From Mucilaginibacter geliditolerans (GTDB lineage Bacteria; Bacteroidota; Bacteroidia; Sphingobacteriales; Sphingobacteriaceae), in assembly GCF_014200495.1 (NCBI RefSeq), contig NZ_JACHBY010000002.1, forward strand, positions 930,001 through 994,000: a stretch of DNA of 64,000 bases, in the 5' to 3' direction. The position numbers were made by a program, and so were the translations under genes. The notes beneath the pieces were generated by a model, which saw only the letters and a program-made list of their open reading frames with translations, was not told the DNA's origin and made no database searches. The first letter of the stretch is position 1, and each line of letters begins with the position of its first letter. Shown in pieces: positions 1 to 64,000 of this stretch.

Positions 1-1017
1 CACACGTTTTACAGCTATCTGCCCCAATGAAGGAAAAACTAATGACAGCCCTGCACCCGTTAGCGCCGCGCCAAGAATTGTAAAGGTGCCATTAAAGCCT
101 CCCCAGATCAGCAATTGCCCGGCAGCTTCAATCATCAGGGAAATAAGTGCTACCCTGGCGCCACCAAACTTATCAGGCGCTCCCGATAGGAATATGCGGA
201 CTATTACATAACAACTGCCAAAGGCAGTCATGGCTAACGAGGCATTTTGCCAATGATTTTGAAGAAAATACAATGAAATAAAAGAGGCGATCCCTCCAAA
301 ACCAATGCTGGCCAGAGCCAGCGCACTGCCTTGTGTCCATACCAGGTGAACGGCCTTATAAAAAGGAAGTTTAGATACTGCTTTGGGAATCGCCACAGCA
401 GGCAGCAAACGCATGATCAGGAAAATGAATAAGGGGAGTATTATGGTTATGGCGAACAATACACCTAAACCAAATTGTGTTTGCAGGAAAATGCCGATGG
501 GCGCACCACAGGCCATACCTGAATACATGCCCATTCCGTTCCACACCATAACCTTGCCCGTGTTATCCGGCCCTACCAGTGCGAAGCCCCAGGTAAATAT
601 GCCAACTACCAAAAAACTTTCGCCGATACCGAGAAGGATACGGGCAGCCAATACCATACCCAAACTTAAATAAGGCAAACCTGATACGACGTGTGCCAGG
701 AGCAGTAAGACCCCGCAAAGCGCAGATGCCGCGATCCCAGTTAGTACAGAACGCCTGCTCCCACTGTGATCGGCCATCTTGCCCGAAAACTGGCGACTGG
801 CCAACGTAGTTACATATTGTGTACCGATAACAACCCCAACCCAAACGTTGCTTAAATGAAGGGTTTGATGGATAAAAGCTGGCAATACACCCAGTGAAAT
901 ACCCATAACGGTAAACTCCGTAAACACCATGCTGAAGATTATTCCAAGATTACGCTTCAGCGCAGCGCTTTCATTATTGTCCTTTTGAATTATGGTTTGA
1001 TTGACTATTCGATTCAT
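1..1017 (-). CDS. MFS transporter, partial (3' end beyond window)
   Basis: The frame is open from an ATG at 1017 to the left edge, giving 339 codons with no stop, so the C-terminal end is missing. The translation starts MNRIVNQTIIQKDNNESAAL and continues with a series of hydrophobic helices. It has the MFS loop-2 pattern GKMADHSGSRRS between the second and third helices, and QFSGKMAD just before it. The style is that of the YhhS/YfcJ-like arabinose-efflux group of the major facilitator superfamily, inner-membrane proton-coupled exporters. The substrate cannot be read from the sequence. It lies on the same strand as the sulfatases, 108 bases upstream of the nearer one, so it may be a separate unit. 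I am sure of the superfamily and less sure of the subfamily. Confidence 0.85.
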   Translation of the reverse strand, partial: MNRIVNQTIIQKDNNESAALKRNLGIIFSMVFTEFTVMGISLGVLPAFIHQTLHLSNVWVGVVIGTQYVTTLASRQFSGKMADHSGSRRSVLTGIAASALCGVLLLLAHVVSGLPYLSLGMVLAARILLGIGESFLVVGIFTWGFALVGPDNTGKVMVWNGMGMYSGMACGAPIGIFLQTQFGLGVLFAITIILPLFIFLIMRLLPAVAIPKAVSKLPFYKAVHLVWTQGSALALASIGFGGIASFISLYFLQNHWQNASLAMTAFGSCYVIVRIFLSGAPDKFGGARVALISLMIEAAGQLLIWGGFNGTFTILGAALTGAGLSLVFPSLGQIAVKRV

Positions 1018-1125
1018 TTTGTCTGTTTCCGACAAAGATGCATAGTCTACATGGTCCCTGCATTGATCTATATCAACGAATAGAAAAATCGTGCCTGCTT
1101 CGTCTGGATTTGTAAGCCATCGTCC

Positions 1126-2655
1126 TTATTGTTGTTTATTTTTGATTGAATTTAACAAATCAGCAAGTTCTTTAACCTTTGCAGGATATTGAACAGCCAG
1201 GTTATGTTTTTCTCCAATATCCTCGTTTAGGTTATATAACTGGGGTTCGGGTGAATTGCCCGTTTCTATGTTTACTAACTTATCATATGGGCTGCCATTA
1301 TTGGGTGTAATATATTTCCACCCATCCTTTACAATAGCAAGTGCCCCGCCCTGCTCAATATATACAGAACGGCCCTGATTGGATTTACCTAGTAATGCAT
1401 TCATTAGGTCTTCACTATCGCTTGCATTCCCGGCAGGTATGGGTTGTTTAAGAAATCCGGAAAAAGAGGCCAATAAATCCATTTGAGAAACCAATGCATC
1501 CGAAACACCGGGCTTTATTTCCCCGGGCCATCTGATAATAAACGGGATTCGTGTCCCTCCCTCCAGGGCACTGTATTTACCACCCCGCATTGGCCCGGCG
1601 GGGGTATGCCCATTTAATTTTGCTACTGCTTCGTCCTGGTAACCATCATCCAGAACGGGGCCATTATCACTGGTAAATATCACTATGGTATTCTTCTCAA
1701 TACCCAGGTACCTGAGCTGCTTCATGATTTCGCCTACTGTCCAATCCAGTTGTAAAATAACATCGCCCCGCAGACCTAAACCACTTTTACCCTTAAAGCG
1801 CGTTGCCGGCATGCGGGGTACGTGCGGTTCCGTCATGGCAAAATATAAGAAGAATGGCCTGTTTTTATTTTCTTCGATAAAGCCTTCTGCCTTTGCCAAA
1901 AAAGTTGATGACACTTCCTCATCAACCCAGCGGGCTAATTTACCACCGCTCATGTAGCCAATTCTGCCTATGCCGTTTACAATGGTTCCATCATGCCCCT
2001 GCCCTGGCGATGACTTTAGTTTTAGTAATTCAGGGTGCTCTTTTCCCGTCGGATCATTGCCTATCTTTTTGGTGTAATCTACAGCAATAGAGTCATTAGC
2101 TTCCAGCGCTACTACCTTATGATTTTCTAAAAAAACAGTAGGCACCCTGTCTGCCGTTGCCGGGAAGATGAAGGAATAATCAAAGCCTACTTCATTAGGA
2201 CCGGGTTTAACTTCGCCGTTCCAATCTTTTGCTACAGCATTTCCTAAACCCAAATGCCATTTACCTACAATCCCGGTTTTGTATCCGGCGTTTTTAAACA
2301 TATTGGGTAAGGTAACTCTATCAGTAGGGATAATCAAAGCTGCATCCCCCGGTAAAATACCTGTTCCTTTTTTGCGCCATGGATATTCACCTGTCATCAG
2401 GGCATACCGGGAAGGCGTACAGGTTGCCGAGGTGCAATGCCCGTTTGTAAAACGAATACCCGCTGCTGCAAGCTGATCCACATTTGGTGTATGAATTTTA
2501 GTAGCTCCGTAACAACTTAAATCGCCGTAGCCTAAATCATCAGCATAGATATAAATCACATTAGGCTGATTAACTTTTGGTTTTTTAACAGTTTGACCAA
2601 CTGCCGTAAATATGGTAAAAAAAAGAAGTAAGGTTAATGTGCTTTTATTCATCAT
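1126..2655 (-). CDS. exported sulfatase (arylsulfatase family)
   Basis: This 509-residue hydrolase of the alkaline-phosphatase-like sulfatase family would remove sulfate esters from a glycan or aryl substrate. A signal peptide covers about residues 1-21 and ends in VGQ. The metal-binding pair D39-D40 is followed by the sulfatase signature CTPSR at 79-83, where C79 would be oxidised to formylglycine. The family motifs GKWHLG and FTSDNGP follow. Length fits a full enzyme. ATG codons 1 and 2 are adjacent, so the start may be 3 bases further in. It follows the second sulfatase on the same strand with a 74-base gap, so the two are probably co-transcribed. Both lie downstream of a SusC/SusD locus with a GH20 hexosaminidase, which suggests a sulfated amino-sugar glycan (inference). 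No sulfatase-maturing enzyme is in the window. Confidence 0.93.
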   Translation of the reverse strand: MMNKSTLTLLLFFTIFTAVGQTVKKPKVNQPNVIYIYADDLGYGDLSCYGATKIHTPNVDQLAAAGIRFTNGHCTSATCTPSRYALMTGEYPWRKKGTGILPGDAALIIPTDRVTLPNMFKNAGYKTGIVGKWHLGLGNAVAKDWNGEVKPGPNEVGFDYSFIFPATADRVPTVFLENHKVVALEANDSIAVDYTKKIGNDPTGKEHPELLKLKSSPGQGHDGTIVNGIGRIGYMSGGKLARWVDEEVSSTFLAKAEGFIEENKNRPFFLYFAMTEPHVPRMPATRFKGKSGLGLRGDVILQLDWTVGEIMKQLRYLGIEKNTIVIFTSDNGPVLDDGYQDEAVAKLNGHTPAGPMRGGKYSALEGGTRIPFIIRWPGEIKPGVSDALVSQMDLLASFSGFLKQPIPAGNASDSEDLMNALLGKSNQGRSVYIEQGGALAIVKDGWKYITPNNGSPYDKLVNIETGNSPEPQLYNLNEDIGEKHNLAVQYPAKVKELADLLNSIKNKQQ

Positions 2656-2729
2656 AAAATATTTATGGCCTGTAATCTATATTATGGAAATATGAGTTTG
2701 CCAGCATCTGTATTCATTTTAGCCTGCCA

Positions 2730-4799
2730 TTACAGATGATAAAAACCTTTACCGGTAACATCAACCTTATCGCTTTTCCACCTTAATTTCAATTGCGGTG
2801 CTACTCCTTTTTGCAGCAGATAATTTAGTTTTATAGCATGGTAGCCCGCTTTCAGATAAATATCGTTCGTGATTTCTGTATTGGGCCGATAGCCAAAATC
2901 TTCATCAATTAGTGTAGCCTCATGCACGCGCAAATAAGCCTTCCCTGTAGTTTGCATAGCGAAAGTATATTTACCATCAGCCGGTATTTTTATAAATCCT
3001 TCATAACAGATCATCCCTTCCTGGTCACCTGCTTCTTTTCCGGTTATATCAGCAGCCACACCTTTTTTATTTTCTTTCAAATTTCTGCCGGAGATTACCC
3101 AGGGGAAGTTCCCTTTATAAAACTTCCAGCTAAGTCCTGATACCGGTTGCCCTGAAACTATATCTCCGGGAATCAGGATATTATCATAAGGCCGGGGCGC
3201 TTCAGCATCTGCATGGCGTACCTGCAATACTTTGGCCTTCATTTGTTCCTGTATTTTTTCAACTCCTGGTTTTAAGGCCAGGTTTTCAGCCTCTTTCGGA
3301 TCTTTAACTACATTATATATCTCAAAATCATCATCCGGCGATTTAATAGCATACCGCACGCCAACCAAATCATTAAAGCGGATCACCTGCATCTGATCTC
3401 TCTTCCTGTTTCTGTGATTAGGTTCGAACTCTTTAAAGTTGGGCGTTCTTTCACTTTCATAATACTCTACATAAACCAAACTATTTTGTTGTTTACCCTT
3501 TCCGGTTAAATCAGGCAGCAAGGAAACACCGTCCGTTCTGGCAGGAGGCTGAATGTGCGCAGCATCGGCAAAGGTTGCCATCCAGTCTGATAGCATACTG
3601 GGTGTGGTAATCGTTTTTCCGGGGATGATATGATTAGGCCAGATAGCGATAGTGGGCTCTCTTAAACCGCCTTCCCAGCAATCTCTCTTTATACCATCAA
3701 ATGGCCCGTAGCTGCCAAAAAAGGTAGGATGGTTTGGCACATTCGGCGCCGGTAAGTAAGATTCAATAGATGGGCCGTTATCAGAAGTAAAAATAACCAG
3801 TGTATTATCATCTATTTTAAGATCGGTTAGCAATTGCCTTATATCACCTACAGCAGCATCTATCCGGGTGACTGCCGTAGCATACCGTTTATAAGTTTCG
3901 GGCCAGGCCACTTCTGGTGTAGCCGGATTGTTATCATTATCATAAGTAGCGTTAGCATATGCCGGATATACGTATGAATCTACATTGCCTGTAGCCGTGT
4001 TAATCATGTGACCAGGTTCACCTAACCATTGAATACCCCCGTTTAACCCACCACCTTTGGGATAGGCTTGGGTGGGTAGTTCTATTACCGCATGTGGCGT
4101 ATCATAAGCCAGGTACATAAAAAAAGGAGTGGCGGCATCCTTACCTTTTTGGTGATCTATGATATATTTTTTTGCTGCGGCAGTCCACAAGTCTGTTGTA
4201 TAACATTTGCTCATGTCGGCAGCCATGTTTTTATAATCGCTCCAAACTTCCTTTTTGCCATCGTAAATACCTTCAAAGGGATAATGTTCGTGCCCATCTT
4301 TATGGCGCATATATCCAAAAAAACTATCAAACCCTCTTTTTAATGGATGAGCCGGCCAATAAGGCCCATCTTCATTAACACCTTGTAATCCCCATTTACC
4401 AATGGCTACCGTATTATAGCCAGCTTGTTTTAATACTGTGGCCAAAGTGTGGTTATTCTCCAGCTCTTTATCAAATTGATTATCCCTGACATTGGCGTTT
4501 CCCTGGTTTACGCCTGTTAACAAAGATGCCCTTGACGGTGCACATACCGGAGCGTTGGAATATTGCTGGGTAAACATTGCGCCCTTATTTGCCATCGCAT
4601 CCAAATTAGGGGTTAACTCATATGGCTTGCTCCTGTCGCCGGATTCTTGCCGCTGTTTTTGAAAGAATACACCCACATCCCCATACCCCAGATCATCTGT
4701 CAGAATAAAAATAATATTAGGTACTTTTTGAGCATATGCCGGTAATATATTAGTAAAACCCAGCAGAAAAACACCGATGGCGAAGTATCCTTTTTTCAT
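2730..4799 (-). CDS. exported sulfatase with C-terminal PA14-like domain
   Basis: This 689-residue sulfatase is longer than usual. A signal peptide covers about residues 1-24 and ends AYAQ. Metal ligands D35-D36 and the signature CAPSR at 86-90, with C86 as the formylglycine precursor, place it in the type I sulfatases. A charged insert of about 20 residues sits between the first metal motif and the signature. IGKWGLQG and FTSDNGPS follow in the core. The last 110 or so residues (YEGFIKIPADGKYTFAMQTT and the LKAGYHAIKLNY stretch) look like a PA14-type beta-sandwich, usually a carbohydrate-binding module. It is the first gene of a two-sulfatase unit. A CAAACGTTTG palindrome lies 146 bases upstream of the start. 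Substrate is unknown. Confidence 0.92.
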   Translation of the reverse strand: MKKGYFAIGVFLLGFTNILPAYAQKVPNIIFILTDDLGYGDVGVFFQKQRQESGDRSKPYELTPNLDAMANKGAMFTQQYSNAPVCAPSRASLLTGVNQGNANVRDNQFDKELENNHTLATVLKQAGYNTVAIGKWGLQGVNEDGPYWPAHPLKRGFDSFFGYMRHKDGHEHYPFEGIYDGKKEVWSDYKNMAADMSKCYTTDLWTAAAKKYIIDHQKGKDAATPFFMYLAYDTPHAVIELPTQAYPKGGGLNGGIQWLGEPGHMINTATGNVDSYVYPAYANATYDNDNNPATPEVAWPETYKRYATAVTRIDAAVGDIRQLLTDLKIDDNTLVIFTSDNGPSIESYLPAPNVPNHPTFFGSYGPFDGIKRDCWEGGLREPTIAIWPNHIIPGKTITTPSMLSDWMATFADAAHIQPPARTDGVSLLPDLTGKGKQQNSLVYVEYYESERTPNFKEFEPNHRNRKRDQMQVIRFNDLVGVRYAIKSPDDDFEIYNVVKDPKEAENLALKPGVEKIQEQMKAKVLQVRHADAEAPRPYDNILIPGDIVSGQPVSGLSWKFYKGNFPWVISGRNLKENKKGVAADITGKEAGDQEGMICYEGFIKIPADGKYTFAMQTTGKAYLRVHEATLIDEDFGYRPNTEITNDIYLKAGYHAIKLNYLLQKGVAPQLKLRWKSDKVDVTGKGFYHL

Positions 4800-5163
4800 A
4801 TTTTTATTTTTGTATTGAAGGCAAATTTGTTGAACTTATGCAAGCGCAGGTCGCGACTTCATCTTTAACTATTTCGCGTTGCTATAAAATTGATTAATGC
4901 AATATAAGGGGATGCAATGTAAATAACACATTGCAAATACTACGCAAACGTTTGATAATTGACATTAAGTATAGTACTACTCTCATAGGTGTCAAAAAAA
5001 ATATTCCTGATAATCAAATCTTACATAGAAAAAAGGAACAAAAATACTTTTACCTATAATTGTTATCTAAACCTCAGATAACAATTATACATTTCTAAAT
5101 ATTATCCCGTTACATAAATAACATATATCCAAAACAAATAGCTAACAAAAGCTGAATCTTAAC
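4800..5163. other. AT-rich intergenic region with divergent promoters
   Basis: This 364-base gap separates the leftward sulfatase unit from the rightward VOC gene. It is strongly AT-rich and has no open frame of note. The only clear element is the palindrome at 4945-4954. I saw no convincing TAnnTTTG box for either direction. Confidence 0.6.
4941..4957. promoter_or_regulatory. LacI-type operator candidate, copy 1
   Basis: The sequence tacgcaaacgtttgata contains the perfect 10-base palindrome CAAACGTTTG at 4945-4954. This is the CpG-centred form typical of LacI-family operators. A copy identical over 15 bases (tacgcaaacgtttga) lies at 15931-15945 before the GH20 gene. No LacI-family gene is in this window, so the regulator would be encoded elsewhere. 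Orientation to the sulfatases or the VOC gene cannot be decided. Confidence 0.55.
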
Positions 5164-5649
5164 ATGATCAAATTATCAAAAATTATTTTCATCAACGCCA
5201 TTCTTCTATCCTTTTATTATAATGCCAGTGCACAAACCAACGACCTGGGTTTAAAGGTTCATCACATGACCTTATCCGTAAAAAATATTGATACCATGGT
5301 TTACTGGTATACACATGTACTTGATTTGAAACTGGTAAGCAGATCAGGTTCAGGAGATTTTAACGCAGCGAGGATAGATTTGGGCGGGTTTTATATTGAT
5401 ATGATACAGGTGAAAGGGTCTAAGAGGCAACCATCCCAGGACCTGTCGGAAGACGATCATATGCTGGCCCAGGGCTGGCGGCACCTGGTTTTTAATATAG
5501 ATGATGTTTACAAAACGTATACTTTACTCAAAGCCAGGGGCGTAACATTTCCGCAAGTGATTGACGAAAAGAATAAAGCCACTATAAACGGAATCTTTTT
5601 TAAGGATCCGGAAGGCAACGTGTTAGAAATACGACACATACTGCAATAG
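5164..5649 (+). CDS. exported VOC/glyoxalase-fold protein
   Basis: This 161-residue protein has a signal peptide (residues 1-24, ending ASAQ) and then a single vicinal-oxygen-chelate unit. VHHMTLSVKNID opens the first beta-alpha-beta half. WRHLVFNIDD and DPEGNVLEIRHI form the second half, with likely metal ligands at H33 or H34, the His of WRHL and the Glu of LEIRH. The family includes glyoxalase I, fosfomycin-resistance proteins and dioxygenases. The substrate cannot be assigned, and export to the periplasm is atypical for most of them. It stands alone, divergent from the sulfatases and convergent with susD. The start at 5164 is the only ATG that keeps the signal peptide. Confidence 0.8.
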   Translation: MIKLSKIIFINAILLSFYYNASAQTNDLGLKVHHMTLSVKNIDTMVYWYTHVLDLKLVSRSGSGDFNAARIDLGGFYIDMIQVKGSKRQPSQDLSEDDHMLAQGWRHLVFNIDDVYKTYTLLKARGVTFPQVIDEKNKATINGIFFKDPEGNVLEIRHILQ

Positions 5650-5770
5650 GGCAATATTTTCTGAATGGAAATACTATTATGATGATCAAAATAACAAAGA
5701 GCAGTTATTTGTAATACCGGTGGTCAATGGCTCCGCAATGTCCATTTTGATAATAGCAACAACTAATTAT

Positions 5771-5798
5771 AAAAGAAGCCCGGCACTACCCGGGCTTC
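5771..5798 (-). terminator. intrinsic terminator of the SusC/SusD unit
   Basis: A perfect 9-base stem GAAGCCCGG (5775-5783) pairs with CCGGGCTTC (5790-5798) over a 6-base loop. On the minus strand the stem is followed by TTTTATAATTAG, so it ends the leftward susD transcript. It lies 20 bases past the susD stop. The plus-strand side has a weaker T-run but could also stop the VOC transcript. Confidence 0.8.
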
Positions 5799-5817
5799 GT
5801 ATTAACTTATTAGGAAA

Positions 5818-7671
5818 CTATTGCTGGTCCCACCATATCCTGCCTTTGGTATCAAGGCCACTGGCACCGTAACTGGCATCCTTACTTTGCATAGTAGTAA
5901 TTGCTTTGAAAAGGTTATTGCTATTAATAGTTGATCCGGCATTAGTTATCGTGAATTGCTCTCTTCTTGGTATAACCAGGTTTGCTGTGCCATTCCACAA
6001 ATTTTCCAGATAAGCAACACCACTGCCATCGCCAATATTACCTGCTGTGGTAGGTTGCCCTGCCCTGTAGTTAACAAATTGAGGATAGCCGGTACGTTTC
6101 CACATAGCGTAAGCATCTTCTGGCTGTACCATAAAATGCACCCACTCCTGCGAGTAAATGCGCTGTAAAGTACCATCGTAAGGGTAGCGGGTCAAATAAT
6201 CGCCAATAGTTATTGAACTTGCATTAGGTACACCAACCATAGCGCCTGCTGTAGCATATTGAGCAAAAGATGCCTGTACACCTGCATTATACCATTGCGC
6301 TGCTGTTTGCCCAAATGAACTACCACCGTTTTTGTTAGCTATTTCAGCCATCATAAAGCAAGTTTCGCCGTAGGTTAACCATACCGTGCGCATTTTTATA
6401 GTACTTGGATCCGGGAAAGTCTCATCGGTATGCTCCATTGCATCTACCTGGCTAATAGATGCATTATTAGTAAAGCCGCCGTTTTTTACAAAATAACGGC
6501 CCTGTATCACTGATAAATAATCTAACTGCACTGTATTTGTTCCCGCAATAAGAGGAACGTATCTGCCGCTGCCGGTTAAACCGTACGAAGGATCCTGCGA
6601 TGCCGGAAATGCATGCTTGCCATAATAACGCACCTGGTTGGCTGGCTGTGCCAAAAACGCTTGCGCGGCAGCATTACCATTTGCCAATACATTATTGTAT
6701 GGAGCGGAGTTTGTACCCATATCATTTTGCCTTACCATCAGGGCCAAACGCGGGTCATTAGTTGATTTCAGAAACTCTACAAACGCGTAGCCTGCATCGT
6801 AGTTATCTACTATAGCATCTATATCATCCGTGTCATCATTATAGGTTTGTGACTGATTAACACCAAAAGATTGGGCATTACTTGTAATAAGATTGTTGTA
6901 AGGAGTGGCTGTATTCTTGGGATTACTTTGCTGTACATCAGCCAAAACCGAGGTTAAGTTAGCCGGGTCCCGTTTTTCGTAACGCAGGGCAATTTTTATA
7001 CGCAGCGTGTTGGCAAAAGCAAGCCAGCTTGGTATATCTCCCCCGTAAAAGAAATCCTGGTTACCTAGTGCAATCTGGCCTGCAGGTGGATTTAGTAGTA
7101 CGGCAGCGGCCTGTTTTAGCTGGCTGTCAAATACTTTGTATAAAGTATAATCATAATCATACTCTGGCAATGGGAACGAGGTTGCGTTGAAAGCCTGATT
7201 GTAAGGCATAGCACCATATATATCAACGGTACGCCAGGCATGATAAGCATTTAAAATTACACAAATTGCCCTCAGTTCAGCATAAGTTGATGCCTGTGCG
7301 GCAGGCAAAGCATCAATATTACTTATAATAAGGTTCATGCTTTTTCCTATGCCGGTATAATAATCACTGTAATAGTTAACACCAACGTCTGGACCTGTTG
7401 TCAATGAGGGGTCGCAATATTTTGCACCCAGGTTAGCATTTGTACCATCAGTAACAATGTATTGCATAAAATTCATGAAAGCGTAACGTGCAATAACCTT
7501 GTCCCGCCCATCGTCATCAAGATCAACGGTGGCGCCAGAGAAAAGAAATTGCGGCTGTACATTATCCAATTTATTGGGATTGGTATTTATCCCAATAAAA
7601 TCCTTTTTACAGGATTGGGCCAATACAGCGAGTGTTAAAAGCCCGAATATATATTTATTTAATTTTTTCAT
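5818..7671 (-). CDS. SusD-like outer-membrane glycan-binding lipoprotein (SusD/RagB, SusD-like_2 type)
   Basis: This 617-residue lipoprotein has a short signal sequence and lipobox LAQSC, with C21 as the acylated residue. The mature start (INTNPN, VQPQFLF) is the hallmark of the SusD-like_2 subgroup. The length and the Tyr/Asn/Gly-rich helical body fit the family. SusD proteins sit on the outer face of the outer membrane as a lid over their SusC partner and bind the incoming oligosaccharide or peptide. The gene follows susC with an 18-base gap and ends just before a strong terminator, so it is the last gene of the ECF-FecR-SusC-SusD unit. Confidence 0.94.
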   Translation of the reverse strand: MKKLNKYIFGLLTLAVLAQSCKKDFIGINTNPNKLDNVQPQFLFSGATVDLDDDGRDKVIARYAFMNFMQYIVTDGTNANLGAKYCDPSLTTGPDVGVNYYSDYYTGIGKSMNLIISNIDALPAAQASTYAELRAICVILNAYHAWRTVDIYGAMPYNQAFNATSFPLPEYDYDYTLYKVFDSQLKQAAAVLLNPPAGQIALGNQDFFYGGDIPSWLAFANTLRIKIALRYEKRDPANLTSVLADVQQSNPKNTATPYNNLITSNAQSFGVNQSQTYNDDTDDIDAIVDNYDAGYAFVEFLKSTNDPRLALMVRQNDMGTNSAPYNNVLANGNAAAQAFLAQPANQVRYYGKHAFPASQDPSYGLTGSGRYVPLIAGTNTVQLDYLSVIQGRYFVKNGGFTNNASISQVDAMEHTDETFPDPSTIKMRTVWLTYGETCFMMAEIANKNGGSSFGQTAAQWYNAGVQASFAQYATAGAMVGVPNASSITIGDYLTRYPYDGTLQRIYSQEWVHFMVQPEDAYAMWKRTGYPQFVNYRAGQPTTAGNIGDGSGVAYLENLWNGTANLVIPRREQFTITNAGSTINSNNLFKAITTMQSKDASYGASGLDTKGRIWWDQQ

Positions 7672-7689
7672 CTCTTTTTAATTAAAAGT

Positions 7690-10600
7690 TTAGAACCTAA
7701 CATTTAATGAAACAGCATAAGTACGTGCATATGGCACACCGCCAGTTATGTATGGATTAAACGGATCATTACTTTGTAACGATTCGGGGTTCTGGTCACC
7801 CGGCAATGTTTTGTACAGATAACCTATATTACGGGCTGTAACGCTCAGCTTGGCGCTTTTCAGCACTTTTGTTTTTGCAACCCAGGCCGTTGGCAGCTGA
7901 TATGCAAAGGTTATTTCACGCAGCATTATCCAGCTATCGGTAGCTACCGCTCCATTGTAATTCAGGCCGTTTTCCCAATCATAAGTACCGTTAAAACCCG
8001 GACCGCCGTCATAGTAAGCAGGTGCATACCATGATTCAACAAGGCCCTTGGCATAAGCTTGAGCGAAGGTCATACCGCCGATGTTAACACCAGGTTTGAG
8101 GAGGCTCGTTTGTCCGGCAGCAAAAACAGCGTTAGGTACAGCTCCGTCATACACAGTTTTGCCGGTATAAGAGTCGATACGTGCGACACCACCATGTGCC
8201 TGATCGCGGTATTGGAGCGAAGCAAGCGGAGTTCCCTGCCCCATGGCATAGGTATATGATTCAGAGTATACTAAACCGCCAAAACGGGCATCAATCTGGG
8301 TAAACAAAGTATAGTTTTTATACCTCAGTGTTGTAGTAATACCGCCGGTAAGATTTGGCTCTACTTTACCCATATTTACACGAGGCTGAGCAGCCGTGGC
8401 TGTATTATAAGCATATTGATAATTAGCAAAGCTATATGCGGTATTGGCGCTGGTATTAGTAGCCCGCGGGGCGTTTTCAATGATCGGATAACCGGTCTTT
8501 TTATCTATCTGAAAGGTGGTGTTCGGGTCAAGTGACAGTTCACCAAATGCACCACCCTGGTAAGCATAAACCATAGCGCCTTCATAATTGCCGCTCAGTT
8601 GCCATGCAGTTATACCCGGTGCTAAAGAAATAACCTTGCTGCCGTTATGTGCTGCATTGAATGAGAAATCAAGGTTCCAGTCTTTTGACCTGATGGGGTT
8701 TACATCAATGGCAATTTCCTCGCCTGAGTTCTGTATGTTACCGGCATTAAAGTAGTCGGTGCTATATCCGGTTTCTGGCACACCCGGATTGGATAAAAGC
8801 TGATGAAAGGTATTGTTCTTATACCATGCAAAGTCAACCGTAATCAGGTTTTTAAATAATGAAAAATTGGTACCTAACTCAATTGACCGCTGTATCTGTG
8901 GTTTCAAATCAGGGTCTACCTTTACACTTCCATTTATCTGATTCGCTATAGTAACAGAATTACCATTCTGGTCAACAACTGTACCTGGCGTGTAACCATT
9001 ACTGGTTGAATAAGCGCCGGCTATCCCCTGGTTACCTACAAATGCCAATGAGGCCCTTATCCTGCCTGATGATAACCATGATGGCATTTTATCTTTGTAC
9101 TGATCATAAAAAGAATAGGATAAGTTGGCTGAAGGATAGAAAACAGAATAATTATTGGCACCAGGTGCACTTGCAGGGTAAGTAAGTGTTGATAACCAAT
9201 CATTACGCCCGGTTATTTCCAGGTTAATATATTGTTTATAGTTAAGGTCTAACACACCGCCTACGCCTATCGTCATCAAATTTTGTGGTGTTGATGAGTA
9301 TCCGATATCGCTGCTGTTATAAATAGAGTTTACAGAATTACCCAATGAGAATTGATTAGGTACCAGCAGACCGCCATTGGTTTGTGCAAAATAAGTTTGG
9401 CTCAAGGTATTACCGTAATACTCATTAAGCAAGCGAAAATCAAGATTCAAATCGCCATGCATCATTTTTTTAGTGGCATGTCCCATTATCAACAAGTTAT
9501 AATTAGTACTGCTTGATCCGCCTGTACCATATTCGCCGCCTGTGTTGTTTACACCATTTCCAAAATTCTTTGTCTCATCAAATTGCGTATAATAATTTAC
9601 GTTACCGCGGGCACTAAAATCAAGCCATGGATTTACCTGGGCTTTGATCAGCAAATATGCCAAACCAGAGTTTTCATGATTAGCATAATTGTTATTAGCC
9701 AGGTTGCTAAAGGCGTTTGGTAACCAACCGGTACCAAACGGATCGGGTTTAAGGGAGTTATCAGCATTCCTGTAATCATTCTGCCATGCAGCAAAATTGG
9801 TATTGCGGGGAGAATAGTAAACATCAAACCCAAGGTTTGTGCCGCCACCGTAGTAATACCTGCTTTGGTTGTAATAATTGTCTGTTACTGTATTCGCGTA
9901 ATTCAACCCAAGTTCAGTCGAAAACACCTTGTTTATCTGGCCAGAATATTTTATATCAAGCGCATTCCTTTTCAAACCGTTTTTAGGCAGCAAGCCATCA
10001 TCACTGGTATTGGAATATGAAATTCTATAAGCAGAATGGTCACCTCCTCCGCTTAAAGTAAGGTTATTGTTAAAATATTTGCCTGATTGGTAAAAGGTTT
10101 TCCAGTTATCGGGCTGGGCAACATAAGGCACCTTTATGCTGGGGTCGTAAACAGCCGGGTGCATTGTACCGTCAAATGCGGGGCCCCAGTTGCTGGTGGT
10201 TTGTGTTTGGGAGCCATCTGGTGCAAAAGCGCCCTCCCTATTGTATGAGCCCATACCATACTCATTTTGCAGCGCCATGAAGTTTTTATAAACATCGGTA
10301 GTTGATAGCGTTGTGCTATATTCAACACCCAGGCCTGTTCTTGCTTTTCCGCTTTTAGTTGTAATAACTATAGCTCCGTTAAGCCCTCTTGAACCGTATA
10401 ATGCAGTAGCGGCTGCACCTTTTAACACAGTGATTGATTCATAATCATCAGGGTTTAGGTTTTTTAACTGCGAGCCACCGTCTGTAGCATCCGGCGATGT
10501 TAAGTTGTTATATAAAATATTACCATCAACCACAAATATAGGCTGGTTATTACCGCCTATAGCATTACCACCCCTTATTTGTATAAAAGGTGATGTTTGT

Positions 10601-11415
10601 ACACCCGCAGCAGTGGTAGTGTTAATTACTACACCGGCTACTTTACCTTGTAAAGCGGTGATAGGGTTAACGGTGTTGGTACGATCAAGTTCATCTCCTT
10701 TTATAGTAGTGGTAGAGTATCCAAGATCATTTGTTTTCTTTTCAATACCATAAGAGGTAACAGATACTTCATTTAATCCCTGGGCAGATATCTGCATAGT
10801 CACCACCAGGTTAGTAGTATTATCGCCAATTGTTACTTCTTTCGGATTATAACCAATAAAGGTAAAAACAAGGACCGCGCTTTTATCAGGAGCGTTTATT
10901 TTAAAAAGGCCATTAGTATTGGTTTCAGTTCCTGTTTTTGTGCCTTTTACATATACGGTTACACCGGGCAATGGTAAATTCTGTTCATCAACAACCTTAC
11001 CACTTATAACTATGGGATTGGCACGCAAATCCTGAACAACAGCAGCACCGATTGCTTTCTGTTTTAAAACAATAGTGTTCTGCACAATGGTATAATTTAT
11101 TGGCAGATCTTTAAAACAGGCATCAAGTGTTTGCTCAATACTGGAATTTTCCACATCTACTGAAACTTTTGGCGACTGTTTTATCAGCTTTGTATTGTAC
11201 CAAAAGGTGTAGTTGCTTTGTTTTTCAATTTTATTCAGCACTTTTTCGAGCGACACGCTCTTTTCGTTCAATGTTATGTTTTGCCCAAAGCTTGTTGCTG
11301 CGCTTAGGTTCATACATGTGGCGACGATCAGTAAAATGGTTAGTTTCATAACCAATAGGGGTTTTTTAAGCCGCGGGTGGTTATACCACAGCGGATAAAT
11401 AGTAGAAATTTCCAT
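7690..11415 (-). CDS. SusC/RagA TonB-dependent outer-membrane transporter with N-terminal STN domain
   Basis: This is a TonB-dependent importer of about 1241 residues. In order: a signal region (MKLTILLIVATCMNLSAA, ending SFGQ), a secretin/TonB short N-terminal domain (about 50-110, EKVLNKIEKQSNYTFWYN), a carboxypeptidase-regulatory-like domain (SGKVVDEQNLPLPGVTVYVK), a plug domain, and a 22-strand barrel ending in the aromatic motif LNVRF. The STN domain is the element that contacts a FecR anti-sigma factor, and a FecR gene lies directly upstream. The frame is open to an ATG at 11460. I prefer 11415 (MEISTIYPLWY) because it gives the usual leader length, but 11460 cannot be excluded. It works with the SusD encoded downstream. 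Confidence 0.93.
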   Translation of the reverse strand: MEISTIYPLWYNHPRLKKPLLVMKLTILLIVATCMNLSAATSFGQNITLNEKSVSLEKVLNKIEKQSNYTFWYNTKLIKQSPKVSVDVENSSIEQTLDACFKDLPINYTIVQNTIVLKQKAIGAAVVQDLRANPIVISGKVVDEQNLPLPGVTVYVKGTKTGTETNTNGLFKINAPDKSAVLVFTFIGYNPKEVTIGDNTTNLVVTMQISAQGLNEVSVTSYGIEKKTNDLGYSTTTIKGDELDRTNTVNPITALQGKVAGVVINTTTAAGVQTSPFIQIRGGNAIGGNNQPIFVVDGNILYNNLTSPDATDGGSQLKNLNPDDYESITVLKGAAATALYGSRGLNGAIVITTKSGKARTGLGVEYSTTLSTTDVYKNFMALQNEYGMGSYNREGAFAPDGSQTQTTSNWGPAFDGTMHPAVYDPSIKVPYVAQPDNWKTFYQSGKYFNNNLTLSGGGDHSAYRISYSNTSDDGLLPKNGLKRNALDIKYSGQINKVFSTELGLNYANTVTDNYYNQSRYYYGGGTNLGFDVYYSPRNTNFAAWQNDYRNADNSLKPDPFGTGWLPNAFSNLANNNYANHENSGLAYLLIKAQVNPWLDFSARGNVNYYTQFDETKNFGNGVNNTGGEYGTGGSSSTNYNLLIMGHATKKMMHGDLNLDFRLLNEYYGNTLSQTYFAQTNGGLLVPNQFSLGNSVNSIYNSSDIGYSSTPQNLMTIGVGGVLDLNYKQYINLEITGRNDWLSTLTYPASAPGANNYSVFYPSANLSYSFYDQYKDKMPSWLSSGRIRASLAFVGNQGIAGAYSTSNGYTPGTVVDQNGNSVTIANQINGSVKVDPDLKPQIQRSIELGTNFSLFKNLITVDFAWYKNNTFHQLLSNPGVPETGYSTDYFNAGNIQNSGEEIAIDVNPIRSKDWNLDFSFNAAHNGSKVISLAPGITAWQLSGNYEGAMVYAYQGGAFGELSLDPNTTFQIDKKTGYPIIENAPRATNTSANTAYSFANYQYAYNTATAAQPRVNMGKVEPNLTGGITTTLRYKNYTLFTQIDARFGGLVYSESYTYAMGQGTPLASLQYRDQAHGGVARIDSYTGKTVYDGAVPNAVFAAGQTSLLKPGVNIGGMTFAQAYAKGLVESWYAPAYYDGGPGFNGTYDWENGLNYNGAVATDSWIMLREITFAYQLPTAWVAKTKVLKSAKLSVTARNIGYLYKTLPGDQNPESLQSNDPFNPYITGGVPYARTYAVSLNVRF

Positions 11416-11480
11416 ACATTTGTTTGGTTTTGGGTTAAACAATGGTTCGCAAAATATCATCAGGTTTCCCAGCCGTTATC

Positions 11481-11507
11481 GCCGGAAGTGCTCTAACACT
11501 TTCCGGC
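11481..11507 (-). promoter_or_regulatory. hairpin between fecR and susC
   Basis: GCCGGAAGTG (11481-11490) pairs with CACTTTCCGGC (11497-11507), with one bulged base and a 6-base loop. In the direction of transcription (minus) no T-run follows the stem, so it does not look like a terminator there. The stem ends about 65 bases before the susC start. An equivalent hairpin occurs at 40863-40892 before the second susC. A role in attenuation or in protecting the susCD part of the message is inference. Confidence 0.5.
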
Positions 11508-11562
11508 TTTTTTGCTGGTAAAAAAAGCAAACAGGCCTTGCCTTTAGCTTTTGGTTTATCAG

Positions 11563-12705
11563 CTATGATCTTACAATAATTCGCCTCCCTTCTATGGTAA
11601 AGTTTATACCGCTTAACCCGAGTATTTTTAGCACCTCTGATGCATTCGAGTTTCGCGATATTTTTCCGTGATAGGTATAATTAGGTATTGGTCCCTTAAA
11701 TTCCACATCGATATCATACCACCGGGATATTTGGCGCATGATAGTTTGTATATCAGCATCGTTAAACTGGAACATGCCATTCTTCCAGGCTATTACTTCG
11801 TCTATATCCAGGTCGTTTCTTACCAAAAATGGTTCATTATTCCTGAGGATGGCTTGTTGCCCCGGGCTTATCAGTATAGTCTCCGCTGCGGAAAACACCT
11901 TAACACTGCCTTCGAGCAGGGTGGTTTTCACAGCAGCTTCATCGTTATATGAGTTGATATTAAAATGTGTGCCTAATACTTGTACAGTTTGGGTTGCTGT
12001 TTTTACATTAAATGGCTTGTTCTTATTTTTAGCCACTTCAAAATATGCTTCACCGGTTAGTTCAACCGTTCTGTCCTTACCAATAAACTCAGTAGGAAAT
12101 TTTAAAGATGATGCCGCGTTTAACCAAACCTTTGTACCATCAGCCAGCACCATCTGGAATTGCCCGCCGTTAGGCGTGGTAATGGTATTATAGGAAACCT
12201 GGCTAATCTTAGCATCAGTTGCTTTATAAGACAGCAGGCTATCGTGCTTAATAACCTGGGCACCTGCCTGCGTTGCGAGATCACCATTTTTAACATTACT
12301 TAAAACTACTTTGGCGCCATTTGAAAGTGTTAATATGGCTTTATTACCACCAGGTGCTAAATCATGTGTAATGGGTTTGTTGTTGGCTACCTGTTGCGAT
12401 TGCCTGTTATACAGCAACCAAATCCCAGTTAAAAAAAACACCAGGATTGCAGCAGCACGTATTAAGTTTCTTTTGTAAAAAGGGACTACAGATTTTTCTT
12501 TCGCTATTATTCGTTTGGTAATATTTTCTTTCAGGTATTCTTCCAGTTCAGCTATTTCCGATTCGGTCATTTCATCAATAGCATTTACTTCGTCAGCAAA
12601 CAGATCATAGTATTGTTCAAGCAATTGAATTTCATCAGGCGAGGCTGTGCCATTCAAATACTTCTTTTTTAACTCCAGGAATTCTTTTGTCAGTTGGACG
12701 GACAT
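11563..12705 (-). CDS. FecR family anti-sigma factor
   Basis: This 380-residue inner-membrane regulator has a cytoplasmic N-terminal region (residues 1-80) that should hold the sigma factor. One transmembrane helix lies at about 83-99 (AAAILVFFLTGIWLLY). The periplasmic FecR domain carries the family core TPNGGQFQMVLADGTKVWLN, and a DUF4974-like C-terminal domain follows (FKGPIPNYTYHGKISRN). In this system substrate-loaded SusC signals through its STN domain to FecR, which releases the ECF sigma factor. The gene lies between the sigma gene (113-base gap) and susC on the same strand, the classical order. The assignment is secure; the inducing glycan is unknown. Confidence 0.95.
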   Translation of the reverse strand: MSVQLTKEFLELKKKYLNGTASPDEIQLLEQYYDLFADEVNAIDEMTESEIAELEEYLKENITKRIIAKEKSVVPFYKRNLIRAAAILVFFLTGIWLLYNRQSQQVANNKPITHDLAPGGNKAILTLSNGAKVVLSNVKNGDLATQAGAQVIKHDSLLSYKATDAKISQVSYNTITTPNGGQFQMVLADGTKVWLNAASSLKFPTEFIGKDRTVELTGEAYFEVAKNKNKPFNVKTATQTVQVLGTHFNINSYNDEAAVKTTLLEGSVKVFSAAETILISPGQQAILRNNEPFLVRNDLDIDEVIAWKNGMFQFNDADIQTIMRQISRWYDIDVEFKGPIPNYTYHGKISRNSNASEVLKILGLSGINFTIEGRRIIVRS

Positions 12706-12818
12706 GGGCTTATAGGGCTATATAATATACAGTGTATAAAACCTGTATAATATCCCATGTCGAAAAAAATAAATTTTAATTTTCTTTATTCAGTTGCTAT
12801 CAACTGAATATTATAGAA

Positions 12819-13403
12819 TTACCGGGAAGTGATAATCAATATCAATAAAAGCAACTTGCTTAAAGTAGATCTCAGGCTATGCAATGAGGTGGTAAACTGG
12901 TTTTGCACTGTTTTTTGTGATATGTTTAATACCTCACTTATCTCTTTTGTTGATCTATCTTCTATAAATTTCAGTCTGAAAACCTCCCTGCGTTTTTCGG
13001 GCTGTAAACTCATCCATTCATTTATGCAATCTTTTAATTCTCTTACTTCATAAACAGAATCAGAAAACAAGGCCGGATGGGCCATACCTTCCAATGGCAT
13101 TTCAAAAAACGGCTGCTTATTATTTTTTCTGTATAACATAAATACCTGGTACCGTGTAGCGCTCACCAGATAAGCGCCCAGGTTTTCAATATCCCTGTTA
13201 AATCTTTTTGTCCACAGGTCGGCAAAAACATCCTGTACTATGTCTTCCGTCAATTCAATATCCCTTAATCTTTTGTGCGATTCGTTGTAAACCTTTCGCC
13301 AAAAACGGCTGTAGATTTCATTAAATGCACCCTCGTCGCCCTTACTAAGAAGGCCGGCCAATTGGGAATCAGTCAGTACATTATAGGGTATCAATCTTAT
13401 CAA
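12819..13403 (-). CDS. ECF RNA polymerase sigma-70 factor
   Basis: This 194-residue sigma factor of the extracytoplasmic-function type has region 2 with the core-binding motif EDIVQDVFADLW (about 53-64) and region 4 with a helix-turn-helix STKEISEVLNISQKTVQNQ (about 151-169). A hydrophobic tail LLLLILIITSR follows region 4. It is the first gene of the sigma-FecR-SusC-SusD series and should direct transcription of the uptake genes when FecR is relieved. The chosen start at 13403 gives the normal length. Confidence 0.94.
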   Translation of the reverse strand: MIRLIPYNVLTDSQLAGLLSKGDEGAFNEIYSRFWRKVYNESHKRLRDIELTEDIVQDVFADLWTKRFNRDIENLGAYLVSATRYQVFMLYRKNNKQPFFEMPLEGMAHPALFSDSVYEVRELKDCINEWMSLQPEKRREVFRLKFIEDRSTKEISEVLNISQKTVQNQFTTSLHSLRSTLSKLLLLILIITSR

Positions 13404-13489
13404 ATTTGCCTGATAAATCTATACAAAAAAATCCTTCATATTCACAAAAAAACACTAATGTGAAAATTATTTTTTAAAGCCACTTACAC

Positions 13490-15859
13490 TTAGTCTACTT
13501 TAACCTCATCAACAAATAGCCAGGCCGCGTTTCCTTCACCTGGGTTTCCTTTAAGTATCGTGCCTGAACATTTTGCAATTATCTTTACATATCTCGCTTT
13601 AATTGCGCCAATATCCATTTTTAGTTCCTGCAATCCGTCCTTATTTGTCTGTAGATTTGTCTTTCTTAAAACCTCTTTAAAATCCGTTCCATTCTCTGAA
13701 ACCAATACACTAACCCATAAAGGCATATATATCCAATCAGATGGTTTATTAAAAAATCTTGCGGTTAGCACATTAATATCCTGCAATGATCCCAGATCAA
13801 CAGTTCCTTCAAAATCCTGTCCGCTCCAGCCCAGCCATTCGCCATCATTAAACCTGTTATTGCTACCAACTATCCCATTGTTCCAGGCATGGTCACCACC
13901 TTGATTATAACTTTTGTTAGGAGCGTTTTTTAACCATGACAGGCGGCCTGTAGCTTTATTTACTGTAAACGTTTTTTGTACATCATCAATAAGTTGCCCG
14001 TTATATATTACACCAATATTTAATATAATATCCGCATTTATAATAATAGCCCCTGTATATTTAGGAGATGATTTTCCTGGCCTTGAGCCATCGGTAGTGT
14101 AATATACATCATAACCAGCAGGAATACCCGCAGCCATCGCTTTTATTTGATGAGTTACCGAATCAACAAAAGTATTCAGCTTGATATCGAACATATGGCG
14201 CGAGTAATTAACCTGATGTTCATCCAATCTTTTTAAATAAGGTAAAAGGCGGTTCAGGAACTGGTCATAAGGTTGTTTAGTCCCTGTCCATGTATCTTCT
14301 GCCAATGCTATTGAACGGGGAAAATACATATATTCAGCCTGCGCCGGTGTCGGCACGTATTCTGTCCATAAATTTCCCTGTGCCCCAATTACCAACTTGC
14401 CTTGTTCCGGGGTTAACCCCACAGGTATAGGATGATAATTATAAACCTGTGCCAATGTGGTTAACCCACCTATTGCCGGTGGTTCCGAAGGATCAGCAGA
14501 CTGGTAATGATCAAAATAACAATAATCACCAGGCGTCATAACCACGTTATGCCCCAGCCTGGCAGCATCTATTCCACCTTGTTCGCCTCTCCAGCTCATT
14601 ACTGTTGCATTAGGTGCCAAGCCTCCTTCTAAAATCTCGTCCCATCCAATTACAGTTCTGCCTTTCTCATTCACAAACTTCTCTATCCGTTTTATAAAAT
14701 AACTCTGCAACTCATCTACCGAGTTCAGATGTTCATCTTTCATCCTTTTAAGACATATGGGGCATTTGCGCCAATTTTCTTTGCTGGCTTCATCGCCCGC
14801 TATATGGATATATTTTGACGGAAAAACATCCATCACTTCGCTTAATATATCGGTCAGGAAAATAAATGTTGAATCCTTTGTACAATACTCATTCTGTATT
14901 TGTGATGGATATGGAAACGGCTTGCCTGTACTATCCAAACAAGCAAATTGAGGATAAGCCGCCAATGCAGATTCTGAATGGGCAGGCATCTCAATTTCAG
15001 GTATGATGGTTATAAACTTTGATTGGGCGTATGCAACAAGTTTTTTTAACTGTTCCTGTGTATAATAGCCGCCGTACAGTGTATCATTGGGCCTTGAGGC
15101 ATAATCATACGTTGTATTTAAGGCAGTACCCTTACGATAAGCGCCAATTTGTGTAAGTTTCGGATATTTTTTGCTTTCAAACCGCCAGCCCTGGCTATCA
15201 GTTAAATGCAGATGCAGGGTGTTCATCTTCTGCATTGCCATCAGGTCTATCATTTTTTCTAGAAAATCATAGGGCATATAATGCCGTGCCACGTCCAGCA
15301 TCAATCCACGGTAAGAGAATGCGGGTGCATCATCAATAACCATTGCCGGGATAGCCCATTTAACATTACCAGCAAGGGCAGAGTTCTCTATCTCGGCCGG
15401 GAGCAATTGTAATAACGATTGTACAGCATAAAATACCCCCGCAGGCGTTCCTGCTTCAATACTGATGCTATCGGGATTTATCGTTATATGATAAGCTTCA
15501 GCCCCGGTAATTCGTTTGGTAAGTTCAATGGCAATAAAATTATTGCGCTTTTTTTTAACAACACTATTCAGCGTAATACCCGCGGCCCGTTGAAGTTTTG
15601 AAACTAATGGTGCTGCAGCGGTCACTAATTCTTTATTATCAGGCTGTTTGTAAATAATTTTGGTGGTGGCTTTTATAACAAATTCGCCGGGTGCCTTTTT
15701 TATACTTTGCGGATAAGGTATAATGTTTGCCGCCTGACCAAAAACATGCTCAGACTGGCTAAAAACGACAAATAAAATAAAAGCAGCCAACGTACACTTG
15801 GGCATACCGGCAATAGTTTTAGATAAGAAATTCAGAAATAATTTAATATTACTGGGCAT
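13490..15859 (-). CDS. beta-N-acetylhexosaminidase, GH20, with C-terminal discoidin-like domain
   Basis: This exported enzyme of about 789 residues removes terminal GlcNAc or GalNAc from glycans. The frame is open to 16048, but the segment above 15859 is not protein-like and contains the operator at 15931-15945. The ATG at 15859 (MPSNIKLFLN) gives a leader ending EHVFGQ. A GH20b N-terminal domain follows, then the catalytic barrel with HLHLTDSQGWR and the Asp-Glu pair in HIAGDE (residues 356-357 of this model). The pair is the stabilising Asp and acid/base Glu of substrate-assisted catalysis. A chitobiase-type C-terminal domain and an F5/8-like beta-sandwich end the chain. It stands alone between the sigma gene and an exporter and shares its operator with the sulfatase promoter region. 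Confidence 0.93.
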   Translation of the reverse strand: MPSNIKLFLNFLSKTIAGMPKCTLAAFILFVVFSQSEHVFGQAANIIPYPQSIKKAPGEFVIKATTKIIYKQPDNKELVTAAAPLVSKLQRAAGITLNSVVKKKRNNFIAIELTKRITGAEAYHITINPDSISIEAGTPAGVFYAVQSLLQLLPAEIENSALAGNVKWAIPAMVIDDAPAFSYRGLMLDVARHYMPYDFLEKMIDLMAMQKMNTLHLHLTDSQGWRFESKKYPKLTQIGAYRKGTALNTTYDYASRPNDTLYGGYYTQEQLKKLVAYAQSKFITIIPEIEMPAHSESALAAYPQFACLDSTGKPFPYPSQIQNEYCTKDSTFIFLTDILSEVMDVFPSKYIHIAGDEASKENWRKCPICLKRMKDEHLNSVDELQSYFIKRIEKFVNEKGRTVIGWDEILEGGLAPNATVMSWRGEQGGIDAARLGHNVVMTPGDYCYFDHYQSADPSEPPAIGGLTTLAQVYNYHPIPVGLTPEQGKLVIGAQGNLWTEYVPTPAQAEYMYFPRSIALAEDTWTGTKQPYDQFLNRLLPYLKRLDEHQVNYSRHMFDIKLNTFVDSVTHQIKAMAAGIPAGYDVYYTTDGSRPGKSSPKYTGAIIINADIILNIGVIYNGQLIDDVQKTFTVNKATGRLSWLKNAPNKSYNQGGDHAWNNGIVGSNNRFNDGEWLGWSGQDFEGTVDLGSLQDINVLTARFFNKPSDWIYMPLWVSVLVSENGTDFKEVLRKTNLQTNKDGLQELKMDIGAIKARYVKIIAKCSGTILKGNPGEGNAAWLFVDEVKVD

Positions 15860-15930
15860 ACATTGGTGGATAAGGATTGCAATATAATAATTATGAGCTA
15901 TGTTATATGACCGCCATAATGCAAAAAGAT

Positions 15931-15945
15931 TACGCAAACGTTTGA
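15931..15945. promoter_or_regulatory. LacI-type operator candidate, copy 2
   Basis: The 15 bases tacgcaaacgtttga match copy 1 at 4941-4955 exactly, including the CAAACGTTTG palindrome (15935-15944). It lies about 75 bases upstream of the preferred GH20 start, a normal operator position. Two exact copies beside genes that fit one pathway suggest one regulon (inference). Confidence 0.6.
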
Positions 15946-16038
15946 CAAGGAGATAAATGGGTAATACTTTGAAATACAATGAAATGAGAGAGTGCTCTTT
16001 GTAGATAAAAATGATTAAAGCAGCTGAAATTAAAACTG

Positions 16039-16079
16039 ACATTACCAAAAGTCCGTTTCAGGCAAACTTTTGGTAATGT
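16039..16079 (-). terminator. long inverted repeat, probable terminator of the exporter gene
   Basis: Two perfect 14-base arms, ACATTACCAAAAGT (16039-16052) and ACTTTTGGTAATGT (16066-16079), enclose a 13-base loop. On the minus strand the stem is followed by CAGTTTTAATTTC, a weak T-rich tail. It lies 77 bases past the stop of the leftward MFS gene. A protein-binding site for the GH20 promoter is an alternative. Confidence 0.5.
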
Positions 16080-16155
16080 ACCCTGCATCGTTATAAACTC
16101 CTGCCTTTGGGTTAAATAAACTATAAGCAAATATTACCGCATAAAATGCCTTTAC

Positions 16156-17409
16156 TTACTCCATCACAAGTATCGGATCTTGCTCCTTAACCAGACTACT
16201 ACCGAGCTGTTGCCGGGCATGTTCAATCCATTTGGTGCGCAGTATAAGTGCAAGTACGGCAAGGATCAATGCCGTATAGCCCACACCCAGCCATACCTGG
16301 CTGTTGATACTAATAATTTTTACAACCATAAAGCTGAAGGCTGAGGTTGAAATAATAAATCCTCCCCCGGTTAGTCCACTGGCCATGCCTCCATATTGTG
16401 AGAACCGGGTGAGACAGTAAGCCAGCATCCCATTAAAGATGAACCCTGCCGATGAGTGAAGCAAAACCACATAAGCCATCAAGGTATACAGGTTTTGAAC
16501 ATGCAAGGTCAGTAAGATGAGGCAGCCGGATAGTACGAGCTGAACAACGGCTGCGGCAAACATCTTCTTAAAAAATGGCCTGGAAATAAAAGCTTTCGAC
16601 ACTAAACTCCCGGCCAGCATGGAAAGACCTGAGATCATGGCACAATTGCCGGTAACTGTTGCCGGGTAATGCATCACTTTTTCGATCAGAAAAGGGCTTG
16701 ACATATTGTAGATCATCAAAACACCATAGGACAGGCCCAAAACAAGCAACCCCGACGTAAAATCCCAGGTGCTGATCATTGATTTGTAGGCGCTCCCAAT
16801 TGTTTTTAAGCGAAATGGCACTGTAAATGCGATGGTTTCGCCACTGAAGATCAGTTCTAAAAAAAGAAATACCAGCCCGAAACAACCAAGAAAATAGAAA
16901 TTTGACTGCCAGCCAAAATGAGTCTGCAAATACCCACCTGCAAAAGGCGCAATAATGGGTGCTGCCGACCAGATCACAGAAAAAAGGCTGGTATAGTGCT
17001 TGAGCTTTTCTCCCGAAAACAAGTCGAAGAAAAACGATCTTTTGCTCACTACTATAACGGCAGACATAAAGCCCTGTACCGCACGCATATCATAGATTAT
17101 TTGTAAACTTTTGGTGTTTGCAATAACAAAACTGGCAAGACTGAACCCCGCCAATGCGATAATATTTGGCCTAAACCGGCCATAACTGTCAAGCACTCCC
17201 CCTATCAATAACTGCCCTATCCCATAAGCCGCTAAAAATATAGAAATTGATAGTTGTATAGCTGCCGGTGTTGCGCCCAGTTTCGTGCTCATATCAGGTA
17301 ATGATGGTATATAGATATCCAGTGCCAAGCCGGTGATCGGGATAAGACAAAAAGCCAGAATAGTCCCTATCGTTTTATTTGATGATTTGATATTTTTCAT
17401 AAGTCGCAT
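16156..17409 (-). CDS. Bcr/CflA-type MFS multidrug exporter
   Basis: This 417-residue inner-membrane protein has about 12 hydrophobic helices. The early segment TGLALDIYIPSLPDM, followed by SISIFLAAYGIGQLLIG and the loop DSYGRFRPN, is the signature of the Bcr/CflA drug-resistance subfamily of the major facilitator superfamily (bicyclomycin, chloramphenicol or similar; the actual substrate is unknown). The charged C-terminus is cytoplasmic. Codons 1 and 4 are both Met; the start at 17409 is taken. An AraC-type regulator lies directly upstream on the same strand. Confidence 0.88.
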   Translation of the reverse strand: MRLMKNIKSSNKTIGTILAFCLIPITGLALDIYIPSLPDMSTKLGATPAAIQLSISIFLAAYGIGQLLIGGVLDSYGRFRPNIIALAGFSLASFVIANTKSLQIIYDMRAVQGFMSAVIVVSKRSFFFDLFSGEKLKHYTSLFSVIWSAAPIIAPFAGGYLQTHFGWQSNFYFLGCFGLVFLFLELIFSGETIAFTVPFRLKTIGSAYKSMISTWDFTSGLLVLGLSYGVLMIYNMSSPFLIEKVMHYPATVTGNCAMISGLSMLAGSLVSKAFISRPFFKKMFAAAVVQLVLSGCLILLTLHVQNLYTLMAYVVLLHSSAGFIFNGMLAYCLTRFSQYGGMASGLTGGGFIISTSAFSFMVVKIISINSQVWLGVGYTALILAVLALILRTKWIEHARQQLGSSLVKEQDPILVME

Positions 17410-17485
17410 TTAATAGTACAAAGTTACCACTGCAAGCTGACCCCGTGGTAAGATGAATCAAAGCAATGCTTATACAAAGCAAATA

Positions 17486-18394
17486 TTAACCGGCGTGTTT
17501 TACCTGTTCCCTGAAAAGTAGCGGAGTAGTGTGGGTATTTTGCTTGAAATACTTATTAAAGTGTGAAGGATATTCGAAGCCAAGCGTGTAAGCGATTTGC
17601 GCCGCGTCCCAATCTGTGTTTAACAGCAATGTCTTTGCCTCTTCAACAATACGTTCATGAATGATCTCACGGGTGGTTTTCCCAGTCGACCTTTTCACCA
17701 CATTGTTCAAATGATTAACGTGAATATTCAATTGATCAGCGTAAGCTGCGGGCGTCAGTAACCTTAGCGGATTTTCGGGAGAATCAACCGGGAACTGCTG
17801 GTTAAGTACACTGAAAAACCTGGCGATAAGGCGATCATTTGCATTTTGCTGCCACACAGGCCCCTGTACGCGGATACCTTCCAATATCATCATTTGAAGG
17901 AGGCTCCTGATCATATCGTATTTGTAAAAATACTGCCCTGAGAGTAAAGTCTCCATTTCGCGAAACAAATTAGCAAAGCGATCAACCTGTTCGGCATTTA
18001 AGGAGATGACTGGCGGCACCGCCGGGTTAAACAACGCACTCTGGTATCTGATATCCTGCCGGATGGTATTCAATAAGAAAGTATCATTAAAAAGACAATA
18101 GAAGCCTGATTGGGATATAGAGGTTGCCCGATATGCCGACGGAACAGACGGATTAGAAAATATCATTCCTGTCTTTTCAATCAGTGCTTCCTTACCCGCT
18201 GCCGTATGAATGCCATCGCCAATGATCAGGCAGATCTTATAATAATCACGGCGGTTATAGGGCGTAAGTTTATTTAGGCAGGTACGTTCCCTTACATTAA
18301 AATGGCTGACATTGGCCTTGGAAAGCAGGTCGGCAGGCATGGCCTGGTTGGTGCGCTGATAAAACTCCGGAAGCGTTTCTGTTCCTATTTGCAT
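17486..18394 (-). CDS. AraC family transcriptional regulator
   Basis: This regulator of about 302 residues starts MQIGTETLPEFYQRTNQ at 18394. The frame is open to 18460, but the extra 22 residues are not typical. The N-terminal half is a cupin-like sensor region. The C-terminal half holds the two AraC helix-turn-helix motifs: the first around LLTPAAYADQLNIHVNHLNN, the second around DAAQIAYTLGFEYPSHFNKY. It precedes the Bcr/CflA exporter on the same strand and may control it (inference from position only). Confidence 0.88.
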   Translation of the reverse strand: MQIGTETLPEFYQRTNQAMPADLLSKANVSHFNVRERTCLNKLTPYNRRDYYKICLIIGDGIHTAAGKEALIEKTGMIFSNPSVPSAYRATSISQSGFYCLFNDTFLLNTIRQDIRYQSALFNPAVPPVISLNAEQVDRFANLFREMETLLSGQYFYKYDMIRSLLQMMILEGIRVQGPVWQQNANDRLIARFFSVLNQQFPVDSPENPLRLLTPAAYADQLNIHVNHLNNVVKRSTGKTTREIIHERIVEEAKTLLLNTDWDAAQIAYTLGFEYPSHFNKYFKQNTHTTPLLFREQVKHAG

Positions 18395-18585
18395 GATCTC
18401 GTTATTATACAAATCAAACACAAATGTAATAACGAACATTAAACAAGTGTGCCTGATCACGAAAAATTACCCGGCACTTACAAACCTTGTGTCAGGAGGC
18501 AGTATGGTGGCGGGCGATTACATATTGATCAATGCTTCAACAAGAATACAGGGACAACTGTAATCGTGAAAAACAAAGCCGGGGC

Positions 18586-18957
18586 TTATTTTACCACACG
18601 TTCCAGCAGCTCCCGGTGCGCGCCTCCCCATTGTTCAAGGCCCTGCCATACCGGCACCAGGGCGCGCGCGCTTGGTGTTAGCTCATAGTCAACCCGCGCC
18701 GGAACTGTCGGGTAAACTGTCCGGGTGATCAAACCATCCCGTTCCATCTCCTTTAGTTGCAGTGTGAGCATGCGGTCTGTAATACCGGGCATCAGTTGTT
18801 TGATCTCCGTGTAACGAAGCTTGTCCGTTTCCAGCTTATGCAAAATGACTAGTTTCCAACGGCCGGCCAGCATATACAGGGCATATACCATCCCGCACAA
18901 ATCTTTCAGCTCTTCACGGTTAATGCTGTTTGTGGACGCGGCTTTTCTTTTACTCAT
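18586..18957 (-). CDS. HxlR family transcriptional regulator
   Basis: This 123-residue winged-helix protein shows the HxlR pattern: an early Cys (LCGMVYALYMLAGRWKLVIL), a recognition region (YTEIKQLMPGITDRMLTLQL) and a wing (YPTVPARVDYELTPSA). HxlR proteins often sense electrophiles, quinones or aldehydes through the N-terminal Cys. Here C21 is in the right place. It is divergent from a quinone-reductase-type gene across a 99-base gap, the common arrangement for a repressor and its detoxification target. Confidence 0.93.
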   Translation of the reverse strand: MSKRKAASTNSINREELKDLCGMVYALYMLAGRWKLVILHKLETDKLRYTEIKQLMPGITDRMLTLQLKEMERDGLITRTVYPTVPARVDYELTPSARALVPVWQGLEQWGGAHRELLERVVK

Positions 18958-19056
18958 GACTTACATTTTTGTGTGTTGCTTACAATGGGCTGCAGCTGCG
19001 CTAAAATACGCGGCAACTGATAATTTTGTGCCTGAAATTAAAATTAAGAAACAAAA
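18958..19056. promoter_or_regulatory. divergent HxlR / quinone-reductase control region
   Basis: A TAATTTTG sequence at 19021-19028 fits the Bacteroidota -7 consensus TAnnTTTG and lies 28 bases before the reductase ATG. Two CTTACA direct repeats (18960-18965 and 18979-18984, 19 bases apart) are candidate HxlR contact sites. No clear -33 TTTG is present at the usual distance. Confidence 0.4.
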
Positions 19057-19725
19057 ATGAATATCCTGATCATATATGCTCATCCCGAACCAAAAAGCAT
19101 GAATGGGGCCATGTACCGTACCGCTATTGAACATTTAACGGCCGCCGGTCATAACGTGAAGACATCGGATCTGTACGCGATGCGGTTTGACCCAGTTTCG
19201 GACCGTGACAATTTTACCAGCGTGCATGACGCTTCTTTTTTTAAACAACAACTGGAAGAGATGCATGCGACTGAGACCAACGGTTTTGCTGAACACATAA
19301 ACGCTGAACAGGAAAAAGTGGAGTGGTGCGACCTGATGATCTGGCAATTTCCTTTATGGTGGTTTTCGGTACCGGCGATATTAAAGGGTTGGGTAGACCG
19401 TGTTTTCGCGATGGGACGCTTTTTTAAAAATAGCCATCTTTACGATACCGGGATCTTTAATGGAAAAAAAGCATTGCTCTCCCTGACCACCGGGAGCCCT
19501 GCAGACAATTATGTGGACGGTGGTTTCAATGGTGACATAGCGGGAGTTCTAAGACCGCTGCACCGCGGCATTTTTGAGTTTACCGGCTTTTCGGTATTAC
19601 GCCCGCAGATTATTTACGCACCAGTGAGGCAGCGCCAGGAAATACTTGTTGAGGAGTTGGAAAACTGGAAAAAAAGACTGGACGGCATCTTTGAAGAATC
19701 GCCGGTAGTGGTTGGGAAGTATTAG
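19057..19725 (+). CDS. NAD(P)H:quinone reductase-type flavodoxin-fold oxidoreductase
   Basis: This 222-residue soluble flavoprotein has the flavodoxin-like fold of the NQO/MdaB/KefF group. The opening NILIIYAHPEPKSMNGAM binds the FMN or FAD phosphate. FPLWWFSVPAILKGWVDRV is the family signature, and SLTTGSPADNY lies beside the flavin. These enzymes reduce quinones or azo compounds by two electrons and avoid semiquinones. The divergent HxlR regulator supports a role in electrophile or quinone defence. Exact substrate is not known. Confidence 0.9.
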   Translation: MNILIIYAHPEPKSMNGAMYRTAIEHLTAAGHNVKTSDLYAMRFDPVSDRDNFTSVHDASFFKQQLEEMHATETNGFAEHINAEQEKVEWCDLMIWQFPLWWFSVPAILKGWVDRVFAMGRFFKNSHLYDTGIFNGKKALLSLTTGSPADNYVDGGFNGDIAGVLRPLHRGIFEFTGFSVLRPQIIYAPVRQRQEILVEELENWKKRLDGIFEESPVVVGKY

Positions 19726-19775
19726 ATCCGCAAGCCTTTATCAGCCACCTAATTGGATACTCAGGAAGGTTTATC

Positions 19776-19818
19776 TATGTCCAGGTTTATCTAATTAATT
19801 AAATTAACCCTGGACATA
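19776..19818. repeat. hyphenated palindrome in the convergent gap
   Basis: TATGTCCAGG (19776-19785) and CCTGGACATA (19809-19818) are perfect 10-base arms around an AT-rich centre that contains TTAATTAA. The gap separates two convergent genes, so a bidirectional transcript-end hairpin is likely, but there is no T-run. Nothing else is recognisable in 19726-19941 apart from the NGSGMSIL-like fragment at 19859-19880. Confidence 0.45.
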
Positions 19819-19941
19819 AGTAATTTGCCCGATCAAAGTGTTTCGGAATGATTTTGGGCAATGGCTCTGGAATGTCCATCCTATTCAAAGAATAGACAAG
19901 CTAGAATAATTGCTTTACCAAATCTGATAATACAAAACGTA

Positions 19942-20181
19942 TCAATTCTGCCAGGAACTTTTCAATTGCTTATACTTATCTGCCTCCTCTAAGGTAAGGC
20001 TTGATAAAATATTAAGCGATTTGCCATCACGCCCGGTAAAACCGTAGTTGCTTTTTTGAGCTGTTTCAAAAAATTGTATGCTATATTGATCTTTAAGCCG
20101 ATCATTATTTTTTACAATCTCCGCAAATCTGGCTTTGAAATTTTCCTTTTGAATTGTTGTTGCTGTAATTTTTGCAATCAT
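19942..20181 (-). CDS. hypothetical protein, last gene of the cold-shock cluster
   Basis: A 79-residue soluble, charged protein that I do not recognise. It contains FKARFAEIVKNNDRL and a C-terminal SLTLEEADKYKQLKSSW helix. It begins 2 bases after the stop of the cold-shock gene upstream, so it is very likely translated from the same message. Function is unknown; a role linked to RNA or cold response is suggested only by position. Confidence 0.7.
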   Translation of the reverse strand: MIAKITATTIQKENFKARFAEIVKNNDRLKDQYSIQFFETAQKSNYGFTGRDGKSLNILSSLTLEEADKYKQLKSSWQN

Positions 20182-20183
20182 AA

Positions 20184-20633
20184 TTATTTCTTTTTCACTT
20201 TGATTGCTGATAATCCTTTTTGACCCTGTTCGGTTTCAAAAGTGACCATATTATTTTCCTTCAACGGTTCAGTTAAGGCATTAATGTGCACAAAAATGCT
20301 TTCCTGCGTTTGCAGGTCCTTAATAAAGCCATAACCTTTGGATTCATTGAAAAAGCTCACAACGCCGTTCCTAACGGTGTCATGAGGCACATCTTCCTGC
20401 TTGGCCACGCCAATTTGAATATCTTCAGCGTTGATCTTTAATTTTCTTGAAGGATCAGGCGGTGTTGACGTAATGTTGCCATATTCATCAATATAAGCCA
20501 TCATATCTTCCAGGCTTTTGCCTTTGCCGGTATTCGCTTTCCGTTCTTCGGCTTTTTCCTTTTTATCTTTCGCTTTTTTTAAGCGGGCCTTTTCTTTTTC
20601 GTTTTTACTAAATGTTGCTGTAGATTTTGCCAA
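20184..20633 (-). CDS. cold-shock domain protein with charged N-terminal extension
   Basis: A 149-residue protein. Residues 1-45 are extremely Lys/Glu-rich (KNEKEKARLKKAKDKKEKAE). A linker with MMAYIDEYGNITSTPPDP follows. The C-terminal 65 or so residues form a cold-shock domain, with NGVVSFFNESKGYGFIKD (RNP1-like) and ESIFVHINAL (RNP2-like). It should bind single-stranded RNA or DNA. Similar two-part cold-shock proteins are common in Bacteroidota. It lies 6 bases downstream of a small Csp gene, so the two are co-transcribed. Confidence 0.9.
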   Translation of the reverse strand: MAKSTATFSKNEKEKARLKKAKDKKEKAEERKANTGKGKSLEDMMAYIDEYGNITSTPPDPSRKLKINAEDIQIGVAKQEDVPHDTVRNGVVSFFNESKGYGFIKDLQTQESIFVHINALTEPLKENNMVTFETEQGQKGLSAIKVKKK

Positions 20634-20639
20634 ACCTGC

Positions 20640-20831
20640 TTATGCTATTTTAACATTAACAGCGCCCGGGCCTTTTTTGCCTTCTTCCACATCAAAAGTA
20701 ACTTCATCGTTTTCACGGATAGTGTCGATTAACCCTGTAACGTGAACGAAGATTTCCTTGCCGCCATTACTTGGTGTGATAAAGCCGAAGCCTTTTGATT
20801 CATTAAAAAATTTAACTGTTCCTGTTGCCAT
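20640..20831 (-). CDS. cold-shock protein, CspA family
   Basis: This 63-residue single-domain nucleic-acid chaperone has MATGTVKFFNESKGFGFITP as RNP1 and KEIFVHVTGL as RNP2, and ends with the usual glycine-rich strand. It is the first gene of a three-gene unit (Csp, long Csp, 79-residue protein). The start at 20831 is fixed by the family N-terminus; the longer frame up to 20944 is a different reading frame. The upstream gap is long enough for a cold-shock leader RNA. Confidence 0.95.
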   Translation of the reverse strand: MATGTVKFFNESKGFGFITPSNGGKEIFVHVTGLIDTIRENDEVTFDVEEGKKGPGAVNVKIA

Positions 20832-21204
20832 GATATATTTATAAGTAAGTGCGCAAGGTACTGTAAATTATCGGATAAAATGCTGTTAATTATCGGGCCA
20901 CAGCAACCTATTATTTCCCCTCTATTAAATAATGAAATTGCCAACCGGAGATTAGATGGCGATTAAACCATTGTTGAAGGAATAAAAGGCATAAAATACC
21001 AGGCGGCATTTGCATATAGAAAACTGACAATGCACCTTTTTAAGTATATTAATATTGATAACTCATAATTATATTAATAGAAATTTCAACCAAATTCCAG
21101 GTTGAAAAAATTAATCCATCATGATGCCCTAATACAGACCACAGACTAAATCGCATTTATTGAATACAATCGAAATTCAATATTTTTTATATTAAGGCTA
21201 GTAC
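20832..21204. other. intergenic region upstream of the cold-shock unit
   Basis: This 373-base AT-rich gap has no supported gene. It probably holds the promoter and untranslated leader of the cold-shock unit on the minus strand. AATTATCGG occurs twice near 20866-20896. A short hairpin at 21084-21107 may end the leftward winged-helix gene. Confidence 0.5.
21084..21107 (-). terminator. possible terminator of the winged-helix gene
   Basis: TTTCAACC (21084-21091) and GGTTGAAA (21100-21107) form a perfect 8-base stem with an 8-base loop. On the minus strand TTTCTATTAATAT follows. It lies about 100 bases past the stop of the 101-residue gene. The stem is short and only half G/C. Confidence 0.4.
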
Positions 21205-21510
21205 TTATTGACTAGTCCTGTTACCTAGCGGGCTGTACAATACCTTTTGGGCATGTCCGTTTATGTTTTTCTGAACGAAACCATTTTCGATCATCCATTG
21301 CAATACCTGGTATACACTACTTTTGCTTACCCCGCTACAATACTGGCCGACATTATTCCGTAAAGTATCCAGATCAGTGGTTGCTTTCATTTTAAGGACC
21401 TGTTCAACAATGTACATTTTTTTGACAGATAATGGATACTTATGAAGCTCACAATACCCGGTGAAAGTTGCCGGTAATTCCGGTGCGGGGGAAAAATAAA
21501 ACGTTTTCAT
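21205..21510 (-). CDS. small winged-helix DNA-binding-like protein
   Basis: A 101-residue protein that I do not recognise by name. After a loop with two Cys or His residues (GYCELHKYPLS) comes a compact helical region: KKMYIVEQVLKMKATTDLDTL, then SGVSKSSVYQVLQWMIENGFV, then a short wing. The SSVYQVLQWMIENGFV helix resembles the recognition helix of Fur- and MarR-type winged helices, where TVYR.L..L.E.G is typical. It lacks the C-terminal metal-binding domain of Fur. It is divergent from an AraC regulator gene by 117 bases. Confidence 0.65.
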   Translation of the reverse strand: MKTFYFSPAPELPATFTGYCELHKYPLSVKKMYIVEQVLKMKATTDLDTLRNNVGQYCSGVSKSSVYQVLQWMIENGFVQKNINGHAQKVLYSPLGNRTSQ

Positions 21511-21627
21511 TCTATATCGTTATTTGAGAACCATTTAACCTGATTTCACAGTTTATTTTTACAAATGTCTGTAACAACATCACTGCATAAATTGTATATC
21601 TATGCTAAATACATGTAAATTTCCAAC

Positions 21628-22473
21628 ATGCCCCGACTAAAACAATATGAACCACTGGTGATCCATGATTTTGAGGAACAGCAATTTCATCTTCAAGCGC
21701 ATGCTCATACCTATTTCGAATTGATTTACCTGTACAAAGGCAGCGGCATTCATTGTTTAAATAACTGCAGGCTGAGCTATAAGGCCGGCGACCTCTTCCT
21801 GATCTGCCCGGAAGACGAACATTATTTCGAGATCAGGAAAAGCACGCGTTTTGTGTTTATTAAATGGACCGACAGTTATTTTATGAATGCAGGCAATCTC
21901 TATCCTAATACAGCTTCAGCTAATGACCCTGCACGGCTGATGCGTAACCGCCTGTTGAAAGAGAAAAAATTGATGTTTGATCCATCAACAGCACAGATAC
22001 TGAAAAATATTATAGAAAACATCATTACTTATCAGTACCGGAAAGATATCAGTACTTCTCCCCTGGTCTTTTATCAGATCGCATCTATTTTGGCTATGAT
22101 TAGAGAGCTGCTAATCAACATGGAGGCCCCTATAGCCTTGGAAAATCCTGACCAGGAGCAACTGGTTACTTACCTGCATCAGCATATTTATGATCCCCGC
22201 AGTATACAGATCCAATCCATTGCCAGCCATTTTAATATCGCTCCAAATTATTTCAGCGCCTATTTCAGGCGGTGTTTTGGCACCAGCTACCGTGAATATG
22301 TTGATAATTATAAAACAGGACTGATAGAAAAGCGAATTGAGCAAGGGCACCTGAGTATAAAGCAAATTGCCGCAGAATTTGGCTTTACCGATGAGAGTCA
22401 TTTTTCCAATTTCTTTAAAAAGAAATTCCATATGTCCCCAAGACTATACCGTCAGAATAAGAATAGAGATTAG
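21628..22473 (+). CDS. AraC family regulator with N-terminal cupin
   Basis: This 281-residue regulator has an arabinose-binding cupin domain (HDFEEQQFHLQAHAHTYFEL, then the AGDLFLICPEDEH turn). The C-terminal region has two helix-turn-helix motifs: SIQIQSIASHFNIAPNYFSA, and LSIKQIAAEFGFTDESHFSN followed by FFKKKFHMSPRLYR. The cupin suggests a sugar ligand. The gene is directly upstream of, and collinear with, a GH39-like hydrolase, and is its likely regulator. Confidence 0.92.
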   Translation: MPRLKQYEPLVIHDFEEQQFHLQAHAHTYFELIYLYKGSGIHCLNNCRLSYKAGDLFLICPEDEHYFEIRKSTRFVFIKWTDSYFMNAGNLYPNTASANDPARLMRNRLLKEKKLMFDPSTAQILKNIIENIITYQYRKDISTSPLVFYQIASILAMIRELLINMEAPIALENPDQEQLVTYLHQHIYDPRSIQIQSIASHFNIAPNYFSAYFRRCFGTSYREYVDNYKTGLIEKRIEQGHLSIKQIAAEFGFTDESHFSNFFKKKFHMSPRLYRQNKNRD

Positions 22474-22663
22474 GTCATTAAGTAGCATAAAGGGTCGATA
22501 AGCGACATAATTCCCTCCCCTGTTTCCAACAGATGAATTTCAAAGTTTGAAAACAATAATTATTTAATGTTATTTAAACACTTATACTTCTTTTTTCTTT
22601 TCTTTACATTATAAACCTGACCAGAAAAAAAAATTCCTGCATAATTTATTAATAGTCAATTCC

Positions 22664-24343
22664 ATGAAACCTATTTATTTATTGTTGTTAGTACTGATGT
22701 TACCGGGCATGAATGCCTCCGCGCAAAACGTACCGGCGGTTATCCACGTAAATCTTGAGCAAACAAAGGGCGAAATGAAGCCCATTTGGGCATGGTATGG
22801 CTATGACGAACCCAACTTTACATATATGAAGGATGGCCGCAAGCTGCTTACCGAGCTTGCCGCTTTAAGCCCGGTACCAGTATATGTACGTACCCATAAC
22901 CTGCTCACCTCTGGTGATGGCATTCCTGCTTTGAAATGGGGATCAACAAATATTTATACTGAGGATGCGCAGGGGAATGCGATATACAATTACCATATAA
23001 CTGACAGTATATTTGATACCTATATAAAACGGGGCATGAAACCTTTGGCACAGATCGGCTTTATGCCGGAGGCATTATCGACCCACCCCCAACCCTACCA
23101 GCACCACTGGAAACCCGGTGTTGATTATGGCAAGATTGAGACCGGCTGGGCTTATCCGCCCAAAGACTATAAAAAATGGGAAGAGCTGATCTATCAATGG
23201 GTAAGCCACTGCATAGCCCGCTATGGAAAAAAGGAGGTTGAAAGCTGGTATTGGGAGGTTTGGAATGAACCAAATGGCGCTTACTGGAAAGGTACAGTAC
23301 CGGAATTCTACAAACTTTATGATTACGCCGCCGCCGGTGTTAAACGCGCGCTGCCTACAGCCCGTGTTGGCGGGCCCGATGTAACAGGCGGTGCAGAAAA
23401 ATGGCTCGGCGGCTTTTTAAAACATTGCTTAACCGATACTAATTACGTAACGGGTAAAATAGGTTCACCGCTTGACCTGGTGCTTTTCCATGCCAAGGGT
23501 TCGCCGAAGGTGATAAACGATACGGTGGTGATGGGCATAAGGCAACAACTACGTGATATTAATGGCCATTTTAAAGAGATCAACTCTTTTGCTGAACTTA
23601 AGAATATACCTATTGTTATTGGTGAGTCTGACCCGGAGGGCTGTGCTGCCTGCGGGATGGCCACTAATCCCGAAAATGCCTATCGCAACGGCACCATGTA
23701 TTCCAGTTATACCGCGGCTGCATTGGCCCGGATATACGATTTAAAAGATATGTACAATGAAAACCTGATAGGTGCGGTTAACTGGTCGTTTGAGTTTGAG
23801 AACCAGCCCTGGTTTGCAGGTTACCGTGATCTGGCTACCAATGGCGTTGATAAACCTGTGTTAAATATTTTCCGCATGCTGGGTATGATGAAGGGTGAAA
23901 GGGTTGCAGTTATCAGCAACCGTGCATACAACATGCAAACCGTGCTTGATTCCAGCATTCGCGGTAAGCAAACCGACATAGGCGGCCTTGCGGCAAAGGA
24001 TAAAAAATCGGCAACGGTACTGGTATGGAACTATTCGGATAAGGACAAACAAAGCGCGGGAGAACCGGTAAGCATAAATGTAGATGGTATACCAGTAGAA
24101 ATAACCAGCGTTAATGTAACTGAATACAGGGTTGATGAAACGCATAGTAACTCCTATACCGCCTGGAAAAACATGGGGTCGCCGCAACAACCTACTGCAA
24201 AGCAGATAGCTATACTTGAAAAAGCAGGGCAATTACAAACCATAGGTAAACCGGCTCAGCTAAAAGTAAAAGCAGGCTCGGTAAATATTAATGTTTCGTT
24301 ACCGCAACAAGGTGTATCCTTACTGGTTATAAATTACCTGTAG
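22664..24343 (+). CDS. exported GH39-like glycoside hydrolase
   Basis: This 559-residue secreted enzyme has a signal peptide at about 1-21 (ending ASAQ). A TIM barrel carries WEVWNEPNG with the probable acid/base E202, and VIGESDPEGC with the probable nucleophile E321, the arrangement of clan GH-A family 39 (beta-xylosidase, iduronidase). A beta-rich C-terminal domain follows, as in GH39 xylosidases. Unusually, the nucleophile strand is followed by a Cys pair (CAAC, 327-330). Substrate is not certain. The start at 22664 keeps the signal peptide. An AraC regulator lies 190 bases upstream. Confidence 0.8.
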   Translation: MKPIYLLLLVLMLPGMNASAQNVPAVIHVNLEQTKGEMKPIWAWYGYDEPNFTYMKDGRKLLTELAALSPVPVYVRTHNLLTSGDGIPALKWGSTNIYTEDAQGNAIYNYHITDSIFDTYIKRGMKPLAQIGFMPEALSTHPQPYQHHWKPGVDYGKIETGWAYPPKDYKKWEELIYQWVSHCIARYGKKEVESWYWEVWNEPNGAYWKGTVPEFYKLYDYAAAGVKRALPTARVGGPDVTGGAEKWLGGFLKHCLTDTNYVTGKIGSPLDLVLFHAKGSPKVINDTVVMGIRQQLRDINGHFKEINSFAELKNIPIVIGESDPEGCAACGMATNPENAYRNGTMYSSYTAAALARIYDLKDMYNENLIGAVNWSFEFENQPWFAGYRDLATNGVDKPVLNIFRMLGMMKGERVAVISNRAYNMQTVLDSSIRGKQTDIGGLAAKDKKSATVLVWNYSDKDKQSAGEPVSINVDGIPVEITSVNVTEYRVDETHSNSYTAWKNMGSPQQPTAKQIAILEKAGQLQTIGKPAQLKVKAGSVNINVSLPQQGVSLLVINYL

Positions 24344-24561
24344 GCTTTAACTTGAGCTTTCAGGTAATCAGTCTTTTTTCACTAATATTTATGCTTCTTT
24401 TAATAACAAAATTTAGGCTGACCATATCTCCCGTCATCCTGAATTTTTCATGCACTTTACATTCGGTTTTCAAATGTTAAAATTATGTTAAATAAGGCTT
24501 TTTCATACTAACTACAGAATCTCATTCTATTATTGTAGTAATGATATTCTAAAAACATAGG

Positions 24562-24594
24562 TTAATCGATACAATTGGTTCAATTATCGATTAA
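24562..24594. promoter_or_regulatory. 33-base palindrome before the thioredoxin-ApbE operon
   Basis: TTAATCGATA (24562-24571) and TATCGATTAA (24585-24594) are perfect 10-base arms. Inside them ATTG and CAAT around GTT extend the symmetry. The element ends 36 bases before the thioredoxin ATG. It is a strong operator candidate for the operon. No T-run follows, so a terminator is unlikely. Confidence 0.6.
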
Positions 24595-24630
24595 TTATTT
24601 ATAAGAAAAAACATAAACATATTTTTATAT

Positions 24631-25068
24631 ATGAAATTTCTAATTATTCTTTTTTCTGTCATCCTCTCAGCAAATGTTACCTGGCTGGGTGATTTTAGTC
24701 AGGCTAAAACAGAAGCATCCCAATCACATAAACTTATACTGATAAATTTTTCAGGATCAGACTGGTGCGGCCCTTGTATACGTGAACGAAAAGAAATATT
24801 GGAAAATGATGCGTTTGAAAGTTTCGCTTCAGATCACCTGGTATTGGTAAGGGCCGATTTTCCAAGGCAAAGTAAAAATCAGCTGAGTAAAGAACAGGTA
24901 AAGCTTAATGAGGCATTAGCAGATAAATACAATCCCGATGGCAAATTTCCATATACCCTTTTAATTGATGAAAATGGTAAGGTATTAAAGGATTGGGACG
25001 GGTTTCCAAATGAATCGCCTGAAAATTTTGTAGCACAAATAGCCACATTTATACATGCAGCAAACTGA
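24631..25068 (+). CDS. exported thioredoxin-like protein
   Basis: This 145-residue thioredoxin-fold protein has an N-terminal hydrophobic segment (MKFLIILFSVILSANVTWLG) that fits a signal peptide or anchor. The redox motif CGPC lies at 46-49, in GSDWCGPCIRER. The family cis-proline is in KFPYTLLID. It is likely periplasmic. It is the first gene of a four-gene operon with ApbE, DUF4266 and DUF3570, and overlaps apbE by 14 bases. It may keep thiols of the Cys-tailed lipoprotein or another partner reduced (inference). Confidence 0.9.
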   Translation: MKFLIILFSVILSANVTWLGDFSQAKTEASQSHKLILINFSGSDWCGPCIRERKEILENDAFESFASDHLVLVRADFPRQSKNQLSKEQVKLNEALADKYNPDGKFPYTLLIDENGKVLKDWDGFPNESPENFVAQIATFIHAAN

Positions 25069-26011
25069 AATTACTAATTCACTAATACAAAAGCGCGCAC
25101 TTAAGTTAATGGGTAACCGCTTTGAATTAAGTGTAGTTAGTGACAATGAAATATGGGGCCAGCAATGTATTGACGTCGCCATAGCTGAAATAAGCAGGAT
25201 TGAAAAACTTTTAACAACGTTTAGCGACGATAGCCAAACCAATGCTATAAACCGTAATGCGGGTATAGCTGCTGTAACAGTTGACAGGGAAGTGTTTGAT
25301 CTTATAAAAAGATCAATAAAAATAAGTGAGCTAACGCAAGGGGCCTTTGATATTACTTATGGCTCGATTGATAAGCGGTTGTGGAATTTTGATCAAACCA
25401 TGACGAGCCTGCCTGATAAGGCAACAGCAAAAAAAATGGTCCGGCTTATAAACTTCAGAAACATAGTGTTAGATGAAGAAGCCTGTACTATTTTTTTAAG
25501 TGAAAAAGGTATGCGCATTGGTTTTGGTGGTATTGGCAAGGGATATGCCGCCGAACGTGCTAAGCATGTAATGAAACTAAATGGTGTTGAAAGCGGTGTG
25601 GTAAATGCCTCGGGCGACTTAAATACATGGGGACTACAGCCCAATGGTAAGCCCTGGACAGTTGGCATTGCTAACCCTGATTCATCAAGTGAGATATTCT
25701 CTTATATAAATATTACGGATATGGCCGTAGCAACATCGGGCAATTATGAAAAGTTTATTATGGTTGATGGAAAGAAATACTCCCATACCATAAACCCGCG
25801 TACTGGCCTGCCTGTAACCGGTATTAAAGCAGTAACCATTATAACTACCAATGCTGAGATTGCCGATGCTATGGCCACACCGGTAATGATTATGGAAATT
25901 AATGCCGGGCTCGATATGATCAATCAAATGAAAAACATTGAAGCCGTTATTATTGATGATAACAATAAGATATATACTTCAAAAAATATAAAAATTAATA
26001 CCCCTATATAA
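25055..26011 (+). CDS. apbE: FAD:protein FMN transferase (ApbE family)
   Basis: This 318-residue enzyme moves FMN from FAD to a Thr or Ser of partner proteins as a phosphoester. Family motifs are visible: MGNRFELSV near the start, INRNAGI, FDITYGSIDKRLWNFD, the glycine-rich FGGIGKGYAAERA, NASGDLNTWG and the C-terminal HTINPRTGLP with the metal site. There is no clear signal peptide at the chosen ATG, although many ApbE proteins are exported. The start overlaps the thioredoxin stop by 14 bases and the gene ends in a TAATG junction with the DUF4266 gene, showing tight coupling. Confidence 0.93.
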   Translation: MQQTEITNSLIQKRALKLMGNRFELSVVSDNEIWGQQCIDVAIAEISRIEKLLTTFSDDSQTNAINRNAGIAAVTVDREVFDLIKRSIKISELTQGAFDITYGSIDKRLWNFDQTMTSLPDKATAKKMVRLINFRNIVLDEEACTIFLSEKGMRIGFGGIGKGYAAERAKHVMKLNGVESGVVNASGDLNTWGLQPNGKPWTVGIANPDSSSEIFSYINITDMAVATSGNYEKFIMVDGKKYSHTINPRTGLPVTGIKAVTIITTNAEIADAMATPVMIMEINAGLDMINQMKNIEAVIIDDNNKIYTSKNIKINTPI

Positions 26012-26232
26012 TGATAACTAAAACGATGAAAGTATTAGCCTGCTTACTTATAGCAATAGGATGCACTTCATGTGTTCATTTAAAAGAATACCAGAAAAGC
26101 AGGATCAATGATTCAGAAATGGTTTTAAGTAACCGGAAGGTTGAAAAAAACGAATTGAATTTTCAATCATACCGGGAGGCGGCCTCTGGCGCAAACGCAG
26201 GTAAAACAGGCGGAGGCTGTGGCTGTAACTAA
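26011..26232 (+). CDS. DUF4266 small lipoprotein with Cys-rich tail
   Basis: A 73-residue protein with a lipoprotein signal (LLIAIGCTSC, acylation at C18 or C21) and the DUF4266 pattern. LKEYQKSRINDSEMVL is followed by SYREAASGANAG and the conserved-looking tail GGGCGCN, with Cys at 70 and 72. The ASGAN stretch resembles the SGAT core of ApbE flavinylation sites but lacks the acceptor Thr in the usual place. Function is not established. Its place between ApbE and DUF3570 suggests that it is part of an extracytoplasmic redox complex. A start at 26026 is possible. Confidence 0.85.
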   Translation: MITKTMKVLACLLIAIGCTSCVHLKEYQKSRINDSEMVLSNRKVEKNELNFQSYREAASGANAGKTGGGCGCN

Positions 26233-26234
26233 TT

Positions 26235-27521
26235 ATGAGGAAGATATTTTTATCTGTAGTTGGCTTTTCAATGATATGCCGGCTTAATGCCCATGCACAG
26301 GTTAAGCAGGATAGCGTTAGTAATAAACCAGCATTTAGTTTATATAATACCCCGGATCAGGATTCCACACAATATAATCCCCGGAAATTACGATTAGACG
26401 AAGTTGATTTTGTATCCAGTTACTATTCCCAAAACGGCGATCATTCGGCTGTTACAGGTGGCATTGGGACAGAAAAGGTGACCGATTTTGCAAATAGCAT
26501 TAACCTGAACTTTGTTTGGACAAACCAACATCAGAACAAAAACACACTGGCTGTTGGTTTAGGGTTTGATGCCCACACCGCCGCTTCGCAAGCCTTTGTT
26601 TCAAAAACCGGCGCATCCAGCCCAAATGGTACCAGGCTTTACCCATCATTGGATTGGACAGTTGAAAATGCTAAAACCGGTAATACATTTGGAGTAGGCA
26701 CTTATTACTCAAGTGAATATAATTATCAGTCGCTGGGTGCCGATTTACATTTCTCGGTTAAAACTGATAATAAGGATGGTGAGTTCAGCGCAAAATTACA
26801 GGGGTATTTTGATCATGTAAAGTTAATTTATCCATCCGAATTTATTCCGGTAAGTACTACCACTACTACAACCACATCGGCCAGCTCATCAGGGTCTGGT
26901 GGTGGCGGTAAAGCAAGTATACCGAGCAGTCCACGAGAAACATATTCTGCAGCATTTGGCTATACGCAGATCATTAACTCAAGGCTGCAGATCGCCTTCC
27001 TGGCAGATGTTGTAGGGCAAAATGGCTATTTAAGCCTGCCTTTTCACCGGGTGTACTTTACAACAGGCAAGGATACTATTGAGAAACTACCTTCATCACG
27101 CTTTAAGCTGCCACTTGGTTTCAGGCTCAATTATTTCCTGGGTGATAACATCATCTTAAGATCGTATTACCGCTATTATTTGGATAATTGGGGTATCAGA
27201 TCGAACACGGCTAACCTTGAAATAGCTTACAAGGTATCGCCATTCTTTTCTATATCGCCGTTCTACAGGTATTATAACCAATCGGCAGCACGGTATTTTG
27301 CGCCTTATGAACAGCATAGTCCAACCGATCAGTATTACACCAGTAATTATGAATATGCAAAATTCAGCAGCCAGTTTTTTGGTGTAGGGTTCAGGATAGC
27401 ACCGCCAAAAGGGGTATTCGGCTGGCAGGGCTTACATGAGTTAGAGATCAGATACGGTCATTACACACAAACCACAGATCTGGTATCGGATGTGGTATCG
27501 TTAAGTCTTGGATTTAAATAA
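26235..27521 (+). CDS. DUF3570 outer-membrane protein
   Basis: A 428-residue protein with a signal peptide (ending NAHAQ) and the alternating aromatic beta-strand pattern of an outer-membrane barrel, ending SLSLGFK. It matches DUF3570, whose members are found next to ApbE and DUF4266. A low-complexity Thr/Ser/Gly loop lies at about 207-227 (VSTTTTTTTSASSSGSGGGG), probably an exposed linker. It starts 2 bases after the DUF4266 stop. A passage or anchor for the lipoprotein is inference. Confidence 0.88.
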   Translation: MRKIFLSVVGFSMICRLNAHAQVKQDSVSNKPAFSLYNTPDQDSTQYNPRKLRLDEVDFVSSYYSQNGDHSAVTGGIGTEKVTDFANSINLNFVWTNQHQNKNTLAVGLGFDAHTAASQAFVSKTGASSPNGTRLYPSLDWTVENAKTGNTFGVGTYYSSEYNYQSLGADLHFSVKTDNKDGEFSAKLQGYFDHVKLIYPSEFIPVSTTTTTTTSASSSGSGGGGKASIPSSPRETYSAAFGYTQIINSRLQIAFLADVVGQNGYLSLPFHRVYFTTGKDTIEKLPSSRFKLPLGFRLNYFLGDNIILRSYYRYYLDNWGIRSNTANLEIAYKVSPFFSISPFYRYYNQSAARYFAPYEQHSPTDQYYTSNYEYAKFSSQFFGVGFRIAPPKGVFGWQGLHELEIRYGHYTQTTDLVSDVVSLSLGFK

Positions 27522-27529
27522 TATAGAGG

Positions 27530-27580
27530 AATGTTGAGGTTATCTGGCAATAACATCCAGATCAACCTCAACATTTTTAT
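27530..27580 (+). terminator. intrinsic terminator whose hairpin lies inside the yceI coding end
   Basis: AATGTTGAGGTT (27530-27541) with ATCTGG (27542-27547) pairs with CCAGAT (27557-27562) and AACCTCAACATT (27564-27575), with one bulged C and a 9-base loop. The stem is 18 pairs and is followed by TTTAT. It ends the thioredoxin-apbE-DUF4266-DUF3570 transcript. Most of the stem is at the same time the last 12 codons of the convergent yceI gene. Confidence 0.8.
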
Positions 27581-28085
27581 CAATTGAATTATCAGAGCCT
27601 ACATTATACTCCAGCCTGTTTAATTGAAAACTCCCTTTAAATTCATAACCACCATTTTGGGCTTTAGCTGTAAACGGGAATGATATGTTTTTGGTGACGC
27701 CTTTCATAGTAAGTGTACCGGTGAAAGTATAAGTATTCTCACCAGATGCCTTGGTAACAGTCTGCGATTTTATAATTATCGATGAATACTTCTTTACGTC
27801 GAAATAACTTTCCTCCTTTAAATGGTTATCCCTCATCCCAATACCTGAATTAATAGTTTCTGCAGCTATTGATACATCAAATACAGCTTGCGTAAGATTA
27901 GTCGGATCAAATATTACGGTCCCTTTCAAACCTTTAAATGTACCTGTAACCGTACTTTTAAATATCATTTGATGTGACACTTTAAACTGCACCGTGGAGC
28001 TTTGTTCAACAGGCGTATAATGCTGCGCAAAAACAATATTTACTGAACAGATAAATAGTGCTATAATAATTGAATAAGCCTTCAT
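27540..28085 (-). CDS. YceI family periplasmic lipid-binding protein
   Basis: A protein of about 181 residues starting MKAYSIIIALFICSVNIVFA at 28085. The frame is open to 28154, but the 23 extra residues precede a good signal peptide and overlap a small gene. After the leader, YTPVEQSSTVQFKVSHQM and the lipocalin-like barrel (GLKGTVIFDP, then FTGTLTMKGVTKNISFPF) are diagnostic. YceI proteins bind polyisoprenoid or quinone-like lipids in the periplasm and often accompany cytochrome b561, as here. It may supply or sequester the quinone for the cytochrome. Confidence 0.93.
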   Translation of the reverse strand: MKAYSIIIALFICSVNIVFAQHYTPVEQSSTVQFKVSHQMIFKSTVTGTFKGLKGTVIFDPTNLTQAVFDVSIAAETINSGIGMRDNHLKEESYFDVKKYSSIIIKSQTVTKASGENTYTFTGTLTMKGVTKNISFPFTAKAQNGGYEFKGSFQLNRLEYNVGSDNSIDKNVEVDLDVIAR

Positions 28086-28123
28086 ATTGATTTGATTAAT
28101 ACAGTTACCTATGTATAATTGAA

Positions 28124-28210
28124 TTAAGGCAAAAAAGTTATAATTAAAAGCCATATAATAATGATTATAACTGCTGCAATCCAGATAAATGGAATTAAAA
28201 GCCTTTTCAT
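28124..28210 (-). CDS. 28-residue single-span membrane peptide
   Basis: A short open frame between the cytochrome b and yceI genes encodes MKRLLIPFIWIAAVIIIIIW and then LLIITFLP: two basic residues and then one continuous hydrophobic span. AGGAG directly precedes the ATG, which is close for a ribosome site. It starts 16 bases after the cytochrome stop and its stop lies 38 bases before the preferred yceI start. Size and setting resemble small accessory subunits of membrane cytochromes (CydX-like in style, not in sequence). Only composition and position support it. Confidence 0.5.
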   Translation of the reverse strand: MKRLLIPFIWIAAVIIIIIWLLIITFLP

Positions 28211-28225
28211 CTCCTAAGTATTTAA

Positions 28226-28891
28226 TTACCCCCCGTTGATCATGTCTGATACTATTCCTTTTTTATCTTTTTTACGCTCAGCTAAAAACACACCGGCAAT
28301 ATGAGCAATAATAAAAGCCAGGATCAGATACATACAAAAGCCGTGAACACTTTTAACCGGATGATGTATGGATCTAAGAAAGGGCACATCATCATCAAAA
28401 GCAAGTGATAAACCGGTTACCACCATAATAATTAACAGGCAATAAAACAGTGCATATATTACATTAACAACAAACTCATGCAAAGCCTCTTGCCGGTCCT
28501 TTTTTGTTGCTTTAAACTGAGCGAAGGCACTTTTTAATCCTCTGATAAATTTCTGATCAGCCAACTGAAAGATCTCTAATACAAGGCGAAACAGTAACAG
28601 TCCTGCAAGGCAGTAACCAAAATAGGTATGTATAGCCCAAACCTTATCCTCAAGTGCACCGGCAACTGAGCGGCTCAGGCCATTATCAACACCTTTTGTT
28701 TGTTGTATCCTTGTTTTTACAAGGTTAGTAATTGCATGTTTATCGGTTATAGTGGAATTTATAAGCACGGTTATAAGTGACCCGCTTATAATAATCATGT
28801 TTAACCAATGCCATAAACGCAGGCTTGCCGAATACTTTTTAACTTTAGTTAGATGCTCAGGATCTTTATGTGTTGGTTCTATAGTTGTCAT
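28226..28891 (-). CDS. cytochrome b561-type membrane protein
   Basis: A 221-residue integral membrane protein with four helices. Haem-ligand candidates are H28 (LRLWHWLN, helix 1), H88 (VWAIHTYFGY, helix 2), H183 (KSVHGF) and H197 (IIAHIAG, helix 4). This is the di-haem b-type layout of the bacterial b561 / Ni-Fe-hydrogenase cytochrome b group. A charged loop rich in Lys and Gln joins the two halves (about 120-138). It should pass electrons between quinol and a periplasmic partner. It follows the VIT gene by 10 bases and precedes a 28-residue peptide and yceI. Confidence 0.9.
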   Translation of the reverse strand: MTTIEPTHKDPEHLTKVKKYSASLRLWHWLNMIIISGSLITVLINSTITDKHAITNLVKTRIQQTKGVDNGLSRSVAGALEDKVWAIHTYFGYCLAGLLLFRLVLEIFQLADQKFIRGLKSAFAQFKATKKDRQEALHEFVVNVIYALFYCLLIIMVVTGLSLAFDDDVPFLRSIHHPVKSVHGFCMYLILAFIIAHIAGVFLAERKKDKKGIVSDMINGG

Positions 28892-28901
28892 TATTAATTT
28901 A

Positions 28902-29387
28902 TTAAGTACCTACATCGCCTAAATAAATACCAAGCAGGAATACAATTCCGCCACCTACAATAACCTGTAGTATAGTTTTAACCAATGGTGTTTTCATAAA
29001 TTTGTAACGAATAAACGCTATAACCAGTAATTCACATATAACTACTATGTATGCAAAATGCAGGGCGGTATGTAAATCGGGTATCAAAAATGGCAAAGTG
29101 TGGAGCATTCCACCCAATGCGGTTGCAAATGCCGTAATACCTCCCCTAACCAGCGGACTACCGCGACCTGTAACTGTACCATCATCTGATAACGCTTCAG
29201 CTAAACCCATGCTAATTCCGGCCCCTAATGAAGCTGCCAGGCCTACATAAAACGCCTTAATTGGTTGATGCGTTAAACCTGCCGTGGCAAATATGGGAGC
29301 CAGTGTTGAAACAGAGCCGTCCATTAATCCTAAAAGTCCGGGTTGAACTTTTTGTATAACGAATGTGGCTTTTGTACTTCTACTCAT
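28902..29387 (-). CDS. VIT1/CCC1-type metal transporter (stand-alone erythrin-VIT domain)
   Basis: A 161-residue membrane protein. [20 protein letters not shown] followed by [16 protein letters not shown] is the signature of the VIT domain that in MbfA is fused to a ferritin-like erythrin domain. Here the erythrin part is missing and the protein starts at the VIT domain. VIT/CCC1 proteins move Fe2+ or Mn2+ out of the cytoplasm. Five hydrophobic helices are visible. It is the first gene of the leftward VIT-cytochrome-peptide-YceI unit, divergent from the two-component system. Confidence 0.88.
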
Positions 29388-29412
29388 AGTTTATATGTCT
29401 AAATGTAATTGC

Positions 29413-29515
29413 AGAATTTGAAGCAATTCTGTAGTACTATTATAAATATTATTATTTATAATGTTTATCAATATCCTCAGCTCATATATTAAAAAAAAAT
29501 CTAACGTTATATTTG
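29413..29515. promoter_or_regulatory. divergent control region of the VIT unit and the two-component system
   Basis: Two palindromes stand here. CAGAATT (29412-29418) pairs with AATTCTG (29425-29431), and ATTATAAATA (29439-29448) with TATTTATAAT (29453-29462). TATATTTG at 29508-29515 fits the Bacteroidota -7 box for the response-regulator gene, 14 bases before its GTG. The palindromes are candidate response-regulator sites. Confidence 0.45.
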
Positions 29516-29528
29516 ATAAAAAAGCAAA

Positions 29529-30203
29529 GTGAAACTCCTTATAATAGAAGATGAGCAAGCGCTTCGCGAAAATATAACCACTTATTTTAATGAGGATGGT
29601 AATATTTGTGAAAGCTGTGCCAACCTTTCAAGTGCAATTGATAAGCTATCTAATTACAATTATGATTGCGTATTACTTGATATCGGCCTGCCTGATGGTG
29701 AAGGTTTTGGGGTGCTGAGTTTTTTAAAAAAGGAAATGAAAGATGAGGCAGTACTCATTATATCGGCCCGAAACTCATTGGATGATAAAATTAAAGGCCT
29801 GAACATAGGAGCTGATGATTATTTAATAAAGCCTTTTCATTTAGCGGAGTTGAAAGCCCGGGTTGCCTCCGTTTATCGGCGAAAAGCTGCGAACAGTAAT
29901 AACAACCTGATTTTTAATGAGATTACAATTAATTTACTGGGCAGAACGGTAGATGTTAATAACACCCCGGTTATACTTACCCGAAAGGAATATGATATGC
30001 TATTGTACTTTATTGCCAACAAGGGGAAGGTAATAGCTAAAAATGCCATTGCCGAGCATTTATGGGGCGATGAAATGGATATGCACAATAACTTTGATTT
30101 TATTTATACGCATATTAAAAACCTAAGAAAAAAACTATTAGATGCCGGTTGCCATGATTATATCAACTCTATATATGGCATAGGCTATAAATTTAAAGCA
30201 TAA
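29529..30203 (+). CDS. OmpR/PhoB-type response regulator
   Basis: A 224-residue regulator. The receiver domain has the acidic pair E7-D8, phospho-acceptor D51 (LLDIGLPDGE) and K101 (LIKPFH). A winged-helix output domain with ILTRKEYDMLLYFIANKGKV and HIKNLRKKL follows. The start is GTG at 29529, the only start that keeps the beta-1 strand KLLIIED. The kinase gene begins immediately after the stop codon, so the pair is one unit. Divergence from the VIT-cytochrome unit and closeness to the ApbE operon make those the likely targets. Confidence 0.95.
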   Translation: MKLLIIEDEQALRENITTYFNEDGNICESCANLSSAIDKLSNYNYDCVLLDIGLPDGEGFGVLSFLKKEMKDEAVLIISARNSLDDKIKGLNIGADDYLIKPFHLAELKARVASVYRRKAANSNNNLIFNEITINLLGRTVDVNNTPVILTRKEYDMLLYFIANKGKVIAKNAIAEHLWGDEMDMHNNFDFIYTHIKNLRKKLLDAGCHDYINSIYGIGYKFKA

Positions 30204-31454
30204 ATGAAACTCTCTGCCCATTACAATAAAGCAAGTATAATTATTACTATATCTGTATTGTTTATAGGGGGTATTATCTATTTTTTTACAATAAACTACA
30301 TTGCTAAAAATCAGCTCGACCTTAACCTGATAGAAGAAATTGATGGTGTTAAAGATTATATTAAGGTCAATAATAAATTGCCTAAACAGGTTGATTTTGA
30401 TGAGGACCTGGTAATATTTGTAAAAACCGACAAACAAGAGCTTAACAGGCGCTTTTTTGATACTACATACAATAACCCTAAAGAGAAGAAAAAGGAACCG
30501 GGAAGAGCTGTTTCATGCCTGGTATCATTAAACGGCAGTAATTATTTAACTACGCTAATCGTATCAAGGGAGGATACGGAATACCTGGTGCAGATCATCG
30601 GCTTAATAACGCTTGCCTTATCAGTTGGGTTATTGCTCACGCTCTTCATAACCAGCAGGTACATTTTAAACGGTTTATGGAAACCGTTTTATAAAACACT
30701 TACCGAATTAAAATCCTTCAATATTTCAGATGATAAAAGTCTCAATTTAAAAAGCACTAAAGTTGATGAGTTTAATGAATTGAATAACACTGTTCAGGCC
30801 ATGTCATTAAAAGCAAAAAACGACTTTCAAACTTTAAAGGAGTTTACAGAAAACGCTTCACATGAAATGCAAACACCATTGGCTGTAATTACCTCAAAGC
30901 TGGATACATTAATACAGGATGAAACTTTAAAAATTGAGCAGTACGAACAAATCAATGATATTTATGGTGCCACAAACAAATTAGCAAGGCTAAATCAATC
31001 ACTATTATTGCTGGTGAAAATTGAAAACAACCTGATTGACGATATTGAACTATTAAGGCTTGATATTTTAATTGAAGAAAAGGTAAAGCAGTTTTATGAG
31101 TTAATAAACGACAAACAAATAAAAGTAGCAACTCACCTATCAGCCAAAGAAATATCAGCCAGCAAGTATTTGATTGATATATTGCTTAACAACCTGTTCA
31201 GTAATGCTATAAGACACAATATACCGGAGGGTAAACTGATCATTACTTTAGATATTGATCAGCTCGTTTTCAAAAACGATGGCTTACCCCAACCTTTTAA
31301 CATGGACAACATGTTCGACAGGTTTAAAAAAGGTAATGAATCAGAGGGCACCGGCTTAGGTTTAGCTATAGTGAAAAACATATGCACCCTTAATAATTGG
31401 GGCATTACCTATTTTCACGAAGCTTCCATGCATGTGTTTCAGATCGATTTTTAA
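30204..31454 (+). CDS. sensor histidine kinase
   Basis: A 416-residue membrane kinase. Helix 1 lies at about 11-30, then comes a periplasmic sensor of about 100 residues with one Cys (C105), and helix 2 lies at about 131-151. The dimerisation domain carries H220 in ENASHEMQTP. The ATPase domain has the N-box NNLFSNAIRHN and the G2-box GTGLGLAIVKN. The D-x-G-x-G G1-box is reduced to LVFKNDG, seen also in other small Bacteroidota kinases. The sensor has no recognisable ligand motif; redox, metal or envelope stress are options. It partners the regulator immediately upstream. Confidence 0.94.
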   Translation: MKLSAHYNKASIIITISVLFIGGIIYFFTINYIAKNQLDLNLIEEIDGVKDYIKVNNKLPKQVDFDEDLVIFVKTDKQELNRRFFDTTYNNPKEKKKEPGRAVSCLVSLNGSNYLTTLIVSREDTEYLVQIIGLITLALSVGLLLTLFITSRYILNGLWKPFYKTLTELKSFNISDDKSLNLKSTKVDEFNELNNTVQAMSLKAKNDFQTLKEFTENASHEMQTPLAVITSKLDTLIQDETLKIEQYEQINDIYGATNKLARLNQSLLLLVKIENNLIDDIELLRLDILIEEKVKQFYELINDKQIKVATHLSAKEISASKYLIDILLNNLFSNAIRHNIPEGKLIITLDIDQLVFKNDGLPQPFNMDNMFDRFKKGNESEGTGLGLAIVKNICTLNNWGITYFHEASMHVFQIDF

Positions 31455-31459
31455 ACTAA

Positions 31460-34400
31460 TTACAGGTCCTTTAAATTATCATTTGGCATCCTGTCAATCA
31501 GTTTATTATACGGATCAATACCTGCGCGTTGTGGCTTACCTTTTACTATGATATTAAACGTATGCTGCCCGGCAGTTAATTTATACTTTTTAAGATACAG
31601 CTGATTTGCTATTGTCCTGCCATCTTTATTTTTACCATCGGCCGCAAAAATGCCTATATCTATGTAGTCATTCATTTTTTTATCAATCACGTCATTACCT
31701 TTTCCATCAATCCAAACCTTATTAACATTAACCGTTAATGTTACCTGGTAATTGTTTTTTCCGAGCGGTTTAGCTTTAACTTCGGTTACCTTATTGTCGT
31801 ATAAAGTGATCTTTTTCCAGGTATCGGTAAGATAATATTGCAGGGAATCAGGTACATGCTTTTGCAAATAGCTATACAGATCGTTATTACCTGCATATGG
31901 CGGTTTATTTTTAAAAGCATAAGCATTTTTAAAATCACGCAGAGCGGAATTTAGGCTATCCTCTCCCATCAGATCGCGCAGTCCATATAGCACAACGGCT
32001 GCTTTGCCCTGGTATTCAAACCATTGATCAGCTGTTATAAGCGGATGCTCTTTATCCTCCATCCTATGCCTAATAAACAAATAAAACCATAACTGATCTA
32101 AAACAATGTAACGCATATTGACCGCACCGTACTTCTTTTCGGCCATAACTAGTGCGCTATAACCGGCTAACCCCTCAGGGATCACTATTGAACCAATTGT
32201 GTTATTTGGCGCAACCTGGAAACGCCACCACTGCTGGGCTAAAACATTTATTGTGTTAAAATAGCAATAGTCAGTTTGGTTAGGGTCGGTAAAATCGGCA
32301 TTCCAGGCGTGTTGCTCGGCATAAGCCGAAAGCGTTGTCATTGATGCAGCACGGGGTCCATAAATTGATGATTCAGCCAGGCGGATATCTGTAAATGGGA
32401 AGTTACCATATGCCTTATTAAAATAGCGCAAACCATCCTTATAAGCAGCCATAAAACGCCCCAGGTTGGCATTATGGTCAGGATGATAATAGATATTGAT
32501 ATTTACCGGATGACCAAGGTTTACGGTATCATGCATAATAGCATAACGGGCAGATAAAATACCCAAAGGCGCATACATGCCGGGCTTATCCTGCACATAA
32601 TGAAAATAATTCCGGCCGCCTTGTTTCCATTGCTTAACCAGCTCGCCTGGTGCAATAGCTGTTTGATCTCCGGATGTGCTAACAGTTATGTCAAATTTCA
32701 ACAGATCAGCTGCCTTACCTGCTTTTAATCCACTAATACCTTCGGGATCATTTTGAGGGATATCATTCTCCGTTTTTACAGGCAGATGTCTTTTTTTACG
32801 CTCATACGGGCTGTCTAACTCATCGTCGTCGTCATAACCCAGACCAGGTAATTCCGGACTTAAAAACGTTCCATTATGCAGCAGATCCTTTGAGTAAAGC
32901 CCATTGCTGAAGCCATTATAACTTATTGCCGAATTAATTTCCAACACGGTAGAATCACCGGGAGCTAATGCCTTTTGAAACTGGTACAAACGAAACTCAG
33001 CCGTATCATTCTTAGGCCTGAACCAGTTGAACATACCACGGGGATAAAGTAATGGCGAGGTAAAAGAAATTAATTTGCCATTCTGTTTTATCGAGTAATC
33101 AGATAACTCATCGCCATCAAGCAATAGTTTTTCAATCGGCTTGTTGGTTTTATTGGCTATGGTTACAAAAGCGTGTGTATATTCTTCCAGTTTATCGGGG
33201 TACAGGTCGGTATGCAGCTCCATGCGTGTTACCTTTGGTAAGGGTAGCAATGAATATTTTTTAAGCTGCCGCTCATACATTTCTGCCCGGTTATCTTCTT
33301 CACCCTTTGTTAAGTAGTTATTGAGGTAGCTTACATTATAATAATTATAAGCACCTATTGATAAAAACGCTAAAAACACTAAAACTGTAATTATCAGGGT
33401 GCTGGTATCAAAACGTTCTTTAACCAGTTGCCATCTTTCTTTAATGCCTGAAGTTACTCCCCGGTAATAATATAATCCAGAAACAATAACTAATACACCT
33501 GCAAAAAGCAACCAGAATAGGTGAAACGAATATACCGCCTTTGCCATATGCCCTATCCCATCCATATCAGAGAAACCATACCACGGCGTGTACGAATACA
33601 TTAAAAGGTTATAGTTAAACGTGCCTGTATCTTCCAAAAAGAAGAAGATGATCCATAGAAAAATGGCTACTGCATGCGCGCCAAACTTATTATTTAAGGT
33701 TACATGTATCACATAACAAAAGGCAACCATATCCAATAAACGGGGCAGTATCAATGTAAATATATACGTGAAATACACCAGGAAATGAAAATGATAAAAC
33801 CCTTTTATAATTTGGATCGGCAAACCCAAGATCAAGGGAATTAACGCCAGAAAGAAAGCAAAGACAAGCAATGCAACGAATTTTGATCCATTTAACACCC
33901 AGTTTGGCGGTGGCAGCGAATCATTTATAAATGCAAATCGGGTTACCCTGTCGCGGTGGAGTATTTCGCCGGTATAAAATAGGATGATAAAAAAGATAAA
34001 AAACAGGAAGTTGCCATTATAGGTATCTAAAAGCATTACTGTACGCGGAAAATCGGCTACCCCGTTATTGCCGTCACCCATCCAAAGCACAAAGGCCAGG
34101 AAAGTCATGCCGCTTAATAGTATGATCCAGAAATAATTATCGCGAATGATGTTACTGATCTCCATCCGGGTCAGTTTCCATAAGGTGTTACGCTTGTACG
34201 AACCGGTGAAGCTGATACTTACCTTTGGTGAACCTTGTTTAAGCTTTTCGGTTGACCGTTCGCCAATAGCGGCCTTATCCCTTTTACCACTGAAAAATCT
34301 TTCAAAACTAAAAGTGAAATAAGTATAAAGCAGCACTATTAAACCTACTCCTGTCCAAATTATGCGGTTAAGTAAAAATGAACCGGTTATGGATATTAGC

Positions 34401-35095
34401 GTAGTATTTTGCTGGATGGAATTTGCATTCATTGTTTGCAGCCTCACGCCATTTAAACCAAAGGGATCTGCAAGATTTATTACCGTTTCATTATTGGTGC
34501 GGCTAAGAAAAACCATTGATAGGAAATACCCCAGAAATAACAGTATACCTCCGCTATAGATCACTTTTACATTACGGGTAATAGCCACCAGACCAAAAAA
34601 CAGCGACGATGTAAATATCAGGTTGGGTAAAGCGATGGTTAAAAACGGATGCAGGTAATAAATTAACCGATTTGGCCCATATTGCGCCGGATCCCTCCAT
34701 CCCATAGCCGGGCCCAGCCATGTGCCTGCATAAGCACCAATAATAATGGCGCTCGCTATAAAAAGCATAATAGCGAATGAGCCAAAATACCGTCCCCAAA
34801 AATAGCCTGCCTTTGTTATAGGATAGGTTAAATAATAATCCTTGGTATTGTATTCAATATCGCGGTATAAAGCATTGCCCATTATTGATGATGATACCAC
34901 CATCATGAGCATGGTTATGCCACCACACCACATAGCCAGTATAAATGGCGCATTAATATGCTCTTTTTCAGCTAAAGGCAGTGACCCTGTGGCGAATGTG
35001 CCAACCGTAAATATTAAGGCGGCGGCAAAGTATAGGTACATTGCTGGCCTGCGGACCCTGTTTTGGATCTCGAATAAAAATATTTTCCAGAACAT
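31460..35095 (-). CDS. ABC transporter permease fused to a degenerate M1-peptidase-like domain
   Basis: A 1211-residue protein. The first 580 or so residues are a two-part ABC-2-type permease with about 12 helices. The rest is an extracytoplasmic M1 aminopeptidase-like module. The zinc motif HExxH is replaced by NVLAQ (residues 950-954, followed by QWW), and the third-ligand region keeps E974 in PEGLAGYSAL. Later parts such as GKAAVVLYGLRDLMGEDS match the M1 fold. The zinc ligands H, E and H are thus lost, so I do not expect peptidase activity. It follows its ATPase gene by 11 bases and ends the ABC operon. Substrate is unknown. Confidence 0.88.
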   Translation of the reverse strand: MFWKIFLFEIQNRVRRPAMYLYFAAALIFTVGTFATGSLPLAEKEHINAPFILAMWCGGITMLMMVVSSSIMGNALYRDIEYNTKDYYLTYPITKAGYFWGRYFGSFAIMLFIASAIIIGAYAGTWLGPAMGWRDPAQYGPNRLIYYLHPFLTIALPNLIFTSSLFFGLVAITRNVKVIYSGGILLFLGYFLSMVFLSRTNNETVINLADPFGLNGVRLQTMNANSIQQNTTLISITGSFLLNRIIWTGVGLIVLLYTYFTFSFERFFSGKRDKAAIGERSTEKLKQGSPKVSISFTGSYKRNTLWKLTRMEISNIIRDNYFWIILLSGMTFLAFVLWMGDGNNGVADFPRTVMLLDTYNGNFLFFIFFIILFYTGEILHRDRVTRFAFINDSLPPPNWVLNGSKFVALLVFAFFLALIPLILGLPIQIIKGFYHFHFLVYFTYIFTLILPRLLDMVAFCYVIHVTLNNKFGAHAVAIFLWIIFFFLEDTGTFNYNLLMYSYTPWYGFSDMDGIGHMAKAVYSFHLFWLLFAGVLVIVSGLYYYRGVTSGIKERWQLVKERFDTSTLIITVLVFLAFLSIGAYNYYNVSYLNNYLTKGEEDNRAEMYERQLKKYSLLPLPKVTRMELHTDLYPDKLEEYTHAFVTIANKTNKPIEKLLLDGDELSDYSIKQNGKLISFTSPLLYPRGMFNWFRPKNDTAEFRLYQFQKALAPGDSTVLEINSAISYNGFSNGLYSKDLLHNGTFLSPELPGLGYDDDDELDSPYERKKRHLPVKTENDIPQNDPEGISGLKAGKAADLLKFDITVSTSGDQTAIAPGELVKQWKQGGRNYFHYVQDKPGMYAPLGILSARYAIMHDTVNLGHPVNINIYYHPDHNANLGRFMAAYKDGLRYFNKAYGNFPFTDIRLAESSIYGPRAASMTTLSAYAEQHAWNADFTDPNQTDYCYFNTINVLAQQWWRFQVAPNNTIGSIVIPEGLAGYSALVMAEKKYGAVNMRYIVLDQLWFYLFIRHRMEDKEHPLITADQWFEYQGKAAVVLYGLRDLMGEDSLNSALRDFKNAYAFKNKPPYAGNNDLYSYLQKHVPDSLQYYLTDTWKKITLYDNKVTEVKAKPLGKNNYQVTLTVNVNKVWIDGKGNDVIDKKMNDYIDIGIFAADGKNKDGRTIANQLYLKKYKLTAGQHTFNIIVKGKPQRAGIDPYNKLIDRMPNDNLKDL

Positions 35096-35106
35096 AATTG
35101 CTTAGT

Positions 35107-35994
35107 TTAAATGGTGGTTACATCTATGCGTGCCGCGATATTGCTGAAATAAACATCTTCCAGATTTGGGCTTACCGGCGGAAAACCGTCCCCCGGGATT
35201 GTCTCCTGGAATACCCTGATATGTAGTTTTCCGGATTTGAGCTGGGTTGATATCACCATAAAATCATCCTGATAATGCGGCAGCTCCTGCTTGCTAATGG
35301 CCTTGGTGAAAATTTTGCCTTCCATTTCTTTTACAGCCGTATCCGGTTCACCGGCATATAGTACCTCGCCCTGACAAATAATGGCAAAGTTTGAGCAGAG
35401 CGTGCTTACGTCCTCAACAATGTGGGTAGAGAGGATTACGATGGTATTTTCGCCCAACTGGCTCAGCAGGTTATAAAAACGATTTCTTTCAGCGGGATCG
35501 AGCCCCGCTGTGGGTTCATCAACAATAATTAGTTTGGGGTTACCGATCAGCGCCTGTGCAATGCCAAAGCGCTGTTTCATGCCGCCCGAATAAGTACCCA
35601 AATGTTTCTTCCGGTCTTTGGTTAGATTTACATTTTCCAGCAGATAGCCCACCAAATCTTTTCTCTCACCAGCGCTGGCGATGCCCTTCAGCTGGGCAAT
35701 ATGATCAAGCATACGCTCAGCTGATATCTTGGGGTACACGCCAAACTCCTGCGGTAAATAACCAAGTAATTGCCTTACCTGCGTTTTGTTTTTTAATACA
35801 TCCAGATCATCTAAAAAAACACTCCCCTGGTCTGCCTCCTGCAAGGTCGCTATTGTTCGCATTAATGAAGATTTACCGGCGCCATTCGGCCCCAGCAAAC
35901 CAAACATGCCATTGTTTAACGTAAGCGAAACATTGTTTAATGCCCGCACACCATTTGCATAGGTTTTGGAAAGAGAGTTGATGACAAGTTTCAT
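35107..35994 (-). CDS. ABC transporter ATP-binding protein
   Basis: A 295-residue ATPase with Walker A GPNGAGKSSL, the signature YSGGMKQRFG, Walker B LIIVDEPTAGLDP and the H-loop STHIVED. The C-terminal extension of about 70 residues is typical of ABC-2 drug or lipid exporters. It sits 11 bases upstream of the permease/M1 gene and 1 base after the DUF2807-like gene, so it is the cytoplasmic motor of the fused permease. Confidence 0.96.
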   Translation of the reverse strand: MKLVINSLSKTYANGVRALNNVSLTLNNGMFGLLGPNGAGKSSLMRTIATLQEADQGSVFLDDLDVLKNKTQVRQLLGYLPQEFGVYPKISAERMLDHIAQLKGIASAGERKDLVGYLLENVNLTKDRKKHLGTYSGGMKQRFGIAQALIGNPKLIIVDEPTAGLDPAERNRFYNLLSQLGENTIVILSTHIVEDVSTLCSNFAIICQGEVLYAGEPDTAVKEMEGKIFTKAISKQELPHYQDDFMVISTQLKSGKLHIRVFQETIPGDGFPPVSPNLEDVYFSNIAARIDVTTI

Positions 35995-35995
35995 A

Positions 35996-36727
35996 TTAAG
36001 GTTTTTTTAAGTAATTGCCGGCCTCGCCGTTTAATATCAGTTTTGCACTATCAGCCAAGTGGTAATCAAGCTTTGGAATCTGTATATTATTCACTTCCAA
36101 CTGACTACGGTTTTGAATATCCAGCTTTACACTTTCAAATTGATTGGTCTTAAAAAGTTTAATAACTGAGCCGCTCCCATTAGCTTTACCAACAACACCG
36201 CTCAGGTAATTTATATGGCTGTTTTTAATAAGTATTGTGCTGCCGTAATCTTGGTTAATCAGTAAGCTATCCAGTTTAAAGCCATCAACCAATACCTCAC
36301 GCATTTGCCAGCCTACAATGGTGTCTGTTACTGCTGAATTGTGCAATGTATAGGTGGCACTTGTATGCAACTGGTTTAACTTAGGGCACGATATAATAAC
36401 AATATAAGGGTTAGCATTATTTAAAAAAGAATATTTAAAGTCGGCGCTAACCGTAAGCTTGTTCCCTTTTTGCGTAATATTTACATACTCCTTAGCATCC
36501 TTGTCAATTTTAATACTAAATGGCCCCTGCACTATTTTGGCATTTGCTATGGTTGATGAATTAATGTCAATTGCGTCAAAATCCTTAAAATTTAATGAAA
36601 CATAATTCCTGTAAGGATCCCTATATCGCCCTGATACATATTCCGTCTTCAGCATTTCATCGTAAATGAAAAGCGCAATAAATATGAGCAGCATTGCGGC
36701 AACGATGAGTTTATTGCTTGTCTTCAT
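35996..36727 (-). CDS. membrane-anchored DUF2807-like protein
   Basis: A protein of about 243 residues starting MKTSNKLIVAAMLL at 36727. The longer frame to 36754 is less likely. One N-terminal helix (about 7-24) anchors a beta-helix-like ectodomain with alternating short strands (FDAIDINSSTIANAKIV and NYLSGVVGKANGSGSVIK), the style of the DUF2807 or GIN adhesin-head family. The start overlaps the GntR gene end by 17 bases, so translation is coupled. Such proteins often travel with ABC and anti-sigma genes in Bacteroidota; the role is unknown. Confidence 0.75.
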   Translation of the reverse strand: MKTSNKLIVAAMLLIFIALFIYDEMLKTEYVSGRYRDPYRNYVSLNFKDFDAIDINSSTIANAKIVQGPFSIKIDKDAKEYVNITQKGNKLTVSADFKYSFLNNANPYIVIISCPKLNQLHTSATYTLHNSAVTDTIVGWQMREVLVDGFKLDSLLINQDYGSTILIKNSHINYLSGVVGKANGSGSVIKLFKTNQFESVKLDIQNRSQLEVNNIQIPKLDYHLADSAKLILNGEAGNYLKKP

Positions 36728-37094
36728 TATAATTTTCCTTTTTAAACTTTTCATACTGCTGCTGCAAATCTTCCATGCTGATATCCAGCAGAAAGATCTC
36801 CTTAAATAAGCCAGGTAATTCCTGTTCCATAAAGCGCTCTTTACGGTAAGCCTTTACTTTTGTATGGGCATCAGGCGATACAAATACCCCCAGCCCCCTT
36901 TTGTTATAGATCACTTCCATTGTTTGTAAAAGTTCATAAGCACGCATTACCGTATTAGGGTTCACCTCCAGCTCAATGGCCATATCCCGTACAGATGGTA
37001 TCTTTTGTTCGGCCTGCCATTTACCCAGCAAAATATTCTCGCTCACATAAGCGGCTATTTGCAGGTATATGGCTTCATTATCTCTAAACTCCAT
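36711..37094 (-). CDS. GntR family regulator, YtrA-like
   Basis: A repressor of about 127 residues starting MEFRDNEAIYLQIAAYVSEN at 37094, two bases after the stop of the membrane gene upstream. The frame to 37169 would overlap that gene heavily. The winged helix contains QKIPSVRDMAIELEVNPNTVMRAYELLQ, the GntR signature. The C-terminal part is only about 50 residues, the YtrA subfamily type that lacks a ligand domain and controls ABC operons. It lies inside the operon it is expected to repress; see the palindrome at 38701-38724. Confidence 0.92.
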   Translation of the reverse strand: MEFRDNEAIYLQIAAYVSENILLGKWQAEQKIPSVRDMAIELEVNPNTVMRAYELLQTMEVIYNKRGLGVFVSPDAHTKVKAYRKERFMEQELPGLFKEIFLLDISMEDLQQQYEKFKKENYNEDKQ

Positions 37095-37096
37095 AT

Positions 37097-37867
37097 CTAT
37101 ACCTGCTTTTCTTTTAAACGATAATAGGCGGCTGCCCAAAATATAAGTGCCAGGGCTCCTAATAGCCATATCACAAAGCCTCCGTCATTCTCAGCAATAA
37201 ATAAAGATAACTCCCTGTTATGTTCCATAATTCGGAGGGCTCCAAATGGCGGGGCCATAAGCACGTCTTTATGCAAAAGATAACTCAGCAAAAATTTATT
37301 AATGAGTGTAAGCAAGGCTATGCCAATAAAAAACGCAAATGCTGTTTTTACAAAATGCAGTTTATTATAAAAAATCGCGCCCCATAAAGCAACAGCATGC
37401 AGAAATGCGAACATCAAAAAACACAGTATGATATACCTGTTGAACACATTTATCATAACAATTTGCTGACCCGGATAATGCCTTGCATTAATGGCCAGCC
37501 AATCAACCAAATAAAAACAGGTCAGGTAACATATCAGAAAAATAACGAAGGAATAAAGCCATGCAACCAGGTATTTTTCGAAATGCGATGCCGGGAGGGT
37601 TAATGAAGAAATTGCTTTTTTGTTCTCAGCAAAATCAGCAAATACGGTACTGGTAAAAATGGTGCCGGCCAATAGCATTATGCTTGTAAACATCGCTGTT
37701 TGCAAACCCAGATCTATTGGCGCATGGATGAGATAAACTAAAAAACTGGCACCTAAAAGCATCACGCCGAACAGCACTATTAATGACATTAAATAGCTCT
37801 TATAATGCTCGGTTGTATGCTTAATGAATAGCCTGCCGAACCTGCCGGGATTAAATATGTTATTCAT
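37097..37867 (-). CDS. ABC-2-like membrane protein
   Basis: A 256-residue integral membrane protein with about six hydrophobic helices and an N-terminal amphipathic lead (FNPGRFGRLFIKHTTEHYK). Its style is that of small permease partners of YtrB-type ATPases. It overlaps the ATPase gene upstream by 8 bases and adjoins the GntR gene downstream. It should form the membrane part of the first ABC system. No sequence motif gives a substrate. Confidence 0.8.
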   Translation of the reverse strand: MNNIFNPGRFGRLFIKHTTEHYKSYLMSLIVLFGVMLLGASFLVYLIHAPIDLGLQTAMFTSIMLLAGTIFTSTVFADFAENKKAISSLTLPASHFEKYLVAWLYSFVIFLICYLTCFYLVDWLAINARHYPGQQIVMINVFNRYIILCFLMFAFLHAVALWGAIFYNKLHFVKTAFAFFIGIALLTLINKFLLSYLLHKDVLMAPPFGALRIMEHNRELSLFIAENDGGFVIWLLGALALIFWAAAYYRLKEKQV

Positions 37868-38696
37868 GATTCTTCAATATTTCTAAAACAGGTTTATTGC
37901 CGCTGATGATGGCGTTAAAAAGCAACTCCAGGTCCACTTTGCCGTACTTGCCTGTATTTTTTAAAATGGCATTTTTGCCACGGATATTTTCTTCTTCATA
38001 CAATACCGGTAGATCGGTAGTGTCAGTATAAAAGCCGAATGTCAATTTTTCAGCAACTTCATCCATTAACTGGTTAACCACAACCTCCCGGTTATCGAGC
38101 ACCAATAAGGTATCTATTAAACTATCCAAATCGCGCACCTGGTGAGTAGAAATTATGATGCACCTTTCATCAGTTAACACGGATGCCATTAATTTTCTAA
38201 ATTGGACTTTCGAGGGTATATCAAGACCATTGGTAGGCTCATCCATTATTAGTAAATTGGTGTTGGTTGCCAGGCCGAAAGCGATCATGGCTTTTTTTTG
38301 CTGCCCTAAGGATTGTTTATCCATAACATCACGGGGATCAACATCCAATAACCTTAAATAATTATCGAAATCTGACCCGGAAAACTTAGGATAAAACCCT
38401 CCGGTACCTGCCGCAAACTGCAATGGCTTTAATGAAGGTGTAAAAAGTTCCTCGGCTAAAAAAAAGATATCCTCTAAAACAACAACAGCCCTTGATGATG
38501 TATTTATTCCCTTATAAAGGCATTTCCCTTTTGATGGAAAAGCAAGCCCGGCCATGTTTTTTAATAAGGTTGATTTACCTGCTCCATTTTTGCCAAGCAA
38601 CCCATAGATATGGCCCTCGTTAAGCTGCAGATCGAGATTTTCGAAGAGCAGCGGCTTACCATGATAACCAAAACTTAAACCAGAAACATTAAGCAT
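37860..38696 (-). CDS. ABC transporter ATP-binding protein, first gene of the operon
   Basis: An ATPase of about 278 residues starting MLNVSGLSFGYHGKPLLFEN at 38696. The frame to 38723 would run into the palindromic operator. Walker A is GKNGAGKSTL, Walker B LLIMDEPTNGLD and the H-loop STHQVRD. The signature loop is unusual: DKQSLGQQKKAMIAFGLA, with SLGQQ in place of SGGQ. It heads the operon ATPase, membrane protein, GntR, DUF2807-like, second ATPase, permease/M1. Confidence 0.93.
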   Translation of the reverse strand: MLNVSGLSFGYHGKPLLFENLDLQLNEGHIYGLLGKNGAGKSTLLKNMAGLAFPSKGKCLYKGINTSSRAVVVLEDIFFLAEELFTPSLKPLQFAAGTGGFYPKFSGSDFDNYLRLLDVDPRDVMDKQSLGQQKKAMIAFGLATNTNLLIMDEPTNGLDIPSKVQFRKLMASVLTDERCIIISTHQVRDLDSLIDTLLVLDNREVVVNQLMDEVAEKLTFGFYTDTTDLPVLYEEENIRGKNAILKNTGKYGKVDLELLFNAIISGNKPVLEILKNHE

Positions 38697-38700
38697 ATAC

Positions 38701-38755
38701 AGTGTATTAGTATAGTAGTACACTACAAATATAGCATTGTTTTCTTATTCGCAAA
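38701..38755 (-). promoter_or_regulatory. promoter and GntR operator of the ABC operon
   Basis: On the minus strand TTTG (38755-38752) is followed 18 bases later by TATATTTG (38733-38726), a good match to the Bacteroidota -33/-7 promoter. The predicted start point falls inside a palindrome: AGTGTA (38701-38706) and TACACT (38719-38724), with symmetry over eight of nine positions per arm. The GTGTA...TACAC form suits a GntR/YtrA repressor, and such a gene lies in the operon. Confidence 0.65.
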
Positions 38756-38918
38756 TAAAAATTAATATTTAATAAATTCCTTATGAAAAGAACCATATCC
38801 CGTAACAGTTCAGCACAGTTAAGCTATTGGTTTTATTTAGTTTAGCTTTTTCAAAAGTCAATCGTCTGCTATTTTAGGCAAGACATTGATCAAGACCAAT
38901 AGATTAACCAATTTAAAC

Positions 38919-39509
38919 ATGACTCCCCCTAACGTCCTTTCCGATCAGGAACTCATGGCTCTTTTGCAAGAGGGAGATAACTTTGCTTTTACGCAGATAT
39001 ATAAAAGATATTGGGAAAAACTGGTACTCATAGCCTGGAATCATACGAATGATAAGTCTTCTGCTGAAGACATCGTTCACGAAGTTTTTATTTCACTTTG
39101 GAAAAATAAAAATAGCTTATCAATATACAATGTTGGAGGCTTCCTGGCTACAAAAGTTAAGTATGTAGTGTTTGACCATTATAGAAAAGACCTGCGCCGG
39201 AGCAAGCTGGCAGAAAGAAATTTTAATTTCTCCGATGTTTGTTTTGATGAGGAAAGATTAGATGCTCTTTTCTTACAAGAATATATTAATGGAATAGTTG
39301 AAGAGCTCCCCGAGAAATGTAAATTAGTATTTAACTACAGCCGTCACTTAGGCATGAAGAATTCTGAAATTGCTTCCAAAATGAATATCTCGGAAAAAGG
39401 AGTTGAAGCGAATTTAACGCGTGCCTTAAAAATTATCAGAAATAGCATTGAAACTGCGGGCTTTGTTATTACAATATCTCATGAGCTTTTAAAGACCTTT
39501 AAATTGTAG
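38919..39509 (+). CDS. ECF RNA polymerase sigma-70 factor
   Basis: A sigma factor of about 196 residues starting MTPPNVLSDQELMALLQEGD at the ATG at 38919; the TTG at 38886 is an unlikely longer start. Region 2 has AEDIVHEVFISLWKNK. Region 4 has KNSEIASKMNISEKGVEANL, a helix-turn-helix. It heads the second sigma-FecR-SusC-SusD locus. A gap of 185 bases to fecR contains an 8-base inverted repeat (GATTAGAT 39525-39532, ATCTAATC 39539-39546). Confidence 0.93.
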   Translation: MTPPNVLSDQELMALLQEGDNFAFTQIYKRYWEKLVLIAWNHTNDKSSAEDIVHEVFISLWKNKNSLSIYNVGGFLATKVKYVVFDHYRKDLRRSKLAERNFNFSDVCFDEERLDALFLQEYINGIVEELPEKCKLVFNYSRHLGMKNSEIASKMNISEKGVEANLTRALKIIRNSIETAGFVITISHELLKTFKL

Positions 39510-39694
39510 AATAAAAACATTGTAGATTAGATATTTACATCTAATCCTCATCTACTTCTTGACCGGGTTAATTTCACCGGACGCCTTTTCTGTATCCATG
39601 TGCTTTCAATTCTCAATATCCATTAAAAAAAATCAAAACGGATGTAGGGTAAATCACTTTTCGCAACGACATGTCATTATAAACCAATTATAAA

Positions 39695-40837
39695 GTGGAT
39701 AAGCAAAGGATTAACTATTTGCTGCAAAAATATTTAGATCGTTCCATTAATGACACGGAAAAGCAAGAACTGTTCAACTTATATCGTAAGATAGGTTCTC
39801 AGTATGCCGAGTATCCCGATGATAGGGAAAGTGTCAGTGAACGGATATTGCTGCGCCTGACTGAGGAAATTAAGCATGAAGAAAAGCGGGTAAGCTTTTT
39901 TAAATCATGGAAAATGATTGCAGCGGCAGTTATTCTTGTAGCAACAAGCATTTACCTGGTTAACCGCCCTTGGGGTAGTCCAAAAGAAATTGTTCAAAAG
40001 AATCCCAAAAAACAAATCATACTACCAGGGGCCAATGTTGCTACTTTAACCCTTGGAAACGGGAAAAAGATACTTTTGAATAGCGCTAATCAGGGAAGGA
40101 TTGCAGTGCAGGGAAATACAGTTATTACAAAAAATGCATCCGGTCAGATTTCATACCAGGTGGCCAATGATAATCCACCAGCAAATGATCAACAGATAGT
40201 CTACAATACGATTACCACACCAAAAGGCGGACAGTTTAAAATTACATTGCTTGACGGAAGCAATGTTTGGCTCAATGCAGCATCTTCCTTAACCTACCCA
40301 AGTACTTTTAAGGGTAATGAAAGGCATGTAGAATTACATGGCGAGGCGTATTTTGAGATTTTCAAAAATAAAAACCTCCCTTTTACAGTTACGGCAGAAA
40401 ATATAAATATTAAGGTACTAGGTACGCATTTCAACGTGATGGCTTACGAAAATGAGCCATCTGTCAATACCACTTTACTTGAAGGGTCGGTATCACTCAC
40501 CTCCAAAAACATAACCACGACCATGGTTCCGGGGCAACAGGCCATAGGAGCCAAAAACAGAAATGAGATTACACTACATTTTGTAAATGTTGAAGACGCC
40601 GTAGCCTGGAAAAACGGATATTTTTCTTTCAGAAAAGAAAACATCCAAACAGTGATGAATAAAATTGCCAGATGGTATAACGTGGATATTGAATACAGAG
40701 GAAACATATCCGATAAAATAATGGGTGGCACAGTATCCAGAGCCGAAAATATTGCTGAATTATTAAACTATCTCGAACTAACAGGAATTGCAAAATTTCA
40801 AATTGAAGGAAGGAGGATAATCGTGATATGTAAATAA
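39695..40837 (+). CDS. FecR family anti-sigma factor
   Basis: A 380-residue membrane regulator. The sigma-binding N-terminal region is followed by one transmembrane helix at about 73-88 (MIAAAVILVATSIYLV). A periplasmic FecR domain (TPKGGQFKITLLDGSNVWLN, then ELHGEAYFEI) and a DUF4974-like end (YRGNISDKIMGGTVSR) complete it. It should hold the ECF sigma factor until the SusC partner is loaded. Its order between sigma and susC supports this. It is the same length as the FecR of the first locus. Confidence 0.95.
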   Translation: MDKQRINYLLQKYLDRSINDTEKQELFNLYRKIGSQYAEYPDDRESVSERILLRLTEEIKHEEKRVSFFKSWKMIAAAVILVATSIYLVNRPWGSPKEIVQKNPKKQIILPGANVATLTLGNGKKILLNSANQGRIAVQGNTVITKNASGQISYQVANDNPPANDQQIVYNTITTPKGGQFKITLLDGSNVWLNAASSLTYPSTFKGNERHVELHGEAYFEIFKNKNLPFTVTAENINIKVLGTHFNVMAYENEPSVNTTLLEGSVSLTSKNITTTMVPGQQAIGAKNRNEITLHFVNVEDAVAWKNGYFSFRKENIQTVMNKIARWYNVDIEYRGNISDKIMGGTVSRAENIAELLNYLELTGIAKFQIEGRRIIVICK

Positions 40838-40862
40838 TAATTACCTAAAAGTTTTACCAGTA

Positions 40863-40892
40863 AAACCAGGAACGTTCCACCGCTCCTGGTTT
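40863..40892 (+). promoter_or_regulatory. hairpin between fecR and susC, second locus
   Basis: AAACCAGGA (40863-40871) and TCCTGGTTT (40884-40892) form a perfect 9-base stem with a 12-base loop. No T-run follows in the direction of transcription. It ends 76 bases before the susC ATG, almost the same place as the hairpin at 11481-11507 in the first locus. Confidence 0.5.
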
Positions 40893-40968
40893 AGCAGCAA
40901 TGGGAGCTGCGCCAGGTAAACACAATGATCGCTCGAAACAACCAATTATTCATTAACCTAACATTCAA

Positions 40969-43900
40969 ATGTATAAAAAATTTACAATTTTTTTTTGCAG
41001 GATGCTGTCCTGTAATAGACCTGATATCTTCTTAAAGATGAAACTAACGCTTGTTCTCTGTCTATGTACTTTGTTACATGTTTCAGCAGCTACTTATGCC
41101 CAAAATATAACGTTAAACGTTAAAAAAGTTTCTTTTGAGCAACTATTGGACAATATAAGCCAACAAAGCGGTTATCATTTTCTTTATGATGAAGAGTTGA
41201 TAAACCAGGCTAGCCCGGTAACTATCAACGTAAAGAATTTACCACTCGACAAAGCGCTGGTTCAATGCTTTTCAGACCAGCCATTTACTTATGTTGTAAA
41301 AAACAAAAATGTAATTGTAACTACTAAACCAAAGGAAGCCGAACAGAAAACAGTTAATCAAAGTACAGTATCGGGCCTCGTTACAGACGAGCAAAATCAG
41401 GCTATCTCCGGGGTATCTGTTACAATAAAAGGTACAAATCTGGGGGTAACAACCGACAAAAATGGCAAGTACTCCATTTTGGTTACAAACGCCGATGCGG
41501 TGCTTGTATTTAGCAGTGTTGGATATAACAGTAAAGAAGTAACTGTAAACGGCAAAACCTCAATAAGTGTCAGCCTGGCATCCAAGGCTAACAGTTTAAA
41601 TGATGTGGTAGTTGTTGGTTATGGTACGCAAAAAAAGGGAACTATAACCGGGTCAATTTCCTCTGTTAAGTCTGAAGATATAACTGTTGCGCCAGTAGCA
41701 AGTACTATTAACGCGTTGGCAGGTAGGCTACCCGGGTTAATTTCCCAACAATCAAGCGGGCAGCCAGGTGCAGATCAGGCTTCGATCAGCATACGCGGCT
41801 TTGGTCAGGCTATCTGGATCGTTGATGGCGTTGAATCAGATTTTAACAATATCGATCCTAACGAAATTGAATCGATCAGTATACTTAAGGATGGTGCAGC
41901 TTCTATCTACGGGGCACGTGCTGGTAATGGTGTTATATTGGTTACCACAAAACGCGGTAAAGCAGGCAAACCCGATATAACTTTCAATTCATCCTATACA
42001 CTACAGGATAACACTTATATGGCACAGCCGGTCAGTTCGGCAGAATATGCGGAATTGGAAAATGAACTATATGCCAATGAGGGGAAACAAGCGCCATACA
42101 CGCAAGATCAGATCAACAAATACCAGGCAGGTAACGACCCCGCGTATCCTAATACAAATTGGGAGAAAGTGGCTACAAAGCCATTCGCGCCACAAACCAA
42201 TCAAAATTTGTCTGTTCGGGGTGGATCGGATAACATTAAATACTTTGGATTTTTTGGTTACCTGGATCAGGACCCGATGTGGCGTACAAACGGCGGAGGT
42301 TATAAAAGATATAATATTCAATCAAACCTGGACGCTAAAATAACTAATGATCTATCCATCCAGTTAGATATATCTGATGTAAACGAATACAAATCGCAAC
42401 CAAACCGTGGCGAAGGTGCCGGTATCAATACCTTATGGCAGGATTTATGGAACTCGTTGCCGATATATCCTGCTACACTGCCTGATCCAAGCTATAACTC
42501 TTATGCAAATGGCCAGGGTGTAGGTAGTATCGCACTTGTTTCCAATGAAGATATAGCTGGCTATGACAATGTTAACAGTCAGAACTTAAAAGGAACATTC
42601 GTCGCCAATTACCAAATCAGGGCTATTGATGGTTTGAGTGCGAAGGCTTTTATCAACTATAACAAAACTTATTCTGACGAAAAGAATTTCAGTAAACCCT
42701 ACAATTTTTACACTTATGATTATTCCACCAAGCAATATACGCTTGCGGGTGCTTTAGGAACGCAGGCACAATTATATTACAACGAAAATACAGCCGAAAA
42801 CATTGACCGTCAGTTCTCATTGAATTATGATCATACCTTTGGCCAGGATCATCATGTTACTGCGCTTGCGCTATATGAGGCAATTGATTATAACACCACT
42901 TTTTTAACGGCAGGAAGAACTGACTTCTTAACCGACGAAATACAGGAGTTATTTGCCGGCTCGGTACAAACCGCTACTGCAAACAGCTCGGCATCGCAAA
43001 TGGGCCGTGCAAGCTATGTGGGCCGCATAAATTATGCTTATAAAAATAAATACCTGTTAGAAACTATATTCCGTGCGGACGCATCCGCCGTTTTTGCGCC
43101 GAATCATCGCTGGGGATATTTCCCAAGCGTTTCAGCCGGCTGGCGTATTGATCAGGAAGATTTCATGAAGAAAGTAAGTTCTGTCGACGAATTGAAACTG
43201 CGTGCAAGTTATGGCAGCTCTGGTATCGATAACGTCGGTAATTTCCAGTATTTAACAGGTTATAACTTTGGCGGCTATTATCTTTTTGGCACAAGCACCT
43301 CACAGGGTATTGTTTCAACAGGTGTAGCAAATCCTAACCTAACCTGGGAAAAGGTAAATATTTATGATATCGGCACCGATTTTTCCTTTTGGAAAAGGAA
43401 ATTATTTGGTACTATAGATGTATTTTACAGAACACTTTCAGGCATCCCCGCTACGCAAGTACTAACGCTGCCAAGTACGTTTGGCGCCGCATTACCCCAG
43501 GTAAACCTTAACAGCCAGAACAATCGCGGCTTTGAGCTTAGCTTAGGAACCAGCGGTAATATAGGCGAGCTGAATTATACGGTTGTTGGCAACCTGTCAT
43601 GGGCCCGTGCTAAGTGGGGACATTACGATGAACCAACTTATACTGATCCTGACCAGAAAAGGGAATATCAGGAGTCAGGCCAGTGGGTAGATAGAACATT
43701 TGGATATAAATCAGATGGCGTATTTACAAGCCAGCAGCAAATAAATGCTTTAACATTCCAGTATCCTGGTGGCAACGCTGGGTTACGCCCCGGCGATATA
43801 AGATACGTTGATGTTAACCATGACGGTACGCTTGATTGGCGTGATGAAGTACAAATTGGCAACGGCTCCGTGCCTGAATGGATGACCGGCGCAACCATTA

Positions 43901-44340
43901 ACCTGAAATATAAAAATTTCGACCTGCAATCTTTACTCCAGGGGGCATTCGGTTACATTACCAACGTGAACCTGCAACAAGGCGGTGCCAATTTTTCTCA
44001 GGCTATTTTTGATGAACGGTGGACCCCCGCAAATAATAATGCTTCAGCAGGTGTGCCGCGTTTAGGCGGGGCATCAACAAACACACTCCCTTCGGATTTT
44101 TATGATAAAAAGACCCACTATTTACGATTGAAAACATTTGCGCTGGGCTATAGCCTGCCGCATGGCTTGCTGTCAAGAGCAGGTATTAAAAACGTACGGG
44201 TTTACCTTGCTGGAACAAACCTGTTAACTATTAATCCGCTGGCAAAATATGATATCGACCCTGAAGAGCCGTCGGGTAATGGCGGATACTATTATCCGCA
44301 GCAGAGAACCATATCATTAGGATTGAATCTAACATTATAA
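40969..44340 (+). CDS. SusC/RagA TonB-dependent transporter with N-terminal STN domain
   Basis: A 1123-residue outer-membrane importer. The leader ends SAATYAQ at about residue 45. An STN domain (FEQLLDNISQQSGYHFLYD), a carboxypeptidase-regulatory-like domain (SGLVTDEQNQAISGVSVTIK), a plug (DVVVVGYGTQKKGTITGSIS) and a barrel follow, ending LGLNLTL. The STN domain pairs it with the FecR encoded upstream. A start within the leader at MKLTLVLCLC (41038) is also possible. It forms the uptake pair with the SusD gene 11 bases downstream. Confidence 0.95.
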   Translation: MYKKFTIFFCRMLSCNRPDIFLKMKLTLVLCLCTLLHVSAATYAQNITLNVKKVSFEQLLDNISQQSGYHFLYDEELINQASPVTINVKNLPLDKALVQCFSDQPFTYVVKNKNVIVTTKPKEAEQKTVNQSTVSGLVTDEQNQAISGVSVTIKGTNLGVTTDKNGKYSILVTNADAVLVFSSVGYNSKEVTVNGKTSISVSLASKANSLNDVVVVGYGTQKKGTITGSISSVKSEDITVAPVASTINALAGRLPGLISQQSSGQPGADQASISIRGFGQAIWIVDGVESDFNNIDPNEIESISILKDGAASIYGARAGNGVILVTTKRGKAGKPDITFNSSYTLQDNTYMAQPVSSAEYAELENELYANEGKQAPYTQDQINKYQAGNDPAYPNTNWEKVATKPFAPQTNQNLSVRGGSDNIKYFGFFGYLDQDPMWRTNGGGYKRYNIQSNLDAKITNDLSIQLDISDVNEYKSQPNRGEGAGINTLWQDLWNSLPIYPATLPDPSYNSYANGQGVGSIALVSNEDIAGYDNVNSQNLKGTFVANYQIRAIDGLSAKAFINYNKTYSDEKNFSKPYNFYTYDYSTKQYTLAGALGTQAQLYYNENTAENIDRQFSLNYDHTFGQDHHVTALALYEAIDYNTTFLTAGRTDFLTDEIQELFAGSVQTATANSSASQMGRASYVGRINYAYKNKYLLETIFRADASAVFAPNHRWGYFPSVSAGWRIDQEDFMKKVSSVDELKLRASYGSSGIDNVGNFQYLTGYNFGGYYLFGTSTSQGIVSTGVANPNLTWEKVNIYDIGTDFSFWKRKLFGTIDVFYRTLSGIPATQVLTLPSTFGAALPQVNLNSQNNRGFELSLGTSGNIGELNYTVVGNLSWARAKWGHYDEPTYTDPDQKREYQESGQWVDRTFGYKSDGVFTSQQQINALTFQYPGGNAGLRPGDIRYVDVNHDGTLDWRDEVQIGNGSVPEWMTGATINLKYKNFDLQSLLQGAFGYITNVNLQQGGANFSQAIFDERWTPANNNASAGVPRLGGASTNTLPSDFYDKKTHYLRLKTFALGYSLPHGLLSRAGIKNVRVYLAGTNLLTINPLAKYDIDPEEPSGNGGYYYPQQRTISLGLNLTL

Positions 44341-44351
44341 TTTAAGACATT

Positions 44352-46151
44352 ATGAAAAAATTATTAATACTACTTGTTGTGTTAGGGGCCGGGATACTTT
44401 TTTCGTGTAATAAGGAAGTCCTGAACAAACAACCCCTTAGTATCATTTCAGGCGACGAGGTTTTTAAAGACCCCGCGCTGATAGATGCTTATCTTACTCA
44501 AATTTATTATGATATGCCCTGGTTGGGTAATGACTGCAGCGGCAACGGCCTGAACGGCGATGCGGCATGGCATTTCCCGGATATAAATGATATTTCAGAC
44601 GAAGCGTTTCCACAGTATCGTGACTGGAACCCCAGCAATGCGTTTACCTATAAATATGGTGGCCTGAATATCAGTGGCGACCCTAACCTCGACTGGTGGG
44701 GATACAGCACTGTACGCGAGATCAACCAGTTTATAGCTAGTATTCCCAGCTCTCCGCTCGCTGCTGGCGTAGTGAAATCTAAGCTGGCTGAAGCGCGTTT
44801 TTTGAGGGCATTCTGCTACTTTGCCATGGTAAAACGTTATGGTGGGGTTCCGCTTATCACGACCGTTCAAAGTGAGTCTGACCCCAAATCGGTGTTATAC
44901 CCTGCAAGGGCTACAGAGCAAAGCATTTATGATTTCATTATTTCCGAAGCCAATGCGTGTTCCAGTGATTTACCCGAGGTGATAAATGCCGATAGCCTTG
45001 GCCATCCATCAAAATATGCTGCTTTAGCCTTAGTAAGCCGCGCGGCTTTATATGCCGGCAGTATTGCGCAATTTGGTACGGTACAGTTAAATGGGGTTGT
45101 CGGCATACCTTCAGGCCAGGCTAATGCCTATTATCAAAAATCATTGACCGCCTCACAAGCTATCATCACAAGCGGTAAATATGCACTCTATAATTTAGAT
45201 GCAGATAAAACAACCAACTTCAGGAATATCTTTTTGGTTAAGAATAATAGTGAGGTCATTTTCTGTAAAAAGCATGATGCCGTTAATGAATTATCCGGCG
45301 GTAACGGCTGGGCTGTTGACTTTTTCAATTGCCCGCGGCCGGAAGGTTGGGGCCGTGGATTATATGACCAGGCCTATTTGGAGTTAGCCGAATCATTTGA
45401 AAAGATTGACGGTACATCCGGTGCATTAGATCGCACGGCTATTCAACAGGGCCTGTATACCATGGACCAGGTTTGGGGTAACAGGGATCCGCGTTTTTAT
45501 GCAACTTTTTATACCCAGGGTTGGGAATGGAAAGGCAGCACACTAGATTTTCATGCTGGCCTTCTATTACCGAATGGGACTACCATAACATCTGGTGCTT
45601 ACAATGGCATCCCTGCAACAGGAGATCAGGATTTCCAGGGTACTGGTATAGGTGAGCTGAAATACCTGGACGAAAGCCATGATAATTTGGCGGGAACAAA
45701 CTCCGGCTGGGCTACATCAGCACAAGACTGGCTGATCTTCAGGTATGCCGAAATATTATTAAATGATGCAGAAGCTGCCTTTGAATCAGGAAATACGACT
45801 CAGGCACTAACTGATATAAACCAGGTCAGGAGCCGCGCCGGAATTGCGCCACTTGGTGCTGTAACCCGGGCTGCTATACACAACGAGCGCAAAGTGGAAT
45901 TAGCTTTAGAAGGACACCGTTATTGGGATGTGAGAAGATGGCGTACTGCGGTTAATGATCTGTCCATACGTTGGTCGGGCATTCGGTATATCCTTGATGC
46001 TGCCAGCGGAAAATACCAGATCCAAATAATAAACAATGTGGATGGGACATCAAATATTCCGCAATTCTTTCAGCAAAATTATTATTTGCCTATTACCATA
46101 GCGAGAACAGCCAATAACCCAAACTTGGTTGAAAATCCTGGTTATAAATAA
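44352..46151 (+). CDS. SusD/RagB outer-membrane glycan-binding lipoprotein
   Basis: A 599-residue lipoprotein with lipobox ILFSC (C19). It has the RagB/SusD architecture: an N-terminal helical SusD-like part (DPALIDAYLTQIYYDMPWLG), LAEARFLRAFCYFAMVKRYGGVPL in the TPR-like core, and the C-terminal RYAEILLNDAEAAF and NERKVELALEGHRYWDVRRW motifs that mark the family. It closes over the SusC encoded upstream and ends at a clear hairpin terminator. Confidence 0.96.
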   Translation: MKKLLILLVVLGAGILFSCNKEVLNKQPLSIISGDEVFKDPALIDAYLTQIYYDMPWLGNDCSGNGLNGDAAWHFPDINDISDEAFPQYRDWNPSNAFTYKYGGLNISGDPNLDWWGYSTVREINQFIASIPSSPLAAGVVKSKLAEARFLRAFCYFAMVKRYGGVPLITTVQSESDPKSVLYPARATEQSIYDFIISEANACSSDLPEVINADSLGHPSKYAALALVSRAALYAGSIAQFGTVQLNGVVGIPSGQANAYYQKSLTASQAIITSGKYALYNLDADKTTNFRNIFLVKNNSEVIFCKKHDAVNELSGGNGWAVDFFNCPRPEGWGRGLYDQAYLELAESFEKIDGTSGALDRTAIQQGLYTMDQVWGNRDPRFYATFYTQGWEWKGSTLDFHAGLLLPNGTTITSGAYNGIPATGDQDFQGTGIGELKYLDESHDNLAGTNSGWATSAQDWLIFRYAEILLNDAEAAFESGNTTQALTDINQVRSRAGIAPLGAVTRAAIHNERKVELALEGHRYWDVRRWRTAVNDLSIRWSGIRYILDAASGKYQIQIINNVDGTSNIPQFFQQNYYLPITIARTANNPNLVENPGYK

Positions 46152-46162
46152 TTAAAAAATAG

Positions 46163-46201
46163 TTGCAGAGGATTAGAGTATGTTTTATCCTCTGCAATTT
46201 A
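46163..46201 (+). terminator. hairpin after susD, second locus
   Basis: TTGCAGAGGAT (46163-46173) pairs perfectly with ATCCTCTGCAA (46187-46197) over a 13-base loop, followed by TTTAATT. It separates susD from the GH99-like gene, so that gene may be read by partial read-through or its own promoter. Confidence 0.7.
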
Positions 46202-46300
46202 ATTAAAATGCAAAGCGCTAATAAATTTCCTTATGATGAGAAAACAATAAACCTGTAAGGCTTTCTAAGGATACGATTTAAGCAAGATCAATAAAAAGAA

Positions 46301-47509
46301 ATGATGATAAAAAAAATAAACGAACGAACTATTTTAAGGTTTTTATATACAAACCTATTATTTATAGCGGGTATAATGTCATTACATGCGCAGTCGGCAA
46401 ACAAACAGCATTATGATATTGCAGCTTATGTGTGGCCAGCTTACCAGCCCGACGCAAGATTTAAAGACATTGGTGTATTTAAGGACGGCAAAGGCGAATG
46501 GGAAGCCATTTACAATGCTAAGCCAAAATTTCCCGGTGATAAGCAGCCGCAAGTTCCGCTATGGGGTTATACCAATGAGGCCGATCCGAAGTCGGTGGAG
46601 CAAAGAATTGATGCCGCCGTATCGCATGGTATAAACGTATTTATTTATGATTGGTACTGGTATGATGGAAAACCGTTTCTGGAAAACGGGTTGGATAAAG
46701 GCTTTTTAGGCGCGAAAAACAGGAATAAGATGAAATTTTACCTGATGTGGGCCAATCATGATCATAGCGCTTACCTGGATTACACCACCGATGATAAAAG
46801 TAAAATATATTGGTATGGAGGGATAGACAGGCCTACATTTAATACCATGATAGCGCATATCATAAAAGATTATTTTAGCCAGCCAAACTATTACAAGATC
46901 AATGGCGAGCCGGTGATCAGCATTTATGAATTAGCTACGTTTATTAAAGGCATGGGGGGGATTAAACAGGCTAGAGAGGCGCTGGATTATTTTACCCAAA
47001 AAACAAAGGAAGCAGGCTTTCCGGGTTTGCACTTACAGGGTGTTTTATGGGGGGCAATACCCAAAGGCCTTTCAGCAGTGCCGGGCGACACAACTGTTAC
47101 CCAAAACAATACAGTTTTGGAGTTGGGTTTAAAAAGCCTCACTAACTACCAATGGATTCATTATGTATCCCCGGATAAATATGATAAGTGGGGCGCTAAG
47201 GCAATTGAAAGATGGGCTACTTTTAGCAAAGAATTTACGGTGCCATATTTTCCACATGTATCTATAAGCTGGGATAATAATCCGCGCTTTCCCAAGACCT
47301 TACAAGCCAGGGTTACAGAAGCAAACCCCGCAGACTTTAAACGCTTTTTATTACAGGCTAAAGCATATGTTGACAGCCATCCCGATCAGCCTAAATTAAT
47401 TACCATTAATGCCTGGAATGAATGGGCAGAAGGCAGTTATTTGGAACCTGATAAGCTACATGGTTATGCATATCTTGATGCCGTGAAGGACGTGTTTGGA
47501 GGAAAATGA
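46301..47509 (+). CDS. exported GH99-like (WbsX-type) protein
   Basis: A 402-residue protein with a signal peptide (about 1-31, ending SLHAQ) and a TIM-barrel-like body of the GH99-like/WbsX family: VSHGINVFIYDWYWYDGKPF, KFYLMWANHDH and the C-terminal TINAWNEWAEGSYLEPD. True GH99 enzymes are endo-alpha-mannosidases or mannanases. WbsX-like relatives are found in polysaccharide loci without defined activity. It is the only enzyme in this locus, so the glycan is not clear. A strong terminator follows it. Confidence 0.82.
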   Translation: MMIKKINERTILRFLYTNLLFIAGIMSLHAQSANKQHYDIAAYVWPAYQPDARFKDIGVFKDGKGEWEAIYNAKPKFPGDKQPQVPLWGYTNEADPKSVEQRIDAAVSHGINVFIYDWYWYDGKPFLENGLDKGFLGAKNRNKMKFYLMWANHDHSAYLDYTTDDKSKIYWYGGIDRPTFNTMIAHIIKDYFSQPNYYKINGEPVISIYELATFIKGMGGIKQAREALDYFTQKTKEAGFPGLHLQGVLWGAIPKGLSAVPGDTTVTQNNTVLELGLKSLTNYQWIHYVSPDKYDKWGAKAIERWATFSKEFTVPYFPHVSISWDNNPRFPKTLQARVTEANPADFKRFLLQAKAYVDSHPDQPKLITINAWNEWAEGSYLEPDKLHGYAYLDAVKDVFGGK

Positions 47510-47616
47510 TTTTTCTATGGAATGATTCCATGAAAAACTGCTTGGCAAACGGTTTATAAAGGCAGTGAAGCAAGAGCCATCAGCCATTCGCTTTTCATGG
47601 CTACAAGAGTAAGTTT

Positions 47617-47650
47617 AAAGCCATAACAATTTGATTGTTATGGCTTTTTT
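47617..47650 (+). terminator. intrinsic terminator after the GH99-like gene
   Basis: AAAGCCATAACAAT (47617-47630) and ATTGTTATGGCTTT (47634-47647) form a perfect 14-base stem with a 3-base loop. The T-run reaches 47650. It closes the second polysaccharide locus and lies 19 bases before the end of the convergent glycerol operon. Confidence 0.9.
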
Positions 47651-47668
47651 GAATTGTAATCATTCTAA

Positions 47669-48445
47669 CTAAAAAACATTAAACACCAATTGCAATGCCC
47701 CATATTTATGTTCGGGGCTAACCATTGCTGTAGCCGCGAGCGGCAAATGATAGCTAAATATCCTTAAATCCTTATTAAATGTTAACCCGGTATTTACAAT
47801 ATTAGGCTTTGAGCCATAAAAATTCTCATCGCGGCCAAAAGCAAAACCACCACCGGCAAAAATATGCAGGTCGGAAGTACCCTCCTTCCAGATACGGTAA
47901 TCGAGCACCACATAATTAGAGTAGGCATTAGCCAGTTGGCCATTGCTTTTGGTGTAGGTGTCACGCCCCTGCACAATAGTGCTCCAGTTAATGCTCAACG
48001 GAAACGAATCGCCAAACTGGTAACCCGCCGTTACATCAATAAAATGCGAAGTGCTTGCCGGGTTATAATTAAACAGATTGGCATTGGGGTAATTACTGAA
48101 ATTATTAATATCCCAAACCGAAAAGTTAAACCCCGATGTTTTATAGCTTACATAGTAATCAAACTCCCGGTACTCGCCGTCAAAGCTTTCACCGCCCCAA
48201 ACGCCAACGGCAAAGTTGCCGTCGCGGGTGGTATAATGGAGGTCGGCATCTGAAATTGGACTGTTTGAGACCCTGAAACCGCGCCAAATATACAAGTTGC
48301 GTACCTGTAAATTAATATCAAACGGTTTATATTTCTTTACGCTTAATGTGTCTTTTTTTCGTGCTGTAGTATCCTGGGCCCAGCCATGAAGACAAAGGCA
48401 TAGCCCAAGAATAGCCAAAAGGCTAACTTTACTTATATTTTTCAT
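47669..48445 (-). CDS. outer-membrane beta-barrel protein at the end of the glycerol operon
   Basis: A 258-residue protein with a signal peptide (about 1-23, ending LHGWAQ) and alternating aromatic and polar strands (VRNLYIWRGFRVSNSPISDA, FDYYVSYKTSGFNFSVWD), ending in LVFNVF, an outer-membrane C-terminal aromatic signature. The style resembles TorF-type putative porins. It is the last gene after glpD, glpK and glpF and may let glycerol or glycerophosphodiesters through the outer membrane (inference). Confidence 0.75.
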   Translation of the reverse strand: MKNISKVSLLAILGLCLCLHGWAQDTTARKKDTLSVKKYKPFDINLQVRNLYIWRGFRVSNSPISDADLHYTTRDGNFAVGVWGGESFDGEYREFDYYVSYKTSGFNFSVWDINNFSNYPNANLFNYNPASTSHFIDVTAGYQFGDSFPLSINWSTIVQGRDTYTKSNGQLANAYSNYVVLDYRIWKEGTSDLHIFAGGGFAFGRDENFYGSKPNIVNTGLTFNKDLRIFSYHLPLAATAMVSPEHKYGALQLVFNVF

Positions 48446-48463
48446 GATGCTTCTTTTATTTAT

Positions 48464-49195
48464 TTATCCATGGAGCTGGAGATAGAGCAAAGCGGCTATG
48501 GTTACCCCAATAAGTGGCCCTATAATTGGGATCCACGAATAGGCCCAGTCGCTGCCACCTTTATTTTTCATTGGCAAAAGGGCGTGAATAATACGCGGGC
48601 CCAAATCACGCGCGGGGTTAATAGCATAGCCTGTGGTACCACCTAATGATAAGCCTATTACCCATACCAGTAAAGCTACCGGCAACGCCCCTACCGAACC
48701 CAGCCCTATAGGTGTTTTAGTTGGTGTTATCTCAGCACCTGTAATATAAAAAACGGTAAATATGAGTACAAAAGCTCCGATGATTTCGCTGGATATATTT
48801 GATATATAATTGCGAACTGCCGGGCCGGTGCAAAAAACTGCTAAAATAGAAGCGGAATCATTAGTGCGCTTAAAATGATCATAATACATTATCCACACCA
48901 AAAATGCACCCATAAAAGCACCTAAAAACTGGGCTATTATATATGGCACTACCTGTGCCCAGGCAAATTTGCCTGCAATAGCCAACCCTATGGTTATGGC
49001 CGGGTTTAAATGCGCACCGCTGTAAGGGCCGGCAACCGTAACCCCTACAAAAACAGCCAATCCCCAGGCGGTGGTAATCACCATCCAGCCGCTGTTACTT
49101 CCCTTGGTATCCTTCAAAACTACGTTGGCTACTACGCCATCGCCTAAGAGTATCATTAGCATAGTGCCAACTAATTCTGCAATAAATGGAGACAT
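48464..49195 (-). CDS. glpF: glycerol facilitator, MIP/aquaglyceroporin family
   Basis: A 243-residue six-helix channel with both NPA motifs: GAHLNPAITIGLA in the first half and GYAINPARDLGPR in the second. The Asp after the second NPAR is the aquaglyceroporin mark. It lets glycerol cross the inner membrane down its gradient. It lies 24 bases downstream of glpK, which traps the glycerol as glycerol 3-phosphate. Confidence 0.96.
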   Translation of the reverse strand: MSPFIAELVGTMLMILLGDGVVANVVLKDTKGSNSGWMVITTAWGLAVFVGVTVAGPYSGAHLNPAITIGLAIAGKFAWAQVVPYIIAQFLGAFMGAFLVWIMYYDHFKRTNDSASILAVFCTGPAVRNYISNISSEIIGAFVLIFTVFYITGAEITPTKTPIGLGSVGALPVALLVWVIGLSLGGTTGYAINPARDLGPRIIHALLPMKNKGGSDWAYSWIPIIGPLIGVTIAALLYLQLHG

Positions 49196-49219
49196 CTCAA
49201 TAAAATTTAAAGTTGAATA

Positions 49220-50734
49220 CTAAACCAATTCTTCTTCCGGAACGTCATCGTTCCAGCTTTGTGCAGCGTGGATGGCTTTTTTCCATCCAAGGATTCCATT
49301 TTTAATGTTTGGCAGATCCTCTTTGGGAATAAACTCTTTTTCTGATTTCCAAAGCTGCTGAATCTCCTCAACATTTTTCCAGTATCCAACTGCCAGCCCG
49401 GCCAGGTAAGCCGCGCCCAGGGCCGTAGTTTCAACTATAACAGGCCTTATCACTTTACAATTAAGCAAGTTTGATTGAAATTGCATTAACAGATCATTTG
49501 CTGTTGCGCCGCCATCAACCCTTAACTCTTTTATCTCCATCCCTGCATCGGCTTCCATGGCTTTTAAAACATCCATAGTTTGGTAAGCGATAGACTCTGT
49601 TGCCGCACGGGCAATATGGCCTGCTGTAGTACCACGGCTTAAACCAACAATGGTACCACGTACATCGGGTTTCCAATAAGGGGCGCCCAGGCCGGCAAAG
49701 GCAGGCACAAAATATACACCCTGCGTATCAGGCACACTTAAGGCCAAAGCTTCAACTTCTGATGATGATTTGATGATCCCCAAACCATCGCGCAGCCATT
49801 GCACAACAGCGCCGCCAATAAATATGCTTCCCTCAAAAGCATACTGAACTTTTCCATTAATTTTCCAGGCAATGGTAGTTAACAGGTTATTTTTTGATTC
49901 AATAAATTCATCGCCTATGTTCATCAACATAAAACAACCTGTGCCGTAGGTGTTTTTAACCATGGCTTTTTCAATGCACATCTGGCCAAAAAGCGCGGCA
50001 GACTGATCACCGGCTATACCCGCAATTGGTATTTTTGATGCAAATATGGTGGTGGCTGTTTCGCCGTAAATTTCACTCGATTGCTTTACTTCAGGCAACA
50101 TGCTTTTCGGAACATCCAACATAGCCAGTAACTCATCATCCCACTGTTGTGTACGAATGTTAAAAAGCATGGTACGGCTGGCATTGGTTACATCGGTAAC
50201 GTGTACCTTACCCCGGGTAAATTTCCATACCAGCCAGCTGTCTACTGTTCCAAAGGCCAGTTCACCGGCATTTGCCTTATCGCGTGCACCCGCTACATTA
50301 TCCAGAATCCACCTTATTTTTGTTCCCGAAAAATAGGAATCGATTACCAGTCCTGTTTTGGCGCGTACCATAGCCTCTTTACCATCTTTTTTTAACTGAT
50401 CGCAAAAAGCGGCGGTGCGCCTGTCTTGCCAAACAATAGCATTATAAACCGGCTCGCCTGTATTTCTGTCCCAAACTATAGTGGTTTCGCGCTGATTGGT
50501 GATGCCTATGGCTTTTATGTTGGTACCGTTAATTCCCATCTTAACGGTTGCTTCTGCGGCTACCCCCGCCTGCGTCGACCAGATCTCATTCGGATCATGC
50601 TCAACCCATCCCGACTGCGGAAAAATTTGCTTAAACTCCTTTTGCGCAACAGATCTTATTTTTCCATCATGATCAAAAATAATGGCCCGGCTACTTGTGG
50701 TGCCTTGATCGAGGGCTAAAATGTACTCTTCCAT
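49220..50734 (-). CDS. glpK: glycerol kinase
   Basis: A 504-residue FGGY-family kinase phosphorylating glycerol with [19 protein letters not shown] at the N-terminus is the first ATP-binding loop. [13 protein letters not shown], the DRRTAAFCD segment and [10 protein letters not shown] are standard GlpK elements, and [20 protein letters not shown] near the C-terminus is the FGGY signature. Length is normal. It lies between glpD (47 bases upstream) and glpF. Confidence 0.98.
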
Positions 50735-50781
50735 AATTTTAACGTTTGCTCTTGGTTTTATAATATATTAATTGGTTTGGT

Positions 50782-52374
50782 TCAGGTTGTTGGCTGGTAT
50801 GGCTCTAACAAATAGGTTTGAGCCATTTTTATAAAGGTGCTTACCTGTTCTTTTTTCCAGGCTTCGTCTTTATGCAGTTCGGCGGCCATAAGGTCGGCTA
50901 CGGCGGGTGCCATATCAATTGCGGCGCGGGCATCTAAAAACAGGGCCCGTACCCTTCTGGCTAAAATATCTTCTACCTTACGGGCCATTTCATATCTTAC
51001 GCCCCATATAACCTCGGCTTTTATGTATGGCATGCGCGGGTGCAGTTTTTCTTTCCATTCTGGATTTTCATTTCCTAATACAAGTAATGCAGCCTCGTCG
51101 CTACCGTAAACATATAAATGGTCGTTACGGTCAACATCTGTTTTACTGCCGTGGATCTGTAATGTTTTGGTTTTGTTCGGAGAAGGAGGTAAACCGCCAA
51201 CTTCAATGGCTTTATCAACGGTATCCTCGCCCATGCGGCGGTAGGTTGTCCATTTCCCCCCGGTTATAGTGATCAAACCTGAATCAGAAACGATCAGTTT
51301 ATGGCTACGCGAAATCTCCTTGGTTTTTGATGATCCGTCTTCAGGAGCAGCTAGTGGGCGCAGGCCCGCAAATACACTCAGTACATCCTTGCGGGTAGGT
51401 GCCTTGGTTAAATATTTGGCAGCGGTACGCATAATAAAATCTATTTCTTCAGGCAATGCTTTTGGTTCAAGGCTGTGTTCATCAATAGGGGTATCGGTAG
51501 TACCTACCACCAGCTTATCATGCCACGGAACAGCGAAAAGCACACGGCCGTCATCTGTTTTAGGGATCATCAATGCATCTTCGCCAGGCATAAAAGACCT
51601 GTTGAGCACGATGTGCACACCCTGACTTGGCCTCACCATTGGCTTTCTTTCGGGCTTGTCCATGTTTAAAATTTCATCAACAAAAACCCCTGTAGCATTA
51701 ATTATAGTTTTGCCTTTTATAGTATAACCAACTCCGGTTTCTATATCAGTTGTAGTAACGCCAGTAATTTTACCATTATTATTTTTAAGCAGATTAACCA
51801 CTTTGAAATAGTTAAGTACCGTTGCCCCCTGCTCCAAAGCTGTTTGAGCCAGGTTTACGGCAAGGCGGGCATCATCAAACTGACCATCGTGGTAAACTAC
51901 CCCGCCATATAAACTTTTTTGCTGAATAGTAGCCAATCTACTGATCACCTGCTTTTTTGAGATATGCCTGGCGCGGCCAAAGCCCAGTTTTCCGGCCAAC
52001 AGGTCATATATAGTTAAGCCTATAGTATAAAAAGCACCGCCCCACCATTCATAATTAGGGATAATAAACGATTCGTTTTTTACCAGGTGTGCCGCGTTTT
52101 TAAGCAACAGGCCCCTTTCATATAAGGCTTCTCTAACCAGTGCGATATCGCCCTGCGCCAGGTAACGTACCCCGCCATGTACCAGCTTGGTGCTGCGGCT
52201 TGAGGTACCTTTAGCAAAATCGGCCTGCTCTAATAAAAGCGTATGGTACCCGCGCGATGCAGCATCAACTGCGGTACCCAACCCGGTAGCGCCACCGCCA
52301 ATAACAATTACATCCCACTCCTTATTTGCATCATCTAGTGCAGCTACTATTTTATTTCTTTCGATTGCTATCAT
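50782..52374 (-). CDS. glpD: aerobic glycerol-3-phosphate dehydrogenase
   Basis: A 530-residue FAD flavoprotein that oxidises glycerol 3-phosphate to dihydroxyacetone phosphate at the membrane and passes electrons to quinone. VIGGGATGLGTAVDAASRG is the FAD-binding dinucleotide fold. FAKGTSSRSTKLVHGGVRYL and ITGGKWTTYRRMGEDTVD are GlpD/DAO-type motifs, and a GlpD C-terminal helical domain follows. It is the first gene of the glp operon; operators before it match the divergent DeoR-type regulator. Confidence 0.97.
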   Translation of the reverse strand: MIAIERNKIVAALDDANKEWDVIVIGGGATGLGTAVDAASRGYHTLLLEQADFAKGTSSRSTKLVHGGVRYLAQGDIALVREALYERGLLLKNAAHLVKNESFIIPNYEWWGGAFYTIGLTIYDLLAGKLGFGRARHISKKQVISRLATIQQKSLYGGVVYHDGQFDDARLAVNLAQTALEQGATVLNYFKVVNLLKNNNGKITGVTTTDIETGVGYTIKGKTIINATGVFVDEILNMDKPERKPMVRPSQGVHIVLNRSFMPGEDALMIPKTDDGRVLFAVPWHDKLVVGTTDTPIDEHSLEPKALPEEIDFIMRTAAKYLTKAPTRKDVLSVFAGLRPLAAPEDGSSKTKEISRSHKLIVSDSGLITITGGKWTTYRRMGEDTVDKAIEVGGLPPSPNKTKTLQIHGSKTDVDRNDHLYVYGSDEAALLVLGNENPEWKEKLHPRMPYIKAEVIWGVRYEMARKVEDILARRVRALFLDARAAIDMAPAVADLMAAELHKDEAWKKEQVSTFIKMAQTYLLEPYQPTT

Positions 52375-52400
52375 GATCTTTTCAAATATTTAGCACAACA

Positions 52401-52582
52401 GAAACAATTGTTTCGTTTTGCTAATCAAAATTATAAAACGAAACATAAAGAAACAATATCGAAATATAAAGAAAGTTATTTTTATCAAAAATTTATATAA
52501 CACTTTGTTTTATTTCATTATTTTAACCAAAACGAAGCTTACATAACAAATAAACAAGCATATGAAACCTTTTTTTAGTTTC
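52401..52582. promoter_or_regulatory. divergent glp control region with repeated CGAAAC half-sites
   Basis: GAAACAATTGTTTC (52401-52414) is a perfect 14-base palindrome. AAAACGAAAC follows at 52435-52444, AAAACGAAGC at 52529-52538 and TTTCGTTTTT at 52579-52588. CAAAATTA at 52426-52433 reads TAATTTTG on the minus strand, a good -7 box for glpD, so the first palindrome lies over the predicted start point and the second site lies between -7 and -33. This layout suits repression by the DeoR/GlpR-type protein. Confidence 0.65.
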
Positions 52583-52631
52583 GTTTTTTTATCTATTTTA
52601 AAAAATCAGTCAAAAAGACTGGGCTAATTCG

Positions 52632-52639
52632 TATTTTTG
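52632..52639 (+). promoter_or_regulatory. -7 promoter box of the glp regulator gene
   Basis: TATTTTTG fits TAnnTTTG and lies 30 bases before the ATG at 52670. No TTTG is found at the usual -33 distance. It supports the ATG over the TTG at 52658. Confidence 0.45.
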
Positions 52640-52669
52640 GATTAACAACAACTCGTTTTGCAGCAGCGC

Positions 52670-53440
52670 ATGAAAAGTATTACCGAAAGACATCAGTATA
52701 TTTTGAAGAAATTACAGGATGCAGGTTTTGTTAATGTGCAAGACCTCAGCAATGAAATGAATGTTTCGCACGTAACCATTCGTAAGGACCTGAAATTACT
52801 GGAGGATAAAAACCTGTTATTCCGCACACATGGCGGCGGCTCAAAAACTAACCCTTATATAAATGATAAACCGGTTGCCGAAAAAGAGCAGCTTCATGCC
52901 GATGAAAAGCACCTGATAGCCAGGGCGGCGGCAAAAATGATCGGGCATAACGATTCTATCATTATTGCATCGGGAACTACCATGCTGGCATTGGCACGTT
53001 CAATCAACCCGGAGAAGCATCTTACAGTAATTACCTCGGCACTGAATGTTTCGCTCGAATTATCCAGCCACCTGCATGTAGATGTTTTACAGCTTGGCGG
53101 CCAGTTACGGCAGAACTCATCATCGGTTATGGGCCCGTATGCCGAGCAAATACTGGCAGATGTATCATGCAGTATGCTTTTTTTAGGGGTAGATGGGATT
53201 GACCTGGAAATGGGACTTACTACTACCAGCCTGATGGAGGCCCGCCTGAATCAGAAAATGATAGATGCGGCACAGATTACGGTTGTACTGGCGGATAGCT
53301 CAAAATTTGGAAAACGCGGATTGGGTAAAATATGCGGACTGGAACAAATACAACATATTATAACTGATAGCGGCATTGCGCCATCTACAATTAAGTTACT
53401 GGAGGACAAAGGGATTAATGTTACTATAGTAGAAAAATAG
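52670..53440 (+). CDS. glpR: DeoR/GlpR family transcriptional repressor
   Basis: A regulator of about 256 residues starting MKSITERHQYILKKLQDAGF at 52670. The N-terminal helix-turn-helix is FVNVQDLSNEMNVSHVTIRKDL, the DeoR signature. The sensor domain holds the family motifs IASGTTMLALARSI, LFLGVDGIDLEMGLTT and LADSSKFGKRGLGKIC, which bind a sugar phosphate, here probably glycerol 3-phosphate. It is divergent from glpD across shared CGAAAC sites. The symbol is by context and family. Confidence 0.93.
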   Translation: MKSITERHQYILKKLQDAGFVNVQDLSNEMNVSHVTIRKDLKLLEDKNLLFRTHGGGSKTNPYINDKPVAEKEQLHADEKHLIARAAAKMIGHNDSIIIASGTTMLALARSINPEKHLTVITSALNVSLELSSHLHVDVLQLGGQLRQNSSSVMGPYAEQILADVSCSMLFLGVDGIDLEMGLTTTSLMEARLNQKMIDAAQITVVLADSSKFGKRGLGKICGLEQIQHIITDSGIAPSTIKLLEDKGINVTIVEK

Positions 53441-53772
53441 GTAAATCAGCTTAGTTATGTTATCTAAACAAAGGAAACATTAACATTATAACAGAGAATA
53501 CAATATTGTTAACCGCTACCTTAGCGTGTATAGACAAATGCGCAACTGCTGGTCACTTGCTAAAAAAGAAAAGCCCTGGCAGCAAATGCAGGGCTTTTAA
53601 TGAATGAATATCGCAAAGTATTAGGTATCACATAATAGATGGCCCAATAATAACCCCATCTTGTTTACGTCCAACCGCTACAATAAAGGTTAATACTTAT
53701 TGCAGAACAACTAAATAAATTTCCAGAAACCGCTTCTATATAGTCAGCCAGTTATCCATTCTGGTTATTTCA
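53441..53772. other. intergenic region with a bidirectional terminator
   Basis: This 332-base gap between the convergent glpR and GH16 genes has no supported gene. It holds the terminator at 53569-53598 and otherwise nothing that I recognise. Confidence 0.6.
53569..53598. terminator. bidirectional intrinsic terminator
   Basis: AAAAGCCCTG (53569-53578) and CAGGGCTTTT (53589-53598) form a perfect 10-base stem with a 10-base loop. On the minus strand TTTTCTTTTTTA follows, a strong T-run that ends the GH16 message; the plus side ends glpR. Confidence 0.85.
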
Positions 53773-54561
53773 TTATAAAGCTGTGAAAGTAAAGCTATGT
53801 ATAATGATTTCTACCTGACTATTATTAGTTGGAGCAGTGCCTTGAAACAACCATAAATTCATGTGAACGGGCATTGCCAGTGTGCTAATAGAATTAGGTG
53901 GATTGCTACAAGTTGCAGAAGTAATTTGATTAGTATCGCCGCTTTGGAAACCACCGAGCTCTTGAAAGTAAACTGAGGTGGCACTGTTTCGTTTAAAACG
54001 TTGGGTAGTGTAAGTTCCTGTTAATGATGTATTATATGTTGTATGCCAATCAGTAGGGCTGGTTACGGTTTGAGCGGGATAGATAGTAAAATTGGTGTTA
54101 TTAGCAGTGCTGCTCCCGAATTTCGAATACTCAATATCCATTTCATCTCTGCCATCTACACCGGAATAATTAAACATACCGAAAACTACATTTTTATCAA
54201 GCGTATCAATGCGACCTTCCACATCCCATTGGTAAGTTCCATAACCAAAGCTTTGTGTGCTGATCACTTCTGCACAATACCAGGCTCCGTTAACTTTTGT
54301 TAATTTTAAATGCAGGTAACCATTGGCATCAACATAGGCGTTTGAACTTGTCCAATTATTGGGCCCGGGTCCTGCTGTACCAGTGCCGGAATCTTTTATC
54401 GTCCAGGTATACCCACTAAAGGTGAGCGTTGTAGCCGTTGAAAGTGTTTTAACACCTGTATCATTGGTAAGTGAAGGATTCTTAGCCGGGCTGGTATCTT
54501 TTTTACAGGCTAATAATGATAGTAATAATGCAGAAAGGAAAACGTAAGTGATTTTTTTCAT
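53773..54561 (-). CDS. GH16-type glycan hydrolase lipoprotein
   Basis: A lipoprotein of about 262 residues starting MKKITYVFLSALLL at 54561, with lipobox SLLAC. The mature part is a jelly-roll with the GH16 signature EMDIE in GRDEMDIEYSKFG, where the first Glu is the nucleophile and the second the acid/base. Substrate in GH16 varies (laminarin, agar, carrageenan, xyloglucan); it cannot be fixed here. It is the last gene after the sulfotransferase, 135 bases away, so it may have its own promoter. The C-terminal FTFTAL end is complete. Confidence 0.82.
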   Translation of the reverse strand: MKKITYVFLSALLLSLLACKKDTSPAKNPSLTNDTGVKTLSTATTLTFSGYTWTIKDSGTGTAGPGPNNWTSSNAYVDANGYLHLKLTKVNGAWYCAEVISTQSFGYGTYQWDVEGRIDTLDKNVVFGMFNYSGVDGRDEMDIEYSKFGSSTANNTNFTIYPAQTVTSPTDWHTTYNTSLTGTYTTQRFKRNSATSVYFQELGGFQSGDTNQITSATCSNPPNSISTLAMPVHMNLWLFQGTAPTNNSQVEIIIHSFTFTAL

Positions 54562-54695
54562 GATTAATAACAATTAATTGGTTAAAGATTTAATCAAAAT
54601 TATTACAGCAATCATTTTAGCGAGTTCTGATAGTCCGCATTTTATGTAATGCGGTTCACGAAAAAATAAATTATGAATTGAGGCAAATATTAAAG

Positions 54696-55709
54696 TTATG
54701 CTAAAACACGTTCTTTAATCTCTTTCAGTAATTGTTCTTGTGGCTTTCTTTTTTCAAGATCATTTTCTTTAGCATCAAGTTGACTTTGTTTTTTTAACCT
54801 GATATTTTCAGTCTTGTAAAATTCAATATTATCCGCTGATATCAACTCTTTATCCGGTGAGGATACATGAAGAGGATAACCTAATTTAGCCAACGTGTCA
54901 CCTGCTACCAGCTCAAAGATATCCAAATCATTTTTTTCAAAGCTTTTCAAATAATTACCTGTATTATCAGTCATAATTGGTTTTTCCAGGTTCTTCCACA
55001 TTTCCCCTGATGCCGCAGTAACTTTAGATGTTTGCGAAGTATAATATTGCAACATATTTATAGTAAAAGTAATATCCAGAAAATCGCAAAGTCTTTTGAC
55101 TGTCTTTTCCGGGTCTATGATCAGCTCTTCATAATTTAATGAGAAAAACCGGTCTGCCGGAATAGAATCTCTTAATCTAAAACATTCTTCCTGATCCTGT
55201 TTCCATTGCCGGGCTAAAGAATAAATATGCTTTTCCCCTACAATAGCTTTTTTGAATGAAGCCGCCACATCCCGCCCATCGCGGTATAAATAAATGTACT
55301 TTTTAATTGATCCGTGGCTTTCAAGTTCCGATGAAAAGTAAACATTGTTCATACTTTTACAACACCACATTGCGGCATTTTTACTTTCGGCCGCTATTTC
55401 ATAAATAAGTTTATTAATCTCAAAAAGCGAATTGCTTGTTGATCTCTCGACAATCTGCCTTTTATTGAACACAACATCCTCCCAGGGTACCGGATTCGCA
55501 TTCACATAATCAACTACATCACTAACCAGGCGGTTGTAATTTTCAGGATAGCTGAGCTCGCCATAAAGGCCTAACAATGGCCTAAAATTAACTAATATAT
55601 GTGCCGGGTGCGGCGAAACAATATCGGGCGACTGATCTAAGATAACCCTTAACAAATTTGATCCCGAACGTTGGGTTCCGATCATCTGTATACCGTGAAT
55701 AGCTTTCAT
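54696..55709 (-). CDS. PAPS-dependent sulfotransferase family protein
   Basis: A cytoplasmic-type sulfotransferase of about 337 residues starting MKAIHGIQMIGTQRSGSNLL at 55709. GTQRSGSNLLRVIL is the 5'-phosphosulfate loop and YLYRDGRDVAASF the 3'-phosphate-binding motif. The start is decided by an ATGA overlap with the ChrA gene stop, so translation is coupled. A charged, coiled C-terminal tail of about 50 residues follows the fold (LKKQSQLDAKENDLEKRK). Acceptor is unknown; a glycan or lipid is likely. Confidence 0.88.
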   Translation of the reverse strand: MKAIHGIQMIGTQRSGSNLLRVILDQSPDIVSPHPAHILVNFRPLLGLYGELSYPENYNRLVSDVVDYVNANPVPWEDVVFNKRQIVERSTSNSLFEINKLIYEIAAESKNAAMWCCKSMNNVYFSSELESHGSIKKYIYLYRDGRDVAASFKKAIVGEKHIYSLARQWKQDQEECFRLRDSIPADRFFSLNYEELIIDPEKTVKRLCDFLDITFTINMLQYYTSQTSKVTAASGEMWKNLEKPIMTDNTGNYLKSFEKNDLDIFELVAGDTLAKLGYPLHVSSPDKELISADNIEFYKTENIRLKKQSQLDAKENDLEKRKPQEQLLKEIKERVLA

Positions 55710-56950
55710 TTTAAAATTGGGGAAAAAGTTAAACATATGCCTATTACTAATGAGGCCAGAATTAAATAAACAGGACTTACTTTATATTTTAAGCTGATAA
55801 AAAAAGTTAATGCACATATAATAATTACACTGATGTTAATTGGAACAGCATGTAACAGTTTGTAAGCAGATGCTATTATTAGGCCTACCACAACAGCCTT
55901 AATACCGGCCATTGAATTACGCAACCAGGTACTTTCTTTATGTACAGCAAATATTTTTGATACCAGGATCATTAAAATTGCCGAAGGGGCAAATGTAGCG
56001 ACCAGTGCTACTATGGCTCCGGCCAAGCCGGTTAACTTATAACCTATAAATACAGAACTTACCAGAATTGGACCGGGAGTAAGCTGACTAAAGGCTATAC
56101 AGTCCAAAAACTCCTGACCGCTCACCCATTTTAAATTACTCACTAACATGGATTGCATAATTGGTATCATCACATAACCGCCCCCAAAGAGCGATAAACT
56201 AATACCAGAAAACACCAAACTGATTTTTAGATAGATATTTTGAAAAATCTGTTCAAGGTTTAAAACATAAGTTAACGCTATAAACGCCAGCAATAAGGTG
56301 GCAATTTTCATTTTCCAGTTAAACAACAATCTTAATCCGCCTTTCCCTTCATTATCCGGGATGTATAGTGGGTTATGAAGCTTGAGAAAGAACCCCGCTA
56401 AGCCACCTGTCAATATTAATCCTAAGGTAACCAGATAGCTATTTAACCATATGATGAACAGGAAAGAAATAATGCAGAGCGTATTCTTAACCAAATTTCC
56501 TTTTACATCTTTTTTGTAGATCTGAATACCTGTGGTTAATATGATACCACTTACGGTGCCTGTGGTATAGAATAGTACTTGGTTCCAATGCGATTTATAG
56601 CCGTAATTAAAATAACACCATGACAGAATAAGCATAGCTATTGTTGCGGGTAACAGCACAGCCGCGACAGCTACAAAAGCCCCCAATTTCTTTTTTGCAT
56701 GATAACCCACATAAGCTACTATGTTTACAGCAAGCGGGCCGGGAAGTAAGCTGGCTATACTAATGCCATCAGTAATAGTCTCCGGCTCAATTACGCCATC
56801 CTTTTCAACTAATTCACGCTGTATCATAGCCACCAATGCCATATAACCGCCAAAAGATACCATCCCTATTTTAAAAAATTTCAGAAACAGGTACTTCAGC
56901 GTTAGCGGTTGCTTTATCACTACCGGATAATCAGAACTTAGTATTTGCAT
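55706..56950 (-). CDS. ChrA-family (CHR) anion transporter
   Basis: A 414-residue membrane protein of the long, two-domain chromate-transport family. Each half has its own motif set: FGGYMALVAMIQRELVE and SLLPGPLAVNIVAYVGY in the first, FGGGYVMIPIMQS and QLTPGPILVSSVFIGY in the second. Known members expel chromate, which resembles sulfate. Here it lies between an arylsulfotransferase-like gene (20-base overlap) and a PAPS sulfotransferase (ATGA overlap). Sulfate or another oxyanion is therefore a reasonable substrate (inference); I give no symbol. Confidence 0.9.
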   Translation of the reverse strand: MQILSSDYPVVIKQPLTLKYLFLKFFKIGMVSFGGYMALVAMIQRELVEKDGVIEPETITDGISIASLLPGPLAVNIVAYVGYHAKKKLGAFVAVAAVLLPATIAMLILSWCYFNYGYKSHWNQVLFYTTGTVSGIILTTGIQIYKKDVKGNLVKNTLCIISFLFIIWLNSYLVTLGLILTGGLAGFFLKLHNPLYIPDNEGKGGLRLLFNWKMKIATLLLAFIALTYVLNLEQIFQNIYLKISLVFSGISLSLFGGGYVMIPIMQSMLVSNLKWVSGQEFLDCIAFSQLTPGPILVSSVFIGYKLTGLAGAIVALVATFAPSAILMILVSKIFAVHKESTWLRNSMAGIKAVVVGLIIASAYKLLHAVPINISVIIICALTFFISLKYKVSPVYLILASLVIGICLTFSPILK

Positions 56951-58364
56951 CGATGAAAGGTTTATTTTTTAAAAATCCTTTAGCTTCTTCAATTCTATAG
57001 GGATCACCGGCCAAATTCACTTTCCAAAGAATTTTACCCAGCATGTCCGTAATCAAAAAGACTTTGGGGTCAGTCATGCAGAACAGAATTTTATTATGAT
57101 CGAATGTTGTTTCGTTTCCCTTGGTTGAAGAAAAATACTCCTTTGCCAGCGGAACACTATATACTTCAGTCGCTTTCTTTTTTGCGAGATCAATTATAAG
57201 CGAGAGTGCCCTGCTTTGTTTGCGCTTGCTTCCATTATCGAGCATCGTTAACAAGCCATTTCCATCTATTTGTACTGAATGTTGCCCGCTAAACATATAA
57301 GCGGTATCCATTTTAAAATCACCTTTTTCGCCCAGTTTCCATAAAACCCTCCCGCTTGGATATTCAACTTTCCATACCTGGCTCAGATCTCTGAAGGATA
57401 TCAGGAAATTGCCGTCTTTATCTTTAAATAGCGAATTGGAATGCACCCAGTCTTTTTTCGATTTTAAAATTTTCGGATCAGATAAAGGGTTTAAATGATC
57501 AAGTATCGACCATTCCCATATTTTCTTATTAGCCTTATTAAACACTACGATGCCGTCACCATGTACCGTATCTTTTTTTGCCCCGCCAACGGTTGACAGA
57601 TCAAACAGTTTATTGGTAAAAGTTAAAGCATAAATATCCCCTTGCTTATCAAACCTAACCTCATGATGAACCAATTTATCCATATCTCCCTGTCCAACTT
57701 TCAGGTGCCTTAACACTTTACCGTTCAAATCCATCTCGAATACCTCATCGCCGCCTGATGAGGGGATCTTTTCTGATCCTACAATACAAAGTATGGTTCC
57801 TTTATCCGTCCAATGAGATACTTTTACTCCTTTTTTAAATGGCTGATACCACACAATATTTCCTTTGCTATTGATGATAACCAAAGAACCGGGCTCGGTT
57901 AATATCTGGCTGAGAAAATACTTATTGTGGATTTCAGGCTCAAATTTAGCATCTACGGTTTCTAGGTTGAAGTAGGGTGTTGCATGATAAATAAGCTGTG
58001 TTTGAAAGTCGTGAGGTTTACTTAAATATTTACTGTATTTATTATAAGCAATTGCCTGAAATCTATAATCCGATTCGGCCTCCGTATTGGTAATGTTAAT
58101 CGTATCAACATCACCCGGGCTGCTCACATCGGTATATAACGTATCCGTTGATCCCGGTTTCCAATATTTAAGGCAGGATTTAGCCGCTACATTACAAGTA
58201 ATAATTACCTGAAACCTTAAACGGTTACCCGGCAGATTCATTAATTGAATATTTTTTATCCTGACCTGCGAAAAATAGCCCACAATTTTATCACAGCCTG
58301 AGTTTAAAACACTCAACAGAATTATTAAAAGAACAATTGTAAGTCCAGATCTATATTTTTTCAT
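56931..58364 (-). CDS. arylsulfotransferase (ASST)-like lipoprotein
   Basis: A 477-residue lipoprotein (lipobox LNSGC, C24). An N-terminal beta domain of about 100 residues is followed by a six-bladed propeller-like body. Catalytic-type His residues occur in order at LVHHEVRF (233-234), DWVHSNSLF (H308) and SGQHSVQ (H362), with R325 between the last two. This is the His-His-Arg-His order of bacterial PAPS-independent arylsulfate sulfotransferases. It would move sulfate from an aryl sulfate donor to an acceptor in the periplasm or at the outer surface. It overlaps the ChrA gene and follows susD by 115 bases. Confidence 0.85.
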   Translation of the reverse strand: MKKYRSGLTIVLLIILLSVLNSGCDKIVGYFSQVRIKNIQLMNLPGNRLRFQVIITCNVAAKSCLKYWKPGSTDTLYTDVSSPGDVDTINITNTEAESDYRFQAIAYNKYSKYLSKPHDFQTQLIYHATPYFNLETVDAKFEPEIHNKYFLSQILTEPGSLVIINSKGNIVWYQPFKKGVKVSHWTDKGTILCIVGSEKIPSSGGDEVFEMDLNGKVLRHLKVGQGDMDKLVHHEVRFDKQGDIYALTFTNKLFDLSTVGGAKKDTVHGDGIVVFNKANKKIWEWSILDHLNPLSDPKILKSKKDWVHSNSLFKDKDGNFLISFRDLSQVWKVEYPSGRVLWKLGEKGDFKMDTAYMFSGQHSVQIDGNGLLTMLDNGSKRKQSRALSLIIDLAKKKATEVYSVPLAKEYFSSTKGNETTFDHNKILFCMTDPKVFLITDMLGKILWKVNLAGDPYRIEEAKGFLKNKPFIDANTKF

Positions 58365-58479
58365 TCTTAATTAATTCCCATTTTTTTTAAACTAACATAC
58401 CGGAAGATCCCCTCCCGGTATATTTAGGTAAACAACTACTAAACTAATGCACCAAAAATGAAGCATAGTATTTTCAATA

Positions 58480-60048
58480 TTATTGATATCTCCCTTTATT
58501 AATATCACTATTTAATGATGTATTACTTTGAATTTCCACTTGCGGATATGGGTAATGCAAATAATTTACACTGGGAGAATACGTGTTTTGATTTCTGAGC
58601 AAAGGCACCACATTTGCCTTAAATTCAGATAGAGGGTCGGCGCCATTTGTTTCGCTGTTACCCCAACGGAACAGGTCTTCTAATCTTCGGCCTTCCATAA
58701 AGAATTCCTTATTACGCTCTGCAAAAATCTCAACTCTAAGTGAAGTTTTGGTGTAACTGCCGAGTGTTATATTTGGCAGATTTGCACGATTCCGTATTTG
58801 GTTGATCAAATCAATTGACTCCTGATTTGGGCCATTTAACTCGTTGAGCGCTTCGGCCCGATATAGTATTACATCAGCATATCTGATTATGCTTACATTA
58901 TTAAACCCGGCATAATTATAATTATTGGTTGCCGGATATTTTAGATTATAAACATAAGTGGACAATACTGTATCCGGTCCCGAACCACCCACGCCGCCAT
59001 ACTGCGTTGGTACACTCATAATCTGGCCGTATATAGTTTTGTATATACCGGTCAGCAAATTCCTGCGTGCATCATTTTTATCAAAAATGGAATAAAATTG
59101 CAGGTTGATAGGGAAATTACCATACCCACGGTTCAAATCCCACGGAGTAGAGTTAATACCGAAACTATTTGAGTTGATCCCATAAGCTCCCGGTTGACTT
59201 GAAGATTTAAGTACAAAAATAAATTCATTATCTGACCGGTTTGTGGTATCAAACAAGGCTACAATTCCCCCTTCAGCCATCGGCTTAATTCGGTACGCAC
59301 CTGACGTAATCACCTGTTCAGCCTCATCAGCAGCTTTTTGCCACTGCCCCTGCCTCATGTAAAGGCGGGTTAACAATGATTTTGCAGCACCGCTTGTGGC
59401 CCGTGCCACTTGTGCAGCAGGATAGCTTACCGGTAAATTTGTTGCCGCAAATTGCAAATCAGTAACCATAGCTGCCTCTACGTCGGTTTGTTTGGCAAGT
59501 TTAGGGTTCAGATCAGCTGTTGTAAACTGCGAAGATGGTTTTAATATTAACGGAACATCGCCCCAAAGTTCAGTTGCATCATAATAAGCTAATGCTCTTA
59601 GAAATCTAACCTCACCCAGGTTTTGATTTTTTAATGCATTAGTTGATCCATTGGCTGTATAATTTATATTATTAATTAAGGCTTCCGATTCGTTCGCCCT
59701 GGATACCATTTTAAAAATGCTTATCCATACATCATTAATTACAGAGTTAGTAGGATTGTAAGTTAACTGATCTAATTCTATCCCCTGGCGTGATGTTATG
59801 GTTGTTGTAACCACATCTGCAGGGTATTCATACAACCAATATAAAAATCCCGCATAGTAACCATAACCGCCATTGTCTTTTAATGCCGCATAAGTGCCAA
59901 TAACTGCATCATTACCATCAGACGGTAACGTTAATTTACTTGCGTCAAACACCGAGTAAGTTTCGTCGTTCAGCCCCTTTTTGCATGCAAAAACGGTTAA
60001 CACAACAATGGTTATTAGTAGTGTTAACCTGTAGTATATCTTTTTCAT
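58480..60048 (-). CDS. SusD/RagB outer-membrane glycan-binding lipoprotein
   Basis: A 522-residue lipoprotein with lipobox TVFAC (C22). The core motif GEVRFLRALAYYDATELWGDVPLI and the C-terminal RYADVILYRAEALNEL and ERNKEFFMEGRRLEDLFRWG are diagnostic of RagB/SusD. It follows susC with a 19-base gap and should cap that transporter. The next gene on the same strand is the arylsulfotransferase-like one, so the sulfur genes may belong to the same transcript. Confidence 0.96.
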   Translation of the reverse strand: MKKIYYRLTLLITIVVLTVFACKKGLNDETYSVFDASKLTLPSDGNDAVIGTYAALKDNGGYGYYAGFLYWLYEYPADVVTTTITSRQGIELDQLTYNPTNSVINDVWISIFKMVSRANESEALINNINYTANGSTNALKNQNLGEVRFLRALAYYDATELWGDVPLILKPSSQFTTADLNPKLAKQTDVEAAMVTDLQFAATNLPVSYPAAQVARATSGAAKSLLTRLYMRQGQWQKAADEAEQVITSGAYRIKPMAEGGIVALFDTTNRSDNEFIFVLKSSSQPGAYGINSNSFGINSTPWDLNRGYGNFPINLQFYSIFDKNDARRNLLTGIYKTIYGQIMSVPTQYGGVGGSGPDTVLSTYVYNLKYPATNNYNYAGFNNVSIIRYADVILYRAEALNELNGPNQESIDLINQIRNRANLPNITLGSYTKTSLRVEIFAERNKEFFMEGRRLEDLFRWGNSETNGADPLSEFKANVVPLLRNQNTYSPSVNYLHYPYPQVEIQSNTSLNSDINKGRYQ

Positions 60049-60067
60049 TTGATTTTATATTAAAAAT

Positions 60068-63000
60068 TTAGAAAGTAAGCTTAGCGCCTAATAAGTACAT
60101 CCTTGTAACCGGGTAGGCATTAAAATCAATCCCCCTGCCACCGTTTTGATTTTGCTGGGTAGCGTCAACCAGGTTTCCTACTTCAGGATCAAGGCCTGTG
60201 TATTTGGTAAACGTGAACAAATTCTGTGCATTAACGAAAATATTTAGCCCTGCAAGTCCGATGTGTTTAACCATTGATACCGGAAAAGTATATGACAGAT
60301 TAACATTTTTTATACGGATATAATCAGAGCTTTCAACATACTTTGAATTAACCCAACCACCATATGGGTTACCATAAAACCCGGTTGATGGCAGTGTGCC
60401 GGAGGTATTAGTTGGCGACCAAACCTGTGAAGGAACCGTAGCAAGCGTATTTCCCTGAGACAGCGGGTATTCAAGGTCTTCTTTCTGCAGGTTTAAAAGT
60501 TTACCCCCTGTTTGTGCCTGGGTGAGTATATCTAATTGAAAATGTTTATAAGAGAACGTATTTGTAAAGCCGTAAAATGCATCAGGAATGCCTGTACCTA
60601 GTATTACCCGGTCATTCGCGTCAATGATGCCATCATGATTTACGTCTACAAATTTAGGCTCGCCGGGAGTGGAGTTTTTCTGTGTGGTTTTTAACACCGG
60701 ATCATTTTCCTGAACTATACCGGCATATTCGTAGCCATAAATAGCGTCAATAGGCTGCCCTACACGTAAAATAAACGGACTCTCAAAATCAGCAGCTCCA
60801 TCTGGTTTCAGGCTGCCCACGTAAATATCCGAATTGTTGGAACCAAGCGATAATACTTTGTTTTTGTTGTAAGAAAATGTAAGCGTGCTGCTCCATTTAA
60901 ATGCACCATCAATATTTACAGTTTGCAAAGTAAATTCAAATCCTTTATTTTCAACGCTGCCATCATTACCAAACTGCGCCTGGAAACCGGTTGATGGCGC
61001 TATACTTCTGTCCAATAAAAGATTAGTTGTTTGTTTGTTATAATAGTCGGTCTCTAAAATTAAGCGGTCTTTAAAGAACCCAACATCAAGCCCTACATCT
61101 AAAGAAGCAGTTTGTTCCCATTTTAAGTTTGGATTAGCCAGATTGTTTATGGCAATACCACTTACCTGGGCTACACCATCTAAAGTATATTTGGTAGTAT
61201 TATCAGACGCGAAGTTAACCGCAGTAAGCCCGGAGTTGATTCTGTCATTACCGGTAACGCCATAACTTACACGTAGTTTTCCTGTCGAAAATAAGTTCAG
61301 GTTTTCAATAGCATCTTCATGATCAAAGCGCCAGGCAAAGGCACCTGATGGAAAATAACCCAACTTATCATTAGCACCAAATACCGATGAGCCATCTATA
61401 CGGTATGTACCGGTAAAAATATACCTGCTCTTATAATCATAATCAATCCGGCCGAACCAACTCTTTCTCTTGATCTCGCTTTTTCCGGAAGCCGCGGAGA
61501 ATTGTTGTGCAGTACCCAGGTTATTGTATCCCAATTCGTTGCTGCTAAAATTGGTTGCGGTAAGATCATCTTCATTATAGATATATGTTTGTTGGTTATA
61601 CCCCGCCAGTAACTTAAAGTTATGTTCTTTCCATTTATAGCTATAGGTGGCTGTTGGATTAAATATCAATTCTGTTTCATCAATATTGGTAACTGTTGCC
61701 AAACCATTTGATGCTACTCCTGCAGGTACTGTTGAAGGTGCAAAGTATAATATCTTTGAAGAATTGAGATCGGTTCCCTGATCTGATTGTATGACTAAAT
61801 TCTTGACAGGTTCATACCTAAATGAAAAATAAGCATTAGTTCTGTAATTTGTATTCCCTCTGTCTGTAGCTGCTATAAAATGGAGTGGGTTTTGCGCATC
61901 AAGCTGAATGTTATCAGCCCCGAATGTTGATGCCGGGTTAGCTTTAAGTACCTGCTTTAAAAATCCGTTTATGGTTGATGGTGCCAAAGGCAGATCATTC
62001 TGGTCGCCATAATAGCCAAATACCCTTGCTGACATGGTGAATTTATTCCCTATCTTTTGATCTACGTTTACTCTGGCCCCTACTCTTTGATATCTGGAAT
62101 CAATAACAACACCTTCCTGGTTTAAATAATCTAAACTGGCGTATACTGATGTAAATGCCGAGCCTCCGGTAAAGCTTAATGTATTGTCTTCTATTTTTGC
62201 TAACCGAAATAACTGACTTTGCCAATCAGTGCCCAACAGCCCCGCTTTTAATGAGTCTAACCTGCTCTGTGAGTAAGGTGCGGTGCTGCCTTCAGCAACA
62301 AACAGTGTATTGAGCCTTGTAGCATTTTGGTATGGCCCTGCCAAATCGTAACGGTTGATTACTTTTTGATAACCAAGAGAACTGTTTAGCGTAATAAAAC
62401 CTTTTTTATTCTTGCCGCTTTTTGTGGTAACTAATATAACACCATTGGCACCCCTTGCACCGTATATGGCGGTAGATGCAGCATCTTTTAATATGGAGAT
62501 GGATGCAATATCATCCGGGCTAATGGTGAAGCCTATACCATCATTGGTTGGAAAACCGTCAATTACATATAAAGGCTCACTATCCGCATTAATGGAATTC
62601 GTTCCACGTATTCTGATAGTTAATGGCGCACCGGGTGTTCCGTTATTTTGTGTAACCTGCACACCTGCAGCTTTACCCGTTAACATATTGGCAACAGACA
62701 ATGAAGATTTATTCAGGTCTTCCGCATTTAATGTTACTGCCGAACCCGCAAAAGTACTCTTGTTCTTACTGCCGTAGCCTACAACTACCACTTCATCCAA
62801 TGCTTTGGCATCCTTTTGCATAACCACGGTTATTTTTTTAGCATCGGTAACTTTAACCTGTTGATTTAAATAACCTATAAAATGAAATACAAGGATGGAA
62901 TTACTGTGCGCTTCAATTTGAAACTGCCCGTTAACGCCGGTAACAGTTCCATTAGTTGTACCTGTTTCGGTAACAGCAACCCCCGGCAGCACTTCGGCAT

Positions 63001-63145
63001 CGGTTGTGGTAACTGTACCTGAAATTTGTACAGATTGGGCTTTGGCAGTGGTAAAAGCCAATGATAAAAAGAGAATGGCCATAGCAATACACCTTATTGG
63101 CAGTGATATGTAGTCTCTCAAAGTTTGTGTAAATTTTTTTTTCAT
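60068..63145 (-). CDS. SusC/RagA TonB-dependent outer-membrane transporter (no STN domain)
   Basis: A 1025-residue importer. The leader ends FTTAKAQ at about residue 36. A carboxypeptidase-regulatory-like domain (ISGTVTTTDAEVLPGVAVTE), a plug (DEVVVVGYGSKNKSTFAG and the TonB-family IRIRGTNSINADSEPLYVIDG) and the barrel follow, ending LGAKLTF. Unlike the other two SusC proteins it lacks an STN domain, and no ECF sigma or FecR gene is near, so it is not under transmembrane sigma control. It pairs with the SusD gene 19 bases downstream. Confidence 0.96.
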   Translation of the reverse strand: MKKKFTQTLRDYISLPIRCIAMAILFLSLAFTTAKAQSVQISGTVTTTDAEVLPGVAVTETGTTNGTVTGVNGQFQIEAHSNSILVFHFIGYLNQQVKVTDAKKITVVMQKDAKALDEVVVVGYGSKNKSTFAGSAVTLNAEDLNKSSLSVANMLTGKAAGVQVTQNNGTPGAPLTIRIRGTNSINADSEPLYVIDGFPTNDGIGFTISPDDIASISILKDAASTAIYGARGANGVILVTTKSGKNKKGFITLNSSLGYQKVINRYDLAGPYQNATRLNTLFVAEGSTAPYSQSRLDSLKAGLLGTDWQSQLFRLAKIEDNTLSFTGGSAFTSVYASLDYLNQEGVVIDSRYQRVGARVNVDQKIGNKFTMSARVFGYYGDQNDLPLAPSTINGFLKQVLKANPASTFGADNIQLDAQNPLHFIAATDRGNTNYRTNAYFSFRYEPVKNLVIQSDQGTDLNSSKILYFAPSTVPAGVASNGLATVTNIDETELIFNPTATYSYKWKEHNFKLLAGYNQQTYIYNEDDLTATNFSSNELGYNNLGTAQQFSAASGKSEIKRKSWFGRIDYDYKSRYIFTGTYRIDGSSVFGANDKLGYFPSGAFAWRFDHEDAIENLNLFSTGKLRVSYGVTGNDRINSGLTAVNFASDNTTKYTLDGVAQVSGIAINNLANPNLKWEQTASLDVGLDVGFFKDRLILETDYYNKQTTNLLLDRSIAPSTGFQAQFGNDGSVENKGFEFTLQTVNIDGAFKWSSTLTFSYNKNKVLSLGSNNSDIYVGSLKPDGAADFESPFILRVGQPIDAIYGYEYAGIVQENDPVLKTTQKNSTPGEPKFVDVNHDGIIDANDRVILGTGIPDAFYGFTNTFSYKHFQLDILTQAQTGGKLLNLQKEDLEYPLSQGNTLATVPSQVWSPTNTSGTLPSTGFYGNPYGGWVNSKYVESSDYIRIKNVNLSYTFPVSMVKHIGLAGLNIFVNAQNLFTFTKYTGLDPEVGNLVDATQQNQNGGRGIDFNAYPVTRMYLLGAKLTF

Positions 63146-63234
63146 ATAGTTTGTTTTGAGTATAGTTTAATTAATAGCGCGTTATTTACAGTTAACCGCC
63201 CTCTATTCGGGTTTCTTTATTAGCCATTACCCTA

Positions 63235-64000
63235 TTATTTTACATCATTAGGTTCGTGAAAAGGTGTTATTTTCACCCAGTCCACATACATATAATCACT
63301 TATAAAATCTGCTTTCTTAATCCAGTTAGGGAACCATATGCCCACATTAAAATTACTGGCATGGGTGGGTATATGCTCATATGAGGTGTACATCAACTTG
63401 TTATCATAATAATATTCAATACGTGGTTTTTCACCATTGCCGCCGGTATGCCAATCAAAGCGATATAGATGAAATTGCCCATCTATCTGGTTTCCAAAGT
63501 ACATGTCCTTAGTATAGTATTGATCTTCATGCACACCTGTCCAGTTAGTTAACAGGCCATAATGCAGATCAGAGCTATCCGGTGCATATGGCGGTTTATT
63601 ATGACCCGGGAATTCAAAATCAATTTCATGGTTATAATCATCGTTTTCATTATAATAGGTCCAGAAAGCAGACAACGCGCCCGGGCGCGGGCAAAGCTTT
63701 GCTTTTACCTCAAAACTACCGGAGGCAAATCTTTGTATAGTAGTAATGGCGCCGCCAACTTTGGTATTTTGCCCATGCCCTTTAACCGGGCCACTATAAT
63801 AATCACCTAAAGCACGGATTTTCAAGTGTCCGTTTTTAACGATAACATTTTCAGGCACAACGCCACCTTGTGTTCCCTTAGCGGGATTCTCTCCCCATTT
63901 GGTATCATTTATATGCCATATAGTGGTATCTACTGATGATTTAAAATCGTCATAAAATACCTGTGCATGAGTGACAGATGATAAAGAAAGAAATGTAACT
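63235..64000 (-). CDS. GH16 family hydrolase, partial (5' end beyond window)
   Basis: The frame is open from the stop at 63235 to the right edge, giving 255 codons with the start missing. The first visible residues (VTFLSLSSVTHAQ) are the end of a signal peptide, so little is lost. A jelly-roll follows with the GH16 signature HEIDFEFPG, in which the first Glu is the nucleophile and the second the acid/base. WKP-type aromatic strands such as RFDWHTGGNGEKPRIEYYYD and the terminal YVDWVKITPF are typical. It is upstream of susC by 89 bases on the same strand and probably belongs to the same locus. Confidence 0.9.
   Translation of the reverse strand, partial: VTFLSLSSVTHAQVFYDDFKSSVDTTIWHINDTKWGENPAKGTQGGVVPENVIVKNGHLKIRALGDYYSGPVKGHGQNTKVGGAITTIQRFASGSFEVKAKLCPRPGALSAFWTYYNENDDYNHEIDFEFPGHNKPPYAPDSSDLHYGLLTNWTGVHEDQYYTKDMYFGNQIDGQFHLYRFDWHTGGNGEKPRIEYYYDNKLMYTSYEHIPTHASNFNVGIWFPNWIKKADFISDYMYVDWVKITPFHEPNDVK

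What the first reader, a model, noticed from the sequence alone, without database searches (positions are those of the whole stretch)
24562..31454. Compact extracytoplasmic redox island: Trx-ApbE-DUF4266-DUF3570 facing YceI-peptide-cytochrome b561-VIT, with its own two-component system
Seen: an overlapping rightward operon of thioredoxin, ApbE, a Cys-tailed DUF4266 lipoprotein and a DUF3570 barrel. A convergent unit carries YceI, a 28-residue membrane peptide, a di-haem b cytochrome and a VIT transporter. A divergent response regulator and kinase follow. Known: ApbE attaches FMN covalently to exported proteins, b561 moves quinol electrons, and VIT moves Fe or Mn. Inferred: electrons pass from quinol through the cytochrome and flavin or thiol carriers to an outer-membrane acceptor, switched by metal or redox state. 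No ordinary ApbE target (NqrC, RnfG, FMN-bind domain) is nearby, so the target may be new.
Basis: partly seen in the sequence, partly recalled or inferred. Interest (0 to 1): 0.75.

Follow-up and report, generated by a model that had tools for sequence, protein, structure and literature searches.

The report
Switchable flavin barrel with cytochrome partner
A soil bacterium carries a regulated set of genes that appears to pass electrons through its cell envelope using an outer-membrane barrel with two flavins chemically attached; the core is a known kind, but its cytochrome partner, its dedicated switch and the likely place where the flavins are attached look new.

Summary
The genes are real and mostly named correctly. 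The core (thioredoxin-ApbE-DUF4266-DUF3570) is known: Meheust et al. 2021 described it and showed DUF3570 is flavinylated, so 'the target may be new' fails. The cytochrome and two-component half is the interesting part. Of 80 relatives of this b561, 48 have DUF3570 within the held flanks and 53 regulator plus kinase. DsbD, the published inner-membrane partner, is near DUF3570 in 5 of 76 loci and b561 in 15, none with both, though 2 of the 80 b561 loci hold DsbD. A direct-repeat box with 11-bp period precedes both gene sets (36 of 46 and 31 of 42 regions, 0 of 350 controls), also in the window: one regulator probably drives both. DUF3570 models as a 16-strand outer-membrane barrel with both flavin motifs in one loop on the predicted outer side. 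Unexpectedly, ApbE has no signal peptide (0 of 33 in the family) and the genome's other ApbE lacks an active-site motif: flavins may be attached in the cytosol before export. The 28-residue peptide is unsupported. New variant of a known kind.

The parts
24501..24517 (+). Predicted response-regulator box TTTCATACTAACTACAG (half-sites 11 bp apart) upstream of the thioredoxin-ApbE-DUF4266-DUF3570 operon
   Evidence: site ends 113 bp before the Trx start codon; same pattern in 31 of 42 such regions (window included), 0 of 350 control intergenic regions
24631..25068 (+). Exported thioredoxin-like protein with WCGPC motif
   Evidence: PF13899; N-terminal hydrophobic stretch and motif seen in the sequence
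25055..26011 (+). ApbE FAD:protein FMN transferase, intact active-site motif (HTINPRTG), no signal peptide or lipobox
26011..26232 (+). DUF4266 small lipoprotein with C-terminal CGC tail
   Evidence: CGC tail in 63 of 63 rows, window counted twice
26235..27521 (+). DUF3570 outer-membrane beta-barrel, predicted carrier of two covalent FMN
26577..26588 (+). First flavinylation motif TAAS (residues 115-118) in loop between strands 3 and 4
   Evidence: A117 and S118 invariant in 40 sequences
26607..26618 (+). Second flavinylation motif TGAS (residues 125-128), same loop
27540..28085 (-). YceI-family periplasmic protein; likely true start at 28085 rather than 28154
   Evidence: start matches M. frigoritolerans homologue
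28226..28891 (-). Di-haem b cytochrome of the b561/Ni-hydrogenase cytochrome b family
28902..29387 (-). Half-length VIT-family membrane protein resembling the membrane half of MbfA
29418..29434 (-). Predicted response-regulator box CTACAGAATTGCTTCAA upstream of the VIT-b561-YceI run
   Evidence: same pattern in 36 of 46 RR/b561 divergent regions (window included), 0 of 350 controls
29529..30203 (+). OmpR-family response regulator (receiver plus winged helix)
30204..31454 (+). PorY-subfamily sensor histidine kinase
   Evidence: NF052314, 421.7 bits, cut-off 350

Best explanation
A two-component-system-controlled envelope redox chain of the DUF3570 flavinylation type, in which a b561 cytochrome is the usual inner-membrane partner where DsbD is not nearby. 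When the kinase fires, the regulator binds an 11-bp direct-repeat box in front of both operons (inferred from the shared box). ApbE, which has no export signal, attaches FMN to two serines of DUF3570 in the cytosol (inferred). DUF3570 is then exported through Sec and folded into the outer membrane as a 16-strand barrel with both flavins on one loop at the outer face or dipping into the lumen (predicted structure, orientation inferred). Electrons are exchanged between the menaquinone pool (b561), dithiols of the thioredoxin and the CGC tail of lipoprotein DUF4266, and the two FMN, ending on an acceptor outside or in the outer leaflet, probably a redox metal such as Fe(III) or Cu(II) (inferred). 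VIT and YceI handle the metal and lipid or quinone side effects (inferred).
For: DUF3570 flavinylation at two sites by the cognate ApbE is experimental in Chlorobium luteolum, with overproduced protein found mostly in the pellet (PMC8238504, passages). Motif pairs occur in 65 of 76 DUF3570 sequences, shuffle mean 0.22. b561 is within 8.5 kb of DUF3570 in 15 of 36 family loci (14 of this subfamily, one fragment of another, L041), DsbD in 5 of 76 loci, none with both. From the b561 side DUF3570 is near 48 of 80 and RR plus HK near 53 of 80. The box is in 36/46 and 31/42 regions, 0/350 controls, with the 5-bp gap standing out; outside the window's genus it recurs in 8 of 24 family loci (my count), and a core lying on another contig than its b561/TCS (L056, genome G089) also has it. 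Models: 16 strands, all loops over 11 residues on the motif side (my reading of the strand lists); outer-membrane barrels match. ApbE signal peptide: 0 of 33 in the family, while Trx, DUF4266 and DUF3570 score as exported in 97/100, 101/105 and 110/128 rows (window counted more than once). The genome has only two ApbE and no FMN_bind protein, and the second ApbE lacks the H..NPRTG motif.
Against: No direct evidence for electron transfer by b561 in this chain. 21 of 36 family loci have no b561 within 8.5 kb, and none of the 40 other Bacteroidota/Chlorobi loci does, so it is not essential to DUF3570. Menaquinol (about -74 mV, recalled) is a poor donor to covalent FMN (-184 mV for one multi-FMN protein, passage in PMC12052999), so flow could be inward. 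The motif loop has pLDDT under 50. Genome G116 has the core without the box (L053). The two DsbD proteins elsewhere in the genome could still be donors. 19 of 80 b561 loci have neither DUF3570 nor TCS in the held stretch, 6 of them with full flanks.
Confidence: 0.45

Rival explanations
1. Envelope antioxidant island. b561 and YceI work like LcoA and BcnA, quenching lipid peroxyl radicals with quinol-derived electrons; VIT removes free iron; the DUF3570 barrel and thioredoxin repair or shield the outer membrane. Switched on by oxidative or metal stress.
For: b561 (LcoA) next to YceI (BcnA) protects Burkholderia envelopes from lipid peroxidation under tellurite, cold and peroxide (PMC9113575, passages). 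The window's VIT-b561-YceI are one same-strand run behind one box. The nearest relative keeps TCS-VIT-b561-YceI without DUF3570 within 10 kb (L130).
Against: YceI is found with this b561 in only 5 of 80 loci, whereas DUF3570 is in 48. The box sits before the flavin operon as well, which is not needed for the LcoA-BcnA model.
Confidence: 0.25
2. Metal resistance rather than respiration: the flavin barrel changes the redox state of Cu or Fe at the surface so that RND pumps, VIT and the regulator can keep metal out.
For: A protein of 1444-1469 aa that reads like a CusA/CzcA pump lies near DUF3570 in 12 of 77 loci and a full-length VIT in 13 of 77; 25 published clusters have VIT1.
Against: No RND pump among the island's products. 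The pump was identified by reading the sequence, not by a family search. The NCBIfam heavy-metal regulator model is far below cut-off (152 of 279 bits).
Confidence: 0.15
3. Neighbours without shared function: the b561-TCS unit merely lies beside the flavin operon.
For: The two units separate in some genomes (L053 and L118; L056 and L116; L130), and gene order varies.
Against: 48 of 80 linkage, concordant presence in the genus (10 of 13 sampled genomes with both, 3 with neither, by Pfam score), a common promoter box, and a thioredoxin beside b561 where it is missing from the core (genome G116, L053 and L118).
Confidence: 0.05

Closest known systems
DUF3570 flavinylation clusters ('DsbD systems'), Meheust et al. 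2021, PMC8238504
   Same: Thioredoxin-like PF13899, ApbE, DUF4266 with CXC tail and DUF3570 with two motifs; VIT in some clusters (passages read)
   Different: No DsbD nearby; b561, a PorY-like TCS and a shared promoter box instead; ApbE without signal peptide. The paper's main text holds no mention of b561, YceI or a histidine kinase; its supplements could not be read
LcoA-BcnA (cytochrome b561-YceI) anti-peroxidation pair, PMC9113575
   Same: Adjacent b561 and YceI genes
   Different: Coupled to a flavin barrel and a TCS; YceI was not found in the held stretch of 75 of 80 related b561 loci
PorXY two-component system of type IX secretion
   Same: Kinase scores over the NCBIfam PorY subfamily cut-off
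   Different: Partner is an OmpR-type regulator with Trans_reg_C domain, not PorX; no T9SS gene was identified among the products scanned
Iron exporter MbfA and VIT/CCC1 transporters
   Same: Membrane half aligns to MbfA 164-317; Pfam VIT1 over cut-off
   Different: 161 aa only, no ferritin-like N-terminal half; 27 of 80 related b561 loci hold a VIT of the longer type and 13 one like the window's (Pfam on one long member)
Cytosolic ApbE of Klebsiella and trypanosomatids (review PMC12052999, passages)
   Same: ApbE without signal peptide
   Different: The target named there for Klebsiella is a soluble fumarate reductase; here the target carries a signal peptide and models as an outer-membrane barrel

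Membership tests
DUF3570 flavinylation cluster (Meheust 2021) | ApbE with intact catalytic motif beside DUF3570 | tested here: met
   PF02424 271.6 bits; HTINPRTG present (motif recalled as active-site loop)
DUF3570 flavinylation cluster (Meheust 2021) | Two [S/T]GA[S/T]-like motifs in DUF3570 | tested here: met
   TAAS 115-118 (A in place of G, as in the TSAS of many relatives) and TGAS 125-128
DUF3570 flavinylation cluster (Meheust 2021) | DUF4266 with C-terminal CXC | tested here: met
DUF3570 flavinylation cluster (Meheust 2021) | DsbD in the cluster (285 published clusters; 316 published clusters lack it) | tested here: not met
   two DsbD in the genome, both on other contigs than the window. 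Membership is only of the DsbD-less set
DUF3570 flavinylation cluster (Meheust 2021) | Covalent FMN on the protein | not testable with these tools
   needs in-gel fluorescence or mass spectrometry
Extracytosolic (secreted) ApbE | Signal peptide or lipobox | tested here: not met
   four codons between the in-frame stop and ATG, no hydrophobic stretch; hydropathy criterion, not SignalP
LcoA-BcnA pair | b561 and YceI adjacent and same strand | tested here: met
LcoA-BcnA pair | Protects lipids from peroxidation | not testable with these tools
   needs mutants
PorXY system | PorY-type kinase | tested here: met
PorXY system | PorX-type regulator with PglZ-like C-terminal domain (recalled) instead of a winged helix | tested here: not met
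   Response_reg plus Trans_reg_C only
MbfA iron exporter | Ferritin-like domain plus membrane domain, NF045676 at cut-off 450 | tested here: not met
   221 bits, model positions 164-317 only

The most novel reading that the evidence does not exclude
Flavin is attached to the barrel in the cytosol by an unexported ApbE, and the FMN-bearing chain is threaded through Sec and the BAM machinery, so that two covalent flavins end up on an outer-face loop of an outer-membrane barrel: a haem-free electron port at the cell surface, fed or drained by a b561 cytochrome and dithiol carriers, and switched on by a dedicated two-component system.
Probability: 0.3. Interest if true: 0.85.

Novelty: new variant of a known kind. 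Interest (0 to 1): 0.6.

Why it matters
The function, electron donor and control of DUF3570 systems were left open in 2021; in the held library only that one paper names DUF3570 or DUF4266. This report supplies a candidate inner-membrane partner (b561) for clusters without DsbD, a regulator with a defined DNA box, which gives a handle on the inducing signal, and a structural prediction that puts both flavin sites on one outer-side loop of a barrel. If ApbE works in the cytosol here, a covalent cofactor would be carried through Sec and outer-membrane assembly, which runs against the usual picture of secreted ApbE acting on secreted targets.

Tried and rejected
Rejected: a new ApbE target (DUF3570 is the known one). 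Rejected: the 28-aa peptide as a conserved part (absent from L130; no homologue search was run for it). Rejected on recheck: 'b561 and DsbD never share a locus'; L148 and L153 hold both, and the sixth DsbD (L095) is an ApbE row with a weak thioredoxin-type match, so DsbD stands at 5 of 76. Considered: DUF4266 as a second flavin target; its SGAN-like stretch has no Ser/Thr at the attachment position in the 33 members printed, so unlikely. Tried without result: solved-structure sequence search for DUF3570 (0 matches at E<=1), Rfam over 20000-36000 (0 matches), papers holding both Mucilaginibacter and ApbE (0). In one search inverted-repeat patterns guessed from the window were not general (1 of 46 and 1 of 42); the direct repeat emerged from 7- and 8-mer enrichment in the same call, so the box was found post hoc, with relatives sharing ancestry and several genomes present in both locus sets. 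A weight matrix trained on the RR/b561 regions alone put 17 of 42 core upstreams above the 99th percentile of the controls. The wider-family check includes 24 loci outside the genus (8 with box) and 40 outside the family (0 with box). Genome-wide the two patterns match 20 and 27 times (reversed-pattern controls 5 and 7); 7 of 47 rows are not inside an ORF longer than 300 bp, two of them the window sites; L222 and L231 may be further targets and were not pursued. The b561 tree needs 5 changes of the 'linked to DUF3570' label, so linkage was gained or lost repeatedly.

Rows dropped or doubled: b561 fragments of L041 and L052 were left out of the tree. L069 (second ApbE) is in the 72 rows and left out of the group counts. 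L068 is a short copy of the window core: counted (77 loci) and in the 63 DUF4266 rows, dropped and from the DUF3570 count. The rows hold the window up to three times and some genomes twice. Of 77 genomes outside the window's family with DUF4266, regions of 36 were fetched (40 regions; of the 46 f17 genomes only 5). The three genus members without DUF3570 were classed by Pfam score alone; their b561 loci were not fetched.
Full report
What is there. Ten gene calls between 24562 and 31454 were checked with Pfam and NCBIfam. All but the 28-residue ORF match recognised families. The genome is a Mucilaginibacter: a scan with the b561 alignment returns mostly this genus, and the closest b561 (81%) is from M. 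frigoritolerans (L130).

The core is known. The operon thioredoxin-ApbE-DUF4266-DUF3570 was described in 2021 (PMC8238504; abstract and passages read): DUF3570 of Chlorobium luteolum is flavinylated by its ApbE at two [S/T]GA[S/T] sites; DUF4266 has a conserved CXC tail; 285 clusters hold DsbD and 316 with the four core genes do not; 25 clusters hold VIT1. The window DUF3570 has TAAS (115-118) and TGAS (125-128). In a 40-sequence alignment D112, A117 and S118 are invariant. All 63 DUF4266 rows (window counted twice) end in a CGC tail.

The second gene set. In the window's family DUF3570 occurs in 34 of 121 genomes. Neighbourhoods of 35 further loci were fetched and annotated with profiles made from the window genes. 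b561 lies within 8.5 kb of DUF3570 in 15 of 36 family loci (one, L041, a fragment of another b561 subfamily) and in 0 of 40 loci from other Bacteroidota and Chlorobi; full-length DsbD lies near 5 of 76, all in one family (f17), and none of these 76 loci has both. But in the larger b561 sample two loci, L148 and L153, hold b561, DUF3570 and DsbD together, so b561 is an alternative partner at most, not a strict replacement. Other recurrent neighbours, out of 77 loci including a short duplicate of the window: response regulator 28, kinase of the window's cluster 23, Rieske-type lipoprotein 27 (Pfam on one member), full-length VIT 13, and in 12 loci a protein of 1444-1469 aa that reads as a CusA-type pump (no family search). 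Seen from the b561 side, 48 of 80 named loci have DUF3570, 53 have RR and HK, 40 have both, 36 have a VIT and only 5 have YceI, 19 have neither DUF3570 nor TCS; among the 49 with at least 8 kb on each side the figures are 34, 39, 30, 26, 3 and 6. Among 121 family genomes, 20 of 21 with this b561 subfamily have DUF3570, against 14 of 100 others (subfamily drawn by my profile, counts entered by hand, genomes related). In the genus, 10 of 13 sampled genomes have both and 3 have neither (by Pfam score). In genome G116 the core lacks its thioredoxin, and a thioredoxin stands instead beside the distant b561 and TCS (L053, L118).

One switch for both. Comparing the RR/b561 divergent regions (46, window included) and the regions upstream of the core operon (42, window included) with 350 other intergenic stretches of the same loci, a direct repeat of half-sites CT[AT]CAG and [CT]T[TA]CA with 11-bp period appears in 36, 31 and 0; of the spacings 2-11 bp tested, the 5-bp gap gives 35 and 31, the next best (11 bp) 6 and 2. 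This is the form of box expected for OmpR-type regulators (established knowledge). In the window it lies at 24501-24517, 113 bp before thioredoxin, and at 29418-29434, before VIT-b561-YceI. It also occurs in 13 of 36 family core upstreams (10 of 16 with b561 labelled in the locus, 3 of 20 without), including a core on another contig than its b561/TCS (L056), and in 0 of 40 outside the family. It is absent before the separated core of G116 (L053). Genome-wide the patterns match 47 times in two searches, mostly inside ORFs; the two window sites are the clearest promoter-placed ones, but two others (L222, L231) also lie before genes.

Where the flavin is attached. The window ApbE begins MQQTEITNSLIQKRALKLMGNRF, with four codons back to the in-frame stop: there is no room for a signal peptide. 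By a hydropathy measure 0 of 33 family ApbEs, 13 of 30 in other families of the class, 3 of 3 in f15/f34 and 0 of 5 in f17 have one, while the exported partners score positive in 97/100, 101/105 and 110/128 rows. The tree needs 5 changes of this label, at least 4 by well-supported branches (quick tree). The genome has two ApbE; the other lacks the H..NPRTG motif that the 71 other rows keep in some form. It has no FMN_bind protein. So if DUF3570 is flavinylated in this organism, the modification most likely happens before export. This is inference. It agrees with the published co-expression, in which the signal-truncated Chlorobium protein was modified although most of it was in the pellet. In the listings I saw (22 of 23 papers; 15 of 146) and the review passages no report of a cytosolic ApbE with an exported target appeared; the library lacks most subscription papers.

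Mechanism and rivals. I favour an envelope electron chain with b561 and dithiols on one side and the two barrel flavins on the other, used on a redox metal or similar acceptor. Direction is open: menaquinol is not a strong enough donor for typical covalent FMN. The strongest rival takes the b561-YceI pair at face value as an anti-peroxidation device (PMC9113575, passages), which suits L130 but not the 75 of 80 loci in which no YceI was found.

Literature limits. Papers seen: PMC8238504 (abstract and passages), PMC11334425 (passages and one section; DUF3570 is not mentioned), PMC12052999 (passages), PMC9113575 (passages), PorXY papers (listing only). Supplements were not readable, so I cannot exclude that the b561 neighbourhood is in the 2021 tables.

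Noticed in passing
L126:7913-8836 (own genome, contig C3): Second ApbE paralogue lacking the H..NPRTG motif, near a 297-aa barrel-like protein, a small exported protein and its own response regulator and kinase: perhaps a decayed or repurposed sister of the island.
   Followed up: partly
L031-L063, e.g. L036:7483-7926: A Rieske-type lipoprotein directly upstream of the thioredoxin in many relatives (27 of 77 loci) but not in the window; window-type DUF3570 loci seem to lack it.
   Followed up: partly
L038, L044, L064, L116, L131 and others: A 256-aa predicted outer-membrane protein (no Pfam match for the one member scanned) occurs in 41 of 80 b561 loci, often next to b561.
   Followed up: partly
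L041, L052, L075, L076, L078, L081, L086, L088, L090, L094, L096, L099: A 1444-1469-aa protein that reads like a CusA-type pump with a TolC-like tail, often with a CusB-like partner, close to the DUF3570 cluster: hint of a copper or other metal link.
   Followed up: no
L148:6180-7877, L153:9287-10978: Genuine-looking DsbD in loci that also hold b561 and DUF3570; one genome (L153) has two DUF3570 genes in the same stretch.
   Followed up: partly
window 5818-11460, 40969-46151, 58480-63145: Three SusC/SusD pairs flank the island, with GH20 (13490-16048) and GH39 (22664-24343) enzymes: glycan-use loci around an unrelated redox island.
   Followed up: no
window 31460-35095: A 1211-aa protein with membrane segments and a peptidase-like C-terminal half (my reading: M1-peptidase fused to an ABC permease), in a run with an ABC ATPase; a protein of the same length followed by one of 295 aa occurs near b561 and VIT in L165.
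   Followed up: no
window 19057-19725: Flavodoxin_2 / NADPH-dependent FMN reductase-like gene 5 kb before the island.
   Followed up: no
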